Part shown: one piece after another, positions 1 to 64,000 of the stretch
How positions within the stretch are numbered: position 1 is the first letter of the stretch
Layout: every line of letters begins with the position of its first letter
Origin: Diospyros lotus
Lineage: Eukaryota; Streptophyta; Magnoliopsida; Ericales; Ebenaceae
Direction of reading: 5' to 3'
DNA length: 64,000 nucleotides
Assembly: GCF_014633365.1 (NCBI RefSeq)
Contig: NC_068341.1
Location: 4,092,001-4,156,000, forward strand
The notes under the pieces: generated by a model
Database searches by the model: none
The model's input: only the letters and a program-made list of their open reading frames with translations
What the model was told of the DNA's origin: nothing
Made by a program: the position numbers and the translations under genes

Positions 1-971
1 AAAAATAAAAATACAAAATTTAGCGTTGGAGAAACGCCATCGCTAAAAAATAAAAATAAAAAAAATGCAAATTTAGCGACGACGTCTCTCCCATCGCTAA
101 AAAATAAAAAATAAAAAATAAAAATAAAAAATTCAGTGACGGGCAGCCCTGTCGCTAAAAAGTAAAATTAAATTAAATTAAAAATACAAATTTCAGCGAT
201 GGGCAACCCCGTCGCTAAAAATAAAAATAAAAAATGCAAATTTAGCGACTAGGCACACCTGTCACTAAAATTAAAAAATAAAAATAATTAAAATACAAAA
301 TTTAGCGACGGGGAAACCCTCGTGGCTAAAAAATAAAAATAAAAAAATAAAAAAATACAAATTTAAAGACGGGGTCTCTTCCGTCGCTAAAAAATAAAAA
401 ATAAAAAATAAAAAATAAAAAATAAAAAATAAAAATAAAAAATTTAGTGACGGGGCGGTCCCGTCGCTAAAAAATAAAAATAAAATAAAATAAAAAATGC
501 AAATTTAGCAACGGGGGCACACCCGTTGCTAAAAATAAAAAATAAAAAAAATAAAATTTTGTGACGGAAACCCTGTGACTAAAAACTAAAAATAAAAAAA
601 CTAAAAATAAAAAAACTAAAAATAAAAAAAATAAAAAAATACAAATTTAGCGACGGGTCTCTCCCGTCACTAAAAAATAAAAAATAAGAAAAAGAAAAAT
701 AAAAAATTCAGCGATGGGGCAGCCCCTTCGCTAAGAAATAAAAATAAAATAAATAAAAAAAATGCAAAATTTAGCGACGGGGTTACCGGTCGCTAAAAAA
801 TAAAATAAAAAATTAAATTATTTAGCGAAGGAATATTCCGTCGCTAAATTTTAAAAAAAATAAAAAATTTGGCAACGGAATATTCCGTCGCAAATCCAAA
901 TTTCCTCTCTAATTAGCAACAGAAAAATTCCGTCACTAAATCCGTTACTAAATTATGGATTTTTTGTAGTG
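1..971. repeat. CACTA-type element end: array of subterminal palindromic repeats
   Basis: About fourteen units of 55-80 bp, each a short palindrome (TTTAGCGACGGG ... CCCGTCGCTAAA) separated by runs of AAAAATAAAAA. The array closes at 957-971 with GGATTTTTTGTAGTG, whose reverse complement starts CACTACAA, the usual terminus of CACTA (En/Spm) transposons. In that superfamily subterminal repeats bind the transposase. The element's other end and any transposase lie outside the window, so its size is unknown. The repeats carry many point changes, so the end is probably old. Confidence 0.6.
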
Positions 972-1051
972 ATATCTTCTTCTACACTAGTTTTATTTAG
1001 AGTGGATAAGATTTTTAAATCATATAACTCATAAAATTGACATATATATAT

Positions 1052-1592
1052 TTAGCGACACTATTCCATCTCGAAATACTTTTTATTATTTTTTAATTTT
1101 TTATTATTTAGTTTAATATTTAGCGATAAAGTTATTTGATTTTAGTTTAATTTAAATTTTTTATTATTTAGTGAGGAAATTTTCTTTGCTAAGTGATTTT
1201 ATTTTTTTTCTTATTTAGCGATAGAATTTTTCGTCTCTAATTAGTTTTATTTTTATTTAATTTTTTTCTTATTTAGCGACATAATTTTTCTTCGCTAAAT
1301 GGTTTTATTTTTATTTATTATTTGGAGACAAAAATTGTTTGTCACTAAATTATTTTTAATTTTGTTTAATTTATTTTATTATTTAGTGACGGAAAAGTCT
1401 TTTGCTAAATAATTTTATTTTTATTTAATTTTTTTATTGTTTAGTGATGACAATTGTCTGTCGCTAAATTATTTTTTATTTTTATTTAATTTATTTTATT
1501 ATTTAGTGACGGAACTATCCGTTGCTAAATTATTTTATTTTTATTTATTTTTTTATTATTTAGTGACTGCAATTGTTCGTCGCCAAATTAAG
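1052..1592. repeat. Second array of TTTAGYGACGG palindromic units
   Basis: About nine units of roughly 60 bp of the form ATTTAGTGACGGAA ... CCGTCGCTAAATTATTTTATTTTTATTT. The motif is that of the array at 1-971, but the spacers are T-rich here and A-rich there, as if read from the opposite strand. It may be the end of a second, abutting CACTA element or the other subterminal region of a deleted one. No CACTA terminus is visible at either edge, so the relation is inferred. Confidence 0.5.
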
Positions 1593-2055
1593 GGGTCAAT
1601 ATAAGCAACACAAAAGAGAGATTATGGTTTTGTTACTTAAAAAAAAAAAAATCCTACAAAAGCTTATATCAATAAACAGTTCTCATACTGCACCTTATAC
1701 TCAGGTGCTTTGAAAACTCAAAAGAAAAAAAAAAAAAAAAGGACTACACGTGGATACAAAAGCATTGAAAATTTAACTATAAAGAATAAAATAACAGCTA
1801 GAACTAGGATTCAAGCCAATTTACATAACATGTCATCATGGACTCAACCAAAAATATAGTGTCTAAGGTAAAAACAAAAAACAAGGCAAATTGTCAAATT
1901 TTTGGGTTGCTCTTGAGGTTTTGAAGAATAATGATCATTATTTAGCTTTGGGATAAACTCAAAATAAAATAAGCCATACATCTAACAAGCTCAATGATCT
2001 CATACAAACGAGCAAGTTGAAAGCCATTATTATGTTGCCACTGGTATGTATTATG
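1593..2055. other. Unassigned AT-rich flank of the Tat insertion
   Basis: No coding frame, RNA gene or repeat recognised. This sequence and the one starting at 22156 were contiguous before the Tat element inserted, since both carry the CTAGG duplication. Confidence 0.5.
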
Positions 2056-2060
2056 CTAGG
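2056..2060. other. Target-site duplication CTAGG (left)
   Basis: CTAGG lies directly before the left LTR and again at 22151-22155 directly after the right LTR. A perfect 5-bp duplication fixes the element limits at 2061-22150. Confidence 0.9.
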
Positions 2061-2458
2061 TGATGAGGGAATATTTTACTAAGGGCAAAAATACTATATT
2101 ACCCTTGGAGATCCCCAATATGGTGCCGCCACGTGCCTGCCTCAAGAAAGTGCCACGTGTCACCTATATCTTCATCATTCATCTCATATTTGATTTTTAA
2201 CGAGGTTGACTCAATCAACCGAGATTCTCTCCAACGTCCGGTTCAGAAGTTATCTTATCTCTTCAGAGTGTGCTTTATCTCATCTTTAAATAGAGGTCGA
2301 CTTCTACAGGTACAGATCATTTGACTCCTAGTTCAATTTCCATTTTGGGCATATTTCTTCTACTGACTTGAGCGTCGGAGTTCTCCCGGTGGATTACAGC
2401 CCCGCCCTTGCAGGTACTTGGTTCGAGGCAGACCTCGGTGATCAGTCCAGTATCATCA
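2061..2458 (+). repeat. 5' LTR of Tat element
   Basis: 398 bp, TG...CA. A TATA-like CTTTAAATAGAGG lies near 2284-2296, suggesting transcription starts about 30 bp downstream. Same length as the right LTR. Confidence 0.92.
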
Positions 2459-2478
2459 TTTGGCGCCCACCGTGGGGC
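2459..2478 (+). other. Primer-binding site of Tat element
   Basis: TTTGGCGCCCACCGTGGGGC follows the LTR directly, the position expected for the tRNA primer site. The TGGCGCC core is common in plant Gypsy elements. I do not assign the tRNA. Confidence 0.7.
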
Positions 2479-2771
2479 CGGTTACTTTATCTGCCCTTAT
2501 TTGTCGAGTACCTCGGCCGAGCTCAAGTTTCCTCCCGTTATGGCGACAAGAAGAAATCCATCACGAGCTGCTAGGACCCAGCCCGTCCCAGATCAGAGTC
2601 AAAACCACCCACCTGAGAGCGGCCCCGTAGGAGGTCACCCCCCGAATCCCTCGCCACCTTAGGATCGTGTCACCCAGCTAGAGGGACAGGTCCAACATCT
2701 GTCGGAATTGCTCAACACCTTTTTGGCCCAACAGCAGCCCCCAGAGATGAGACCGGTGGAGCACTCCAATC

Positions 2772-4994
2772 ATGATAGTCGACATCAGGGGGATCGCCAC
2801 TCTAGTCATAGAGAATTCCGAGGAGGCGAATCCCCCCGCGCTGGGAAGGAGTCCCATCGGGACGAGAGACGGAGCGGGACCCTCTAGGTGTGGCGAGTAC
2901 GGGAAGCTAGGCTCGGAGGAGGAGGAGTCCTCTAGTCCCGATTATGCCCGGGCTGGAGGGGCTCAGCGAGAAAGACGTTTGCGGCATTTGGAGATGGAGG
3001 TTGCAGAGTTGAGACGGAGGGAAGAAGAGCCACACGACATTGTTTCTAATCAGCCATTAAGTCGGGAGATCATGGCAATTACCCCATCCGAGCGCCTTCG
3101 AATCCCAGCTATTAAGCCATATGGAGGCACAACTGACCCCGCTGATCACTTAAATCTCTTCACCTCTCACATGATGGTCCAGGCGGCACCTGATGCTATG
3201 TGGTGTAGAGTCTTCCCAGCCACTTTGGAAGGACATGCACGGTCCTGGTATTCAAGTCTGGCACATCGGTCGATCGCTAACTTCGGACAGCTTCGAAATA
3301 GGTTCTTGGCTCACTTCGCTCCCCTTCGGAGGCACCAGAGGTCTACCATGACCCTCGTGAATCTCAAGCAGAACCAAGGGGAGTCGTTAACAGATTTTGT
3401 GGCCAGGTTTAATATGGAGGCATTGAGTATTGAGAATCTTGATCAGAGTATCGCTATGGTGGCCTTTCAGAATGCCTTGAGGGTTGGCCCTTTTACCCAG
3501 TCACTGGCTAAGAGGCCTCCCCAAACATTCACAGAGATCCTGAGCCAAGCCACCAAGTACATTAATGCCGAGGAGGTGATGCGGGTCAAGAGAAGTGAAT
3601 ACTCAGATAAGAAAGAGAAGAGAAGTCAGAACCAAGAGCAAAAGCCTGAAGATAAATCGGGCCGACGGGGGGAGAGGTCGGGCCCTCGATGGAGTCCAGT
3701 CAGGTTCACCCTGCTTAATACTCCTCGGGCTGAGATCTTGGCCACAATTGAGAATAAGGATTACTTGAAAAAATCGAGACCCATGAAAGCCCCGGCTAAC
3801 AAGCAGAGTAAAGACAAGTATTGTCAATTCCATCGAGATCATGGACATGACACGGAGGAGTGCCATCAACTTAAAGAAGAGATCCAGGAGCTCATCAATC
3901 GAGGTTTCCTGAGGAGATTTGTAGCTAAGGATACAGAACCACAAAGGGGTGAACGAAGGGGATCGAGGAGCCCCCCTCGCAGGTGCGGTAGATCTCAGGA
4001 ACGACGCAGAACCAGAACCCCGCCCCGGAGAGAGAATCGCCATGGGGATGGGAGTCCTCCGCAACAGTTGATTTTTCATACTCTAGCGGCTGGGGTGGTG
4101 CCAGGCAAGGAGTCGAGGGAGACTTCTGATTTGCATCGACGTCCGGGAGTCAAAAGGGCTCGACCAGGGGATGTTATCTCCTTTACCGATGACGACTTGC
4201 CCGGATATCCGATTTCTAATGATCCGCTAGTCATCACAGCAAAATTGGGAAAATGGGAGCTTCGGCGGATTCTCGTGGACCCGGGGAGCTCTTCTGAAGT
4301 TTTGTATCGACAAGCCTTTTTAGGCATGGGATACGAAATGGAACAGTTGAAGCCCGCTCGTGTCCCCTTGATTGGATTCGACGGGGAAGTGGTATATGCG
4401 GATGGTGTCTTCCAGCTCTTGTTGACTCTTGGAAAGGGTTCTCGGTTTGCCCAGGTCATGTTAGACATTTTGGTAGCGAATGTCCCCTCGGCCTACAATA
4501 TGATCCTCGGAAGATCGGGGCTAAATGCTCTGCGGGCTGTGCCGAGTACTTATCACATGGTGCTTAAGTTCCCCACTGCGGCGAGGGTTGGAGAAGTCAG
4601 AGGAGACCTAAGGTCTGCCCGGGAATGTTACATGGCATCCATTAGCACAGTTAAGGGTGTTGTGCAGGAGCAGTTAGAGCCACAAGAGGATTCAAGACGA
4701 AGACGGAGCCCTACTGTGGGGGAGGTCGGGATTTCCCCTCCCGCCACTATCAGTTTTTTACTAGAAGGTCCAGAAGACCCAAAGACTGCTGAGCCAGTGG
4801 ATGAGCTTGTAGAGGTACCATTGGACCCGAACAGAGTCGATAGATGCGTGAGGGTGAGCGCCCAATTGAAAGACCCTATTCGGACCCGGATTGTATCCCT
4901 TCTTCGCCAATATGCAGATATTTTCGCATGGTCAGTCCACGACATTCCAGGCATAGACCCGGCAGTAATGACGCACCGTTTGGGAGTAAAGTAG
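2772..4994 (+). pseudogene. Tat gag-protease region
   Basis: Open frame of 740 codons. The first ~100 residues are rich in Arg, Glu and Gly. A retrotransposon gag domain follows at about residues 105-250 (GHARSWYSSLAH, FGQLRNRFLAHF, NLKQNQGESLTDFVARFN). Then come a basic linker, a CQFHRDHGHDTEEC zinc-knuckle-like motif near residue 354, and an aspartic protease fold with VDPGSSSEVLY near 500, where the usual D-[TS]-G is D-P-G. The frame ends where the reverse transcriptase N-terminus should begin. Upstream readable sequence (2540-2771, MATRRNPSRAA) suggests the original gag start lay earlier and an early frameshift separates it. Confidence 0.85.
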
Positions 4995-5882
4995 GGGTAC
5001 CGAATGGCTCGCCAATGTGGTTTTGGTTCCTAAGGGGGAAGGTAAGTGGAGGTTATGTATTGATTTCACTGACCTCAACAAGGTTGTCCAAAAGATAGTT
5101 ACCCACTTCCCCGGATCGATGCCCTAATTGATAGCACGGCCGGATGCCACCTCATGAGTTTCCTAGATGCTTTTCAGGGGTACCATCAGATCCCGTTGCA
5201 TAAAGAAGATCAGGAGAAGACAGCATTCGTCACTGATCGGGGCACTTATTGCTATACTGTTATGCCTTTTGGCTTAAAAAATGCAGGGGCTACATACCAA
5301 CGGCTCGTGAATAGGCTTTTTTAGGACCAATTGGGTCACAACATGGAAGCCTACGTGGATGATATGCTAGTGAAGAGCCTGCTGGCAGAGGAGCATTCGA
5401 CAGATCTAGAAGAGTGCTTCAAAACCTTGCGCAGGTTCCAATTGAAACTTAATCCTTCTAAATGCGCTTTTGGTGTCTCTGCAGGAAAGTTCCTTGGGTA
5501 TATCGTGCATCATCGTGGGATAGAGGTGAATCCCGAGAAGATTAAAGCGATACTAGACATGCCGACCCCGAGAAGCATTAAGGAGGTCCAGCAACTCACT
5601 GGAAGGATAGCGGCTCTAGGGAGATTTCTCTCCCGATCTGCAGAAAAGGGCCTCCCTTTTTTCAAAGCCCTATCCAGGACCAAAGATTTTGTCTGGGACG
5701 TTGGGTGCCAGGAGGCTTTCAACGAGCTCAAGGAATGTCTAGCCTCACCGCCAGTCCTTACTAAGCCAAAGATGGGTGAGCCGCTATACCTCTACTTGGT
5801 CGTGGCAGAAGAGGCAGTGAGCTCGGTACTGGTGCGTGAAGAGAATAAGAGGCAGAGGCCAGTATACTACACGAGCAAATGA
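4995..5882 (+). pseudogene. Tat reverse transcriptase, deleted and with stops
   Basis: Conserved blocks are present: the VLVPKG and KWRLCIDF blocks at about 5018-5070, FLDAFQGYHQIPL at about 5160-5200, VMPFGLKNAGATYQRL at about 5260-5310, and the catalytic AYVDDMLVKS at about 5350-5378. The piece joining protease to the VLVPKG block is missing, the frame changes there, and stops occur near 5100 and at 5322. From 5331 the frame is open again into the RT-linked RNase H and stops at 5881, followed by another open frame. The enzyme cannot be made intact from this copy. Confidence 0.85.
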
Positions 5883-7889
5883 TTGTCGGTGGCAGAGGCT
5901 CGGTATTCCCCCATGGAGAAATTAGCGTTTGCCCTGGTCATTTTAGCGAGAAAGTTACGACCCTACTTTCAGGCGCATTCTATCATCGTGCTTACTGACC
6001 AGCCTCTAAGGCAGATTTTGGGGAAGCCAGAGCTCTCAGGGAGAATGTTGAAGTGGTCAATGGAGTTAACAGCATTCGACATAGAGTATCGACCTCGGTC
6101 AGCTATTAAGGCCCAGGCCTTAGTTGATTTCATCGCCGAAGGATTTGGGCTTGGCGGACCTCTAGAAGACAGCCTAGGACCATGGATGTTGGCAGTGGAT
6201 GGCAGCTCAAACTCTGGGGGCGGAGGAGCTGGGCTAATGATAAAGAGCTCAGAGGGTCAGTCCTGGTTATACGCTCTGCATTTTGACTTTCGGGTGTCTA
6301 ACAATGAGGCAGAGTACGAGGCCCTCATAGCTGGGTTGAGGCTCGCAGCACAGCTTGGGGCGAAGCATCTCAACATACAATCTGATTCTAACCTTGTTGT
6401 TCAGCAGGTGAAGGGAGAATACGAGGCTAGGGAGGACCACATGTCCAAATATTTGGTTTTCGTTCAGGAACTGATGAGTCGTTTTCAATCTGTAAAGATT
6501 GAGCATGTGCCTCGATCCCAGAATATGGAAGCAGACACTTTGTCCCGGATCGCATCGGCCTCTTTTCCAACCAATTCTAGACAGATTCTTATCGAGACAT
6601 TACCTCAAAGAAGCATTGATGAGATGGTGGAGCAGCTATGCCTCGATCTAGAGCCAAGTTGGATGAACCCTTTTGTTAGTTATTTGAAGGATGGAAAGCT
6701 ACCAGAGAGTGACTTAGAGGCCCGGGAGCTAAAAAGGAGGGCCCAGAAATTTATACTAATCAACGAAGAGTTGTACAAGAGATCTTTCACTCAACCACTC
6801 TTGAAGTGCGTAAAGCCATGTGAGGCTGACTATGTTTTAAGAGAGATCCATGAGGGAATATGTGGGAGTCACGTAGGAGCCCGAACTCTTTATCAGAAAG
6901 CCCTTCGACAAGGGTACTACTGGCCGACTATGGTGTCTGATGCAGAGCAGCTGGTCAAGAAATGTGAAAGATGCCAACGGGTCTCCAACCTAATTCATGT
7001 TCCTAGCGCCATGCTCACCCACCTGGTTCAGCCGTGCCCCTTTGCCCAATGGGGGATTGATATTCTGGGTCCGTTCCCGCCTGCCGCAGGTCAAGTAAAA
7101 TTCTTGATCGCGGCGATAGATTACTTCTCCAAATGGATAGAGGCCGAGCCCCTGGCCTCCATCACTGCGCGAAAAGTGAAGCAATTTTTATGGAAGAACC
7201 TGGTTTGTCAGTTCGGGATCCCGCGGGTGATTGTTTCAGATAATGGGACCCAATTCACAGATCGGACGATCAAGGAATGGTGTCAAGAATTGGGGATCAA
7301 GCAGCACTTCACCTCAGTTGCTCATCCACAGGCTAACAGACAGATTGAGCTTGCTAATAGGACTATGCTCCATGGATTAAAAGCCCGGGTGGACAAGGCA
7401 GATGGAAGTTGGGTGGACGAGTTACCGAGCATCCTTTGGTCTTACCGGACCACGAGGAGGGGGTCCACCGGAGAAACCCCATTCAACTTATGTTACGGCT
7501 CAGAGGCCCTTATTCTGGTAGAGATCGGGATCCCAACTTTTAGGGTGGAGCATTTTGATCCAGAATCCAATGAACAAGCCTTGAGGAATAATTTAGATAC
7601 AGTGGAGGAGCTTCGGGACGAAGCAAGGGTCCGCCAAGCCGTTTATAATCAGCGAATTGAGAGGTACTATAATCGAAGGGTGAAAGCTCGGAGTTTTCTA
7701 CCTGGCGATCTGGTCCTTCGACGAGTGAGTGTGAGCAACCCCCGAGACTCCAACAAGTTGTCGCCGACTTGGGAAGGCCCCTATCGGGTTACCGAGACCC
7801 TCAGCCCTGGGGCATACCGGCTTGGAACTATGGACGGCACTCCAATAAAGAATGCGTGGAATATTCAGAACTTGAGGAAATTTTATTAA
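5883..7889 (+). pseudogene. Tat RNase H / archaeal-type RNase H / integrase region
   Basis: Open frame of 668 codons. The end of the RT-linked RNase H (LTDQPLRQIL) is followed by a second RNase H at about residues 98-225 (LAVDGSSNSGGGGAG, NNEAEYEALIAGLRLA, IQSDSNLVVQQV), the Tat-lineage signature. Integrase follows: HHCC zinc finger with KKCERCQR near 6955-6980, catalytic core with WGIDILGPFP near 7050 and VSDNGTQF near 7232, and a GPY-type C-terminal module (SPTWEGPYRVTETL near 7765). No chromodomain follows. The reading is intact here, but it depends on the broken upstream frame for expression. Confidence 0.85.
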
Positions 7890-8110
7890 TAATGGGTTAC
7901 CCCCAAGGATCTTGAAGCTATGTATGTTTCTCAATAAAACCTCATTATTGTTCTTTTTATATGTGCAGACTGTCCTACGGAATATAAAAAATAATAAGAA
8001 GAGGGGGCAAGAGGCAAAAAGGAAGGAGAGGTTCTCCCTTCCCCGAACTCAGTGGCCTCCAAATGGAATTTTTTGAGTCCTTTCATCTCCACTGGAGTTA
8101 GCAAGAACAA

Positions 8111-8350
8111 AGGGTCAAATATGGCCTCAGGGGACCACCCCTAATAAAAAGAAAGAGTCACGGGTCAAATATGGCCTCAGGGAACCACCCCTAATAAAAA
8201 GGAAGAGTCACGGGTCAAATATGGCCTCAGGGGACCACCCCTAGTAAAAAGGAACAGTCACGGGTCAAATATGGCCTCGGGGGACCACCCCTAATAAAAA
8301 GGAAGAGTCAAGGGTCAGATATGGCCCCAAGGGGACCACCCCTAAAATAA
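8111..8350. repeat. 50-bp tandem repeat, five copies, in Tat 3' spacer
   Basis: Units begin CGGGTCAAATATGGCCTCAG at 8111, 8161, 8211, 8261 and 8311, an exact 50-bp period with few changes. They lie between the integrase stop and the antisense accessory gene. Satellite-like arrays at this position are known in Tat/Ogre-type elements. Confidence 0.9.
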
Positions 8351-8503
8351 AAGCAAAATAGAGGGGCGAGAAATCAGGTAACAGAGATCACTTGGCTCAA
8401 ACTATTACAAAAAAGGCATAAATACGAAGCATTTTTATGCAATGAAAGATCAGAAGTCCAATATAACCCAAACTTGGGGAAAGAAGATACATGCAACTAA
8501 CAA

Positions 8504-9300
8504 CTAGGTTTCTTTTTCTTCGGACTCCTCGGATTCGTTTGCTGGGGCTTGGGAGGATGATGCTCGGCTGAGCTCGGCGATCACATCTTCCATGGACCTG
8601 ACGGGAGAAAAATTGAGGTCAGGATAGGCTTTTTGCACCTCCTTCGTGCAGCGAGTGAAACCTCTCTTCCATACCCCTTGTAGCTCATGTCTAATAAATC
8701 CTCTCACCTCAGGGAGTTGGGTGGGGTTTGCATACTTCTCTTCAAGCTCCCGGTTGCGCTCCCGAGTCCGTCCTAACTCTTCCTCCAGGGCATGGTGGCT
8801 AATCTCGAGCCCCTGAAGGCGTCCCTCAAGCTCCTCGTTTTGTTGATGTTGAGCCCTCAGATCCTCGTCCCGCTGCTCGATGGTTCTATGGCAGTCGGCA
8901 AGGGCATTATCCATCTCCAACATCCTTTGTGAATTTCTCGCCATTCGCCTTTGGAGCTCGTTATGAGCGACAATACTCTGTTCAAATAGCACAAAGTTAG
9001 AATATAGGGGACGAGAGTTCTCTATATTAAAAGTCCGAAGGGCTAACCTGAACCAAGCCCTGGCCGTAGCAAGACTCCAAGGTCTCCGAAGTCAGGTCGG
9101 CGGCCCCCTCCATGTCTGCCCGAGTGGGAAGGCCCTAAATAAGCTGAGTCATCACCCAAGCCTCGCTGCTGTGGTCTGTTTCTTGGACATTCCAGTTGGG
9201 TCGGTGAAGAGCCCTTGCGGGAATAGGCGCTTCTTCTTCAAGCATGTCAGAGAGGGGCTCGGTGCCCTGAGAGCCTCCTATCTCGGTGTGGGGCAGAGAA
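8504..9300 (-). pseudogene. C-terminal part of Tat antisense accessory gene (coiled coil)
   Basis: The minus-strand frame ends at 8504. Its main exon (8504-8977) encodes a long coiled coil (ALADCHRTIEQRDEDLRAQH and onward) and an acidic end (ESEESEEKET). A good intron lies at 8978-9047: donor CAG|GTTAG, acceptor AACAG|AG, 70 nt, joining the frames of GLVQ and SIVAHN. The upstream exon (9048 to about 9277) has one in-frame TAG at 9135-9137. The N-terminal part of the gene is at 20323-20890, beyond the nested insertion. Accessory genes read against gag-pol in this position are characteristic of some Tat elements; their function is not known. Confidence 0.7.
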
Positions 9301-10148
9301 GAGCGGGTGATTAGTGGTTAATTTTATAAAAATTTTGTTATAATTATACCCCTTCTTTTGATCTTAAAAATAGTTTAAATTAGATATTAATATATATTTT
9401 ATGATTTTATGCAAGTTTAAATTGAAAAATGAATGAAATGAAATTTTAAAGTAAAATTTAATAATAATAATAATAATATATAAAATTATATATAATACAT
9501 ATACATCATTATATGCATTCATGTAATATATATAATATAATATAATATATATATGTGCCATGTGTAATACATATATATAATATATAATTTATTAATAATA
9601 TTAAATTATTTTTATTTTTTTTAGGCATGAAGAATTAAAGCTCATGAAGACTTAAAGTCCATGAAGAATTCAAGTCCATGAAGAAATCAAACCCATGGAG
9701 AAATCAAGCCCATGAAGAATTCAAGTCCATGAAGAAATCAAGCACATGAAAAATTAAAGTCCATGAAGAATTTAAGCCCATGAAGAATTAAGGCCCAATT
9801 TGAGCAACCCATGGAAGATATTATTTGGAGAAGGCCCAAGGATTATTTTTAATCCTAATGAAGATTAAAAATCAATTTATAGAAATCTATTTTTATTTTT
9901 TATGTGAGAGCTTTATTAGGTGTGTTTTTTAGCTAAAATCCACTTAACTATTAGGTGGATATTATAGCTAAAATCCATTTAACTTTATGAGTGCTTTATT
10001 AGGTATGTATTTTAGCTAAAATCCATTTAATATTAGGTGTGTATTATAGCTAAAATCCATTTAACTTTAAGTGTGTGAGTGCCCATTAGATATAATTATG
10101 TCTAATTGAATAATTGAAATTGTGTGGTTTGTATTGCATCTTGTGGCC

Positions 10149-10156
10149 TATAAATA
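10149..10156 (+). promoter_or_regulatory. TATA box in LTR of LOG element copy 1
   Basis: TATAAATA inside GGCCTATAAATAGCTCAC. The same box is at 17556-17563 in the second LTR and, reversed, at 58006-58013 in copy 2. Conservation in a diverged copy supports a working U3 promoter. Confidence 0.7.
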
Positions 10157-10340
10157 GCTCACTTGATTGCATTTGTAAGTGTGATTATTATTCTTGAATA
10201 AAAGTTTAGTTGTTTCCTTATAATTCTCTCTTTGAGAATTGTTCTTGTTCTTTCTCATTTTCTTTAGTACTTTCTCTTATAATCTTACTTTTTTCTTTCT
10301 TCTTTTAAATTCTTATGTCATTTATTATTACTTTATTATT

Positions 10341-10550
10341 CACCGCCTAAATGGCCGGTTAATTTGTGCCTTTAAATTTCTGCAATTTTAATTCTTGTCA
10401 TTTAATTATCCACCGCCTAAATGGCCGGTTAGTTTATGCCTTTAAATTTCTGCAATTTTAATTCTTGTCATTTAATTATCCACCGCCTAAATGGCCGGTT
10501 AGTTTATGCCTTTAAATTTCTTGTCATTTAAATTCTGTTATTTAAATTAC
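10341..10550. repeat. About 70-bp tandem repeat in LTR
   Basis: Three units starting CACCGCCTAAATGGCCGGTT at about 10341, 10411 and 10481, each followed by a TTTAAATTTCTGCAATTTTAA stretch. Three units also occur in the second LTR and the inverted LTR; copy 2 has about two. Confidence 0.85.
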
Positions 10551-11382
10551 GTCATTTAAATTTATGTCAATTAACTTTCAAATAAAAATGAGTAGTTAAA
10601 TCTAATCTTGGGTTAAGGCAAGGACAGTGTCCAACGCCAATGATTCCCAAAGAAAGCTGCGCTTTAAATAAGTAACATTAATTTAAATTTCAGTATGAGT
10701 GTGTATTAATTATTAAAAAAATCACTAGGTTTGGATTGGAGCGTAAGCCTAACTTAGAGCTTTCATGCCATGTATGAGAGTTACTAGAACTGGAAACGCT
10801 ATCATACCTAAACCCAGATGATTAATTTAGTTGTTTTGTGTATTAATTGCAATTGGATTTATGGTGGTTGCTTAAATTAGAATCTCGCATATCATGTATG
10901 GGGATTGCTTAATCTAGAACTATCATCATCTCTAATTGCATTTAATAACAAACTCTCATATCTGAAATTAAATTAATGTTGCTAATTTTTTTATGCTAAA
11001 ATTTGGGAATCAACGGGTTGGTACTGAAATTGTCTTAACTCAAGCACTATCCAAATTCATATTTTTACGTTTAATGTTTATTTCAATTTTTGCCTTACTT
11101 TATTTTCTAGTATCTGTTGTCTAAAAACAAAACCATAAAAAATCTTGTTGTCAATTTGTCCAAATGCGTGTGCGTGTGTGTGATATTCTTTTTCTTTTGC
11201 CATAAATAAATCTCTCAGTGGACGACCTGGATTCATCCAGAAAATATAAATTTAAATTTGGACTACAACTGCACTCGTACACTGGCGAGTATAAACCTCT
11301 CACTAAAATAAAAAAAATATAAAAGTTTTATTATGTTTTGTTTTTATTGTGTTTTAATTGCAGGGTGAGAGTGCAGTCAAAT

Positions 11383-11402
11383 TTTGGCGCCGTTGCCGGG
11401 GA
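11383..11402 (+). other. Primer-binding site of LOG element copy 1
   Basis: TTTGGCGCCGTTGCCGGGGA just after the LTR. This is a common primer site of plant Athila-like and related Gypsy elements. It recurs after the second LTR (about 18790-18809) and reversed at about 56848-56870 in copy 2. Confidence 0.8.
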
Positions 11403-11604
11403 GATTAAGGCAAAAACAAAAAGAAAAAAAAAAAAAAAAAAAAAAAGAATAAGTATCTCTTGATAAAATCGGTAACTCTATTTCTCTTTTACTTTATTTT
11501 TGTTTGTGCATTGTATATGAGACTGAGATCAGGTAGAATTTTGAAACAGTATTTTCATATCATTCTGAGTCTTTACCTGGAATTGGATTGTCAACTTTAC
11601 ATTC

Positions 11605-12843
11605 ATGTCTCAAAATTACTACAATCTGTCAGCACAAGATACTTATCATGATGAAAATTATCATTTTGAATCTGATTTGTCTAGACCTCTTAAGGATTAT
11701 CTATACTCTCTTAGGCAAACCACTTTTGATTTGCAATCAGACACTACCCATTTGTTACCCACTTACTATGAAATTGAGGTTTGGTGTGCTGTGTGTGAGA
11801 CTTCAGCTCATTTAACGGATGACTGCCCTATAATACCTGCTTTTAAGGAGGTATTGTATGGTCAATCTAGTTACACACACACACACAACTATGAGAGAAT
11901 GTATTACCAGAACCATGAGGAAAACTATCATTCGGACTTTGATGCATATCACCCTAATTCACACTTTCATCCAAATTTCTCATGGAAAAATGATTTTGTA
12001 GCCCAACCACATGAGCACTTCCTTTCCCAGCCTCAATCATTTCAAACGAATGAAGGGTCTACATTCGATGCATATCAACCCCCTCATGGGAGTTCATTAG
12101 AAGATACCTTCAATCTATTTATGCAAGGCCAAATGGAAATTTTTACGCAAATGTCCAAATGTCAAGAACATACCATTAGAGTTACAGAGGACATTAGGAA
12201 CCAATTGACACAGCTAACCCAGACTTTGAGCATGTCAGAGCCTGTCCATCCCAACTCACTCAAAATCCCAGTAATAAAACCCATCATCAAAAGTGAAAGT
12301 CAGGAGCAGGACATAGGAGTGACTGTCTTAAGGAATGGAGAAATAATTGAGAAACTTGATGCCCCTAGGACAGTACACCCTTTGGTGCAAGAAAAGAAAG
12401 TGGTTGATCACAGTGAGGTAGATGTCAATGAAGCCTTGGAGGACGAAAAAGACCAAAATGATGTAAGCAAAGAAGAAACCTGGGAGGAAGAAGAGGATAA
12501 AATTCGAGAGCCAAAATGTGAAAAAATCATAAGTTTATCCACATTTACCCCTCAATTTCCATCTTTTAGGTTAATCGATATTATTGAGGATCAAATTAAA
12601 CCAAACACGTGTAAGATGTTTGTGCAAATTAATGTGCCATACGCGGATATAATAAAACCAACACCTCCGGACGATATATTTTCAAAATATATATGTGCAT
12701 TCATGAGAAAAATCAATTTATATAATTTTGAAAATAAATTTAACAGTGGTGTAGTGAATGGGAGATATTATACGATTAGGTGGGCAACCGCTCATTTGAT
12801 CCTTAATGGGAAGAAAAGAAAAAAAAATTCTAAAAAAAAATAA
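11605..12843 (+). CDS. Gag-like protein of LOG element copy 1
   Basis: 412 codons. The start is supported by copy 2, which also begins MSQ. A zinc-knuckle-like CAVCETSAHLTDDC lies near residues 61-74. A Gln-rich, helix-prone segment follows at about 155-205 (NLFMQGQMEIFTQM, IRNQLTQLTQTL), then an acidic Glu-rich stretch near 275-310, and a block strongly shared with copy 2 (FVQINVPYADIIKPTPPDDI). The layout resembles the C-terminal half of Athila-type gag. The capsid domain is not obvious. There is no following protease or polymerase, so it may be only a structural remnant or packaging helper. Confidence 0.6.
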   Translation: MSQNYYNLSAQDTYHDENYHFESDLSRPLKDYLYSLRQTTFDLQSDTTHLLPTYYEIEVWCAVCETSAHLTDDCPIIPAFKEVLYGQSSYTHTHNYERMYYQNHEENYHSDFDAYHPNSHFHPNFSWKNDFVAQPHEHFLSQPQSFQTNEGSTFDAYQPPHGSSLEDTFNLFMQGQMEIFTQMSKCQEHTIRVTEDIRNQLTQLTQTLSMSEPVHPNSLKIPVIKPIIKSESQEQDIGVTVLRNGEIIEKLDAPRTVHPLVQEKKVVDHSEVDVNEALEDEKDQNDVSKEETWEEEEDKIREPKCEKIISLSTFTPQFPSFRLIDIIEDQIKPNTCKMFVQINVPYADIIKPTPPDDIFSKYICAFMRKINLYNFENKFNSGVVNGRYYTIRWATAHLILNGKKRKKNSKKK

Positions 12844-13033
12844 ATAAAAATATAATAAAATAATTTTATATATATATATATACATATAAGTTGTTCCTTT
12901 TCTTCATTACTTAACTAGTGTTTCTCTATATGCAGTCTAAATAAAATTTCTCCATACGAGTTTATGTATTGAAGACCGCCAGGTATGCCTATCTTCTATC
13001 CTTTTATTGCCAATTGAGGACAATACGCAATTT

Positions 13034-13045
13034 AAGTTGGGGGGT
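13034..13045 (+). other. Internal polypurine-tract-like motif 1
   Basis: AAGTTGGGGGGT, preceded by TTGAGGACAATACGCAATTT. It matches the tract directly before the 3' LTR (16702-16713) but lies before the cassette rather than at an LTR. Confidence 0.55.
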
Positions 13046-13192
13046 AAGGTGTCTACAAAATTTTACCTAAAAAAAAAAAAAATTAAAACAAAATTAATTA
13101 AAAAAAAAAATTGAATTGAGAGAGACAGAATTGACGCTGGTGGTAGCCATCTTTTCTTGGGCAGTGCAATCACACTGCCCTATAAAGAAAGA

Positions 13193-13358
13193 AGGCACAC
13201 TGCCAAATGTTGAAAACAGAGGCGCCGAGCGTTGAAAAAAAAAAAGGCACACTGCCAAATGTTGAAAAATGAGACGCTAAACGACGTCAAGTCTGACGGT
13301 GCAATTATGGCATGCCTCGAGTCGAGTGTAGAATAGTGATGCCCATTGCTCTATAAGA
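13193..13358 (+). promoter_or_regulatory. Possible separate promoter of the ORF1-LOG cassette
   Basis: A direct repeat GGCACACTGCCAAATGTTGA occurs at about 13193 and 13245. An as-1-like pair follows (GACGTCA at 13283-13289 and TGACG at 13294-13298), then CTATAAGA at 13351-13358, about 150 bp before the first start codon. Copy 2 keeps the TATA-like motif (reverse, 55060-55067) and one GGCACACTGCCAAATGTT unit; its TGACG pair is not clearly kept. A promoter for the cassette independent of the LTR is inferred only. Confidence 0.35.
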
Positions 13359-13507
13359 GACTCCATATCTGTATAAGGCAAGTCACCCCTCTTGAGCTCA
13401 ATCTTCTCTCCTTTGTGTTATTCTCCGATCAGGTACTCTCATCCCTTTTGTAAAGTTTATAGTTCTTTACTTTCTTCTTAGTATAATTTTTTTTAAAAAA
13501 AAAAAAA

Positions 13508-14053
13508 ATGGATCTTTATCTCTCAAAAATTCACAAGTACTATCCATCTCTCCCGCAGAATGATTTGAAAAAAATTTATGTTGCTAGGTGTGAAAGACTT
13601 AGGTTGTTGATGCTTAATAACATCCCTGAAGATATTCGTTGGCTGATCGAAGCAAAAGTTCGATTAGCTGGTGAAACTTCACCTAGTTTTAAGCATTTTC
13701 CAGGCTTAGGGAAGAGTAGTTTTGCGAAGAAAAGAAGAGCGAAAAGAGTGAATGGTTGTTACAAATGTGCTCGATGGATCTGTAACACACGATGCAAATC
13801 TGTGGGGTTTACGTCCATAAATTGAGAAGATAAAATTAGTTTCATAAAGGATGGACTGAGTAAGGAGTCTCTGGATGATATCCGATTGACTCTTGAGACG
13901 CATCCATGTGGAATAGTGCAAAGAGAACTTCTTGCTTTATGGACCCAGTTCAGAAGTGACCACCAACGCTATAGTCTTGGAAATCTGACTAAAAAAGACC
14001 CTGTTTGCCAATCTATAAGAAAATTGGATGGGAAGCTTATCCCCGCTTCATAG
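13508..14053 (+). pseudogene. Cassette ORF1, basic Cys-rich protein (copy 1, one stop)
   Basis: A 181-codon frame interrupted once, by TGA at codon 106 (13823-13825). The start follows a long A run. The N-terminal 60 residues are helical and charged. The centre has GKSSFAKKRRAKRV followed by CYKCARWICNTRC, a basic patch directly before a four-Cys motif (C-x2-C-x4-C-x3-C). That arrangement resembles the small Cys-rich nucleic-acid-binding proteins of carlaviruses and relatives, but the similarity is short. Copy 2 (54360-54905) has the same 181-codon frame with no net length change and its own, different stop, so the protein was coding until recently. A plant or retroelement zinc-binding protein is the alternative. 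Confidence 0.55.
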
Positions 14054-14095
14054 AAAGTGTTTAAGCCGTTTCTGGACGTAAAACCAGAGGAAGAT

Positions 14096-14200
14096 GTGAG
14101 CCACAATCACAACTACTTATATATACGCAAGATTTTTGTTTGTATTTATTTCTTGTTGAATTGTTATATAGCTACTTTTGATCTCCAAACTTCTTTTCAG
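14096..14200 (+). other. Conserved 105-nt intron-like segment between ORF1 and LOG
   Basis: GAT|GTGAGCC at the left and a pyrimidine-rich CTTCTTTTCAG|GACATAC at the right. Copy 2 has the same boundaries and also 105 nt (54213-54317, minus). The LOG start codon follows 20 nt after the acceptor. Splicing is inferred from consensus and conservation. Confidence 0.5.
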
Positions 14201-14220
14201 GACATACAAAAGAAACAAAC

Positions 14221-14880
14221 ATGGAAGGGCAGTTCGTTCGTCAAATTAAAACCATATGTGTACTTTGTGGCTCTCAACTTGGGAGTGATATTTGTTACGC
14301 ACTTGCAGCGAGCGAACTTGGTAAAAAACTAGGAGAGAAAAAAATTAATTTGGTATATGGAGGGGGAAGTCGTGGATTGAATGGTTATGTTTCACAAGCT
14401 GTACATCTTGGAAATTCATCTGTGGTAGGTGTAATGCCAATCCCTTTAGCTGAACCACATATTTCCGGGATTACACGCGGTCAACTTATAGAAACGACTT
14501 CTATGTCTGAGCGCATGGCTTGTAAGATTTATCAGTCAGATGCCTTCATTGCTTTACCAGGAGGTTTTGGAACACTTGAAGAAATCTTTTGTATAATCTC
14601 CTGGGCCAAGAGTAATCTCCATACCAAACCCATTGGACTTTTAAATGTTAACCATTTTTTCGATGGGTTACTCTCTTTTCTTGATCAGGCTGTGGACCAA
14701 CAGTTCATTTCTCGTTCAGCAAGAAAGATTCTCATTTCTGCATCCACCATTGATAAGCTGCTAGAGAAATTACATGCTTATGTTCCACAGTACGATCCTC
14801 ATGAGCCTCGGATAGACTGGTCTAAGGCAATTAGTAACAAGCGCCAAAGGGGTCCGATTAATTTAGATTTATCACTGTGA
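14221..14880 (+). CDS. LOG-type cytokinin riboside 5'-monophosphate phosphoribohydrolase carried by retrotransposon (copy 1)
   Basis: 219 codons, complete, close to the usual 210-240 residues of plant LOG proteins. LOG enzymes cleave cytokinin nucleotides to free-base cytokinin plus ribose 5-phosphate in the cytosol. Seen here: ICVLCGSQLG at residues 12-21, YGGGSRGLNG at 46-55, SERMACK at 96-102 with the Arg at 98 in the place of the conserved Arg, PGGFGTLEE at 113-121 (the PGGxGTxxE signature), and KPIGLLNVNHFFDGLLSFLD near 135-154. The C-terminus after about 190 is unlike canonical LOGs. There are no introns, whereas host LOG genes are normally multi-exon, so it probably derives from an RNA copy. 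It is read in the same sense as the element. Activity is unproven; the odd Met/Cys around Arg98 could change it. Confidence 0.85.
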   Translation: MEGQFVRQIKTICVLCGSQLGSDICYALAASELGKKLGEKKINLVYGGGSRGLNGYVSQAVHLGNSSVVGVMPIPLAEPHISGITRGQLIETTSMSERMACKIYQSDAFIALPGGFGTLEEIFCIISWAKSNLHTKPIGLLNVNHFFDGLLSFLDQAVDQQFISRSARKILISASTIDKLLEKLHAYVPQYDPHEPRIDWSKAISNKRQRGPINLDLSL

Positions 14881-14889
14881 GAAATGCTC

Positions 14890-14939
14890 TTTGATAAGAT
14901 GGCTGAGTAAGGAGTACTTTTTGTACTCTTGAGACGCAT
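14890..14939 (+). repeat. 50-bp hairpin repeat, unit 1, downstream of LOG
   Basis: A perfect stem GAGTAC-TTTTT-GTACTC at 14912-14928, inside a 50-bp unit that starts TTTGATAAGATGGCTGAGTA and recurs at 15054-15103. It begins about 10 bp after the LOG stop. Both units also exist in copy 2. Confidence 0.85.
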
Positions 14940-15053
14940 CTAGTTATTGTACACCTTGCAGGATTTTTCTTGGTTGTGTTCTTTAAAAAAAAAAAAAAAA
15001 CAAAAAAAAACAAAAAAAAAAAAACAAAACTGTGGAATGTTGTTAGCAAAGTC

Positions 15054-15103
15054 TTTGATAAGATGGCTGAGTAAGGAGTACTTTTTGTACTCTTGAGACG
15101 CAT
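15054..15103 (+). repeat. 50-bp hairpin repeat, unit 2
   Basis: Identical by eye to 14890-14939, 164 bp downstream. An A/C-rich stretch lies between the two. A related longer version lies inside ORF1 at about 13854-13905, with the same outer arms (CTGAGTAAGGAGT ... ACTCTTGAGACGCAT). Confidence 0.85.
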
Positions 15104-16714
15104 TTTGCTTATCTCATGACTTGCATGAAATTTTTATTTTGGTGTGAAAATATAAATATATATCTATATGGTGTGCTCATTTGTTGTTTAAGTTTTAGCA
15201 GTTCACAGCAAATCTATGGACTTGTGGAGTTACAGGTATTCCTAACAACCCTGATTTATTACTGCAATTCAAGTTGGGGGGTGTAAGGTCTAGTCATGAA
15301 TCATCTGGTTTATATTTAACTGTGAGTTTGTAATTACTAGTTTGTAGTCTTGTGGGAATTGATTGTCTTTATCTACTCTTATAAAAAAAAAAAAAAATTA
15401 TTATGTGTTTTAAATAATGCTATTCCTAAAGCTTTAAAGTTATGCACTGATAGCCGGTTAAGTTTGCAATACGAAACATGAATGCATTGATTTCTCATTT
15501 GAAAACGTTTATGCATGAGAATAAGTAATTTACATTCATCAGGGATTCAAAATTTAGAAATTGGTTATCGGTCATAAAGTCAAAGGTAACAGTAATTAGC
15601 TGATTAGTACACTGTATGATCCCTCAACAGAAGTGGAGACTATTACCCAAGCAAGTGTTTGAGCCTAATAACCGTTAATTCTGAGTGAAATAACACTTAC
15701 TCTAAATATGCTCTCTTGTTTATCTTATCTTTTCAATGGCTTCAAAATATCAATTCGCTTTGAATGTCTAGTATGATAGCGGATGAATTTGACTGGTTTC
15801 AAACTATGAATTAGATGACTGAGAAGCATGATAGGGGGATCAATTTCTTTCATTTTGAGCCTATTTTTTTTTCTTTAAATCAACCTCTTGTTAGCCCATT
15901 TGAGCCATTTGTAGTACAACTTCTTTCGTTACCCTTGTTTAACCCATAACCATATGAATTTTATCCAATCTGGTGTGATTTTGGGAATTAGTCTGTTTAT
16001 CTATTTTCATATTTAAAAAGAAAAAGAAAAAAAAAGAAAAAAAAAGAAAAAAAAAAGTGAAAAAAAGGGGGGCAAATTCTCTTAGTTATTCAGCATAACT
16101 GTTTCAAAATGAATGCTAAAAAAAAAAAAAAAAATTCCCGACACACCCTTTGCACACTCTACCTTTTCTTTGACAACCCGTATTAACCTTATAGCCCCAT
16201 TACAACCCAGTCTGGTCCCTTTTGATGCTATAAATCATGTGATCTCAGAATTCGAGTTTGGAGTAGGAAATCATGTTTAAATTCAGAAGTTACTCGTCTA
16301 GAGCATTATTCCAATCATGAAGCTATGTCAATTTCCCTGTTCTTTCATGAAAATACGTTCCTTGTATTTGGGATGGCACCGAGTTTTGAACTTGTTCTGC
16401 ATTTACTCTTATAACGGTGCACCCCCTTGTGTGTACACTTGAGGAATCCTTTTTATTGGAGAGAAAATCCATAATAAGATTTGAAGTCAAAACTTCGAGG
16501 GAGTAAGTCTGTGTGTTGGTTATCCTAATTTCCATTCCTGAGATTGTATGACCTTTAACCAAAAATCTGATTTAGAATGCTAAATTATTTATTTAATTTT
16601 ATGCATTTCGGTTTCGAATTTGAAATTTTTACATTCATACAGTTATTGTGAATAAAGTTTGGTAGGTGTATAATCTGATTGCTAAGGGACTAGCAATGTT
16701 TAAGTTGGGGGGTA
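15104..16714 (+). other. Non-coding 3' part of LOG element copy 1
   Basis: No convincing gene. It holds a second internal polypurine-like motif (AAGTTGGGGGGT, 15271-15282), an A/G-rich tract near 16016-16070 and the true polypurine tract at 16702-16713. Much of it can be aligned by eye to 51729-53340 of copy 2, so it is part of the family's body, perhaps for RNA packaging or replication. Confidence 0.6.
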
Positions 16715-18786
16715 TGATTAGTGGTTAATTTTATAAAATTTTTGTTATAATTATACCCCTTCTTTTGATCTTAAAAATAGTTTAAATTAGATATTAATAT
16801 ATATTTTATGGTTATATGCAAGTTTAAATTGAAAAATGAATGAAATGAAATTTTAAAGTAAAATTTAATAATAATAATAATAATATATAAAATTATATAT
16901 AATACATATACATCATTATATGCATTCATGTAATATATATAATATAATATAATATATATATGTGCCATGTGTAATACATATATATAATATATAATTTATT
17001 AATAATATTAAATTATTTTTATTTTTTTTAGGCATGAAGAATTAAAGCCCATGAAGACTTAAAGTCCATGAAGAATTCAAGTCCATGAAGAAATCAAACC
17101 CATGGAGAAATCAAGCCCATGAAGAATTCAAGTCCATGAAGAAATCAAGCACATGAAAAATTAAAGTCCATGAAGAATTTAAGCCCATGAAGAATTAAGG
17201 CCCAATTTGAGCAACCCATGGAAGATATTATTTGGAGAAGGCCCAAGGATTATTTTTAATCCTAATGAAGATTAAAAATCAATTTATAGAAATCTATTTT
17301 TATTTTTTATGTGAGAGCTTTATTAGGTGTGTTTTTTAGCTAAAATCCACTTAACTATTAGGTGGATATTATAGCTAAAATCCATTTAACTTTATGAGTG
17401 CTTTATTAGGTATGTATTTTAGCTAAAATCCATTTAATATTAGGTGTGTATTATAGCTAAAATCCATTTAACTTTAAGTGTGTGAGTGCCCATTAGATAT
17501 AATTATGTCTAATTGAATAATTGAAATTGTGTGGTTTGTATTGCATCTTGTGGCCTATAAATAGCTCACTTGATTGCATTTGTAAGTGTGATTATTATTC
17601 TTGAATAAAAGTTTAGTTGTTTCCTTATAATTCTCTCTTTGAGAATTGTTCTTGTTCTTTCTCATTTTCTTTAGTACTTTCTCTTATAATCTTACTTTTT
17701 TCTTTCTTCTTTTAAATTCTTATGTCATTTATTATTACTTTATTATTCACCGCCTAAATGGCCGGTTAATTTGTGCCTTTAAATTTCTGCAATTTTAATT
17801 CTTGTCATTTAATTATTCACCGCCTAAATGGCCGGTTAGTTTATGCCTTTAAATTTCTGCAATTTTAATTCTTGTCATTTAATTATCCACCGCCTAAATG
17901 GCCGGTTAGTTTATGCCTTTAAATTTCTTGTCATTTAAATTCTGTTATTTAAATTACGTCATTTAAATTTATGTCAATTAACTTTCAAATAAAAATGAGT
18001 AGTTAAATCTAATCTTGGGTTAAGGCAAGGACAGTGTCCAACGCCAATGATTCCCAAAGAAAGCTGCGCTTTAAATAAGTAACATTAATTTAAATTTCAG
18101 TATGAGTGTGTATTAATTATTAAAAAAATCACTAGGTTTGGATTGGAGCGTAAGCCTAACTTAGAGCTTTCATGTCATGTATGAGAGTTACTAGAACTGG
18201 AAACGCTATCATACCTAAACCCAGATGATTAATTTAGTTGTTTTGTGTATTAATTGCAATTGGATTTATGGTGGTTGCTTAAATTAGAATCTCGCATATC
18301 ATGTATGGGGATTGCTTAATCTAGAACTATCATCATCTCTAATTGCATTTAATAACAAACCCTCATATCTGAAATTAAATTAATGTTGCTAATTTTTTTA
18401 TGCTAAAATTTGGGAATCAACGGGTTGGTACTGAAATTGTCTTAACTCAAGCACTATCCAAATTCATATTTTTACGTTTAATGTTTATTTCAATTTTTGC
18501 CTTACTTTATTTTCTAGTATCTGTTGTCTAAAAACAAAACCATAAAAAATCTTGTTGTCAATTTGTCCAAATGCGTGTGCGTGTGTGTGACATTCTTTTT
18601 CTTTTGCCATAAATAAATCTCTCAGTGGACGACCTGGATTCATCCAGAAAATATAAATTTAAATTTGGACTACAACTGCACTCGTACACTGGCGAGTATA
18701 AACCTCTCACTAAAATAAAAAAAATATAAAAGTTTTATTATGTTTTGTTTTTATTGTGTTTTAATTGCAGAGTGAGAGTGCAGTCA
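16715..18786 (+). repeat. 3' LTR (second direct LTR) of LOG element copy 1
   Basis: 2072 bp, preceded by AAGTTGGGGGGTA. Nearly identical to 9308-11379. Unlike a normal 3' LTR it is followed by another primer site and leader (18787-18843), as if it were also the 5' LTR of a further unit. Confidence 0.9.
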
Positions 18787-18864
18787 AATTTTGGCGCCGT
18801 TGCCGGGGAGATTAAGGCAAAAACAAAAAGAAAAAAATAAAAAAATACACACTCATACTGAAAT
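18787..18864 (+). other. Second primer site plus leader and filler at rearrangement junction
   Basis: AATTTTGGCGCCGTTGCCGGGG and an A-rich leader as at 11380-11440, then a ~20-bp piece (ACACACTCATACTGAAATTT, about 18846-18865) copied from inside the inverted LTR, where it occurs again at about 18946. The inverted LTR starts after this filler. Confidence 0.7.
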
Positions 18865-20298
18865 TTAGTAACTCTCATACATGGCATGAAAGCTCTAAGT
18901 TAGGCTTACGCTCCAATCCAAACCTAGTGATTTTTTAATAATTAATACACACTCATACTGAAATTTAAATTAATGTTACTTATTTAAAGCGCAGCTTTCT
19001 TTGAGAATCATTGGCGTTGGACACTGTCCTTGCCTTAACCCAAGATTAGATTTAACTACTCATTTTTATTTGAAAGTTAATTGACATAAATTTAAATGAC
19101 GTAATTTAAATAACAGAATTTAAATGACAAGAAATTTAAAGGCATAAACTAATCGGCCATTTAGGCGGTGGATAATTAAATGACAAGAATTAAAATTGCA
19201 GAAATTTAAAGGCATAAACTAACCGGCCATTTAGGCGGTGAATAATTAAATGACAAGAATTAAAATTGCAGAAATTTAAAGGCACAAATTAACCGGCCAT
19301 TTAGGCGGTGAATAATAAAGTAATAATAAATGACATAAGAATTTAAAAGAATAAAGAAAAAAGTAAGATTATAAGAGAAAGTACTAAAGAAAATGAGAAA
19401 GAACAAGAACAATTCTCAAAGAGAGAATTATAAGAAAACAACTAAACTTTTATTCAAGAATAATAATCACACTTACAAATGCAATCAAGTGACCTATTTA
19501 TAGGCCACAAGATGCAATACAAACCACACAATTTCAATTATTCAACTAGACATAATTATATCTAATGGGCACTCACACACTTAAAGTTAAATGGATTTTA
19601 GCTATAATACACACCTAATGTTAACTGGATTTTAGCTAAAATACATACCTAATAAAGCACTCATAAAGTTAAATGGATTTTAGCTATAATATCCACCTAA
19701 TAGTTAAATGGATTTTAGCTAAAAAACACACTTAATAAAGCTCTCACATAAAAAATAAAAATAGATTTCTATAAATTGGATTTTAATCTTCATTAGGATT
19801 AAAAATAATCCTTGGGCCTTCTCCAAATAATATCTTCCGTGGGTTGCTCAAATTGGGCCTTAATTCTTCATGGGCTTGAATTCTTCATGGACTTTAATTT
19901 TTCATGGGCTTGATTTCTTCATGGACTTGAATTCTTCATGGACTTTAAGTCTTCATGGGCTTGAATTCTTCATGCCTAAAAAATAAAATAAAAATAATTT
20001 AATGTTATTAATAAATTATATATTATATATATGTATTACACATAGCACATATATATATTAGATTATATTATATATATATATTACATGCATGCATATAATG
20101 ATGTATATGTATTATATATAATTTTATATATTATTATTATTATTATTAAATTTTACTTTAAAATTTCATTTCATTCATTTTTCAATTTAAACTTGCATAT
20201 AACCATAAAATATATATTAATATCTAATTTAAACCATTTTTAAGATCAAAAGAAGGGTATAATTATAACAAAATTTTTACAAAATTAACCATTAATCA
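18865..20298 (-). repeat. Inverted, truncated LTR of the LOG element family
   Basis: Reverse complement of roughly the first 1,450 bp of the LTR, from its TGATTA start (at 20298) to the ATGAGAGTTACT stretch. It shows clearly more differences from LTR1 and LTR2 than they do from each other, so it comes from another copy of the family. The U5 end is missing. Confidence 0.85.
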
Positions 20299-20890
20299 AC
20301 GGGGTGTCTACGAGAAACTTACAGCCAGGGTATGCCATGAAAGAATAGCGAAAGTCGGACTTATCAACACATACGAGGCGAAATAATTTTAAAAAGAGTT
20401 TAGCTTTGGGGACAATACCTCTCCCCTGACAACACATAATGAAAGATACTAAGTTCCTCCACCCGTTGGGCACTAGTTGAGAGGGAGATAACCCTACGAG
20501 TCGAAAAATCTCGGCAAGGGTGCTTTCGAAAGGGAACCGACACCCTGCTTCAAGAGAGGTTTCATAGATGGTTAAAGCCCCCGGAGGGTATTGATGGGCT
20601 CTAAGGTTGGAGGGTGTAGAATACCAATAGCCCGTAATGGGGAGATGATATTTTCGGGCGAGTCCGAAGACCTCATCCTCGGACAAGGAAGAATAGGCAG
20701 AGGTTAGGTCATCAAGGAGACCGTTATGGTGAAGCTCTAACTCTGTGTCGGTATCATTATCAAAAGATAGGGCATGAGGACGAGGCCGAGAGGTCCCAGC
20801 GTCTCCTATTTGCCTACTAGACTGGGAAGATGAGTTAGAGGAGCTGGAAGAGTCCGAGCTATTCCCATCTGAGTTGCTAGAGGAGGCCAT
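20299..20890 (-). pseudogene. N-terminal part of Tat antisense accessory gene (Transposase_28-like)
   Basis: Start chosen at 20890 (MASSS followed by a long Ser-rich stretch); the frame is also open further upstream. After the Ser-rich, acidic N-terminus comes a folded domain with FGLARKYHLPITGYWYSTPS, then FPFESTLAEIFRLVGLSPSQ and LVPNGWRNLVSFI. This pattern is that of the plant 'putative gypsy type transposon' family (Pfam Transposase_28, from memory). The coding part ends at a donor-like GGCT|GTAAGTT (20322-20321). The nested insertion begins 23 nt later, so it probably entered an intron. The C-terminal exons are at 8504-9277. Confidence 0.7.
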
Positions 20891-21195
20891 GGAGATTGAC
20901 TTACCAAAGCAACGTGACATGGGAAGAGAGACAAGAAAAAGCCACAAAAAATAAGAGAATGGAGGCAAAGGAATACCGGCTGATGAGAAGAATTCCAAGG
21001 ATGGAAGAAAAACGCACGAGAGAACCCTTAAGAAGGAGCCGGTCCGTCCATTGATGAACTTGAAGGCACCACTTAGAATCTCTCAAGCCCCGTGAGAATC
21101 CTGCACAAAAAAAAAAAAAAAAGGGATAAGGGGAAAAAAGGTCTCAAAGTCGAGACCAAGGGCCTCTAAAAAAAAAAAAAAAAAAAAAAGGACAA

Positions 21196-21345
21196 GGAGT
21201 CCCTCGCGCGGCTGAGGCGCGAGGACTCGGCCGACGCGGCCTCGGCCCCACGCGCGCGGGCAAGTCGCGCGCCCGTGCGGTTGAGGCGCGAGGGCTCGGC
21301 CAACGCGGCCTCGGCCCGCGCGCACAGGCAAGCCGCGCGGCCTGC
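21196..21345. repeat. GC-rich duplicated segment in Tat 3' region
   Basis: Two copies of a ~72-bp unit (GGCGCGAGGRCTCGGCC, ACGCGGCCTCGGCCC) full of CpG, in a window that is otherwise AT-rich. Poly-A runs lie just upstream (21160-21189). No gene is read here with confidence. Confidence 0.75.
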
Positions 21346-21752
21346 TCCAAACGTGGCCGAGACCTCTGGTCTCGGCGACGCAAATGAGAGAGTTTTAAAA
21401 AAAAAAATGAAATGAAAAAGCAGATAAATAAAAAAATAAAAAATAAAAGAGAAGAGGAAGATGAAAGATCTCTTACCTTCTCACTACACCTCCAAGTATG
21501 TTTCCACTCCAATAGTGTTTGTGAGGAGGGAACCATCCCCACCCCCTTTTTATAGAATTCTTGGAGGGCCATGGGGAGTGGTGATGGGATTTTTAGTTGG
21601 GAAGCAAGCCAACAATAGCCAATAATAGAGCTCTTTAATCTTATTCATTTATTTTTTTTTTGTAAAACCTATTTTTTCAGGAAAGCTGAGAGGACTACTC
21701 CTTTAGCTGCCCGAGCTCCTCTCCCTCGCAGCTCAAGGAGTGGGGGGGCAAG

Positions 21753-22150
21753 TGATGAGGAAATATTTTACTAAGGGCAAAAATACTATACTACCCTTGG
21801 AGATCCCCAATATGGTGCCGCCACGTGCCTGCCTCAAGAAAGTGCCACGTGTCACCTATATCTTCATCATTCATCTCATATTTGATTTTGAACGAGGTTG
21901 ACTCAATCAACCGAGATGCTCTCCAACGTCCGGTTCAGAAGTTATCTTATCTCTTCAAAGTGTGCTTTACCTTATCTTTAAATAGAGGTCGATTTCTACA
22001 GGTACAGATCATCTGACTCCTAGTTCAATTTTCATTTTAGGCATATTTCTTCTACTGACTTGAGCGTCGGAGTTCTCTCGGGGGATTACAGTCCCGCCCC
22101 TGCAGGTACTTGGTTCGAGACAGACCTCGGTGATCGGTCCAGTATCATCA
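21753..22150 (+). repeat. 3' LTR of Tat element
   Basis: 398 bp, same termini as the left LTR and about 17 differences from it by eye. Preceded by the purine tract AAGGAGTGGGGGGGCAAG and followed by CTAGG. Confidence 0.92.
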
Positions 22151-22155
22151 CTAGG

Positions 22156-23302
22156 TAACAGAAAAGATCAACAAGCTGTTAAGAACTCTCCAACCGGATC
22201 CTCAAACAGGCCTCATTTGAACCAAAGTATGTTTTCAAGTAAAAAACAAAAGCATCTAAAATTCTAAATAGTAGATTAGAATAAGATAATTTATTTCATA
22301 CCAGACATCAACTCAACTAAAAACAATACCAGAACATATAAAAATTCTTAAGATCTAAATCTTTGATATAATTGTTGAACAAGCCACTAGTAACCTTTAA
22401 AATTCAGAAACAAAAGAATTTTAGAATAATTTAACTTATTAGACTTACCCATCAGTCCAGGACCAGTTTCTCAACTGTAATTAATCAAATCTTTCATGCT
22501 ATTGATCACTTTGGATACTTGAAATGTAACCAAAAAATAGAAAAAAAAAAAAAAAAACACAGTTATCAATTAAGTATCACATGAAAGTTACACATAAATA
22601 TAGTTTGGCTATGCCGTGTTAAGTGCATCCTGTAAGATCATCATCCCACTGCCATGCAAACCTTCTCATATAATGAATGCATCAAAATCCAAAGACATCA
22701 AACCATAGTGATATGAAATATATATTATCTATCTATATATATATAAACAGTGTCCCAAATGAGCTCATTTTCCAAATTAACAATGCTTGGAATCAAATCA
22801 TTTTTATAATCGTTTATGCATATGTGGATTTTTAATACACAGATTTTCAAATACGCATTGTTCGAGCTTTAGGTGCCATGCATCAAACAAAAAATAGTAA
22901 TGCATATACAGAATAAACATAACATCACTTGCATCATAAAAATACATAAAAACATAAAAATATCTCTATGTTGGCATTAGAGGCTGAAACATAAAAATAT
23001 ACCAATGTAAAAAATACAAAGACCTCGGGTTCTTGCTTCCACTAGATATCAGCCTTTATCGCTGATGCTAGGAGGAGACGAGATCGATTAAAAAAAATAC
23101 AGAGAGAGAAAGCTCGTCGTTGGCAGCAATGGGGCTTCAGACAGTAACGGTGAAGACAAATGAGAGTAAGAGAAAGTGAGCGAGAGGGGGAGATGAAGCC
23201 AACGAGGTGGGGTGGGGGTGTTCGATCTCTCACACCATTAGTGTTTGTTGCTTCCGACATAGGGGGTGAGTTGGAGGAGACGCCGGCAGCAATGGGGTTT
23301 CA
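22156..23302. other. Intergenic, no gene recognised
   Basis: AT-rich up to about 23030, then a GA-rich stretch (23090-23280) without a convincing frame. Simple TA repeats occur near 22720-22745. Confidence 0.4.
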
Positions 23303-24194
23303 GAGGCTGTTTGGTTTAGCGGTTTGACCGCGTATAAGCCATTTCTTCAGCTGATTCGCTGTGGTGCATTTATGGTTAACTGTTTGGCTTAGCGTTTCAA
23401 CTTATACGCTATCCCACTAAAAAGTTGCTAGAGCAGCGTTTAGCAAAAGTTGGTACCCCCAGTTTTGCCAAAAATCTCTGCATCGTTAACCAATAAAAAT
23501 ACCAAAATATCCTTCATTACCGTTACCCAAAGCTTTCTTCTTCATCATCTTCTCTGAAGTTGTGCTCTACTATTACCGTTGCCCCTCCTCCATACCGACA
23601 TCGCCATCATTGTCGTGCAGTTGGGTTGCCGCAAGCAGCTTGTGTTGGTGGGTCGCGCCATCACCTGATCTAGTTCCAGATTTGCTGCCACAAGTCGCCT
23701 CCAGTCGTCGACCCTTCTCCATGACCGCCGTTGCCATCAAGCACCGCCTCCAGCCTCGATCGCTGCCTCCTCCATCGCTGGTGTGTGGCGTCCCCGACCG
23801 GTAAGTGTATATATAGGTATATATATATATATTATATATATATTAATGGTAATATTTTTTAAGAAAAAAATAAAATATGTATATATATTATATTAATATA
23901 TTTTTTAATAAGTATGTATAATTTATCTAATATTTAGAAATTAATTTATAATTTTTTATTAAAAATAATATTTTTATAAATTTTATTTATATTATTTAGC
24001 ATAATGTCTACTTTAGTATTTTTGTCAAATTTTGATAACTTATCAACTTTTACAAATCAAACACATAACTATTAACTGGCGGCTTAAAAGCATATTTATC
24101 CAAATACACTATCAATTTAAACACTACACAACTTTTATACTAATTACTAACTAACTTAAAAGGTTCAATAAAAAATGGTAAGCCAAACAACCTC
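23303..24194. mobile_element. TIR element, family A (about 0.9 kb)
   Basis: Starts GAGGCTGTTTGGTTTAGC and ends GGTAAGCCAAACAACCTC, imperfect inverted termini around TTTGGCTTA. Related right-hand ends occur at about 38440-38997 and 61720-61850, with the shared internal phrase AAATACA..ATCAA.TTAAA. The left part contains a GC-rich stretch (23560-23800). No transposase frame is recognised, so it is probably non-autonomous. No target duplication was confirmed. Confidence 0.55.
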
Positions 24195-26717
24195 AGTGGG
24201 TAATAGAGAGAGCGAGCGAGAGATCGAGTGACATTGTTAAGAGACAGATCGAGTAAGAGAGACCGAGCGAAACAAATTTCATGAACAGGAGAATAAGAGA
24301 GAGAGTTGGAAAGTAAGAGAGAGCTGGGCATCCAATTTGTTAAACTCTAATGAAATTGACAACCCAGAAAGTCATTGGGAAAATTAGGGGTTAACTTATA
24401 ATTTTAGCTAAAGGGTTAACTTTGTAATTTAATCGAGTTTGTCAACTCGTTTGTCGATCCATTCGTCCGTATAGCGTTATCCCAAGAGATATTCCAAATG
24501 TGGTTTATATATTATTATTATAACAATAAGACTCGTTGTCTCACTCTCATAATAGTACAGCTAATGTCAAAAACATGTCGCACCAAAGCACCCAAAATCT
24601 CTCCCCCAAACCCCACAGAGGCACACAAAGTTCGGTGGGGTCCACCAAACTGTGGGGGCCTACACGGCTTTATTCATATTTCATACTAGGATTATCATAC
24701 ATGTCCCGGAACACCGACCGAGAGTTTTATAGGAAATTTTTTTATTTTTTTTTAATTTTCTTTTTCTTTCTCGACATTTACGCCACCCCCTCCCAAATTT
24801 CTCCCGCCCACTCACTGAAACTCCCCCCCTTCCTTCTCCCCCCCTCTCCCGCGACCCCTTTCCTCCCATCTCCGCCGTTCGCCGGAACCCCATCTCTGCC
24901 CAGCCCCAACGTCGTTGCCCTCTCCCCGCTCGGCCCAGCCCCGCCGTCGGAGAAAACCTTGATTCTAAGCTTCCATCAGTTTTAACCATTATATTTCAGC
25001 AACAGCTCCTCATTTCTCATTCCCTGTCACCCCAAGTTCGAGTATTAGAATCCGCTGAGTTCATTTTCAGGAACATATTCATGATTTGCATGTGGAGTAA
25101 ATAGCTCTAGACGAGCAATATATTATGCAAACTTCAAGCTGACATTTACAGGCATCTTGAATTCAATTGCAGGGAAAGAATTACCCTTTCAAGCTTATCA
25201 AAACTTTCTCAAAAATACTTCCTCCTCTCTCTAAATTGGTTACTTCTATAACTTTAGGGCTTAGAAACCTGCTATATATATAGCCTTCTGAAAAATCACC
25301 ACTATACTACCATCTGCTATATATATAGAACATTACCCTGAAATTTAATTACATAAAAAAAAATAAAAAATATACATCTTCAAGTGCCTATTATGATATG
25401 ATATACCATAATCACTAATTTTAAGCTATCAATACACCAAATAATCACTAATATTCAAGTTGTGTTTCCATGTTTTACATGGCTATCTTACTTTATTCAA
25501 TATTGCCTTGATAAGTTTCTCTACCAAACCTAGCAGTTGGGAACTTGTGTTGTTGGATTTGCTGGATATTTTTCAATTATGCTGTGTGTGCAATGACTTG
25601 TTTCTGTTCTAGAAGACTCTGTTATTGATTCTGAAATCCAACGTTACCCCTGCGGTGCGTATTTTCAGCTTTGATTGTCATTCTCCTAGAGATATATCTA
25701 TTTCGCAAAAAAATTAGATGCCTTGTGATTATTTTTTGCCAGCTTACCCGATAAGAGGAAATCAAACTCCTAGGTGCCATTGTTTTAATATTTTTGATTA
25801 AAATCATAACATCCACATCTATGTATTAGAACAGATGCCAATCAGTATTGAGATGAGATCAACATTATATGTTGTATATACTCCTAGGTGCCATTGTATT
25901 AACATTGTTGGTTCCTGTCCCTCCATGAGACCTTCTTCCCGATACTCCCTCCATTGATGCTCTAAACTCTCAGTACTGTTGCTTAAAACTTGGGAAGTAT
26001 TTAATATTTATAATTATAAATAACTTAGATAATATATAATTGTCAATAAATATTTTGATTTTTATGCACAATATGTATAGCATTGTGGTAGGGCTTTAGT
26101 ATATACTCTCTGTATACAGCAAGCAATATATACAACATATATATATATATACTGCAGTCAGTTGCACATGCGAAAGAAACCGATATAATGGCCCGATTTA
26201 AATAGCAAATCTTAGAAGTGACAAACAAGAGGGGACTAAGGATAAGCCGATAAAATGGCCCTATTTAAATAGCAAATCTTAGAAGTGACAAATAAGAGGG
26301 GACTAAGGATCACGAAGGATTGGGTATTGGGTGGGTTTGCTTCAACTCTGCCCCAACCCAAATAGAAAACCCGCATCAGGTTTTCTTTGAGAAATTTCAT
26401 CTGTCATCTTTTTTCTACTAGAATCTATACTGGTCATGTTTACTTAAAAGAAACAGCAACTCCTCACTTAAAACACATAAGCACAACACAAAGGAAGAAA
26501 AAACTGACAGAACATTTCTTTTTCATTGAAACAGCTGAACCATTTCTGTTCCTAGGAAACCAACATGAAACGATACTAGAAAAATAAAATTATACGGCCA
26601 CTACACTCTTATCAATATACGTATTATTATTATTATTATAAAATTATAAATCCAGCTCTGATCGGCCTTCGGTGCAGGTGCTTAACGAACCTGAAAGTAA
26701 CCGCTCTTCCCGCCTTT
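24195..26717. other. Intergenic between TIR element and IPT
   Basis: Contains a pyrimidine-rich, CCG-rich stretch (24780-24960) that could be the 5' leader of a lost gene, and a 68-bp direct tandem duplication (about 26178-26245 and 26246-26313, GCAAATCTTAGAAGTGACAA). No credible gene was found. Confidence 0.4.
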
Positions 26718-27827
26718 CTATACTAGGGCGAAAAAGGAAAACCATAAAAAATATATCACCAGTGGAAGTTCCAATTCCATCTCGCTGCGTGGCGTCGCGA
26801 CAGCGTTCCTTGTTATTAATTCACTAAAGCCGGGGGCTTCTCTATAGTGAATTGCGGCGGCGACGGCGGCCGGGGTGGCGCCTATGATGGAGCTAGGGGC
26901 GGAGGCGGAGGAGATGGCGGCGGCCACGAAGTCGTCCTGGAAGAGGAATTGGTCCACAATCATGGTGCTTGGCTCTGCCACCAGGCTCTCCCAGGCGCCG
27001 CCGGCGTTGCCCCGCCGCTTCAGGAACGCCTCCGTCGCGTCGATCCATTGGAGGTTCCACTCCATCTGGTTCTGCAGCCTGAGAATGTTCTGCAACTGGC
27101 AGCAAGCTAATTTGCAAGTGTTCGACTTGATCTTCTCGATCGCTTCTCGGAACAGAGTCGCCCTGGTTTCTTCATCGCCGGTCGATTCGGATCTCAAAAA
27201 CTCGTCCATTTCCGGAACTCCAATAGCTCGGCGGATCCCGCGGGTATAATCCGCTTCTGGATCGAAGATTTCCCTGACTTCGTTTACCAAACCGTCTCTG
27301 ATCATCCGGTCGACTCGCTCCGATACGAATGAGTGAAGAACGGGGAAGGAAACGTCAACCCAAAGAAAGCAGAAATCGTATTTAGACTGGAATTCAATTT
27401 CGTCGTTCACCAGGGCCTTGATGTAAGAATTGGAGTCGCCGGCGATGATCGGGAGGCGGTAGCGGCTGACGATGGCGTCGATGGCGAGCGACGCGTGCTG
27501 GCGGAAATCGGCGGCGGTGAAGTCGGCACTAGGGTCGACGAAGCCGAGCAAGTGGTGGGGGAAACCGTGGCACTCTTCTTCGCTGACCTTGTTGGTAACT
27601 ATGTCGAGGCCTTTGTAGACTTGCATTTTGTCGGAATTGACAATCTCGGCGGGGAAGCGGGCGGCGAGGTCGATGGAGAGCCTGGATTTTCCGGTTCCCG
27701 TGGCGCCCATCACCACCACTACCTTGTCCTTCCGCCGCCGAGTGATGAAGGGTTCCATGTTCAGCCCCCCCGGGAAGCTCACCAGGGGCTGCGCCTGCTT
27801 GCAGGCAGACAGTGAGACTCTCATCAT
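26718..27827 (-). CDS. IPT: Adenylate isopentenyltransferase (cytokinin synthase)
   Basis: 369 codons, intronless as is usual for plant adenylate IPTs. The enzyme transfers dimethylallyl from DMAPP to ATP/ADP, the first step of isoprenoid cytokinin synthesis, usually in plastids. Seen: P-loop GATGTGKS at residues 41-48, EIVNSDKMQVYKGLDIVTNK at about 60-79, PHHLLGFVDP at about 89-98, YDFCFLWVDVS near 149, ADYTRGIRRAIGVPEMDEF near 193. Met1 fits the family start (MRxSxSxCKQ), and an internal Met24 precedes the kinase-like core. Oddities: PIIAGDSNSY where the family usually has GGSNSY, and a longer C-terminus ending in a hydrophobic tail. Its product, once riboside monophosphate, is the substrate type of LOG enzymes. 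Closest to the IPT3/IPT5 group by memory only. Confidence 0.9.
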   Translation of the reverse strand: MMRVSLSACKQAQPLVSFPGGLNMEPFITRRRKDKVVVVMGATGTGKSRLSIDLAARFPAEIVNSDKMQVYKGLDIVTNKVSEEECHGFPHHLLGFVDPSADFTAADFRQHASLAIDAIVSRYRLPIIAGDSNSYIKALVNDEIEFQSKYDFCFLWVDVSFPVLHSFVSERVDRMIRDGLVNEVREIFDPEADYTRGIRRAIGVPEMDEFLRSESTGDEETRATLFREAIEKIKSNTCKLACCQLQNILRLQNQMEWNLQWIDATEAFLKRRGNAGGAWESLVAEPSTMIVDQFLFQDDFVAAAISSASAPSSIIGATPAAVAAAIHYREAPGFSELITRNAVATPRSEMELELPLVIYFLWFSFFALV

Positions 27828-28468
27828 ATATCCTGCTAATTGCTGACAAAGAGAAGAAGTTCAAAATCCTGCTAATTCCTGTCAAAGAAAAGAAGGGGGC
27901 AGCGAAGAAACAGAGTATAAGAACACGATCAAATTCCATAAGAATTGATGAAATGTCAATTGTAACTATCCAGATTAAAACTTAGTTCTTTGTTGCCTTC
28001 TTCGTTGTTTTATCAATATTCATATTGTCTTTTTCGTACATATACATAGATGCAAAATGAAGATATATAACCCAGAAAAAAGCTTTGACCGCGAGCCATA
28101 CCTTGGAAATCAGAGAAGCCAGAAAGTGGTGAAGATGATGGAAAACCCCTCTGCAACACCCACAAAGCAGAAGAAAGGAGCAGAGTATAGAAGTTGATAG
28201 AAGCTGTGCTGTGTGCTTCAGGTTTCTTCTCTATTTTGTATTTTTATATTTAATATATATAGAGGAGAGACGCATGAAAAGGAAGCGGAAGAGGAAGAAG
28301 AAGAAGAAGAAGAGGAAGAAGAAGTGAAAGAAAAACATAAGAGAAGACGAAGAGCGACTGAATGTATATCTATAGAGTTGCTGCCAGGATATATATATAT
28401 ATATATGTATATATATTAGGCCCCTTAAGCTTGGCAAGCTGAGTTGCAATAAGACATCAGAGATCTTC

Positions 28469-28476
28469 TATTTATA
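28469..28476 (-). promoter_or_regulatory. Possible TATA box of IPT
   Basis: On the minus strand CTATAAATAG, about 640 bp before the IPT start codon. That leader is long for a direct one, so either a 5' intron lies in 27830-28440 or a nearer start is used. A (GAA)n tract (28279-28325) and TA repeats (28390-28416) lie between. Confidence 0.35.
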
Positions 28477-28479
28477 GCG

Positions 28480-31400
28480 CTGGCAGATCCCACAGCTCCT
28501 TAATTTCAATACGCCATATTATTACATATATCGTTACCAATATACATTTGAGTAATAATAAAATAAAATATATCTACATGAACTAAAGGTAGTCATAGTA
28601 TAATTATTAGTTACTTATATTAACAGTGTAATTATATTCATATATTATATTAATAGTATATTATAAAATAATATAATTATTTGCTATAAATAATATGTTT
28701 CGTAAGATTATACTTGTTATAATTATTAGTATAGTGTGTTAAAAATTAGTATATTAATATGTGATATTCAAATAAATCGTTATCAGTTACAATTAATGTG
28801 TTTAATATAATATCTTTATATTTAAAAATTGATTAAATATTTTTTATTTTTTTTTACTGTTAACAAGATAATAGATAAACTTACCTATGATTTGACATAA
28901 TTTTTTTTTTTTTAATATACCACCATCGCATTAAAAAATCTTATTTAGACTATTAGTTTTTAGATAAAAAATTTATTTTTAAGTGTCGATGAGATCAGAT
29001 AATAGCGACATTGGCAAAATTTTAAAACTTTTATGTAGGTTTGTAATCTAAAGACTCTCCATATTAGTCAAAATCGTTATTAGAAACATCACACTTATTT
29101 TGAAACTTTTTACTTTCTAACGAGACATGACACGAAGTAGATATAACAGAAAAATTAAAACTTATAAAATGGTAACATTAAAATAAATATTAATTAAGAA
29201 ATAAATTTATAATCACTTATCTATTATATTAATTACCTGTCTACTCAAGTGATTCACATCTTACATGTTCATCAGTTATCTTCTCTTTTCACTCTCTTTT
29301 ATTTCAAATATATATATATATTCTAATTTTTTTGGATCGAAAACTAGTTTTCTACACATTTAATTAACATTGGATGGCATGATTCAGATTTTTGTAAAAA
29401 GAAAAAATAATAAAAAAAAAAGAAATCACTTTCCATGACTAAACAGCGGGTATATTCCTAAAGAGACAATATTCACATTCACATTCATAGGTTTGGACAA
29501 AAGCTTGAGCCTCGAGGCATAGCATTGTAAAAGTTACCCTTAAACAGTGGATTCTTTTAGCTAGCTACGGACATATGTGACGATTCAAAATTTCCTACAT
29601 CTTTAGTTACAGCTAGATGATAACTCAGTCGGATGGGTTAAAAATTTACCCCCATTAGTATATAACAGATGGAATAAATTAAATATAAATATGCATTTCA
29701 AGCGCATTTTCTTACTCAATAAAATATCAATTAATCAAATACCACGTATACATAATCAGAGCCCCTGATCATAACTCACCCCAAAGATCTTTTTAGCTGG
29801 GATTGCCCTGTACACATAGAATCCAAAAAAAATAATAACAACCGTCATAACAACCATCCCCGGGCACCATTCTTCTCAACCTAGAATGATAGTAAAATAA
29901 AGTGACCCACAAGACTCAACAAACACAATAGAAGAAATACGGTACGGTTGGGACTAAAGCTCTCACACTAAGTACTACCCATCAAATGTCATGATGGAAA
30001 TCAAAGTGTCATGCCATGTATTACAACATGCAGCCATTAACATAAATAAATAAGCCAATGCACACAGTGGGAGTCCTTGGGGCTCACATAAGAAATGCAC
30101 AACCTAACATCCAAATCTGCATACAAACTTGCAGCTGCCATGGACTGACTAGCACACACCATATGAGCCTGAAGCCCTATCATAAATCATATGAGCCTGA
30201 GGCCTTGGCTAGCATGATTATATGAGCCTGAGGCCCTGACTAGTATAAATAAATGAGTCCAAGACCCTGGCTAGCAAAGATATACGAGCCTGAGGGCCTG
30301 GCTAGCATAAATAAATGAGCCCGAAGCCCTAGCTAGCAAAGATATATGAGCCCGCGACCCTAGCTAGCATAAATAAATGAGCCCAAGGCCCTGGTTAGCA
30401 TAAATATCCAGTATCATAACCATGCAATGTAACAAGTAATAAATGCAATGGCTTTTGAAGCATTAACATGATGACAAGACCCCCATAAGTCAAGCATCAG
30501 GCCATACTAAGACCACATAGGAATTCATATAAGCAAATGCTCTAAATACATATGCTCACATAATATACACAAGTCAGCACTTAGCAAGCTAACTGTGTTA
30601 TGCCAATGCTCACACCCCCAACACACACAAGCATGATCCCCAATGAATGCAAACTCAGTCACATGCACTGCAATGCCATGCAATTTATCACATAATGACA
30701 GAGTCGATCGATAGTGACCAGGCATCGGTCAACAATCTGTGACTAAGGATCAACCAGTCAACGACCATCCCCAACCCGGTCGACGGTTCACTCCAATGTC
30801 ACTAAATGGTCAACACGTCACCTCACCGGTCAACAGCTCATGTGTCCATTTATTAAGACTCCCACTTGTGGGAAACTATAACCACAACTAAATACCACCA
30901 ATCCTCTAGGAACCTAGCCCCAGATTAGGTTCAACATCATTTCCAATTAAACAGGGGTGATATAATACTCCTGTAGGCACACAACCAATAAAACTTCAAC
31001 GAATCTCATATTTAATTTAAATTAATTCATACTAATAAAATCTTCGATTCGTATAATTAATATGCTAAGCTGAATTGAATTAAGAAAAGGCACGGAATTC
31101 ATAAACGGAAGAAGCTCACAAAGAAAGTAGGGAGCTTGCCTCTATTTAGTTAATTTCGGCATTTTTACACCCATACACCGCTATTTTAATACACTCTACA
31201 AATTAACATAATCTTTCAAAATTAATCAAATAGCACCCAAAATTAAATTCTAATCGTAAGAAATTATTAATATATTTTTCACTATTCACCTGACTAATTA
31301 AATCTCAATTAAACCGCGTTTAATCATAAATTTCTCCCCCAATTTTAGTATTTACACGCTACCTTCTCCTCTGTAATTTCTCTTCTCCATTTGCTATTCA

Positions 31401-32078
31401 ATTTTACACCATTTGCATGCTGCAACAAAGGGTTAAAAAGCAAAAAGGAAGGGCCACCAGAAACTGCTGCGTGGCAGCCCAACGTGCACCACTGCCTCAG
31501 CCTTAAAACGACACCGTTTTGGGCGCCATTGGTTTGGAAAAATTCAGCATTATTTTTCCCTAGCGTAATCAAGTCCTCCTGCCAATTTTCTCATTTCAAT
31601 TATCTTTTCTCCCTCATTTCTTCCACAGCGTTTGACTTTCACATGCCGCCAGGGACACACGCACACACACATATGTATTAGTTGAGGTGACAGCTCGTGG
31701 AACTCTTTTTCATCCCCAGTTTTCTTGCTTTTATAATACAAATGATATGTTAATTAAGTCAATATAATATAATATTAGCATAACTTGCGTTAACTTAAAT
31801 TAACATTTGCTATTAATATTTTATATCGTCACATATATGCATATCACTATTCATGGCCACTTCACTTTAAATTTCCTTCACTTCCTTTATTCTATTATTA
31901 TTATTTTTTTTAAATATATCCCATATAACACATCAACTATTGTATTAATATTTTTCTCTATTAACTACAAACACTTAACGATAATTTAATTTTTATTCAA
32001 AAAATATAATACATTTAATATTCTCCACTGAATTTCTCTAATCCACAAAATCTCAATAGATCTGTTGACACATATTTT
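28480..32078. other. Intergenic, repeat-derived, no gene recognised
   Basis: Strongly AT-rich to about 29570. From about 29577 (TGTGACGATTCAAAATTTCC) to about 31350 the sequence has the look of a long plant LTR, including an internal tandem array at 30163-30405, but no partner end or target duplication was found. No credible coding frame. Confidence 0.35.
30163..30405. repeat. About 32-bp tandem repeat, eight units
   Basis: Diverged units of the form ATGAGCCTGAGGCCCTGGCT plus AGCATAAATAA or AGCAAAGATAT, the two endings roughly alternating. A higher-order dimer (about 62 bp) is therefore likely. Confidence 0.8.
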
Positions 32079-32305
32079 TATAACACCCCGTATTGAGAGA
32101 TAGAAAGGTCTTAGACAACTTATCTTGATGGGCCTACGCGAACTTCCCAGATGAGTCACCCATTCTTGGATTTCCCCAAGTCAAGCACGCTTAACTTAGA
32201 AGTTCTTTGTCTGCATTCAGCCCAAAAGGTATTCAGCTAGTGTTATTTTCTTACTTACTTATTCTTGACATATACTACCATTCTCTGGGTTCTTAAGGTA
32301 TTACA
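32079..32305 (-). mobile_element. Solo (or remnant) Cassandra LTR with 5S rRNA-like segment
   Basis: Reverse complement begins TGTAATACC and ends CGGGGTGTTATA, 227 bp, the size of the Cassandra LTRs at 50608-51273. It includes the 5S-like stretch AAGTTAAGCGTGCTTGACTT ... GAATGGGTGACTC. No internal region and no matching duplication is visible, so it is an old solo LTR. Confidence 0.8.
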
Positions 32306-34878
32306 CACATCATGTCATCATCATGGGTGACTTAATTATAAACAAAAGTTATAAACATTTATTATTAAAAAAATTAATACAAAAAAAGTTATATTACGTA
32401 TCAAATTACATATTCGTATTCAAATAAAACAAAATAAAAAAATCAAATAAAAAAAGAATTAAAAACACAGAAGATAGAATGGATGGGGTCTCGCACGAAA
32501 GGGAGGCGATGATGGTGGACGCGATGCAAGGGGAGGGACGATGGGTGGTGGACGACAGCTCGCACGGCAGGTGCCAGGCGTGGTCAACGGTGGTGGTTGC
32601 GGTGGCAGTGGCTGATGCGGTCGACGGCGGTGGCGGAGGCGGTGCTGTGTTTTCAGGTTTGTGATTTTTGGGTGTTTTGGAGAGAAGAGAGGAGAGAGAG
32701 AGAAAGAATGGATGGGGTCTGCCAGATTTGGGGGGAGAGGGGGGTCGATGGTGGCTTTCGGCGGTGGTGGGTGAGGTCGACGGAGTTGGCGGGCGAGGTT
32801 GATGGCGGCTCTAGCAGCGACAGAGATGGCGGGGTCGGTGTTTGGCCGAAGCTTGAGAGAGAGAAGAGATGTGAGAATTGAGGCTGGGGCTGGGGGTAGG
32901 GGTGGGAGGGGAGGGGAGGCTGTCCATTTTCTGTGTTTTGGTGTTTTGTGTGTGTGTTTTCACAGAAAATATCCAAAATAACAAAATGTTGTTTTGGGTT
33001 TCCTTTACAAATTTTTTCTTTATTTTTGAAAATAGAAAAAAGAAAACATTTTTAATATTTTAAAAAATTAAAAATTCAAAACGGGTTGAAAACAGCAAAA
33101 AGAACATGCCCTTAGTTTTTTTTCTTTTCTTTTTCCCAATATATTTAGTTGCCTTCATTCACCAATCGTCCAACAAACCTAAAATTGAAACTAGGGTTGC
33201 GGGTCTTTCATTTCATTGCGTCTTTGTGTTGATCATCCCTCTAAAATAAGATCTAAACCATTCGTATATATATAAAACATAATAATTACAATATAATACA
33301 ATAAAATAAGTGTCGATCACACATTTAAAATAAGGTCTAAACTAAACCAACACTATATATTTAAAATGCAATAATCACAATATAATACAACACTACAATT
33401 TGTAAAAATCTCCATCCCTGAAATAATATATTAATAATTTCAGTAAATAAAAAATAAAGGGAATTGAGGAAGAAACGGAAGGGATATGTGTGGTTGAAAG
33501 AAAATAACTTTTGTGGGTGTTTATATATAGAATTAATTTTTCTTTTTGTATATGGCAATTGATTTAAGATTGGGTCATGAATTCAGTATCGTTGTACTTT
33601 TTTGTTAAGGAAATCATGTAAAAGTATGAAATATTCCATTTTTTATTTCAGCATAGATGCTCAAAGTGAGAATGCAAAAACTGCATATTACTTTGTAAAC
33701 CTTCTCACACTAGCACCGTCAATCTCCCAAAATTACACCACAGTGCCCAGACAGATCTTCATTAAAGAACTGAAATTTCTCGAGATGGTCTTGTCTTATG
33801 TTTGTATCCTTCAGATGTTCAGGGCATGGAATTTTACTGCTCAGATTCAGTTTGATAGAATGCAGTATTCAAAAAATTCCAGTATAATCTTTGGCCTTGT
33901 TTCCTCAATTAAAACAACATCCATTGAAGCAAACTCAAAAACTAAGACTTAAACATTCACTGTGAGTTCCGCCCATTGCCATTCATCTATATGCATTCAA
34001 ACATTTTGTATAGGATAATAGGAATGACTTCAGCCTTGTTTATCAATGAAAACAACATTCATTGAAACAAACTAAAAGAAATCAGAACTTAAACAGTAAC
34101 TTTGAGTTCCTCCATTAATTGCCATTCTTGTATGCATATTGAAGCATATTTGTGTATTTAGATTGGCATTTCATCAATGATATGTTTTGAACTATGATTT
34201 ATTGAGGAAAACAGAAATGAACAGAAAAGGAATAGCTTAACGACTATTTTAATGGTAATGAAACCAAAAAATGATTCTTCATTTTCAACAAATACTTATA
34301 ATTTTCTTCTCATATTGACATATTCTAAAAGCAAAAAGCAGATTATTTAGCTTGATTCCCTTCCCTTACTTTTCCTACCTTTTCCATTTCCTCTTTTTTT
34401 CCCTCCAGAAGTTCTAGCTAGCTCCAAATACAACAACGTTACAATGCATCAGAAATCATACTTACTACATATAGTTTAAATCAACTGAATAAAATAAAGG
34501 TATACTTTCTTGCGGAAGCATCACTATATATCCCCATTATCCAAGTACATCATTCATGTCTCTACCCATGCATGTCTTCTCCAGTTCAACAAGAAGTTAT
34601 AATTACTTGAACAACTTAATCCACAACTCATGCATGTCGTCCTTAATTCCTTCAAATCTAAATTACTTGAACAACTTAAAAAGCGATTAGTTTTTTTCCA
34701 AATCGAGCACATGTTTCAAGCTTTCCCTTCCTTCTCAATTCAAAAACAATTCACTCATCATGCACGCCTTCTTTGGATCTGGAAAATTCCAAAAAGACAT
34801 CGCAGATAAATACTTATATAATACATAGATCACAGAAGAATAACGTATGTAGAGAGAATTGGGGGAGAATTGGAGGAC
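32306..34878. other. Intergenic with simple repeats and a duplicated segment
   Basis: 32480-32900 is G-rich with GGTGG-type repeats and no credible gene. 33893-33995 and 34038-34125 are diverged direct copies (AACAACATYCATTGAARCAAAC; AGAACTTAAACA; TGAGTTCC). Exons that would complete the DUF21 gene were looked for here and not seen. Confidence 0.4.
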
Positions 34879-35125
34879 CTGCTTGCTTCTTCTCGGTGGA
34901 GGTGCCACTGCGCTGGAGAATCTCGAGGTCAACAAGTCCGAGGGACATGAGTCCGAGAGTGAGGACGGACATTATGCCGGCGAAGAGGACCAGCACGCAG
35001 GATACGCCGGCATAGATGAAAAACCACACCGATCCGAACGCTATGCCTCCCGATTGCTCCGCCTCCAACGCCGCCAGCCCTGTCGCGGCGGCCGCCGTGA
35101 ACGCCACCATGTTTAACGTGTGCAT
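34879..35125 (-). pseudogene. Exon 1 of a DUF21/CNNM-type membrane protein, apparently orphaned
   Basis: Minus strand: start at 35125, coding to KKQA at 34879, then AG|GTCCTCC as a possible donor in the phase expected for this family. Seen: GSVWFFIYAGVSCVLVLFAG (membrane helix), then SVLTLGLMSLGLVDLEILQR and SGTSTEKKQA, the highly conserved start of plant DUF21-domain proteins, which are membrane proteins related to metal transporters/regulators of the CorC/CNNM type. The conserved Gly before LTLGLM is changed (IMSV for IMSG). The following exons are not found within the 6 kb downstream. It is either a gene fragment or a gene with a very long first intron. Confidence 0.65.
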
Positions 35126-35297
35126 TGTCTCTAGTTTCCAGATTCAGCCTTCTGGTCGTCTCTTCCCTTCTCTCTTACCTTCTCAGCTTCTCTCGCTCTT
35201 GTAGTAGCCTACAAGAGGACCTTACGCTTTTGTAATTTTACATACATACATATATGAATAATGCTACACGAACAAATGGGCTGACGCACGGGTTGAC

Positions 35298-35351
35298 AAA
35301 CCGAAGTTATCGTGAGATTTTGACAATAAAATCTCGCGATAACCTCAGTTT
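35298..35351. repeat. 24-bp inverted repeat with a 6-bp loop
   Basis: Arms AACCGAAGTTATCGTGAGAT(TTT) and AAAATCTCGCGATAACCTCA around GACAAT; only about three mismatches. It could be a small foldback element or a hairpin-RNA source. Confidence 0.7.
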
Positions 35352-35399
35352 CAATTTTGATGCTCGGGTCAGCCTCTATCCTCACCCAATTTCCAAATT

Positions 35400-35840
35400 A
35401 GGGTTTAGTCGCTCTATCTCTCGCTCGCACTATCCTCACCCCACATTGTCGACGACTTTCTTTCTCTCTCTCGCTCGCTCTTCGTTCTAACTGTCATGGG
35501 CTATTCCCCCATTTGCTGACGACTCTCTTTCTCTTGCTCACTCGCTTTCCGTCCTGACTGTCATGGGCTGTTCTCCCATTTGCCGACGATAATCTCTCTC
35601 TCTCTCTCTGATTTAGGGTTTAGGTCGCACTATTTTACTCTACGTTGTGCTCTATTTATCGCTCGCTCTCTCTTACTCTCTCCGTCGTGATTGTCACCAG
35701 CTGTTCCCCATTGTCGACGACTCTATTTCTCTTGCTCGTTGGCTCTCCGTCCTAACTGTCACGGGTTATTCCCCCATTGCCGACGATAATCTCTCTTTCT
35801 CTCTGATTTAGGGTTTAGGTCGCACTATTTTACTCTTTGT
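35400..35840. repeat. Diverged ~195-bp tandem duplication, CT-rich
   Basis: TGATTTAGGGTTTAGGTCGC (about 35610 and 35806) together with CCGACGATAATCTCTCT and GTCGACGACT repeat in the same order. There are long CT/CTCGCT simple repeats. No coding frame. Confidence 0.65.
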
Positions 35841-37390
35841 TTTGCTTACTCTCTATATTCTTTACATTGTTTGTTTTTGCGTTTCTTGTATATCTTGATG
35901 TTTCTTGTATATTTTCGATCAAGAGGCTTGAATTGCTCTCTCTATTTTCTTTCTTGTGATTTTTGTATTCATTGATTTAGGTCTTGAAAACCTAGAGTTT
36001 GAGATATGGGATTGGCATAAATTTGGATAAATTTTAGGGCTTAATGGTGGGTAATGAAAATGGCTACTGAAAATGTTCTTACATACTTTTTTAGATGTAA
36101 ACTATAAGGTTGGGCATTAGTTGTAAACCTATGCAGTGTTCTTGCACATATTTTTTTAGAGTCTTGATTACATAAATTCTATGCAGTGTTTTTGCACAAG
36201 TTAATTATGGATTAGTCCTAATATTTTATTTGAATTCCAATTAATGCAATTGTTTTAGTGCTACAGCTTCCTGTGTAACTATCTCTCTGATGATTATTTT
36301 TTTTAATTTTCTATGAAAGCCTATGCTTGCTGGCATAGCTTTTCTCTGTCTCCAAGTTGTTGATGTGGTGATGTTTTCTTCAAATCTTTAGCTCAATCTT
36401 ACAAAAAGGCAATTAAATCCACCCTAGAGAGTACAGTTGTACCTGGATGGATTGAACTATGAGGGAAAATATGAATAGGATAAACCTTATCCTAAGAGAA
36501 ACCAAGACTTATGTTTTTATTGCTTTTTTCATTAAAATGAATTTGCGTATTTGTATGTTAATTAATACGTAAATGCTATTTAAATGTTCAAAAGTAATAT
36601 TTTTGTATTAGTGCATTATATGTTTACATTAATTGAACATTTCTTATATCACATTAGGTGTCACTCTAAAATGTCTAAATTACATTTCTTATATTAATAA
36701 TTAATGTTTATGTAGCAGAACATGCATGTCTAATTATGCCATCTTATAAATTAAGTGCAACTTTAATTGAACATGATTACATACAACATAATTTAAACGT
36801 CACGGCTGGTTGCTTTTTGACATTTTAGGGTAATGTTCATGGAGACTTGCCTAATCAATAATTAAAGCAAAAACTGATTATGAGTATTAATTTGAGGAAC
36901 ATGGGAACCCGATCATGTTAATATATTTGTGATTTGGGCTCAATTAATTAAGTTGTGTTGTTATCTTACTTGATTGGCATCTGGTATGTTTTGTTTAGAT
37001 TTATATGTTACTAGTTTCACATTGCAATCAACTCAGCTTGAGGAGTCCTTGTCCCAGCTAGTTTGGTCCTGCACAAACCCTATCATCATTCTTACGCAGC
37101 ATGTTCTTGCAATGTAAACTATGTAGTGCTAACAATTATATGTAAATTTAAATATTTTAGTTAAGATGATGCTCGATTTAGAAATTGGTGAAGTTTCAAT
37201 CAACTCTTTAACCTCGCATCAAGGAATCATGTATGAACATGGTGTGCCTGTTTGGTGTTTGACTTTATGGACTAAATCTAATTCTAGAAGGAGATTCTTA
37301 TGATGTCGATTCTAGAAGGTAATTTTTATTTTTTAAATGTAATAATTGTTAATGATTTTCTTAGAATTGATTGTTGGATGGTTTGGTGGG
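35841..37390. other. AT-rich stretch, no gene recognised
   Basis: Probably the interior of a degraded CACTA element whose end is at 38084, but I see no transposase domain. ATGCAGTGTTYTTGCAC occurs twice (36132 and 36181). Confidence 0.35.
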
Positions 37391-37700
37391 ACAGGATGAT
37401 GATTGCAAATGGTTTCAATGAATCGATGATGAACGAACCAGTCGTGAAAAAAAATTATGCAGAGTTTTGTTGGATAAGTTAAAACGCAACACGACTGACA
37501 TTACTTCAAGAACAAATGAGGGCTTTAGAAGAAAAAGCTTCAAGGAGAAAAAAAAAGATATTAACACTTCAGGAAGACAATAGATGTTTAATGGAAGCGA
37601 ACTTTCAGTTGAAAATAAACCTTCATGAGAAAGACATGAAGTTTGTTAAGGATCTAATAGTGTTAGGATTGAGTTATTTTTTAATTTTTTTTCTTATTTA
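37391..37700 (+). pseudogene. Coiled-coil fragment next to CACTA end
   Basis: A frame through 37480-37660 reads LTLLQEQMRALEEKASRRKK and continues as a heptad-rich coiled coil for about 50 residues, then runs into the subterminal repeats. Proteins of CACTA elements (Ptta/En/Spm plant transposase-like) often end in such a coil. No upstream domain is recognised, so the assignment is tentative. Confidence 0.35.
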
Positions 37701-38084
37701 GCGACAAAAAATTCCTTCGCTATATCATTTTATTTTTATTAAATTTTTTATTATTATTTAGTGATAGAATTTTTCGTCATTAAATTATTTTATTTTTATT
37801 TAATTTTTTTATTATTTAGTGACGAAAGTTGTGCGTCACTAAAACATTTTTATTTATTTTTTAGTTATTTAGCGACGAAATTTTTCGTCGCTAAATATTA
37901 AATTTAAAAAAAAATACAAAAAAACTTAGTGACGGAATTTTTCGTCGCTAAATTAAAAAAATTAGAGATAGAAAATTTTGTCACAAATCCGTTGCAAAAA
38001 TTTAGCGCTGAAATTTCCATCACAGATTCGTCTCTAATTGGCGACGAAAATTTTTCGTTACTAAATTGAGTTTTTCTTGTAGTG
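37690..38084. mobile_element. CACTA element terminus with subterminal repeats
   Basis: Eight or so units of TTTAGYGACGRAA ... TTCGTCRCTAAAT, then GAGTTTTTCTTGTAGTG at 38068-38084, the reverse complement of a classical CACTACAAGAAAAAC end. The repeat motif is that of 1-971 and 1052-1592, so the same transposase family may be involved. The other end is not identified. Confidence 0.65.
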
Positions 38085-38439
38085 TATGATTATTTATACT
38101 AAGTTTTGCAAAGTGGCCTTAAACTTTATTTCGTTTCGTTCATATTCATGTTTTTCAAAAATGTTTTGAAAACGATAAATATTTATAGTGATACACCAAA
38201 TGTTGGTGTTCCCATTCACTCGACTGGTTGAGGCATTTTAGTTGTAGCCTTGCAACGCTCCATTATTTCTTGTTTTTGCTTTTTTTTTTTTTTTTTTGGT
38301 TCATGTAGTTTTCGTGTATATTTGCGAGGTATGCCCCTACTTATTCTTGTAAACGCTTTGCGTTTTTTCTTGTTTAATTAATTTTTATTTTTAAAAAATT
38401 AGTATTTTTATGAATTTTATTTATATTATTCAATGACTT

Positions 38440-38997
38440 GTTTATTTTAGTTTTTTTTATTAAATTTTGATAACTTATTAGCTTTTTTTTAAAAAAAAAC
38501 ATAACTATATAAATAACATATTAAAACACGTGTATCTAAATACATTATCAACTTAAATGTTAGTTATTTTTAAATTTTTATACAACTTTTAAGGTAGTGT
38601 TTGTTAATCAAGATATAGACCGAAAAAAATGAGATATAAAAAATATTTTAGTAAAAGTGTTTTTCATTGTATTTATTAAATTTATCTGCTAATCATTAAA
38701 AAAAGTCACGTAATTTCTTATATGACATTTTCAAGATATGTTTATCTCTCCATCCCTCTAGATAAGTATATTTTGGATCTTACAGATAAGAAAAAATGAC
38801 ACATATGTGCTTCAGTGCATTCCAAAAAATTTAACAAACAGATTAATACAAAATTTTGAAATGCTTCAAAAACTTATCTTAACTATTCCATATCTTGGTC
38901 TGAAAAGCACTCTAACCTTATCTTTTTCATTTTAATAAGCGATACCTAAGTAGAAAGGCTTAAAAGCCATATGAAAAAAAGGTAAGCCAAACAGTCT
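38440..38997. mobile_element. TIR family A fragment interrupted by a MITE
   Basis: The 38440-38594 part matches 23985-24130 in order (TTTGATAACTTATYARCTTTT ... ATACA.TATCAACTTAAATG). It resumes at about 38949 and ends GGTAAGCCAAACAGTCTC. The interruption is the MITE at 38595-38948. Confidence 0.6.
38595..38948. mobile_element. MITE, family B, copy 1
   Basis: Begins TAGTGTTTGTTAATCAAGAT. Its body matches 39013-39380 nearly line by line (GTGTTTTTCATTGTATTT, AGTCACRTAATTTCTTAT). The right end is degraded. Confidence 0.6.
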
Positions 38998-39012
38998 CCA
39001 TATATATTTAGG

Positions 39013-39380
39013 TATTGTTTGTTAACTAAGATATAAACATGAAAAAGTGAGATATGAAAAATATTTTAAACAAAAGTGTTTTTCATTGTATTTGTTAAAT
39101 TTATTTGATAACCCTTAAAAATGAAGTCACATTATTTCTTATCTGATATTTTCTAAATATGTTTATGCCTTCTTCTTTCCAGATATATAAGCATATCTTG
39201 AACATTACCGATAAAAAAAAATGATGCATATATTTTTCAATGCATTTGAAAAAATTTAACAATTTAATAAAAATCTTGAAATAGTTTCCAAACTTATTTT
39301 GATCATTTTATATCTCAATTCAAAAAATATTTTAATTTTATTTTCATATAATCTTATCTTACCTATTTTAACAAAGTCTA
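39013..39380. mobile_element. MITE, family B, copy 2
   Basis: Begins TATTGTTTGTTAACTAAGAT and ends TTTTAACAAAGTCTA, imperfect inverted termini of the GTGTTTGTTAA type. It lies in direct orientation 65 bp after copy 1. Confidence 0.6.
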
Positions 39381-39836
39381 CGACCTCTATCTTAAGGATT
39401 AAGTATATATATATATATTTACTTAGAATTTATTTTTTTTACCAAAATTAAGAATACGAGCGATGAGATGACTTCTTACGATTTATCTCATCTATTAAAA
39501 TTGAAGTCACCGACAATGGGAGGGAGGGGTGCAAGGACGGCCACGTTGTTTGACTTGATAGCCGTCAAGGAAGAACATAGAACCGTCAACTAGCTTAGAC
39601 GTTCAAAAATGGCAACGGTGGTCCCTCGGCTCCACACACACCCCATCTGTTTCGTGCCTCGTGCGTTCCCTTCTCTAGCCTTCAGCTTCCATGCACTCCG
39701 CTCTAATCTAGATTAACTCCTTTCATCACTCATCACCTCCTTCTTCGTCTTTCTCTTCCTCACATCCATAATAGAGTACAGCACCAGCATCTCTCTCTCT
39801 CTCTCTCTCTTTCTCTCTGGTTAGTTATATATATCC

Positions 39837-39972
39837 ATGGCGGGTGGAGGAATAACGGCTCCAGCTGCCGGAGGGACGCAGTTCGAGGCCAAGATCACGC
39901 CCATCGTCATTATCTCCTGCCTCATGGCCGCCACGGGCGGCCTCATGTTTGGTTACGACATCGGCGTTTCAG
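39837..39972 (+). CDS. STP13-like hexose/H+ symporter, exon 1
   Basis: Exon of 45 codons plus 1 nt, from ATG at 39837 (preceded by a (CT)n leader, 39790-39820) to TTTCAG|GTTACT at 39972. It reads MAGGGITAPAAGG, then QFEAKITPIVIISCLMAATG and GLMFGYDIGVS: cytosolic N-terminus and first membrane helix. STP proteins are 12-helix major facilitator monosaccharide/proton symporters of the plasma membrane. The phrase FEAKITPIVIISC fits the STP13 branch best. The gene continues in exons at 40876 and 61883 and beyond the window. Confidence 0.9.
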
Positions 39973-40875
39973 GTTACTCTTCATTCATATTCTTGAGGTC
40001 TTAAATTAATGTTTAATTTAATCTGTATATGTTTATGATCAACTAGTCTTAATTTCTTCTTGATCATTCAATTCTTTCTCCGCCATTTCATGCCCGTGAG
40101 CATTGATCGGCCTGTAATTCGATCACCTTTGCCTCTTGTTGCATCTCTTCTTCTTGATCATTGATTGCTTCACACTTCATACTATGATTTAGGTCAAAAG
40201 AGGAGGAACACGTAAATGTTATACATATATATATATATTTATTTATTTTGTAAATATTTTAGAAAATAAGAATAATGAAATCATACTAAAAAGATCCACA
40301 TCACAGGGGTAGGAGTCGGAGATGCCGGTCCTCTCTGTCTCTGAAACAGTGCAACCACCAGCCAATGGATTGCAAGCAGCGTGTAAAATACCAAAAATGT
40401 CACTTAAAACTTCGTCCCAAATGTGAGGGGTCATTTTCGCTGTTTTCTTTTTCTCGGAGGAGTGTGGAGCCGGGTCCTTGTTGTTTAGTTGGTGTTTGTT
40501 AATAACTAATTAACTATGCATAATTATTTTTCCTTTCAGACAATTAAAAACAACCCGGCCCCTATAATATGTTTCCTTTTCCTTTTTTAATTAATTTATT
40601 TAATTGATTACTTAATCAATTTTCTTTTACAATATTATATTTGTTAACCAAAATTCTGAATAAAAGTATTTTTTATTATTTTTTTAAAATTTATTTAAAA
40701 AAAATTATGTAATTTCTTATTTTCAACTTTTTAAATAAATTTATTTATATGATAATATAATGTTAACTTATTCGTTTTAACAAACACTACTTAATTGGAT
40801 AATATTAATGTAGGAAGTAGAATTTTTGGTAATGTTTTTGTAATAGGTTTTTGTTTGTAATTTGTGTCAAGACAG
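39973..40875 (+). other. STP intron 1 (903 nt), with a MITE
   Basis: GT...AG limits joined in phase 1. A family B-like element lies at 40489-40790 (GGTGTTTGTTAATAAC ... GTTTTAACAAACACTAC, clear inverted termini). Confidence 0.8.
40489..40790. mobile_element. MITE in STP intron 1
   Basis: About 300 bp with inverted ends TGGTGTTTGTTAA / TTAACAAACACTA. The interior is AT-rich and not clearly alike the 39-kb copies, so it is a relative rather than a twin. Confidence 0.6.
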
Positions 40876-41204
40876 CTGGTGTTACCTCAATGGAACCTTT
40901 CTTGAAAAAGTTTTTCCCACTGGTTTACAAAAAGACCGAAAAGGAGCATCTGGATCTGGACAGGAACTACTGCAAATATGACAATCAAGGCCTGCAACTG
41001 TTCACGTCATCTCTGTTCTTAGCCGGTTTGATCGCAACCTTCTTCGCCTCCTACACCACCAGGAGGCTCGGCCGGCGGCTCACTATGCTCATCGCCGGCT
41101 TCTTCTTCCTCGTCGGTGTGGTGTTCAATGCTGCCGCTCAGGACCTTGCCATGCTCATTATTGGACGCATCTTGCTCGGCTGTGGCGTCGGATTCGCTAA
41201 TCAG
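40876..41204 (+). CDS. STP13-like hexose/H+ symporter, exon 2
   Basis: 329 nt between ACAG|CTGG and AATCAG|GTTCTT; with exon 1 this gives exactly 155 codons, so exon 3 starts in frame. It encodes [35 protein letters not shown], then [14 protein letters not shown] (the conserved MFS loop motif) and [19 protein letters not shown]. The usual GVSGGVTSM has Ala at the exon junction (GVSAGVTSM). The reading frame shows no damage despite the huge next intron. Confidence 0.92.
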
Positions 41205-41404
41205 GTTCTTTACATACCACTCTTATTTTAGTATTCATTTTTTAATGAGATTTTTTTTTGGGCATAAAGTATAAATATCTCCTCAACTCTTTTTGTATAG
41301 TCATTTGCCCTCCTAACTTAAAATGAAGATATTATGCCATTAATTTTTAATTTTATTATAATCACACATTATCTCTCAAATAAGTGCGTATTAGATAAAC
41401 GTAC

Positions 41405-43547
41405 TATAACACCCCACTTTTCTCATGGTGTTAGATAACGTAAGATTTCAAAAATATATTTTTTTTCAACATAAACTTAACATAAATAGTTCTTCGACAA
41501 TTCCGTTATACCTTCTCAGCATATCGAAGTAAGAATCATAAGGTAAGACAAATAAATCATTATAAATTCGAAAACTAGATCGTAATCTCAAATGGTACAT
41601 AACCGAACTCATTTTATTCATAACATGAAAAGTCGTACTTATCATTTAACATGACATCATCAAAATACACATCATAATTAAAAGATATGCTATAAACTAT
41701 CTACTAATCGTCGTCAATCCTCGTCAATTCTTTTCCCCTTAGCGTTGTTGCCTTCATCTAGAACGTTTGAATATTCTAGAGACAAAGTCCAAATAAGATG
41801 CTGAATCATCTAAGTGAGAGTTCAAAACACATTTTTCATGAATGTATGCAAGACATGAAACAAAACTGACATAATCCGACAAGCCTCAATCCAAGAGAAT
41901 CCAACATAGTTTTTAACCCAACCTTGGCGAAAAAGCAATCTCTCTAAAGGCAATATCATTCCACCGACACATTGTCACAACACAATCCCAGGTTAAGAGG
42001 GGCAATATCAACGCATCTCCCTAACATGTTGAGAATAATCGTTATCACTCCCGACCCAATAAGGTCAACATCAATGCAGGAACCTGGCTCACCACAATCA
42101 CGTCAGGGATTACGTTTCTACCCAAAAGCAAACTAAAAACATTACCCATTCCCAACCCATATCTCACACGGACAACCAGTCACTCTAGTGTAACTTCCCT
42201 ATCCACGTAGCCCGACACATAACCCTAGGCGGCCATCCCGGCAAGCACACCTAGCACGGGATACCCCTATATGTTATTCTGGTAACACCCTTAGGGAATT
42301 ACGGCTACATTATCCGGACAACATCCTAGGCTAACATCCCATATAAACAACACAAACACATGCCAATGCCACATATCACAACTTGATGCATCATATAAAA
42401 CAACATTTTATATACATAATTTATCGCACAAAATTCAATGCACATGCATAAAATATTTTGGGACGAGTCTCCTACATGAACACACCCATAACAGGTTCAA
42501 CTGTTCACATGCAACAAAACCTTTTTGCATGTAATCAGATTAAGTTTAGGTAGAATTAAAACAAGTATTTAGGATAGAACTACTCACAATAAATCAAGTT
42601 TTTAAATAAGAACACTCACCTTGAACGAAACTTAGAACACCTCAAATCTTGTGCTCAATTTCGATTTTCGTGCAACTCTTCAAGTTTTTTGACCAAACCA
42701 CCTCCTTACACGCCCTCACACGTTGCCCAATTGCTCTACGCGCGTGATGCCTCGCGTATGCTTTAAAAGCCCTCTATACACTAAACCCAAAGCACTCTCG
42801 TCCAACACGAATTTATCACAATTTTAAATAAGAAAACCCTTGGCCATGAACATCCTATTTATAGAATTTGAAACTTGGCCACCAAGTCATATTATATTAC
42901 AATATTTCTTAATCATTTCAAATCTTTTCCAAATCTTCCAAAATATTCCAATCATTTCAAATCTTCTAAAATCTTATTTAACCATTCCAAATCTTCTAAG
43001 ATTTTCTACAATCATTCTTATTCGAATCAAATTCAAATCAAATCATATTCAATAAAATCTTATCAAATTTTATCCAATCAAATCTTATCCTTAAAGTCAT
43101 CATGAGACTTCATCTTTATCTCTAAAGTCATCACGAGCTTTCATCTTATCTTTAAAGTCATCATAAGCCTTCAACATTATCTCTAAAGTCATCATGAGAC
43201 TTTATCTTATCTTTAAAATCATCATGAGACTTTATCCTTAATCTCCTATATGCCCATAGAAAAAAAGGTTTTAAAAATTACATTTTACCTTGAACTTTTT
43301 GGGTAATTGCACTTAAACCCCTTTTAACTTGGTCCTTGGGCCATTTTTTAATTGCACTTATGCCCCTGGAGAAATGATTTATTACACTAATACCTCAAGG
43401 TCTTAGGTGAATTATACTTTTATCCGAACTTTAATATTTACGATTTTTTCCTAGCTTAGAAACTGAACTTTTATTTTTAGAATTTCATAATCATTTAAAA
43501 TGTCTTATTTCCTCAAATATTTGAATATAAAAATCTCGGGTATTACA
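41405..43547. mobile_element. Solo LTR-like element, about 2.1 kb
   Basis: TATAACACCCC at the left and CTCGGGTATTACA at the right (reverse reading TGTAATACCCGAG ... GGGGTGTTATA). Related to 43773-46444 by termini and by shared blocks (GAATATT.TAG; GATGAATCATCTAA; ATGTATGCAA). No matching 5-bp duplication and no internal region. Contains CATCATGAGACTTTATC-type short repeats at 43095-43235. Confidence 0.6.
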
Positions 43548-43559
43548 TCTTTTATGATT

Positions 43560-43772
43560 ATTCAGTTTTCCAGGTTTGAAATTAGTTGTACCGAAAACCT
43601 TTCCTGATCCAATTTCTTTCAACACCTAAAATTGTGTCTCGAAATGCTTATCAATATTATATCATTTTTCTTTGACATCCAGGGTCTGGGGCACTCCCTG
43701 CAATCGATTTAGTCACTCAAGACTGTGATAGTGTACCCTATAGACCCAATCTTCCAAAAATTTCACTTACAC
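43560..43772. repeat. Further fragment of the same LTR family
   Basis: Matches about 46205-46385 in order (CAATTT.TTTCAA; GGGCACTCCYTG.A.TCGATT; ACCCTATA), showing that a third member, now truncated, lies between the two larger ones. Confidence 0.5.
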
Positions 43773-46444
43773 TGTAGCACCCCACTTTCTCGGGCATGTT
43801 ATAACTTTAAGAAATTTGGGATATATTTTTTTCCCTTAAGAATAATCTCAACATCATATTAATTCCCAAACTTTCCATTAACCTACCTAGCATGAGAATC
43901 ATCATACATCATAAACGCTAGGCTAAGTATTCACCAATAGTGGAAGCATGAATCGAATCTAAGCATACATTGAACCATATTAATAATACATGATCGCTTC
44001 AAACATATCCCATAGTACAAGACTATTCATCAACAGAACATAAGTTTTTTAACATGACTTGAAATATAACATAACATAACCAAATCTTCAAGAAGAAAAA
44101 TAGAACATCGAATCTACACGTAGAATTCATCGGCCACGTCATCACGTGTCTCAAACCCTAACTTTACCAATAACCATAAATAAGATTCATCATCATTCCT
44201 CAAAACGTTCAGAATTCGATGTAGCAGAACTTAAACATATGGGCTACATAACATTCAATCATTACATTTTGCACTTTACTAAGTGTCATATCATGCCTCA
44301 TTCATCATTGTTTCTACTACAATCTCCATCTGAAATGTTTGAATATTTTAGGAGAAAAGCCCAAGTTAGATGATGAATCATCTAAATAAGGGTACATAAT
44401 TCATATCTCATGCGTGTATGCAATGCAACATAACATCATTCCTTTCGTTTGAGTCGACCGCACTCAACTGTTACTCTCCATTTTAACAGTCTCCTTACCA
44501 GGCTGAGGTGTATGGGTGCACCTTTGACAGAGTAGCGGCACTAGTCCTTAATCCCAAACCCCTATGCATAACATGATCAATAATATCATCGTGAACATAT
44601 GCATAATTCATCATCATTACATGTAAATGCACTATATATGATTCGTAACTTAACATAGCATGTCAATATGATAGAATCATTTGCATAATATTGGTTTTGG
44701 GTTGAACCACTTACCTTTTGCACTAAGTTCAGAACACCTCAAAAAATGTGCATCGTCTCGATTTTTGTGCCAAATCTCAAAAATTGAACAAATCACTTAA
44801 TCTCGAGCACAACAAACCTATAAGACATATTTATTCACAAAATATCTCAATACCTCAATTTCTTTATTTTTTCTCTATTTTTCTCCAATTTTTCTTTCTA
44901 AAATTCCAAATAAATACCTCTTTAACTACTTTCTCCAATATTTTTTCACAAAAATTCATTATATTCTAAGAACTTTAAAAGAAAATTTCGAACTTACCTC
45001 GAAGCTTCATTTGCACGCAAAACTTTTTGCACAACCCTCTAGATCTTGATTTTTCATGAATTTAGAAATTTGTTTCATATTTTTCTAAGCCCAAACGCGC
45101 TCTAACACGCCCCTACAAGTTGCTCCATGTGCCCTCACTCATGGGGTCCAGTTGGCGTGTGCACTACATGCGCTAGTTGTCTTCTTCCTCCATCACGTCG
45201 GCAGCTCGCGTTCCGCCTGGTTTTTCAGCCATATCTCCTTCATCTGAGCTTCGTTTTGCCTCCCGTTTGAACCTACGACTCTTCTTTTCATCCTTTACAG
45301 GATTATAGCTTCAAATCAGTCTATTGGAGCCATTGTTTGATTGCTCAACTTGATTTTTCGGTGAAGCTCAATTTTTTGTTGAAGCTCCATATCTCTTTCA
45401 TCTCTCAATGGAAATTTCTCAAATTTTACAAGTATGATCATCTAGACTTGGGGAACAAAAGACCATTATTCGTTGCCCTCTATTTATTCCCGAGCTCTCA
45501 GATTTGAGAGTTTAATTTTTTTTTTTTCATTTCAACATCTTCCAATACCTCTATTTATAGGCGATTTCAAGCCTCCAAATGCTTGTTCGCAACCAACCCA
45601 AAGCCCTTAAAGCTTCTACCTGACTTAGATCAACCTAAAAGCATCAAAATCTGACCAAAATTGCCACTTGCAGAGCTTCGACAAAACGACTAGATTTTTT
45701 ATCGATTTTTTTTATCAAAATCTGGCCACCCTCATGGCTGTTGTTAGCTAATCCTTAACCCTAAGGCATCTCCGACCAACCCTTATGGGTTCCCCGTGGC
45801 CAAAATCAGTAGTTGGCGATCGAAAAAACTACTGGTCGATTTCCCATTACCAATATTTTTTGGATTTTGCATTTTTGCCCCCTCTAATTTTGTCTCTTAT
45901 GCTTTGACCCATTTTCACCAAGCCCCTGAACTTTCCACAATTTTCATTGAGACTCCCAAGTTCTAAAACTTCCATCTCATTCCAAAAAATTTCAAAAAAA
46001 CATCATTTTGACCTCCTTCTAGCATTTTTGGGAAACTGCACTTAGGCCCGAATCTTCATTTTGTTCGTAAACCCTTTTGTTTCTTCTTGAAACCGCTAAA
46101 AGGTTGCTCTACATACCAAATATGAACGTCCCCAAGGTACATTTGACTTCTTAGAAGTTCCCTACGATTATTCGATTTCTTAACCTAAATCGCAACTGTA
46201 TTTTAGCTATACTAAAAATCGTTTTTGATTCAATTTATTTCAATGCCATAAATCATGCCTCAAAATACTCATTAATACCATATTGATTTCTTTAGACATC
46301 TCAGCTCCAGGGCACTCCTTGTAGTCGATTCAATCACTCATTATTGAATCGAAATTACCCTATAAGCTCAATTTATCTGCAAATTGCATTTTTACCCCTA
46401 AGATAAATTACTCTTGAGCCCATTGAAAATTCTTGGGTATTACA
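43773..46444. mobile_element. Solo LTR, 2672 bp, with TACAC duplication
   Basis: TGTAGCACCCC ... GGGTATTACA, flanked by TACAC at 43768-43772 and again at 46445-46449. Perfect duplication and TG...CA ends without any internal region indicate LTR-LTR recombination. No gene inside. Confidence 0.8.
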
Positions 46445-46606
46445 TACACCTTATGTAGAATTACATTTATAATTTTAAGAATTTCCCAAGTGTTGCACGT
46501 GCTGATAGGGAGGTGGGTTGCTAGCGTGGGATGGGGAGGAAACATAGATTGTTGATGAGAGATAGGGAGGAAAAAGTGGTTAGATGTGGGAGGACGATGA
46601 TTTACC

Positions 46607-47549
46607 TTTAGTGCCATGGAAAAAAGAGGGGATAAAAAATAAAAATAAAAAGTGTTGAGAAAAGTGAAGCAGCTGGCATCAACAATTACCGCCAGCTGGC
46701 AGCCTGCAGCCGCAGCCTTGTAGCTACATACCGCGAGGCACAGTAGCCTCGCGGCTGCATGTCGCGAGGAGAAGCTGCCTCATGGCAGTGTTGGCCGCAA
46801 GGCACACTGCCACGCGGCTGCGTTGTAGCAACCTCCCCCATTTTTTTGGCTTGGCTTTGACCCATTCAGCAACCGCCACGTGTCGACACCAACCACCCTT
46901 GAGAATCGTGCCCTATAAATACCCACCTACAGGACATTAATGGGGACTTCCAACTTCGATAAACTCTAGACACTTTGAATGTACTTTTACTATTTTCGTG
47001 AATAGTCATTGGGATTCGGGACTGACTTTGGCATCGGAGGGTCTTCGCGGGGAAGATTCCCGCGAGCCTTCTAACCCATTTTCTCAGCATTAACAGGGTC
47101 GAATCTTTGCGGCGAGCCTAGCAACGAAGGTAAAGTCTTGCGGTGAGCCTAGTGGCGAAGTAAAAGTCTTGTGGCGAACCTAGCGGCGAAGGTAAAGTCT
47201 TACGGTGAACCTAACGGTGAAGGCCAAGTCTTGTGGCGAGGCTTGTAGCGAAACTCGTGTCGAATCTTGTGGCAAAGCTACTGGCAAAACCTTGTGGCAA
47301 AAGCTAGTGGCGAGAGCTTGTGGCGAGAGCTTGTGGTCAGAGTTAGTGGCGAAGGCTTGGGGTGAGAGCTTGTGGCAGGAGCTAGTGGCGAAGGCTTGTG
47401 GAGAGAGCTAGTGGCGAATCCTTGCGGTGAGCATCCTAGCGGCAATTTCCCTTGAGGCGACATGTCTTACGACAACCTAACTTCACCCGACACCAAACTC
47501 AAGTAGACCCCACATCACAAATTTTAATTGTTGTATTTTGGCAACAACA
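46607..47549 (+). repeat. 5' LTR of gag-only element
   Basis: 943 bp. The first two positions of the TGTG start seen in the 3' LTR are partly changed here (TTTAGTGCCATGG). Contains palindromic GCCGCGAGGCA / TGCCTCGCGGC clusters (46700-46830), a TATA box near 46913 (CCTATAAATACCC) and a CTTGTGGCGAAG-type minisatellite (47105-47450). Confidence 0.85.
47105..47450. repeat. Minisatellite in 5' LTR of gag-only element
   Basis: Roughly 14-29-bp units built from CTTGTGGCGA, GCTAGTGGCGAAG. The corresponding array in the 3' LTR is at about 59670-60075 and has more units, which largely explains the LTR length difference. Confidence 0.8.
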
Positions 47550-47842
47550 ATTTGGCGCCGTCTGTGGGAAACGTAACAAAAAGCCAATCTTAGCACAAGA
47601 TGCTGAGAGGGATAAGATCAGCCGGTTGGGCGAGCCCGCCTGACCCCACCCGAAGGAGCGCTCATACCAGGGCAGGAGCCACGAAAGGCCCCTACCCAGT
47701 GTACTCTACAGTACTAGGATTTTCGGTAGATCACCTTAGCAACGAAGTGCGTTCTGAGAATTTTCCTGTGCTCAAATGCAACCATACCACTGGACTGAGG
47801 GGCATGGAACATTCGATGCAAGAATAAGCACACGTAGTTGGA

Positions 47843-49268
47843 TTGAGGAGATACGTGACAGGGCGAGGGGAACAAGTCCCACATGCAGCGCCCGCTAACC
47901 AGGAACAACACTCATCTGGACAGTCTTCAATTCCAAATAGAAATCTCGTGGGAACTTTAAGAATAGCTCCACCCACAATCTTACTCTCAGATTATGAACT
48001 ATTGCGGAAGAACTTTGAGGAGCTGAAACAACAGAATAATGAACTCAGGGTGAACAATGAGGAGACTATGAGAAGACTACAGGAAGTCACTACTTTGTTA
48101 CGTAAACTAAGGCCGGACATTCACATTCTTCACATGGGACAAATCGATACAAGGATAGAACATCGGAGATCCCAAGACAACCCTTCCAGAACCCCTCGGC
48201 AGGGGACAAGAATCAGAACTCCAGGGCTGAATAATCAAGTCTCGAAAGTAATGGACTCGAGAAGGAAAAATAGTAGAAGGGCGAGAAAAACTCCCACGTA
48301 TAGAGAGACAGCAGAAGACACCTACTCAGGAGTGCCTTACGACCCATCTCTTTGCCAAAATGAAAGGAAGCAGGAAATACTCAACGTGTCTAGCATTAAA
48401 CGCCTCATAGAAGAGGTGCTAGAACAAAAGCAGGTAATGATGATACCAAAGGTAACTCCCTCGAAAGGGTTCCCTCTATCTGAGGAACTCCAAAGGCGAC
48501 CAGTGCAACTAGGGTTCGAACTGCTGCACCTTTCGATATACTCGGGAAGGGAAAACCCCGAGAAGCATTTACAATATTTTATCGCAGTAGCTGTGCTACA
48601 TGGATGGAATGAGGTCACGAGGTGCAGGGCTTTCCCACTCTCCCTGACAGGACAAGCTCAACAATGGTTCATCGAATTACCAGCAAGACATATACGATCA
48701 TTCGAATAGTTGAAGAAAGAATTCTGAAATACGTTCTTCGTCTATCTCCCGAAGAAGAAGAGTGCAATATATCTAATGAGCTTACAGCAGAAGCCGAATA
48801 AATCCCTGAAGCAATACATCGAGCGATTCAGAGCCACGGCGCAGGAAGTAAGGGATCTCGCAGTCGGGTTAGCGGTGTCAACCCTACTAAACGGAACTAC
48901 ATACGCCCCGCTCCGCTTAGAAGATCCTTAACTTTCTCCGAGCCAAATTCTGTGACTGAGTTGTTCGACTGAGCAAAACAGTTTGTCACCCAAATGGAAA
49001 TTTTGGACGCATGGGAAGGTAATAGAAGGGGAAAGGAAACCCAGCCTGAAGTGCGAAAGACCGTACAAAGTCCAGAAAATGATAGACCCCAACAGGTGCA
49101 CACTACCAACACCATAAAGCGAGGTGATAGGAAAAGCTTGGAACACCGTGCACCTCGAGAGGTACTTCTCAGCTTTAGCCCAAGGGGAAGGGACGAAGCA
49201 CGAGACGTAGAGTCAAGCCTGTCATCAGAAGCGTTACTCGACCCGGTCAGAGGCCGAAATTGTCTTTA
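47843..49268 (+). pseudogene. Gag of the gag-only element
   Basis: Open for 288 codons (47843-48709), then continuing with stops in the same and neighbouring frames to about 49268. An N-terminal coiled coil (LRKNFEELKQQNNELRVNNE near residue 54) precedes the retrotransposon gag core: LHLSIYSGRENPEKHLQYF, HGWNEVTRCRAFPLSLTGQA, QQWFIELPARHIRSFE, and beyond the first stop SLQQKPNKSLKQYIERFRAT. A stop directly follows the RSFE motif, and others occur near 48930 and 48970. No protease or zinc knuckle remains. Gag of this type serves particle assembly in Gypsy elements. Confidence 0.75.
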
Positions 49269-49391
49269 ATTTTCCATTGTAATAACATCCCTTGATAAAT
49301 AAAAGAATATATCTCATGTATTCCCGTGGAGTAGGAAAAACTATAAGCCGAACCATGTAAAATCTACATGAGCCCAGTTGCAATCTGGTGC

Positions 49392-49396
49392 CTATG
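49392..49396. other. Target-site duplication CTATG (left)
   Basis: CTATG here and at 58474-58478 flanks LOG element copy 2 exactly. Confidence 0.9.
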
Positions 49397-51728
49397 TGGC
49401 TGCACTCTCACCCTGCAATTAAAATACAAAACAAAACACAATAAAAATTTTATTTATTTATTTTTGTTTATTTAGGTGAGAGGTTTATACTCGTCAGTGT
49501 ACGAATGCAGTTGTAGTCCAAATTTAAATTTATACTTTCTGGATGAGTCTAGATCGTCCACTAAGAGATTTATTTATGGAAAAAGAAAAAGAATGCCACA
49601 CACGCACACACATTTAGATGGATTGGTAACAAGATTTTTTTTTATGATTTTTAGATAACAGATACTAGAAAATAAAGCAAGATAAAAGTTGAAATAAATA
49701 CTTAATGTGAGAATATAAAATTGGATAGCACTTGAGTTAAGACAATTTCAACACCAACCCGTTAATTCCCAAATTTTAGCATATAAGGTTAGTAACATTA
49801 ATTTAATTTCAAATATGAGAGTTTGTTACTAAATGCAATTAGAGATGATGATAGTTCTAGTTTAATCAATCCCCATACATGATATGCGGGATTCTATTTT
49901 AAGCAACTACCATAAATCCAATTACAATTAATATACAAAACAACTAAATTAATCATCCAGGTTTGGGTATGATAGCGTTTCCAGTTCTAGTAACTCCCAT
50001 GCGTGACATGAAAGCTCTAAGTTAGGCTTACGCTATAATCCGAACCTAGTGATTTTCTAATAATTAAAACATATTCATACTGAAATTTAAATTAATGTTA
50101 CTCATTTAAAGCGCAGCTTTCTTTGGGAATCATTGGCGTTGGATACTGTTCTTGTCTTAACCTAAGATTAGATTTAGCTACTCATTTCCACTTAAAAGTT
50201 AATTAACAAGAATTTAAATGGCATAATTTAAATAATAGAATTTAAATGACAAGAATTAAAATAGCAAAAACTAACTGGCCATTTAGGCGGTGGATAATTA
50301 AAAGACAAGAATTAAAATTATAGAAATTTAAAGGCAGAAATTAACCGGCCATTTATGCGGTGGATAATAAAGTAACAATAAATGACATAAAAATTTAAAA
50401 GAAGAAAGGAATGAAGTAAGATTACAAAAGAAAATAAGAGAGAGAATAAGAGTAATTCTCTAAGAGAAATTTTAAGAATAAAACTAAACTTTGATTCAAA
50501 TAATAACCACCTTCCTCCCAAATGCACCAAAGTGAGCTATTTATAGTCCACAAGATGCAATACAAACCACACAATTATTCAACTAAACATAATTATATCT
50601 AATGGGCTGTAATACCCCGAGAGCCCAGAGAAGTTAGTATATATTGAGGATAGTGTAAGAAAGAAAACAACACCAGCTGGATACCTTTTGGGCTGAATGT
50701 TGGCAAAGAACTTCCAAGTTAAGCATGCTTGACCTGGGGTAATCCAGGGATGGGTGACCCTCCTGGGAAGTTCGAGTAGGCCCATCAGGGTAAGTTGTTC
50801 CGGATCTTCCTATCACTCGAACGGGATGTTACAGGTGGTATCAGAGCCGACCCCCGAGCCTCTGAGCGCAGTGGTGGGGTAAACCTCAGCGAAGAGGCTG
50901 AGTCTTGAGGGGTGTGTGTGTAGGCCCCTATGGGGGGTGCGTGTAGGCACCTTAGGCAAATCCCACATCGGCCATGCAACGGGGGGAGCTCTGGGACCAG
51001 TTGTAAGGTCGCATGACGAGGACGTCATGTGCTTAAGGGAGGGAGAATGTAATACCCCGAGAGCCCAGAGAAGTTAGTATATATTGAGGATAGTGTAAGA
51101 AAGGAAACAACACCAGCTGGATACCTTTTGGGCTGGATGTTGGCAAAGAACTCCCAAGTTAAGCGTGCTTGACCTGGGGTAATCCAGGGATGGGTGACTC
51201 CCCTGGAAAGTTCGCGTAGGCCCATCAGGGTAAGTTGTTCCGGATCTTCCTATCACTCGAACAGGATGTTACATGGGTACTCACAAAACATTCACTTAAC
51301 TAATGAAAGAAAATTAGGTAAAAGACAAAAAATACCAAAGATTTTAGGTGGTGAACTACTCATAAAAATACAAAAGACTTTAGGTGGTAAATCACTTATA
51401 AAAAAATACAAAACAAAGAAAAGTTTTCTACAAGTTGGGCTTTTGTTGGGCATTTGGTTGGTCTTGGGCCTTTGGTTGGATTCCATTTGATAGTTGGGCC
51501 AAGTGCACTTGAAACATCCTCCAGACTCCATAATTGACCTTTGAATTTGAGCAATAAAAATGAGTAATCCAATGTCTTCAATTATGCCCCTAATTAATTG
51601 TAGAAGCCAACTTCCTTGCTTCATCCTGAAATAATATGTAATACGAATAATTATTTACTTTAAGCATAAATATAAAGCCAAAATAGGGATATAATTGATT
51701 AGGATATAGGAAATATTGACCCTTATCA
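49397..51728 (-). repeat. 3' LTR of LOG element copy 2, split by Cassandra
   Basis: Starts (plus strand) TGGCTGCACTCTCACC and ends GACCCTTATCA. Interrupted at 50608-51273. It carries the same 70-bp-type CCGGCCATTTAGGCGGTGG repeats and reversed splice-acceptor-like CTGCAATTAAAA as the other LTRs. Confidence 0.88.
50608..51273 (+). mobile_element. Cassandra TRIM retrotransposon with 5S rRNA-like LTRs
   Basis: 666 bp: LTRs 50608-50833 and 51048-51273 (226 bp each, TGTAATACCCCG ... GGATGTTACA), primer site TGGTATCAGAGC (50836-50847, complementary to initiator Met tRNA) and purine tract AAGGGAGGGAGAA (51035-51047). Flanks TGGGC (50603-50607) and TGGGT (51274-51278). Each LTR holds a 5S rRNA-like stretch (CCAAGTTAAGCATGCTTGAC ... 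GGGATGGGTGAC), the hallmark of Cassandra elements, which may be read by RNA polymerase III. No coding capacity, as usual. Confidence 0.93.
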
Positions 51729-53350
51729 CACCCCCCAACTTGAATATTGCTAGTCCCTTAGCAATTAGATTATACACCAGCCATGATCTAATCGCAATAC
51801 TTGCATGAATATAAAAATTTCAAATTCGAAACCAAAATGCGTAGAGTAGTTTGGCATACAGTCGAATATTCAAAATCAGATTTCTGGTTAAAGGTCATAC
51901 AATCTCAGGAATGGCAATCAGGATGACCAATACACAGATTTACTCCCTCGAAGTTTTGATTTTAAACCTTAATGTGGATTTTTCCTCCAATAAAACGATT
52001 CCTCAGGTGTACACACAAGGGGGTGCACCGTTATAAGAGTAAATGTAAAACAAGTTCAAAACTCGGTGTCATCCCAAATACAAGGAACGTATTTTCATGA
52101 AAGAATGGGGAAATTGACATAGCTTCATGACTGGAATAATGCCCTAGATGAATAACTTCTTAATTTAAACATAATTCCCTATTCTGAACTCAAATTCTGA
52201 GATCACATAATTTATAGCATCAAAAGGGATTAGACCGGATTATAATGGGGTTATGAGGTTAATACAGGTTGTCAAAGAAAATGATAGAGTATGCAAATGG
52301 TGTGGTGGGATTTATTTATTTATTTTTTTTAACATTTGTTTTGAAACAATTGTGCTGAATAGCTAAGAGAATTTTTTCTTTTTTCTTTTTTTTTCACTTT
52401 TTTTTAACATGAAAATAGCTAGACAGACTAATTCCCAAAATCACACCAGGTTAGACAAAATTCATATGGTTATGGGTTAAACGATAGTAACGAAAGAAAT
52501 TGTACTACAAATGGCTCACATAGGCTAGCAATGGAGGTTAATATAAAGAAAGAAAAAGGTTAATATGCCCAAAATAAAAGAAATTGATCCCCCTATCATG
52601 CTTCTACAAAACAATGTTACTCAGTCATCTAATTCGAAATTTGAAACCAGTCAAATTCATCCGCTATCATACTAGACATTCAAGGTGAATTAATGTTTTG
52701 AAGCCATTGAAAAGATGAGATAAACAATAAAGTATATTTAGAGTAAGTGTTATTTCACTCAGAATTAACGGTTATTAGACTCAAACACTCACTTGGAAAA
52801 TAGTCTCCACTTCTGTTGAGGGATCATACAGTGTACTAATCAGCTAATTACTATCACCTTTGACTTTATGACCGATAACCATTTTTTTTTTTAATTTTTA
52901 ATACCCGATGAATGCAAATTACTTGTTCCAATGCATATAGGTTTTCAAATAAGAAATCAATGCATTCATGTTTCGTATTGCAAACTTAACCAGCTATTAG
53001 TGCATAACTCCAAAGCTTTAGGAATAGCGTTATTTAAAACATATTTATTTATTTATTTATTTATTTTTATAAGAGCAGATAAGGATAATCAATTCACACA
53101 AGACTGCAAGCTAGCAATAGCAAACTCACAGTTAAATATGAATCAGATAATTTATAACTAGACCTTACACCCCCCAACTTGAATTGCAGTAATAAATTAG
53201 GGTTGTTAGGAAAATCTGTAACTTCACAAGTCCATAGATTTACTGTGAACTGCTAAAACTCAAACAAACAAATGAGCATACCATATATGTATATTTTTTA
53301 TATTTTCACACTAAAATAAAAATTTCATGCAAGTCATAAGATAAACAAAA
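51729..53350 (-). other. Non-coding 3' part of LOG element copy 2
   Basis: Counterpart of 15104-16714. The CACCCCCCAACTTGAAT motif (reverse of the polypurine tract) occurs at 51728-51744 beside the LTR and again at about 53168-53184. A third, degenerate one is near 55425-55442. Confidence 0.6.
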
Positions 53351-53360
53351 TGAGTCTCAA

Positions 53361-53498
53361 GAGTACAAAAAGTACTCCTTACTCAGCCATTTTATCATAG
53401 ACTCGTCTAACAACATTCCACAGTTTTTTTTAGGAACACAAGAAAAGAAATTTCGTACAAGTCATAGGAGATGCGTCTCAAGAGTACAAAAAGTACTC
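53361..53498 (-). repeat. Pair of hairpin repeats downstream of LOG copy 2
   Basis: GAGTACAAAAAGTACTC at 53361-53377 and 53482-53498, each inside a CGTCTCAAGAGTAC ... CTTACTCAGCCAT unit. Stem, loop length and number of copies are the same as in copy 1; the spacing is shorter (121 bp against 164). Confidence 0.85.
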
Positions 53499-53528
53499 CT
53501 TACTCAGCCATCTTATCATAGACTTGCC

Positions 53529-54188
53529 TTACAGAGATAAATCTAAATTAATCAAACCTTTTTGGCGCTTGTTTCTGATTACCTTAGACCAATCTATCCG
53601 AGGCTCATAAGGATCGTGCTGTGGAACATAAGCGTATAATTTTTCTAGTAGCTCCTCAATGGTAGATGCAGAAATGAGAATCTTTCTTATTGAAAAAGAA
53701 ATGAACTTTTGTTCCACAGCCTGATCAAGAAAAGAGAGCAACCCATCAAAAAAATGGTTAACATTTAAAAGTCCAATGTGTTTGGTATGGAGATTGCTCT
53801 TAGCCCAGGAGATTATACAGAAGATTTCTTCAAGTGTACCAAAACCTCCTGGTAAAGCGATGAAGGCGTCTGACTGATAAATCTTACAAGCCATGCACTC
53901 GGACATAGAAATCGTTTCTATAAGTTGACCACGTGTAATCCCGAAAATACGTGGTTCAGAGAAAGGGATTGGCATTACACCTACCACATATGTTTTTCCA
54001 AGATGTGCAGCTTGTGAAACACAACCATTCAATCCACGACTTCCCCTTCCGTATATCAAATTAATTTTTCTTTCTCCCAATTTTAGGCCTAGTTCGCTTG
54101 CTGCAAGTGCGTAACTACTGTCGCTCCCGAGTTGAGAGCCACATAGTACACATATGGTGTTGATTCGACGAACTAACTGACCTTCCAT
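53529..54188 (-). CDS. LOG-type protein carried by retrotransposon (copy 2), key residues changed
   Basis: 219 codons, same length and ends as copy 1 (MEGQ ... INLDLSL). About 34 residues differ by eye. The PGGFGTLEE signature is intact, but the glycine-rich motif reads YGRGSRGLNG (Gly48 to Arg) and the Arg98 position is Cys (SECMACK). Both changes are in positions expected to bind the nucleotide, so this copy is probably inactive as a phosphoribohydrolase even though it is still open. The upstream 105-nt intron-like segment and leader are as in copy 1. Confidence 0.8.
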   Translation of the reverse strand: MEGQLVRRINTICVLCGSQLGSDSSYALAASELGLKLGERKINLIYGRGSRGLNGCVSQAAHLGKTYVVGVMPIPFSEPRIFGITRGQLIETISMSECMACKIYQSDAFIALPGGFGTLEEIFCIISWAKSNLHTKHIGLLNVNHFFDGLLSFLDQAVEQKFISFSIRKILISASTIEELLEKLYAYVPQHDPYEPRIDWSKVIRNKRQKGLINLDLSL

Positions 54189-54359
54189 TTATATTTGTTC
54201 TTTATGTATGCCCTGAAAAGAGATTTGGTGATCAAAAGTAGGTATACAAAAATTCAACAAGAAATAAACACAAATAAAAATTATGCATATGTACAAATAG
54301 TTGTGATTGTGGCTCACATCTTCCTCTGGTTTTACGTCCAGAAACGGTTTAAACACCTT

Positions 54360-54905
54360 CTATGAAGTGGGGATAAGCTTCCCATCCAATTTTCTTAAAA
54401 ATTGGCAAACATGGTCGTTTTTAGTCAAATTCCCAAGACTATAGCGTTGGTGGTCACTTATGAACTGGGTCTATAAAGCAAGAAGTTCTCTTTGCACTAT
54501 TCCACACGGATGCGTCTCAAGAGTCAATCGGATATCATCCAAAGACTCCTTACTCAGCCCATCCTTTATGAAACTAATTTTATCTTCTCGATTTACGGAC
54601 GTAAACCCCACAGATTTGCATTGTGTGTTACAGGTCCAACGAGCACATTTGTGACAACCATTTACTCTTTTTGCTCTTCGTTTCTTCGCAAAACTACTCT
54701 TTCCCAAACCTGAAAAATGCTTAAAACTAGGTGACGTTTTGCCTAGTAATCGAACTTTTGCTTCAATCAACCAGCGAATATCTTCAGGGATGTTATTATA
54801 CATCAACATTCTAAGTCTTTCACACCTAGAGGCATAAATTTTTTTTAAATCATTCATTGGGAGAGATGAATAGTACTTGCAAATTTTTGAGAGTTGAAGA
54901 TCCAT
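54360..54905 (-). pseudogene. Cassette ORF1, basic Cys-rich protein (copy 2, one stop)
   Basis: 181-codon frame with a single TAG at codon 145 (54471-54473), a different place from copy 1. The four Cys are kept (CHKCARWTCNTQC) after the basic patch SSFAKKRRAKRV. The frame then ends at the same TAG as copy 1. Absence of indels between two otherwise diverged copies argues that the frame was under coding constraint. The role is unknown; RNA binding is an inference from the motif. Confidence 0.55.
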
Positions 54906-55626
54906 TTTTTTTTTTATTAAAACACAACTATAATAAAATAAAACTAAAAACTATGAATCTTGCAAAATGAACGAGAGTACCTGATCGGAGAACAACACGA
55001 AGGAAAGGAGACTGAGCTTGCTTGCAGAAGTGTGGCTTACCTCATTCAAATATGGAGTCTCTTATAGAGCAATGTGTATCACTATTCTACATTCGGCTCG
55101 AGGCACGCCATAATTGTAGGGTCAGGCGTGTCTCTTTTTTCAACGCTCGGTGCCTCATTTTTTAACATTTGGCAGTGTGCCTCTTCCTTTATAGGACAGT
55201 ATGATTGCACTGCCCGAGAAAAATGGCTACCACCAATGTTAATTCTGTCTCTCTCAATTCAATTTTTTTTTGTTTTTTTATTATATATATTTTTTTAGGG
55301 TTTTTTTTTTTTAGAAGCCTAATAAAATTATATATATACCACACGAGACAATATTATCGAGTCAAATAAAATTATTTGCACAATGTATCAATTTCAAACA
55401 CCAATAAATCAATTCTTAAGTACACCTTACCACCAACTTGAATTGTGCATTGTCCTCAATCAGTAATAAAAGGATAGAAGATAGGCATACCTGACAGTCT
55501 TTAGTGCATGAACTCGTATGTAAAAATTTTATTTAAACTGCACACAAAGAAACACTATTTAAGTAATGCAGAAAAGGAACAACTTATATGTATATATATA
55601 TACTTCTTATATATATATATATTTAT

Positions 55627-56658
55627 TTATTTTTTTAAAAAAAATATTTTATTATATATTTTTATTTTATTTTTTTTAGAGTTTTTTTTTCTTTTTTTCC
55701 AGTTAAGGATCAAATGAGTGGTTGCACACATACTCATATAATAACTCCCATTCGTTACACCAATTTTAAAGTTATTTTCAAAATTATGTAAATTGATTTT
55801 TCTCATGAATGCACATACATATTTTGAAAATATATCATCCGGAGGTGTTGGTTTTATTACATCAGAGTACGGCACATTAATTTGCACAAACACCTCACAC
55901 ATGTTTGGTTTAATTTGATCCTCAATAATATCGACTAGCCTAAAAGATAGAAATTTAGGCTTAAATGTGAATAAACTTATGACATCTTCACATTTTGGCT
56001 CTCGGATTTTATTCTTTTCTTCCTCCTAGGTTTCTTCTTTTCTCACATCATTTTAGTCCAATTTTTCTTCTATGATTGCTTGTACCATCATAGGTTCATC
56101 AAGTCTCTCAATTGACTCATCATTCCTAGGGATGGATATAAATTGGACCAACTCTTGACCTATGCGTGCATTGAATGACAATTTCCCCCCTTTGGAATTT
56201 TGATTAGGTTGGTTCGGAAACTCGCCAGGCTCACTCACGCTCGAGGTCTGTGTAAGCTCAATCAATTGTTCTAAAATGTCACATATGGTCCTAGTGGTTT
56301 GTTTTTGAAATTCGGCCACTTGTGCATTAAAACTCATTTGACCTTGCATAAACTCCTGAAGGGTGTCCTCTAAAAAATTTTCATCCTGAGGTTGATAAGT
56401 ATCAGATCTAACCCCTTGTTCTAACTTGAATTGGTGAGATACTGGAGAGAAAGGTTCATGAGATTGGAACAAAGAGTCATCATTCCAAGGATAATTCCAA
56501 TTGTCATATGAACTAGGGTAATCAGTGTAAAGATCTGGGTGGTAGCCTGACAGATAAGAATTCTCCCCCTGACTCTGGTTAAAAGAAAACCTCTTATCAC
56601 TGGGATCGGAATGGCCAAATGCATTAGAAGACACATAAATGCTAAAATATTGAGACAT
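55627..56658 (-). pseudogene. Gag-like protein of LOG element copy 2, broken
   Basis: Starts MSQ at 56658, open for 201 codons to a stop at 56053, resuming to 55627. Shared with copy 1: LEDTLQEFMQGQMSFNAQV, EQLIELTQTSSVSEP, and the FVQINVPYSDVIKPTPPDDI block. The N-terminal region with the zinc-knuckle-like Cys motif of copy 1 is absent or replaced. Confidence 0.55.
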
Positions 56659-56872
56659 GAAGAATATGAAAATGACAATTCAATGACAGATAATGATGTT
56701 AATAAATCAATTAATGTTTCAATAATCATACCTGACCGTAGTCTCTTGCACTGTTTAGTAATTAATAGTTATCTAAATATATTTTTTATTTTTTTAATTT
56801 ATAATTTTATTTTTTTAATTTATAATTTTTTTTTTTTTTGCCTCAATCTCCCCAGCAACGGCGCCAAAATTT

Positions 56873-58473
56873 TGCTGCACTCTCACCCTGCAATTAAAAC
56901 ACAAAACAAAACACAATAAATTTTTTTTTTGTTTATTTAGGTGAGAGGTTTATACTCGTCAGTGTACAAGTGCAGTTGTAGTCCAAATTTAAATTTATAC
57001 TTTCTGGATGAATTCAGGTCATCTACTAAGAGATTTATTTATGGTAAAAGAAAAAGAATGTCACACACGCACACACATTTAGATGGATTGGTAACAATTT
57101 TTTTTTTATGATTTTTAGATAACAGATACTAAAAAATAAAGCAAGATAGAAGTTGAAATAAATGCTTAATGTGAGAATATAAAATTGGATAGTACTTGAG
57201 TTAAGACAATTTCAGCACCAACCCGTTAATTCCCAAATTTTAGCACATAAGGTTAGTAACATTAATTTAATTTCTGATATGAGAGTTTATTACTAAATGC
57301 AATTAAAGATGATGATAGTTCTAGTTTAAGTAATCCCCATACATGATATGCGGGATTCCATTTTAAGCAACTACCATAAATCCAATTACAATTAATATAC
57401 AAAACAACTAAATTAATCATCCGGGTTTGGGTATGATAGTGTTTCCAGTTCTAGTAACTCCCATGCGTGACATGAAAGCTCTAAGTTAGGCTTACGCTCC
57501 ATTCCGAACCTAGTGATTTTCTAATAATTAAAATACACTCATACTGAAATTTAAATTAATGTTACTCATTTAAAGCGCAGCTTTCTTTGGGAATCATTGG
57601 CGTTGGACACTGTCCTTGCCTTAACCCAAGATTAGATTTAACTACTCATTTCCATTTAAAAGTTAATTAACAAGAATTTAAATGGCGTAATTTAAATGAC
57701 AAGAATTTAAATGGCGTAATTTAAATAACAGAATTTAAATGACAAGAATTAAAATAGCAGAAACTAACAAGTCATTTAGGCAGTGGATAATTGAAAGACA
57801 AGAATTAAAATTACAGAAATTAACCGGCCATTTAGGCGGTGGATAATAAAGTAACAATAAAATTTAAAAGAACAAAAAGAATAAAGTAAGATTACAAGAG
57901 AAAACAAAAGAGAATAAGAGCAATTCTATAAGAGAAACTTTAAGAAGAAAACTAAACTTTGATTTAAGTAATAACCACATTCCTCACAAATGCACCCAAG
58001 TGAGCTATTTATAGCCCACAAGATGCAATACAAATCACACAATTATTCAACTAAATATAATTATATCTAATGGGCACTCACAAAACATTCACCTTAGGTA
58101 AAAGACAAAAAATACCAAAGACTTTAGGTGGTAAATCACTTATAAAAAAAATACAAAACAAAGAAAAGTCTTCTACAAGTTGAGCTTTTGTTGAGCCTTT
58201 GGTTGGTCTTGGACCTTTGGTTGGATTCCATTTGATAGTTGGGCCAAGTGCACTTGAAACATCCTCTAAACTCCATAATTGGCCTTTGAATTTGAGCAAT
58301 AAAAATGGGTAATCCATTGTCTTCGATTATGCCCCTAATTAATTGTAGAAGCCAACTTCCTTGCTTCATCCTGAAATAATATGTAATACGAATAATTATT
58401 TACTTTAAGCATAAATATAAAGCCAAAATAGGGATATAATTCATTAGGATATAGGAAATATTGACCCTTATCA
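56873..58473 (-). repeat. 5' LTR of LOG element copy 2
   Basis: 1601 bp; plus-strand ends TGCTGCACTC and GACCCTTATCA. The TATA box in reverse is at 58006-58013 (CTATTTATAG). Followed by CTATG. Confidence 0.9.
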
Positions 58474-58478
58474 CTATG

Positions 58479-59077
58479 ACCACGAGTTGGCCCGGGATTA
58501 CCAGAACATCTGATGCCTATGTCTGAAGACTCACCTGGATCCCTTGTTTGAGTTTAGTGCTATGCCTTTTTGGCTAGACCCGACTCCTTGGTTGATCTGG
58601 TGCCTAGGTCTCCCGAAAAACTCGGATGTCTGGTAGGAATCCCGTGCTGGACCACTGGCTAAACCCAGATTCCCTTAAATAAGCTAACCCCGAAAGACGG
58701 ACATGGAGAATATAATAGCCAGAGCGTCATGATCCATCATAGGATCACCGGATGCTCCGGAAACTATGCCCGGAGGCTCGTCGGGATCCATTGACTGAGT
58801 CCGATGCTATGCTCCCGAGCTAGACCCGACTCCTTAGCTGATCCGGTGCCTAGACCTCCCGATAAGCTCGGACACCCGGTAATAATCCCGTAGTGGAGTC
58901 TATCTATCAAGGGCATGGTTGCCTAGAGATAATTTGGTACTCCAACCCCTGGTCGAAATAAGATCTTTTGGGCATTCTGAAGCACTTGGTTGAGTTAAGG
59001 TGCTAAACCCGACTCCTTGACTAATATTTTTACTCTTCAATTTCGTCTAAAGACAAAACAGAAAAGTAGGGGGCAAT
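58479..59077 (+). other. 3' internal part of gag-only element
   Basis: Two diverged direct copies of a ~300-bp segment (TGGATCC.., CTAGACCCGACTCCTT, GATCYGGTGCCTAG, CTCGGAYRYCTGGTA). No frame. Ends in the purine tract. Confidence 0.6.
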
Positions 59078-60187
59078 TGTGGTGCCATGGAAAAAAGAGG
59101 GGATAAAAAATAAAAAAAAAATGATGAGAGAAGTGAAGAAGCTGGCGGCAACAATTGCCGCCAGCTGGTAGCCTGCAGCCGCGAGGCACGGCTGCCTCGC
59201 GGCTCGCAGCTGCACACCGCAGCCTTGCAGCTACATGCCACGAGGCACAACAGCCTCACGGATGCACGCCGCGAGGTGCAGCCTCGCGACTGCATGCCAC
59301 GAGGCACAACAGCCTCGCGGCTGTTTCTCGCAAGGAGAAGCTGCCTCACGGCAATGTTGGCCGCAAGGCACACTGCTGCGTGACTGCGTTGTAGCAACCT
59401 TGCCCACTTTTTTGGCTTGGTTTTAACCCATTCAACAACCGCCACGTGTCGACACCAGCCACCCTTGAGAATCATGCCCTATAAATACCCAGCTACAGGA
59501 CATTAATGGGGACTTCCAACTTCGGTAAACTCTAGACACTTTGAATGCACTTTTACTATTTTCGTGAATAGTCATTGGGATTCGGGACTGACTTTGGCAT
59601 CGGAGGGTCTTCGCGGGGAAGATTCCCGCGAGCCTTCTAACCCATTTTCTCAGCATTAACAGGGTCGAATCCTTGCGGCAAGCCTAGCGGCGAAGGTTAA
59701 AGTCTTGCGGTGAGCCTAACGACGAAGGAAAAGTCTTGTGGCGAACTTAGCGGCGAAGGTAAAGTCTTGCGACAAACCTAGTGGCGAATACCAAGTATTG
59801 TGGCGAACCTAGAGGCCAAGCTAGTGGTAAAACCTTGTGGCGAACCTTGTGGAAAAACTCGTGGCGAAGCTTGTGGCAAAGCTAATGGCGAAACCTTATG
59901 GCGAATCTTGTGGCAAAACTAGTGGCAAAACCTTATGGCGAAGCTTGTGACGAAGCTTTTGGCAAAGCTAGTGGCAAAACCTTGTGGCGAAGCCTTGTGA
60001 AAAAAGCTTGTGACAAGAGCTCGTGGCGAAGGCTTGTGGCGAGAGCTTGTGGCAAATCCTTGCGGCGAGCATTCTAGCGGCAATTTCCCTTGAGGCGACA
60101 TCTCTTACGGCAACCTAACTTCACCCGACACCAAGCTCGAGTGGACCCCACATCATAAATTTTAATTGTTGTATTTTGGCAACAACA
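59078..60187 (+). repeat. 3' LTR of gag-only element
   Basis: 1110 bp, TGTGGTGCCATGG ... GGCAACAACA. Longer than the 5' LTR because the GCCGCGAGGCA/TGCCTCGCGGC cluster (59175-59400) and the CTTGTGGCGAA minisatellite (59670-60075) have more units. Followed by TTACC. Confidence 0.85.
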
Positions 60188-60192
60188 TTACC

Positions 60193-61175
60193 GATGGAGC
60201 TTCCTCACGCCGGGGACCCATTACCTTTCTCACCTTAGCCGATCGACCCACTTCTTGGTCGATCGATCCATCAATCACCGTTTTCGTCTTGGCCTACTGA
60301 CCCATTGAGTGAGGAGGAACCTCTATTGATTGTTGGTGCGAGGAAGCTCTGTCAGTCGGTTATTATCTTCACACCTTCAATCTATGTTTCCTCCCTCATC
60401 TCTCACCACCAACCTTTGTTTCCTCCTCACTTCCTAGTCGATAACCTTTGTTTCCTCCTCCCTTCCTGGTCAGTAACCTTTGTTTCCTCCTCCCTTCTTG
60501 GTCAATAACCTTTGTTTCTTCTCTCTTTCCTCGCCCACAACCCACTAAGAGTATGCTTGTATCTTACTCATGGGTAGATCCAAGGGGTAGCTTAAGCCCA
60601 GTTCCCACATGTTCCTTGAATCTACCATTTCCAACCCACCATTTCCAACTCTTCGCCCTCTTCCCACCCCATGCAACCCACTGCCCACCTGCTTCTTGGA
60701 TCCACCCCTAATCTCACGCGCACTTATTTGAGAGATGAGGTATGTGATTGTAGAAAAATTAAAAGTTCAAGGGCATGATAAGTTCACTTTCAACTTGGGG
60801 GGGAGGGGAAATCGCTATAAGTGAAGAGTTGGAGGGCATATTTATACCTTATGCCCCCCCCTTTTTTTTATCCATTTACAACACAAATGGTATTTATATA
60901 AGACAACTTCCATATTACACACCAAATCTTCACGTTACAAATAACAATATTAGATGACGTTCGAAAGTGATTAGAGAGAGTGATAGAGAGACGGGTATTA
61001 AGAAGTTCAAAACATGTGAATTAGACCCTTTGGGAACAGAACAAAGGAAAAAAAGCTTAAAGTAATGGGTCTTCGCCACACTTTTTGGATGGTGTCTGGA
61101 AAGGTCCTTAAAATCCCAATTTCCATTCAGCTTCCTTCCATGAAGTGTTCGCCTTTGCCCTAATTTTGGGGTTAA
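60193..61175. other. Intron sequence with a 33-bp tandem repeat
   Basis: 60376-60540 has about four units of AACCTTTGTTTCCTCCTCCC plus TTCCTGGTCAGT. The strand-reversed phrase GAGGAAACATAGATT also appears at 46545-46560, just outside the other side of the gag-only element, so the element may have landed in an inverted-repeat structure. No gene. Confidence 0.45.
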
Positions 61176-61522
61176 TGATCAATGTGATGGAAAAGAAAAC
61201 ATTAGATAGAAAATAAAAGATCCAATCACACTCAAACACAAAAGATTCTTAGGTAGAAAAACCTAAAAGGAAAAAATCACAGGAATTTGGGGAAGAAATC
61301 CCCAAATTCCTAGCTCTCACAAGTGATTTTTACACTTTGAATAACAAACCAAGTATCCTATTTATAGACTAGTTTCTTTGTTCACCAAGCTTAAGGTTTT
61401 CTTACCTAATAACAATTAACAACTGACCAATAAATAGGATTACACACTAAATAAGAAATCAATATTAGGAATAGAAAATAATCTTCAAGACTAATTAGGA
61501 TTTCTCACTAAAAATTCTAACA
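61176..61522 (-). mobile_element. Truncated copia-like LTR
   Basis: Reverse complement starts TGTTAGAATTTTTAGTGAG, has CTATAAATAG in the middle and ends near TTTCCATCACATTGATCA. The adjoining sequence (AAGGTGGTGGTTTG in reverse, 61519-61532) looks like a polypurine tract, so a piece of internal region is attached. No second LTR and no duplication were found. Confidence 0.5.
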
Positions 61523-61719
61523 AACCACCACCTTAGCAAGAATTCTTAAAAATATTTGCCCATTCTTCGACAATGACCATGACTATCTAGTACCGATAAT
61601 CACCATGATCTCAATCACCAAATCACCGTACCCCCACCATAAAATGTACAACACATGCCACCCTAAGATTTTCACAGCACAATGTCAAAAAATACCTTGC
61701 TGAAAAACTATGGTGCAAC

Positions 61720-61850
61720 CTCTATGCTTAAAACACATTAATCCAAACACATTATTGACTTAAATGTTAGTTAATTTTAAAAATTTACACAATTTTAAAT
61801 AAAAAAAAACTTGAAAAAGCCTCTTAAAAAAGTGTAAGCCAAACACCCTC
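61720..61850. mobile_element. TIR family A fragment before STP exon 3
   Basis: Ends GTAAGCCAAACACCCTC and shares CAAACACATTATTGACTTAAATG-type text with the 38.5-kb copy. Only 32 bp separate it from the exon 3 acceptor. Confidence 0.5.
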
Positions 61851-61882
61851 AAAAGTTATAAATTTGCTTCAATCTTTTTCAG

Positions 61883-62007
61883 GCAATTCCGTTGTTCCTC
61901 TCAGAGATAGCACCTGCAAGAATACGTGGGGGACTTAACATACAGTTCCAACTCAACGTGACCATTGGTATCCTCTTCGCCAATCTGGTCAATTACGGCA
62001 CTTCAAA
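61883..62007 (+). CDS. STP13-like hexose/H+ symporter, exon 3
   Basis: 125 nt between TTTTTCAG|GCAATT and TCAAA|GTAAGC. It reads [42 protein letters not shown], continuing FANQ of exon 2 in frame: the PLFLSE and PxRxRG motif region and the start of the fifth membrane helix. The codon is left split for the next exon, which I do not find before 64000. The gene is therefore partial in the window. Confidence 0.9.
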
Positions 62008-62449
62008 GTAAGCTATCCTTTTCGCTAACCTCTCATCCCCTCTCATTTTATATATATCTATTCTAAACACTCTACATTATAAAATGAGAGGAAACCAACA
62101 AAGTTTTGTCCAAATTTTGGGTCTTCTTGACTTGTCTTTGGGGGATAGACGCGAGGATTGAACTTCAATGCCTCAAAATTCCAGGAATCCAGGTCCACCC
62201 ATTGAAATTTTACATCAAAGTAGATTAACAAATGTATGCTGATGGATGATGGATATAAATTATGATACTAATCGCAATATAATTTTATACAATTTGATTG
62301 GCCAAAATAACTAATCGCAATATAATTTGTTAAAGTAAAGATAGAATGAGCATTTTTTTTCCTATAAATTTAACATTTCTACTGATTAAATCAAGAATTA
62401 ATCAACTTTGTTTGACAAAGCTATTGAGGGACTTATCGAAGGGTGTCAA

Positions 62450-62745
62450 AAAAACTAAAATACCCTTGTCTTAATTGCAAATTTTCAAAAGTTGCCACTG
62501 CCTTACCCACTGCTCTCTTCTCTCTCCATGATCGCTGATGCAACCACTAATCGCCGCTGCCTTTGCCTTGTCGCCTCTCCAACCGCTGATACGATGATGC
62601 AACGACGATGAGGTAGAAAGGAGAAGGCAGCAGCAGTCGGTGGTTGCATTGGCGACCATAGAGAGGTGAAAGAGTAGCAGGCAAGGCAGTGGCAGCTTTT
62701 GAAAAAATTTTAATTGGGGCGAGGGTATTCTAGTCCTTTTGAAAA
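62450..62745. mobile_element. Foldback MITE in STP intron 3
   Basis: Left arm (about 62450-62560: TACCCTTGTCTTAATTGCAA, CAAAAGTTGCCACTGCCTT) is mirrored by the right arm (about 62630-62745: AAGGCAGTGGCAGCTTTTG, TTGCAATTG) with scattered mismatches. The arms make up most of the element. Confidence 0.65.
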
Positions 62746-63543
62746 ATTTGCAATTGGGCAAAGTAACACTGCTCTTAAATCAATTCAAGTATCATTGTTG
62801 GTTGACCAACTAGTCCAACCAGAAGAATGCAAGTGGTTGGGTCACGATAGCTGGGATTCGCACCAATAGATTGTGCGTTCGATTCCTTGTCCTGTGCAGT
62901 GAGGTAAAGACTCCACCTGCGATTCATTTCCTATGCCGAAATTAAGGGCACGAGCAGTAGAGAACCGTGCAAGGGCAGTAATCCCAAAAATAGAAGGGCG
63001 CCTAAAAACCCATGTGAAAGTGGTCGATCCACAATGTTTTGAGACTGTTTTCCTTGCAAATTGTTTTGGTCAGTATACCAAAAATAAAGTGTTCTTGTCA
63101 GGGCTACCACTTGAGAGTGCAATTTTATGCACCCTATTTGACGGTGGGTAACTTTACCCACCATTAAATTAAATAGGGGGAGAGTGAGTGAGAGAGAGAG
63201 AGAGAAAGGCAAATGGAATTGCGTGCGGCCTAATGTAAGTTGACCCATTTCTTCTCTTCTTACTCTCTCTCACACGACACACACTCTCTCTTCTCACTCT
63301 CGCTCCACCTCCAACGACCCTTCCACCACAAGCAGTGTTTCTCCACCTCTGGTGTGTCATGCCTCCTACCGTCATCGGAGAACGGCCCTCCACCTCCACG
63401 TCCCCTCCACTAGCAGCGACTCTCTTTATCTCTCCAGACTTTGCTTCACAAATACCAAACAAACATATAACCTCTTCTTGATAGTTCCCATCCACTATCT
63501 CTTCTTCATCTTATTTCTTCTTCCAAAGCTTCATTCTTCTTCC
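62746..63543. other. No gene recognised
   Basis: GA repeats (63183-63206) and CT/CA-rich text (63250-63460). Exon 4 of the STP gene was looked for and not found. Confidence 0.4.
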
Positions 63544-63994
63544 ATGGCCTTTGTCTTGTTCTCCGCACCCACCTTCCAAGGTCTCAGACCCCTTAACAAG
63601 CCAACCGACTCCTGCTTCTTCCCCTCAATACCTTCATTCGTTAAACTCACGGCCGCCAATAAGTGGCGGAGCTAGGGCGACGACACAAAAACGAAGTTAG
63701 ACTCGTTGCTGGTGATAAGCTTGAGCATGGGGTTGTCCCTGTTCCTAGGGAGGTTCATGTTCTTCAACTTCTAGAGGGAGAACTGGCGAACCAAGGGCTA
63801 CCGAGCAGAACAGCATGACCCACTTCATGGCTGGCGACAACAAGGCCAAAGAGTACCCAAGCCTACTCAAGTCCAACAATCCCATAGGATTCAACATTGT
63901 CGACCTCCTCGTCTGGGGCTTCATCGGCCACATCGTCACCTACTACATTCTTGCCACCTTCAACAATGGCTACGACCCCAAGTTCTTCAGCTAA
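63544..63994 (+). pseudogene. psaG: psaG pseudogene (photosystem I reaction centre subunit V)
   Basis: PsaG is a nuclear-encoded thylakoid protein of photosystem I with two membrane helices. The copy starts MAFVLFSAPTFQGLRPLNK (transit-peptide-like), has a TAG at about 63674, continues [20 protein letters not shown] with another TAG at about 63772, shifts frame near 63785-63800, and ends [41 protein letters not shown] and stop at 63994. Two stops and a frameshift show it is not functional. It is intronless and lies inside or just beyond the STP gene in the same sense, which suits a processed copy. Confidence 0.85.
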
Positions 63995-64000
63995 AATATA

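Follow-up and report, generated by a model that had tools for sequence, protein, structure and literature searches.

Why does a gene of a cytokinin-activating family stand between the long terminal repeats (LTRs) of a retrotransposon? The question is raised by a frame at 14221–14880 (+) in the Diospyros lotus sequence studied here, a stretch of 64,000 nt called the window below. LONELY GUY (LOG) enzymes release free-base cytokinins. An earlier note on this DNA took the frame for an intact LOG gene that a recently moved element had captured from a host (or other) mRNA, and saw in it a new kind of transposon cargo, able to raise active cytokinin.

The LOG-like gene and its fold

The frame is complete and open over 219 codons, as that note had it, and its 219-aa product carries the motifs GGGSRGLNG and PGGFGTLEE as well as the conserved catalytic Arg. 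The catalytic Glu is also in place, within the pattern PGGxGTxxE. Membership in the LOG family is borne out by matches to Pfam PF03641 (114.8 bits, cut-off 27) and NCBIfam TIGR00730 (147.2 bits, cut-off 96.35) and by the predicted fold: the AlphaFold model has a mean pLDDT of 88.9, and its top match in the PDB is Arabidopsis At2g37210 (TM 0.95 when normalised by target length and 0.76 when normalised by query length). The equivalog model for the cytokinin enzyme, NF058542, gave 91.9 bits for this protein, and a second score of 72, both below its cut-off of 300 and compared with that cut-off alone.

Two elements of one family in the window

The gene lies in sense orientation inside an insert at 9308–20298 (element 1). 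The 5' LTR (9308–11379, +) is 2072 bp long and runs from TG to CA, and the second LTR (16715–18786, +) has the same length. The alignment of the two spans 2131 bp with 10 differences, 9 of them inside the 2072-bp LTRs, the number that had been counted by eye; the LTR pair is young. A primer-binding site at 11385–11402 (+), after the first LTR, is presumably of the tRNA-Asp type. Non-chromovirus gypsy elements are described as having tRNA-Asp among their primers (PMC6317226). A frame of 412 aa at 11605–12843 (+) is gag-like by position only; it has no Pfam family above a cut-off, and shares 49.8% identity over 299 columns with its counterpart in the second element described below. Between this frame and the LOG-like gene is a third frame (13508–14053, +), here called NABP, of about 181 codons in its relatives and with a stop at codon 106 here.

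The marks of an LTR retrotransposon in element 1 are the LTR pair, the primer-binding site, a purine-rich stretch and flanks that form an imperfect duplication (GCGGG on one side, ACGGG on the other). Element 1 is no simple insertion. A repeat of the primer-binding region (18787–18845, +) follows the second LTR, and an inverted LTR fragment (18866–20298, −) closes the insert with an LTR 5' end. The insert starts with TGATTAG and ends with CTAATCA; an LTR 5' end forms each edge, the two in opposite orientations, and the insert looks like an aberrant integration product. Its likely host is another element, at 2060–22150, with gag and pol frames (integrase, reverse transcriptase and RNase H), a Transposase_28 frame in antisense (Retand-like) and end repeats that share 95.7% identity over 399 bp.

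The gene is not a lone copy: another member of the family, element 2, lies at 49397–58473 (−). Element 2 is flanked on both sides by CATAG, a perfect 5-bp duplication, and has a primer-binding site and an LTR pair. Its 5' LTR (56873–58473, −) is 1601 bp and its 3' LTR (49397–51728, −) is 2332 bp, so that a 671-bp gap is needed to align them; 1481 of 1572 aligned positions are identical. The LOG-like gene in this element (53529–54188, −) is also open and encodes 219 aa, with a Gly-to-Arg change in GGG and Cys in place of the catalytic Arg. It is probably dead as an enzyme, given these two changes. A stop-to-stop frame with NABP at 54471–54950 (−) stops at NABP codon 145. With NABP cut at codon 106 in one element and 145 in the other, an intact pair of NABP and LOG-like genes is missing from both window elements. 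The second LOG copy, the NABP frame of virus type and the EAR-like tail discussed below had all been overlooked in the earlier note, which had otherwise described the LTRs and the gene correctly.

Scans of 11 of the 43 stop-to-stop frames (at least 45 aa) of element 1, and of 4 of the 34 in element 2, revealed no pol domain. A tblastn search with the Retand gag-pol pieces of the window and the integrase of a relative (contig L001, below) had no match inside either element, a search that distant remnants may escape. From these results the element is most likely a non-autonomous derivative without pol. The family is probably of Ty3/gypsy type and may be of the Athila lineage. The NABP-bearing relative L001 has an integrase.

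Between the two elements, DNA identity is 89.4% in the LOG-like gene, 90.8% in NABP, 84.4% in the gag-like part (441 aligned positions) and 87.1% in the other aligned DNA. The comparison of dN/dS among copies that had been suggested earlier was made for a single pair, the two window copies, and gave 0.33 for the LOG-like gene (219 codons, 95% bootstrap 0.19–0.59). For NABP the same pair gave 0.31 (179 of 181 codons, 95% bootstrap 0.16–0.57). Values below 1 in both genes are what purifying selection plus some post-insertion drift would lead one to expect, as far as one pair can indicate.

Each element also has three copies of a hairpin stem with a conserved internal loop, one within NABP and two past the LOG-like gene. 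In element 1 these are at 13846–13909 (+, inside NABP) and, in non-coding DNA downstream of the LOG-like gene, at 14894–14945 and 15058–15109 (both +); in element 2 they are at 54504–54567, 53465–53516 and 53344–53395 (all −). The arms are near identical and the apical parts differ, and RNA folding z-scores range from −1.66 to −3.52. Rfam had no match at gathering cut-offs in the 64,000-nt window, and a hammerhead-type reading was considered and dropped. Elsewhere in the window, the frame 26718–27827 (−) encodes 369 aa and belongs to the isopentenyltransferase family (PF01715 and PF01745). Enzymes of this type act upstream of LOG in cytokinin synthesis; the closeness of the frame to the LOG-bearing elements is probably chance.

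An old clade of LOG-like proteins

Of 7999 proteins scored in a search with the window protein, 7851 had E ≤ 0.001, and the best 120 of these were examined. The top match is a Diospyros lotus protein of 99% identity named LOGL10, and the other organisms among the matches listed include Reevesia, Diplodiscus, Pterospermum, Populus, Xanthoceras, Rehmannia and Nyssa. Some clusters are large (P0056, for instance, has 327 members), which fits a repeat family, cluster size not being equal to copy number. A canonical set was collected by a search from the Nyssa LOG P0096, with 119 further proteins among the matches listed, including Diospyros lotus LOG7 (P0288). LOG7 and the window protein share 49% identity.

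Two trees agree on its placement. With IQ-TREE (60 rows, tails left out), 41 retro-type rows, two of them from the window, form one group (support 100/95), which is joined by four Xanthoceras rows at 98/93; the 14 canonical rows are separate from it (97/91). With FastTree (239 rows), support was 0.94 for the retro group with Xanthoceras and 0.75 for the canonical group, and some branches within the retro group are weak, e.g. 0.72. On these trees the clade of the LOG-like protein is old, spread over eudicots and distant from Diospyros LOG7. On this placement in an old separate clade we reject the recent capture of a host LOG that had been proposed for the element; the gene would have been captured long ago, or have passed between plants. 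Every listed relative would be in a retroelement, judging by copy number and by pairing with NABP. A Xanthoceras sister group (P0057, P0090, P0106, P0110, P0113 and P0121) has an intact Lys/Glu pair and the end KKRRLA, and four further Xanthoceras gene models (P0006, P0007, P0009 and P0051) are tandem fusions.

Loss of the Lys/Glu pair in the base pocket

Residues of the active site were compared in the window protein and the best 120 of the 7851 matches; after the fusions and fragments P0006, P0007, P0009, P0051 and P0108 were dropped, 116 aligned hits were left. Among these listed matches the catalytic Arg is present in 112 and the catalytic Glu in 113. The Lys that follows the catalytic Arg is retained in only 9 of the 116 listed – six from Xanthoceras, P0092, and the canonical P0096 and P0102 – and is replaced by Met (34), Ile (39), Leu (32), Thr (1) or His (1) in the others. 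Its paired Glu, three residues past the catalytic Glu, is retained in the same 9 and missing in 107 of the 116, again among the matches listed. The pair is intact in all 119 listed canonical LOGs. Substitutes for the pair vary (Met, Ile and Leu; Gln, His, Cys and others), and both window copies have Met for the Lys and Cys for the paired Glu, and so lack the Lys/Glu pair that marks a LOG.

In the type-II LOG of C. glutamicum, according to the results given in PMC5379747, Ala at Arg155, Lys156, Thr175 or Glu178 abolishes activity wholly, and Lys156 and Glu181 contribute to the prenyl site and to a polar dimer contact. The paired Glu of the plant proteins was equated with Glu181 on the grounds of its distance from the catalytic Glu. 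Since the C. glutamicum enzyme is of another LOG type and was assayed on AMP, loss of cytokinin release in the window proteins is only a prediction. Cytokinin release by the element-1 protein is possible, if less likely. The cytokinin activation claimed in the earlier note is accordingly doubtful: family, fold and catalytic Arg speak for it, and the Lys-to-Met change, the lost Glu partner and the NF058542 score speak against it.

A basic patch and an EAR-like tail

The window protein has a C-terminal basic patch followed by an LDLSL tail, and ends in KRQRGPINLDLSL. LxLxL is the EAR motif, which binds TOPLESS corepressors, and it is present here in an exposed tail. Among the matches listed, LxLxL occurs in the last 12 residues in 93 of 121 hits and in 92 of the 111 hits of 205–230 aa; among the listed canonical LOGs it occurs in none of 119, and in shuffled proteins in 1.3%. 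The 19 exceptions of the 111 include cut tails, one-letter variants, the Xanthoceras end KKRRLA and two canonical LOGs. A basic patch, defined as three of five residues being Lys or Arg within the last 25, is present in 104 of 111 listed hits versus 1 of 119 listed canonical LOGs. The tail counts are non-independent – the form KLRLDL, seen in Populus, makes up 36 of the tails. Residues 207–219 have pLDDT below 50 in the AlphaFold model, as would suit a linear motif.

The order of branches in the tree bears on how these features arose. Xanthoceras branches first, with Lys/Glu kept and a basic tail without LxLxL, then P0092, with Lys/Glu kept and LxLxL present, and then the other 40 rows, in which Lys/Glu is lost and which group at 99/85. 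This order suggests that capture came first, then the tail, then the change in the pocket, with the rows being related and P0092 a single sequence.

The NABP partner gene

The NABP frame between the gag-like frame and the LOG-like gene matches two families of viral proteins: PF05515 (Viral_NABP) at 32.6 bits in element 2 and 27.5 in element 1 (cut-off 23), and PF01623 (Carla_C4) at 24.7 and 22.0 bits (cut-off 20.9). In element 1 the first piece, before the stop, passes both cut-offs alone. With the element-2 frame as query, 373 proteins were scored and 360 had E ≤ 0.001; the best 120 were examined. PF01623 matches all 120 of these listed relatives, and the named organisms among them are all flowering plants (Orobanche, Populus, Rhamnella, Striga and Xanthoceras). 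In 38 aligned relatives of the 120 listed, tested at E 0.01, PF01623 was found in 38 and PF05515 in 37. Four cysteines are invariant in the aligned relatives, the spacing CX2CX4CX3C is found in 110 of the 120 listed, and many relatives are 181–182 aa long. The NABP profile had no match to PDB sequences at E ≤ 1, and the structure model is poor (mean pLDDT 59.5).

Some NABP and LOG-like genes go together outside the window as well. Their domains are fused in two Orobanche gene models (P0136 and P0179). A LOG-like protein (P0024) and an NABP (P0133) both come from contigs of length 8723, and another such pair (P0080 and P0155) from contigs of length 4511; each pair is probably on one contig. In viral contigs, pattern matches to NABP and LOG were present and no relative was confirmed. 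Viral CRPs of the NABP kind are described in PMC12172455 as silencing suppressors and pathogenicity factors, and the CRP of chrysanthemum virus B as also a transcription factor that induces hyperplasia.

One NABP-bearing contig, L001 (DAIEQH010000041.1, 3330 bp), encodes an integrase at 194–1594 and, further along that strand, NABP at 1787–2347. Its NABP is identical to P0134, and passes the PF05515 cut-off while its PF01623 score of 20.4 is below 20.9. Seven LOG proteins used as queries found no LOG in L001 (best E 0.032), so there is none within the 983 bp past its NABP. The contig is filed under a Candidatus Nomurabacteria MAG and is a probable case of plant contamination in a bacterial MAG. 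The stretch after the NABP stop in element 1 (14054–14140, +) is conserved in its DNA with L001 2345–2434, and contains a short hairpin in which CTGG/CCAG of the window corresponds to CTAG/CTAG of L001, one paired change.

What the two genes may do

The reading that we prefer, with a probability of about one half, is that of a non-autonomous element with two old tandem accessory genes, NABP and a LOG derivative, that act on host silencing or transcription. The changed active site, the repressor-type tail and the adjoining suppressor-like gene make host manipulation probable over mere hormone making. The LTRs would drive expression of both frames, and the basic patches would bring both proteins into the nucleus. 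There NABP, a zinc-finger protein, would bind RNA or DNA and blunt silencing. The LOG-like protein, which keeps its catalytic Arg and Glu and its phosphoribose site but has lost the Lys/Glu pocket pair, may hold a nucleotide-type ligand, and its EAR-like tail may recruit TOPLESS-type corepressors. Host silencing or transcription would thereby be shifted to the advantage of the element. The observed basis consists of the frames in the order described, the fold as predicted, the altered residues including the lost Lys/Glu pair, the excess of LxLxL tails and basic patches, the low pLDDT of the tail, the retro clade and dN/dS of 0.33 and 0.31 in one pair; the Pfam matches of NABP, the Orobanche fusions and the suppressor role of viral CRPs also support this reading. 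Two frames kept in a derivative without pol would fit a benefit near the element, a fit weakened by the NABP stops. Also against it are the missing catalytic Arg in the element-2 copy, the L001 NABP with no LOG next to it, the non-independent tails, the single pair behind dN/dS and the weak branches within the retro group. The retained Arg, Glu and PGGxGT favour some catalysis.

Catalysis is central to two of the alternatives. A re-specialised phosphoribohydrolase, acting on another nucleotide such as a host-defence signal or a modified nucleotide and with a tail that sets location only, is rather unlikely: phosphoribose and catalytic residues are mostly kept with the pocket pair gone in 107 of the 116 listed hits, and the dN/dS of the LOG-like gene is low, but the variable pocket substitutes fit loss equally as well as a new substrate. 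Active LOG cargo that releases free-base cytokinins where it is expressed, pushing division, we consider unlikely. It would agree with the family, the fold and the near-universal Arg and Glu (112 and 113 of 116 listed), and a growth-promoting pair would fit an NABP family that includes a hyperplasia-causing viral factor. The window protein, however, has Met at the Lys whose change to Ala abolished the activity of the C. glutamicum type-II LOG on AMP, Cys for the paired Glu and an NF058542 score far from its cut-off, and the catalytic Arg is lost in element 2. That the gene is a passenger, captured and copied without use, is very improbable; the damaging changes in both NABP copies and in the element-2 LOG would be explained, but not one clade in several eudicot orders, dN/dS near 0.3, or a tail and catalytic residues that are mostly kept.

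The preferred reading, of accessory genes acting on silencing or transcription, has a bolder form that we offer as tentative, and that may well prove wrong. A widespread lineage of plant retrotransposons would carry an anti-silencing pair, with NABP as the suppressor and the LOG derivative as a nuclear nucleotide sensor whose EAR tail draws TOPLESS from or to loci. The steps would have been LOG capture, a basic tail, the EAR tail and the pocket change, in the order seen in the tree. If true, an enzyme of hormone metabolism has been turned into a transposon regulator of host chromatin.

Comparison with known systems

Extra genes of plant retrotransposons mostly have no known job, and the two here yield predictions that can be tested: silencing suppression by the virus-type protein and TOPLESS binding by the LOG-derived one. 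Transposon genes annotated as cytokinin enzymes, such as the 99% match named LOGL10, may inflate counts of the LOG family. The NABP frames also link the NABPs of RNA viruses with a gene family of plant transposons.

Steinbauerova et al. reportedly found two Athila-like elements similar to LOGL4 in 2011. In the account of PMC9289625, YgdH (LOG family) occurs in the gypsy consensuses of two Citrus species and, with the filter off, of Populus trichocarpa, and such LOG/YgdH extra ORFs are said to agree with Steinbauerova et al. 2011, cited there. LOG cargo in plant gypsy elements is therefore not new, having been in print in 2011 and 2022, and the idea of a new kind of cargo has to be given up. 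These elements resemble ours in having a LOG-family extra ORF in a plant gypsy element; their description in PMC9289625, as far as it was covered here, differs in being without a pocket change, an EAR-like tail, an NABP partner or a wider clade, and the terms NABP, Carla and 'nucleic acid binding' are absent from its main text. LOG is not mentioned in the covered portions of the review PMC7264820. Literature searches on LOG with Athila, on NABP or carlavirus CRPs with retrotransposons and on EAR or TOPLESS with LTR retrotransposons, which lay mostly outside subscription journals, found no NABP-LOG pairing. The old eudicot clade, the Lys/Glu loss, the LxLxL tail and the NABP neighbour are beyond the literature found.

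An AlkB-type m6A demethylase is carried by gypsy elements of orchids, as presented in PMC9289625; these likewise keep an extra enzyme domain, but the enzyme is different and no NABP partner is named. Canonical plant LOGs (LOG7, AtLOG3 and AtLOG8) have the fold, the catalytic Arg and Glu and PGGxGT in common with the window protein, which has lost Lys/Glu and gained the basic patch and LxLxL. The window NABP exceeds the Pfam cut-offs for the NABPs of carlaviruses, allexiviruses and mandariviruses (PF05515 and PF01623) and, like them, has a basic stretch with a Cys zinc finger after it; it differs in being borne by an LTR element, in the CX2CX4CX3C spacing of its relatives and in conservation that extends beyond the Pfam match.
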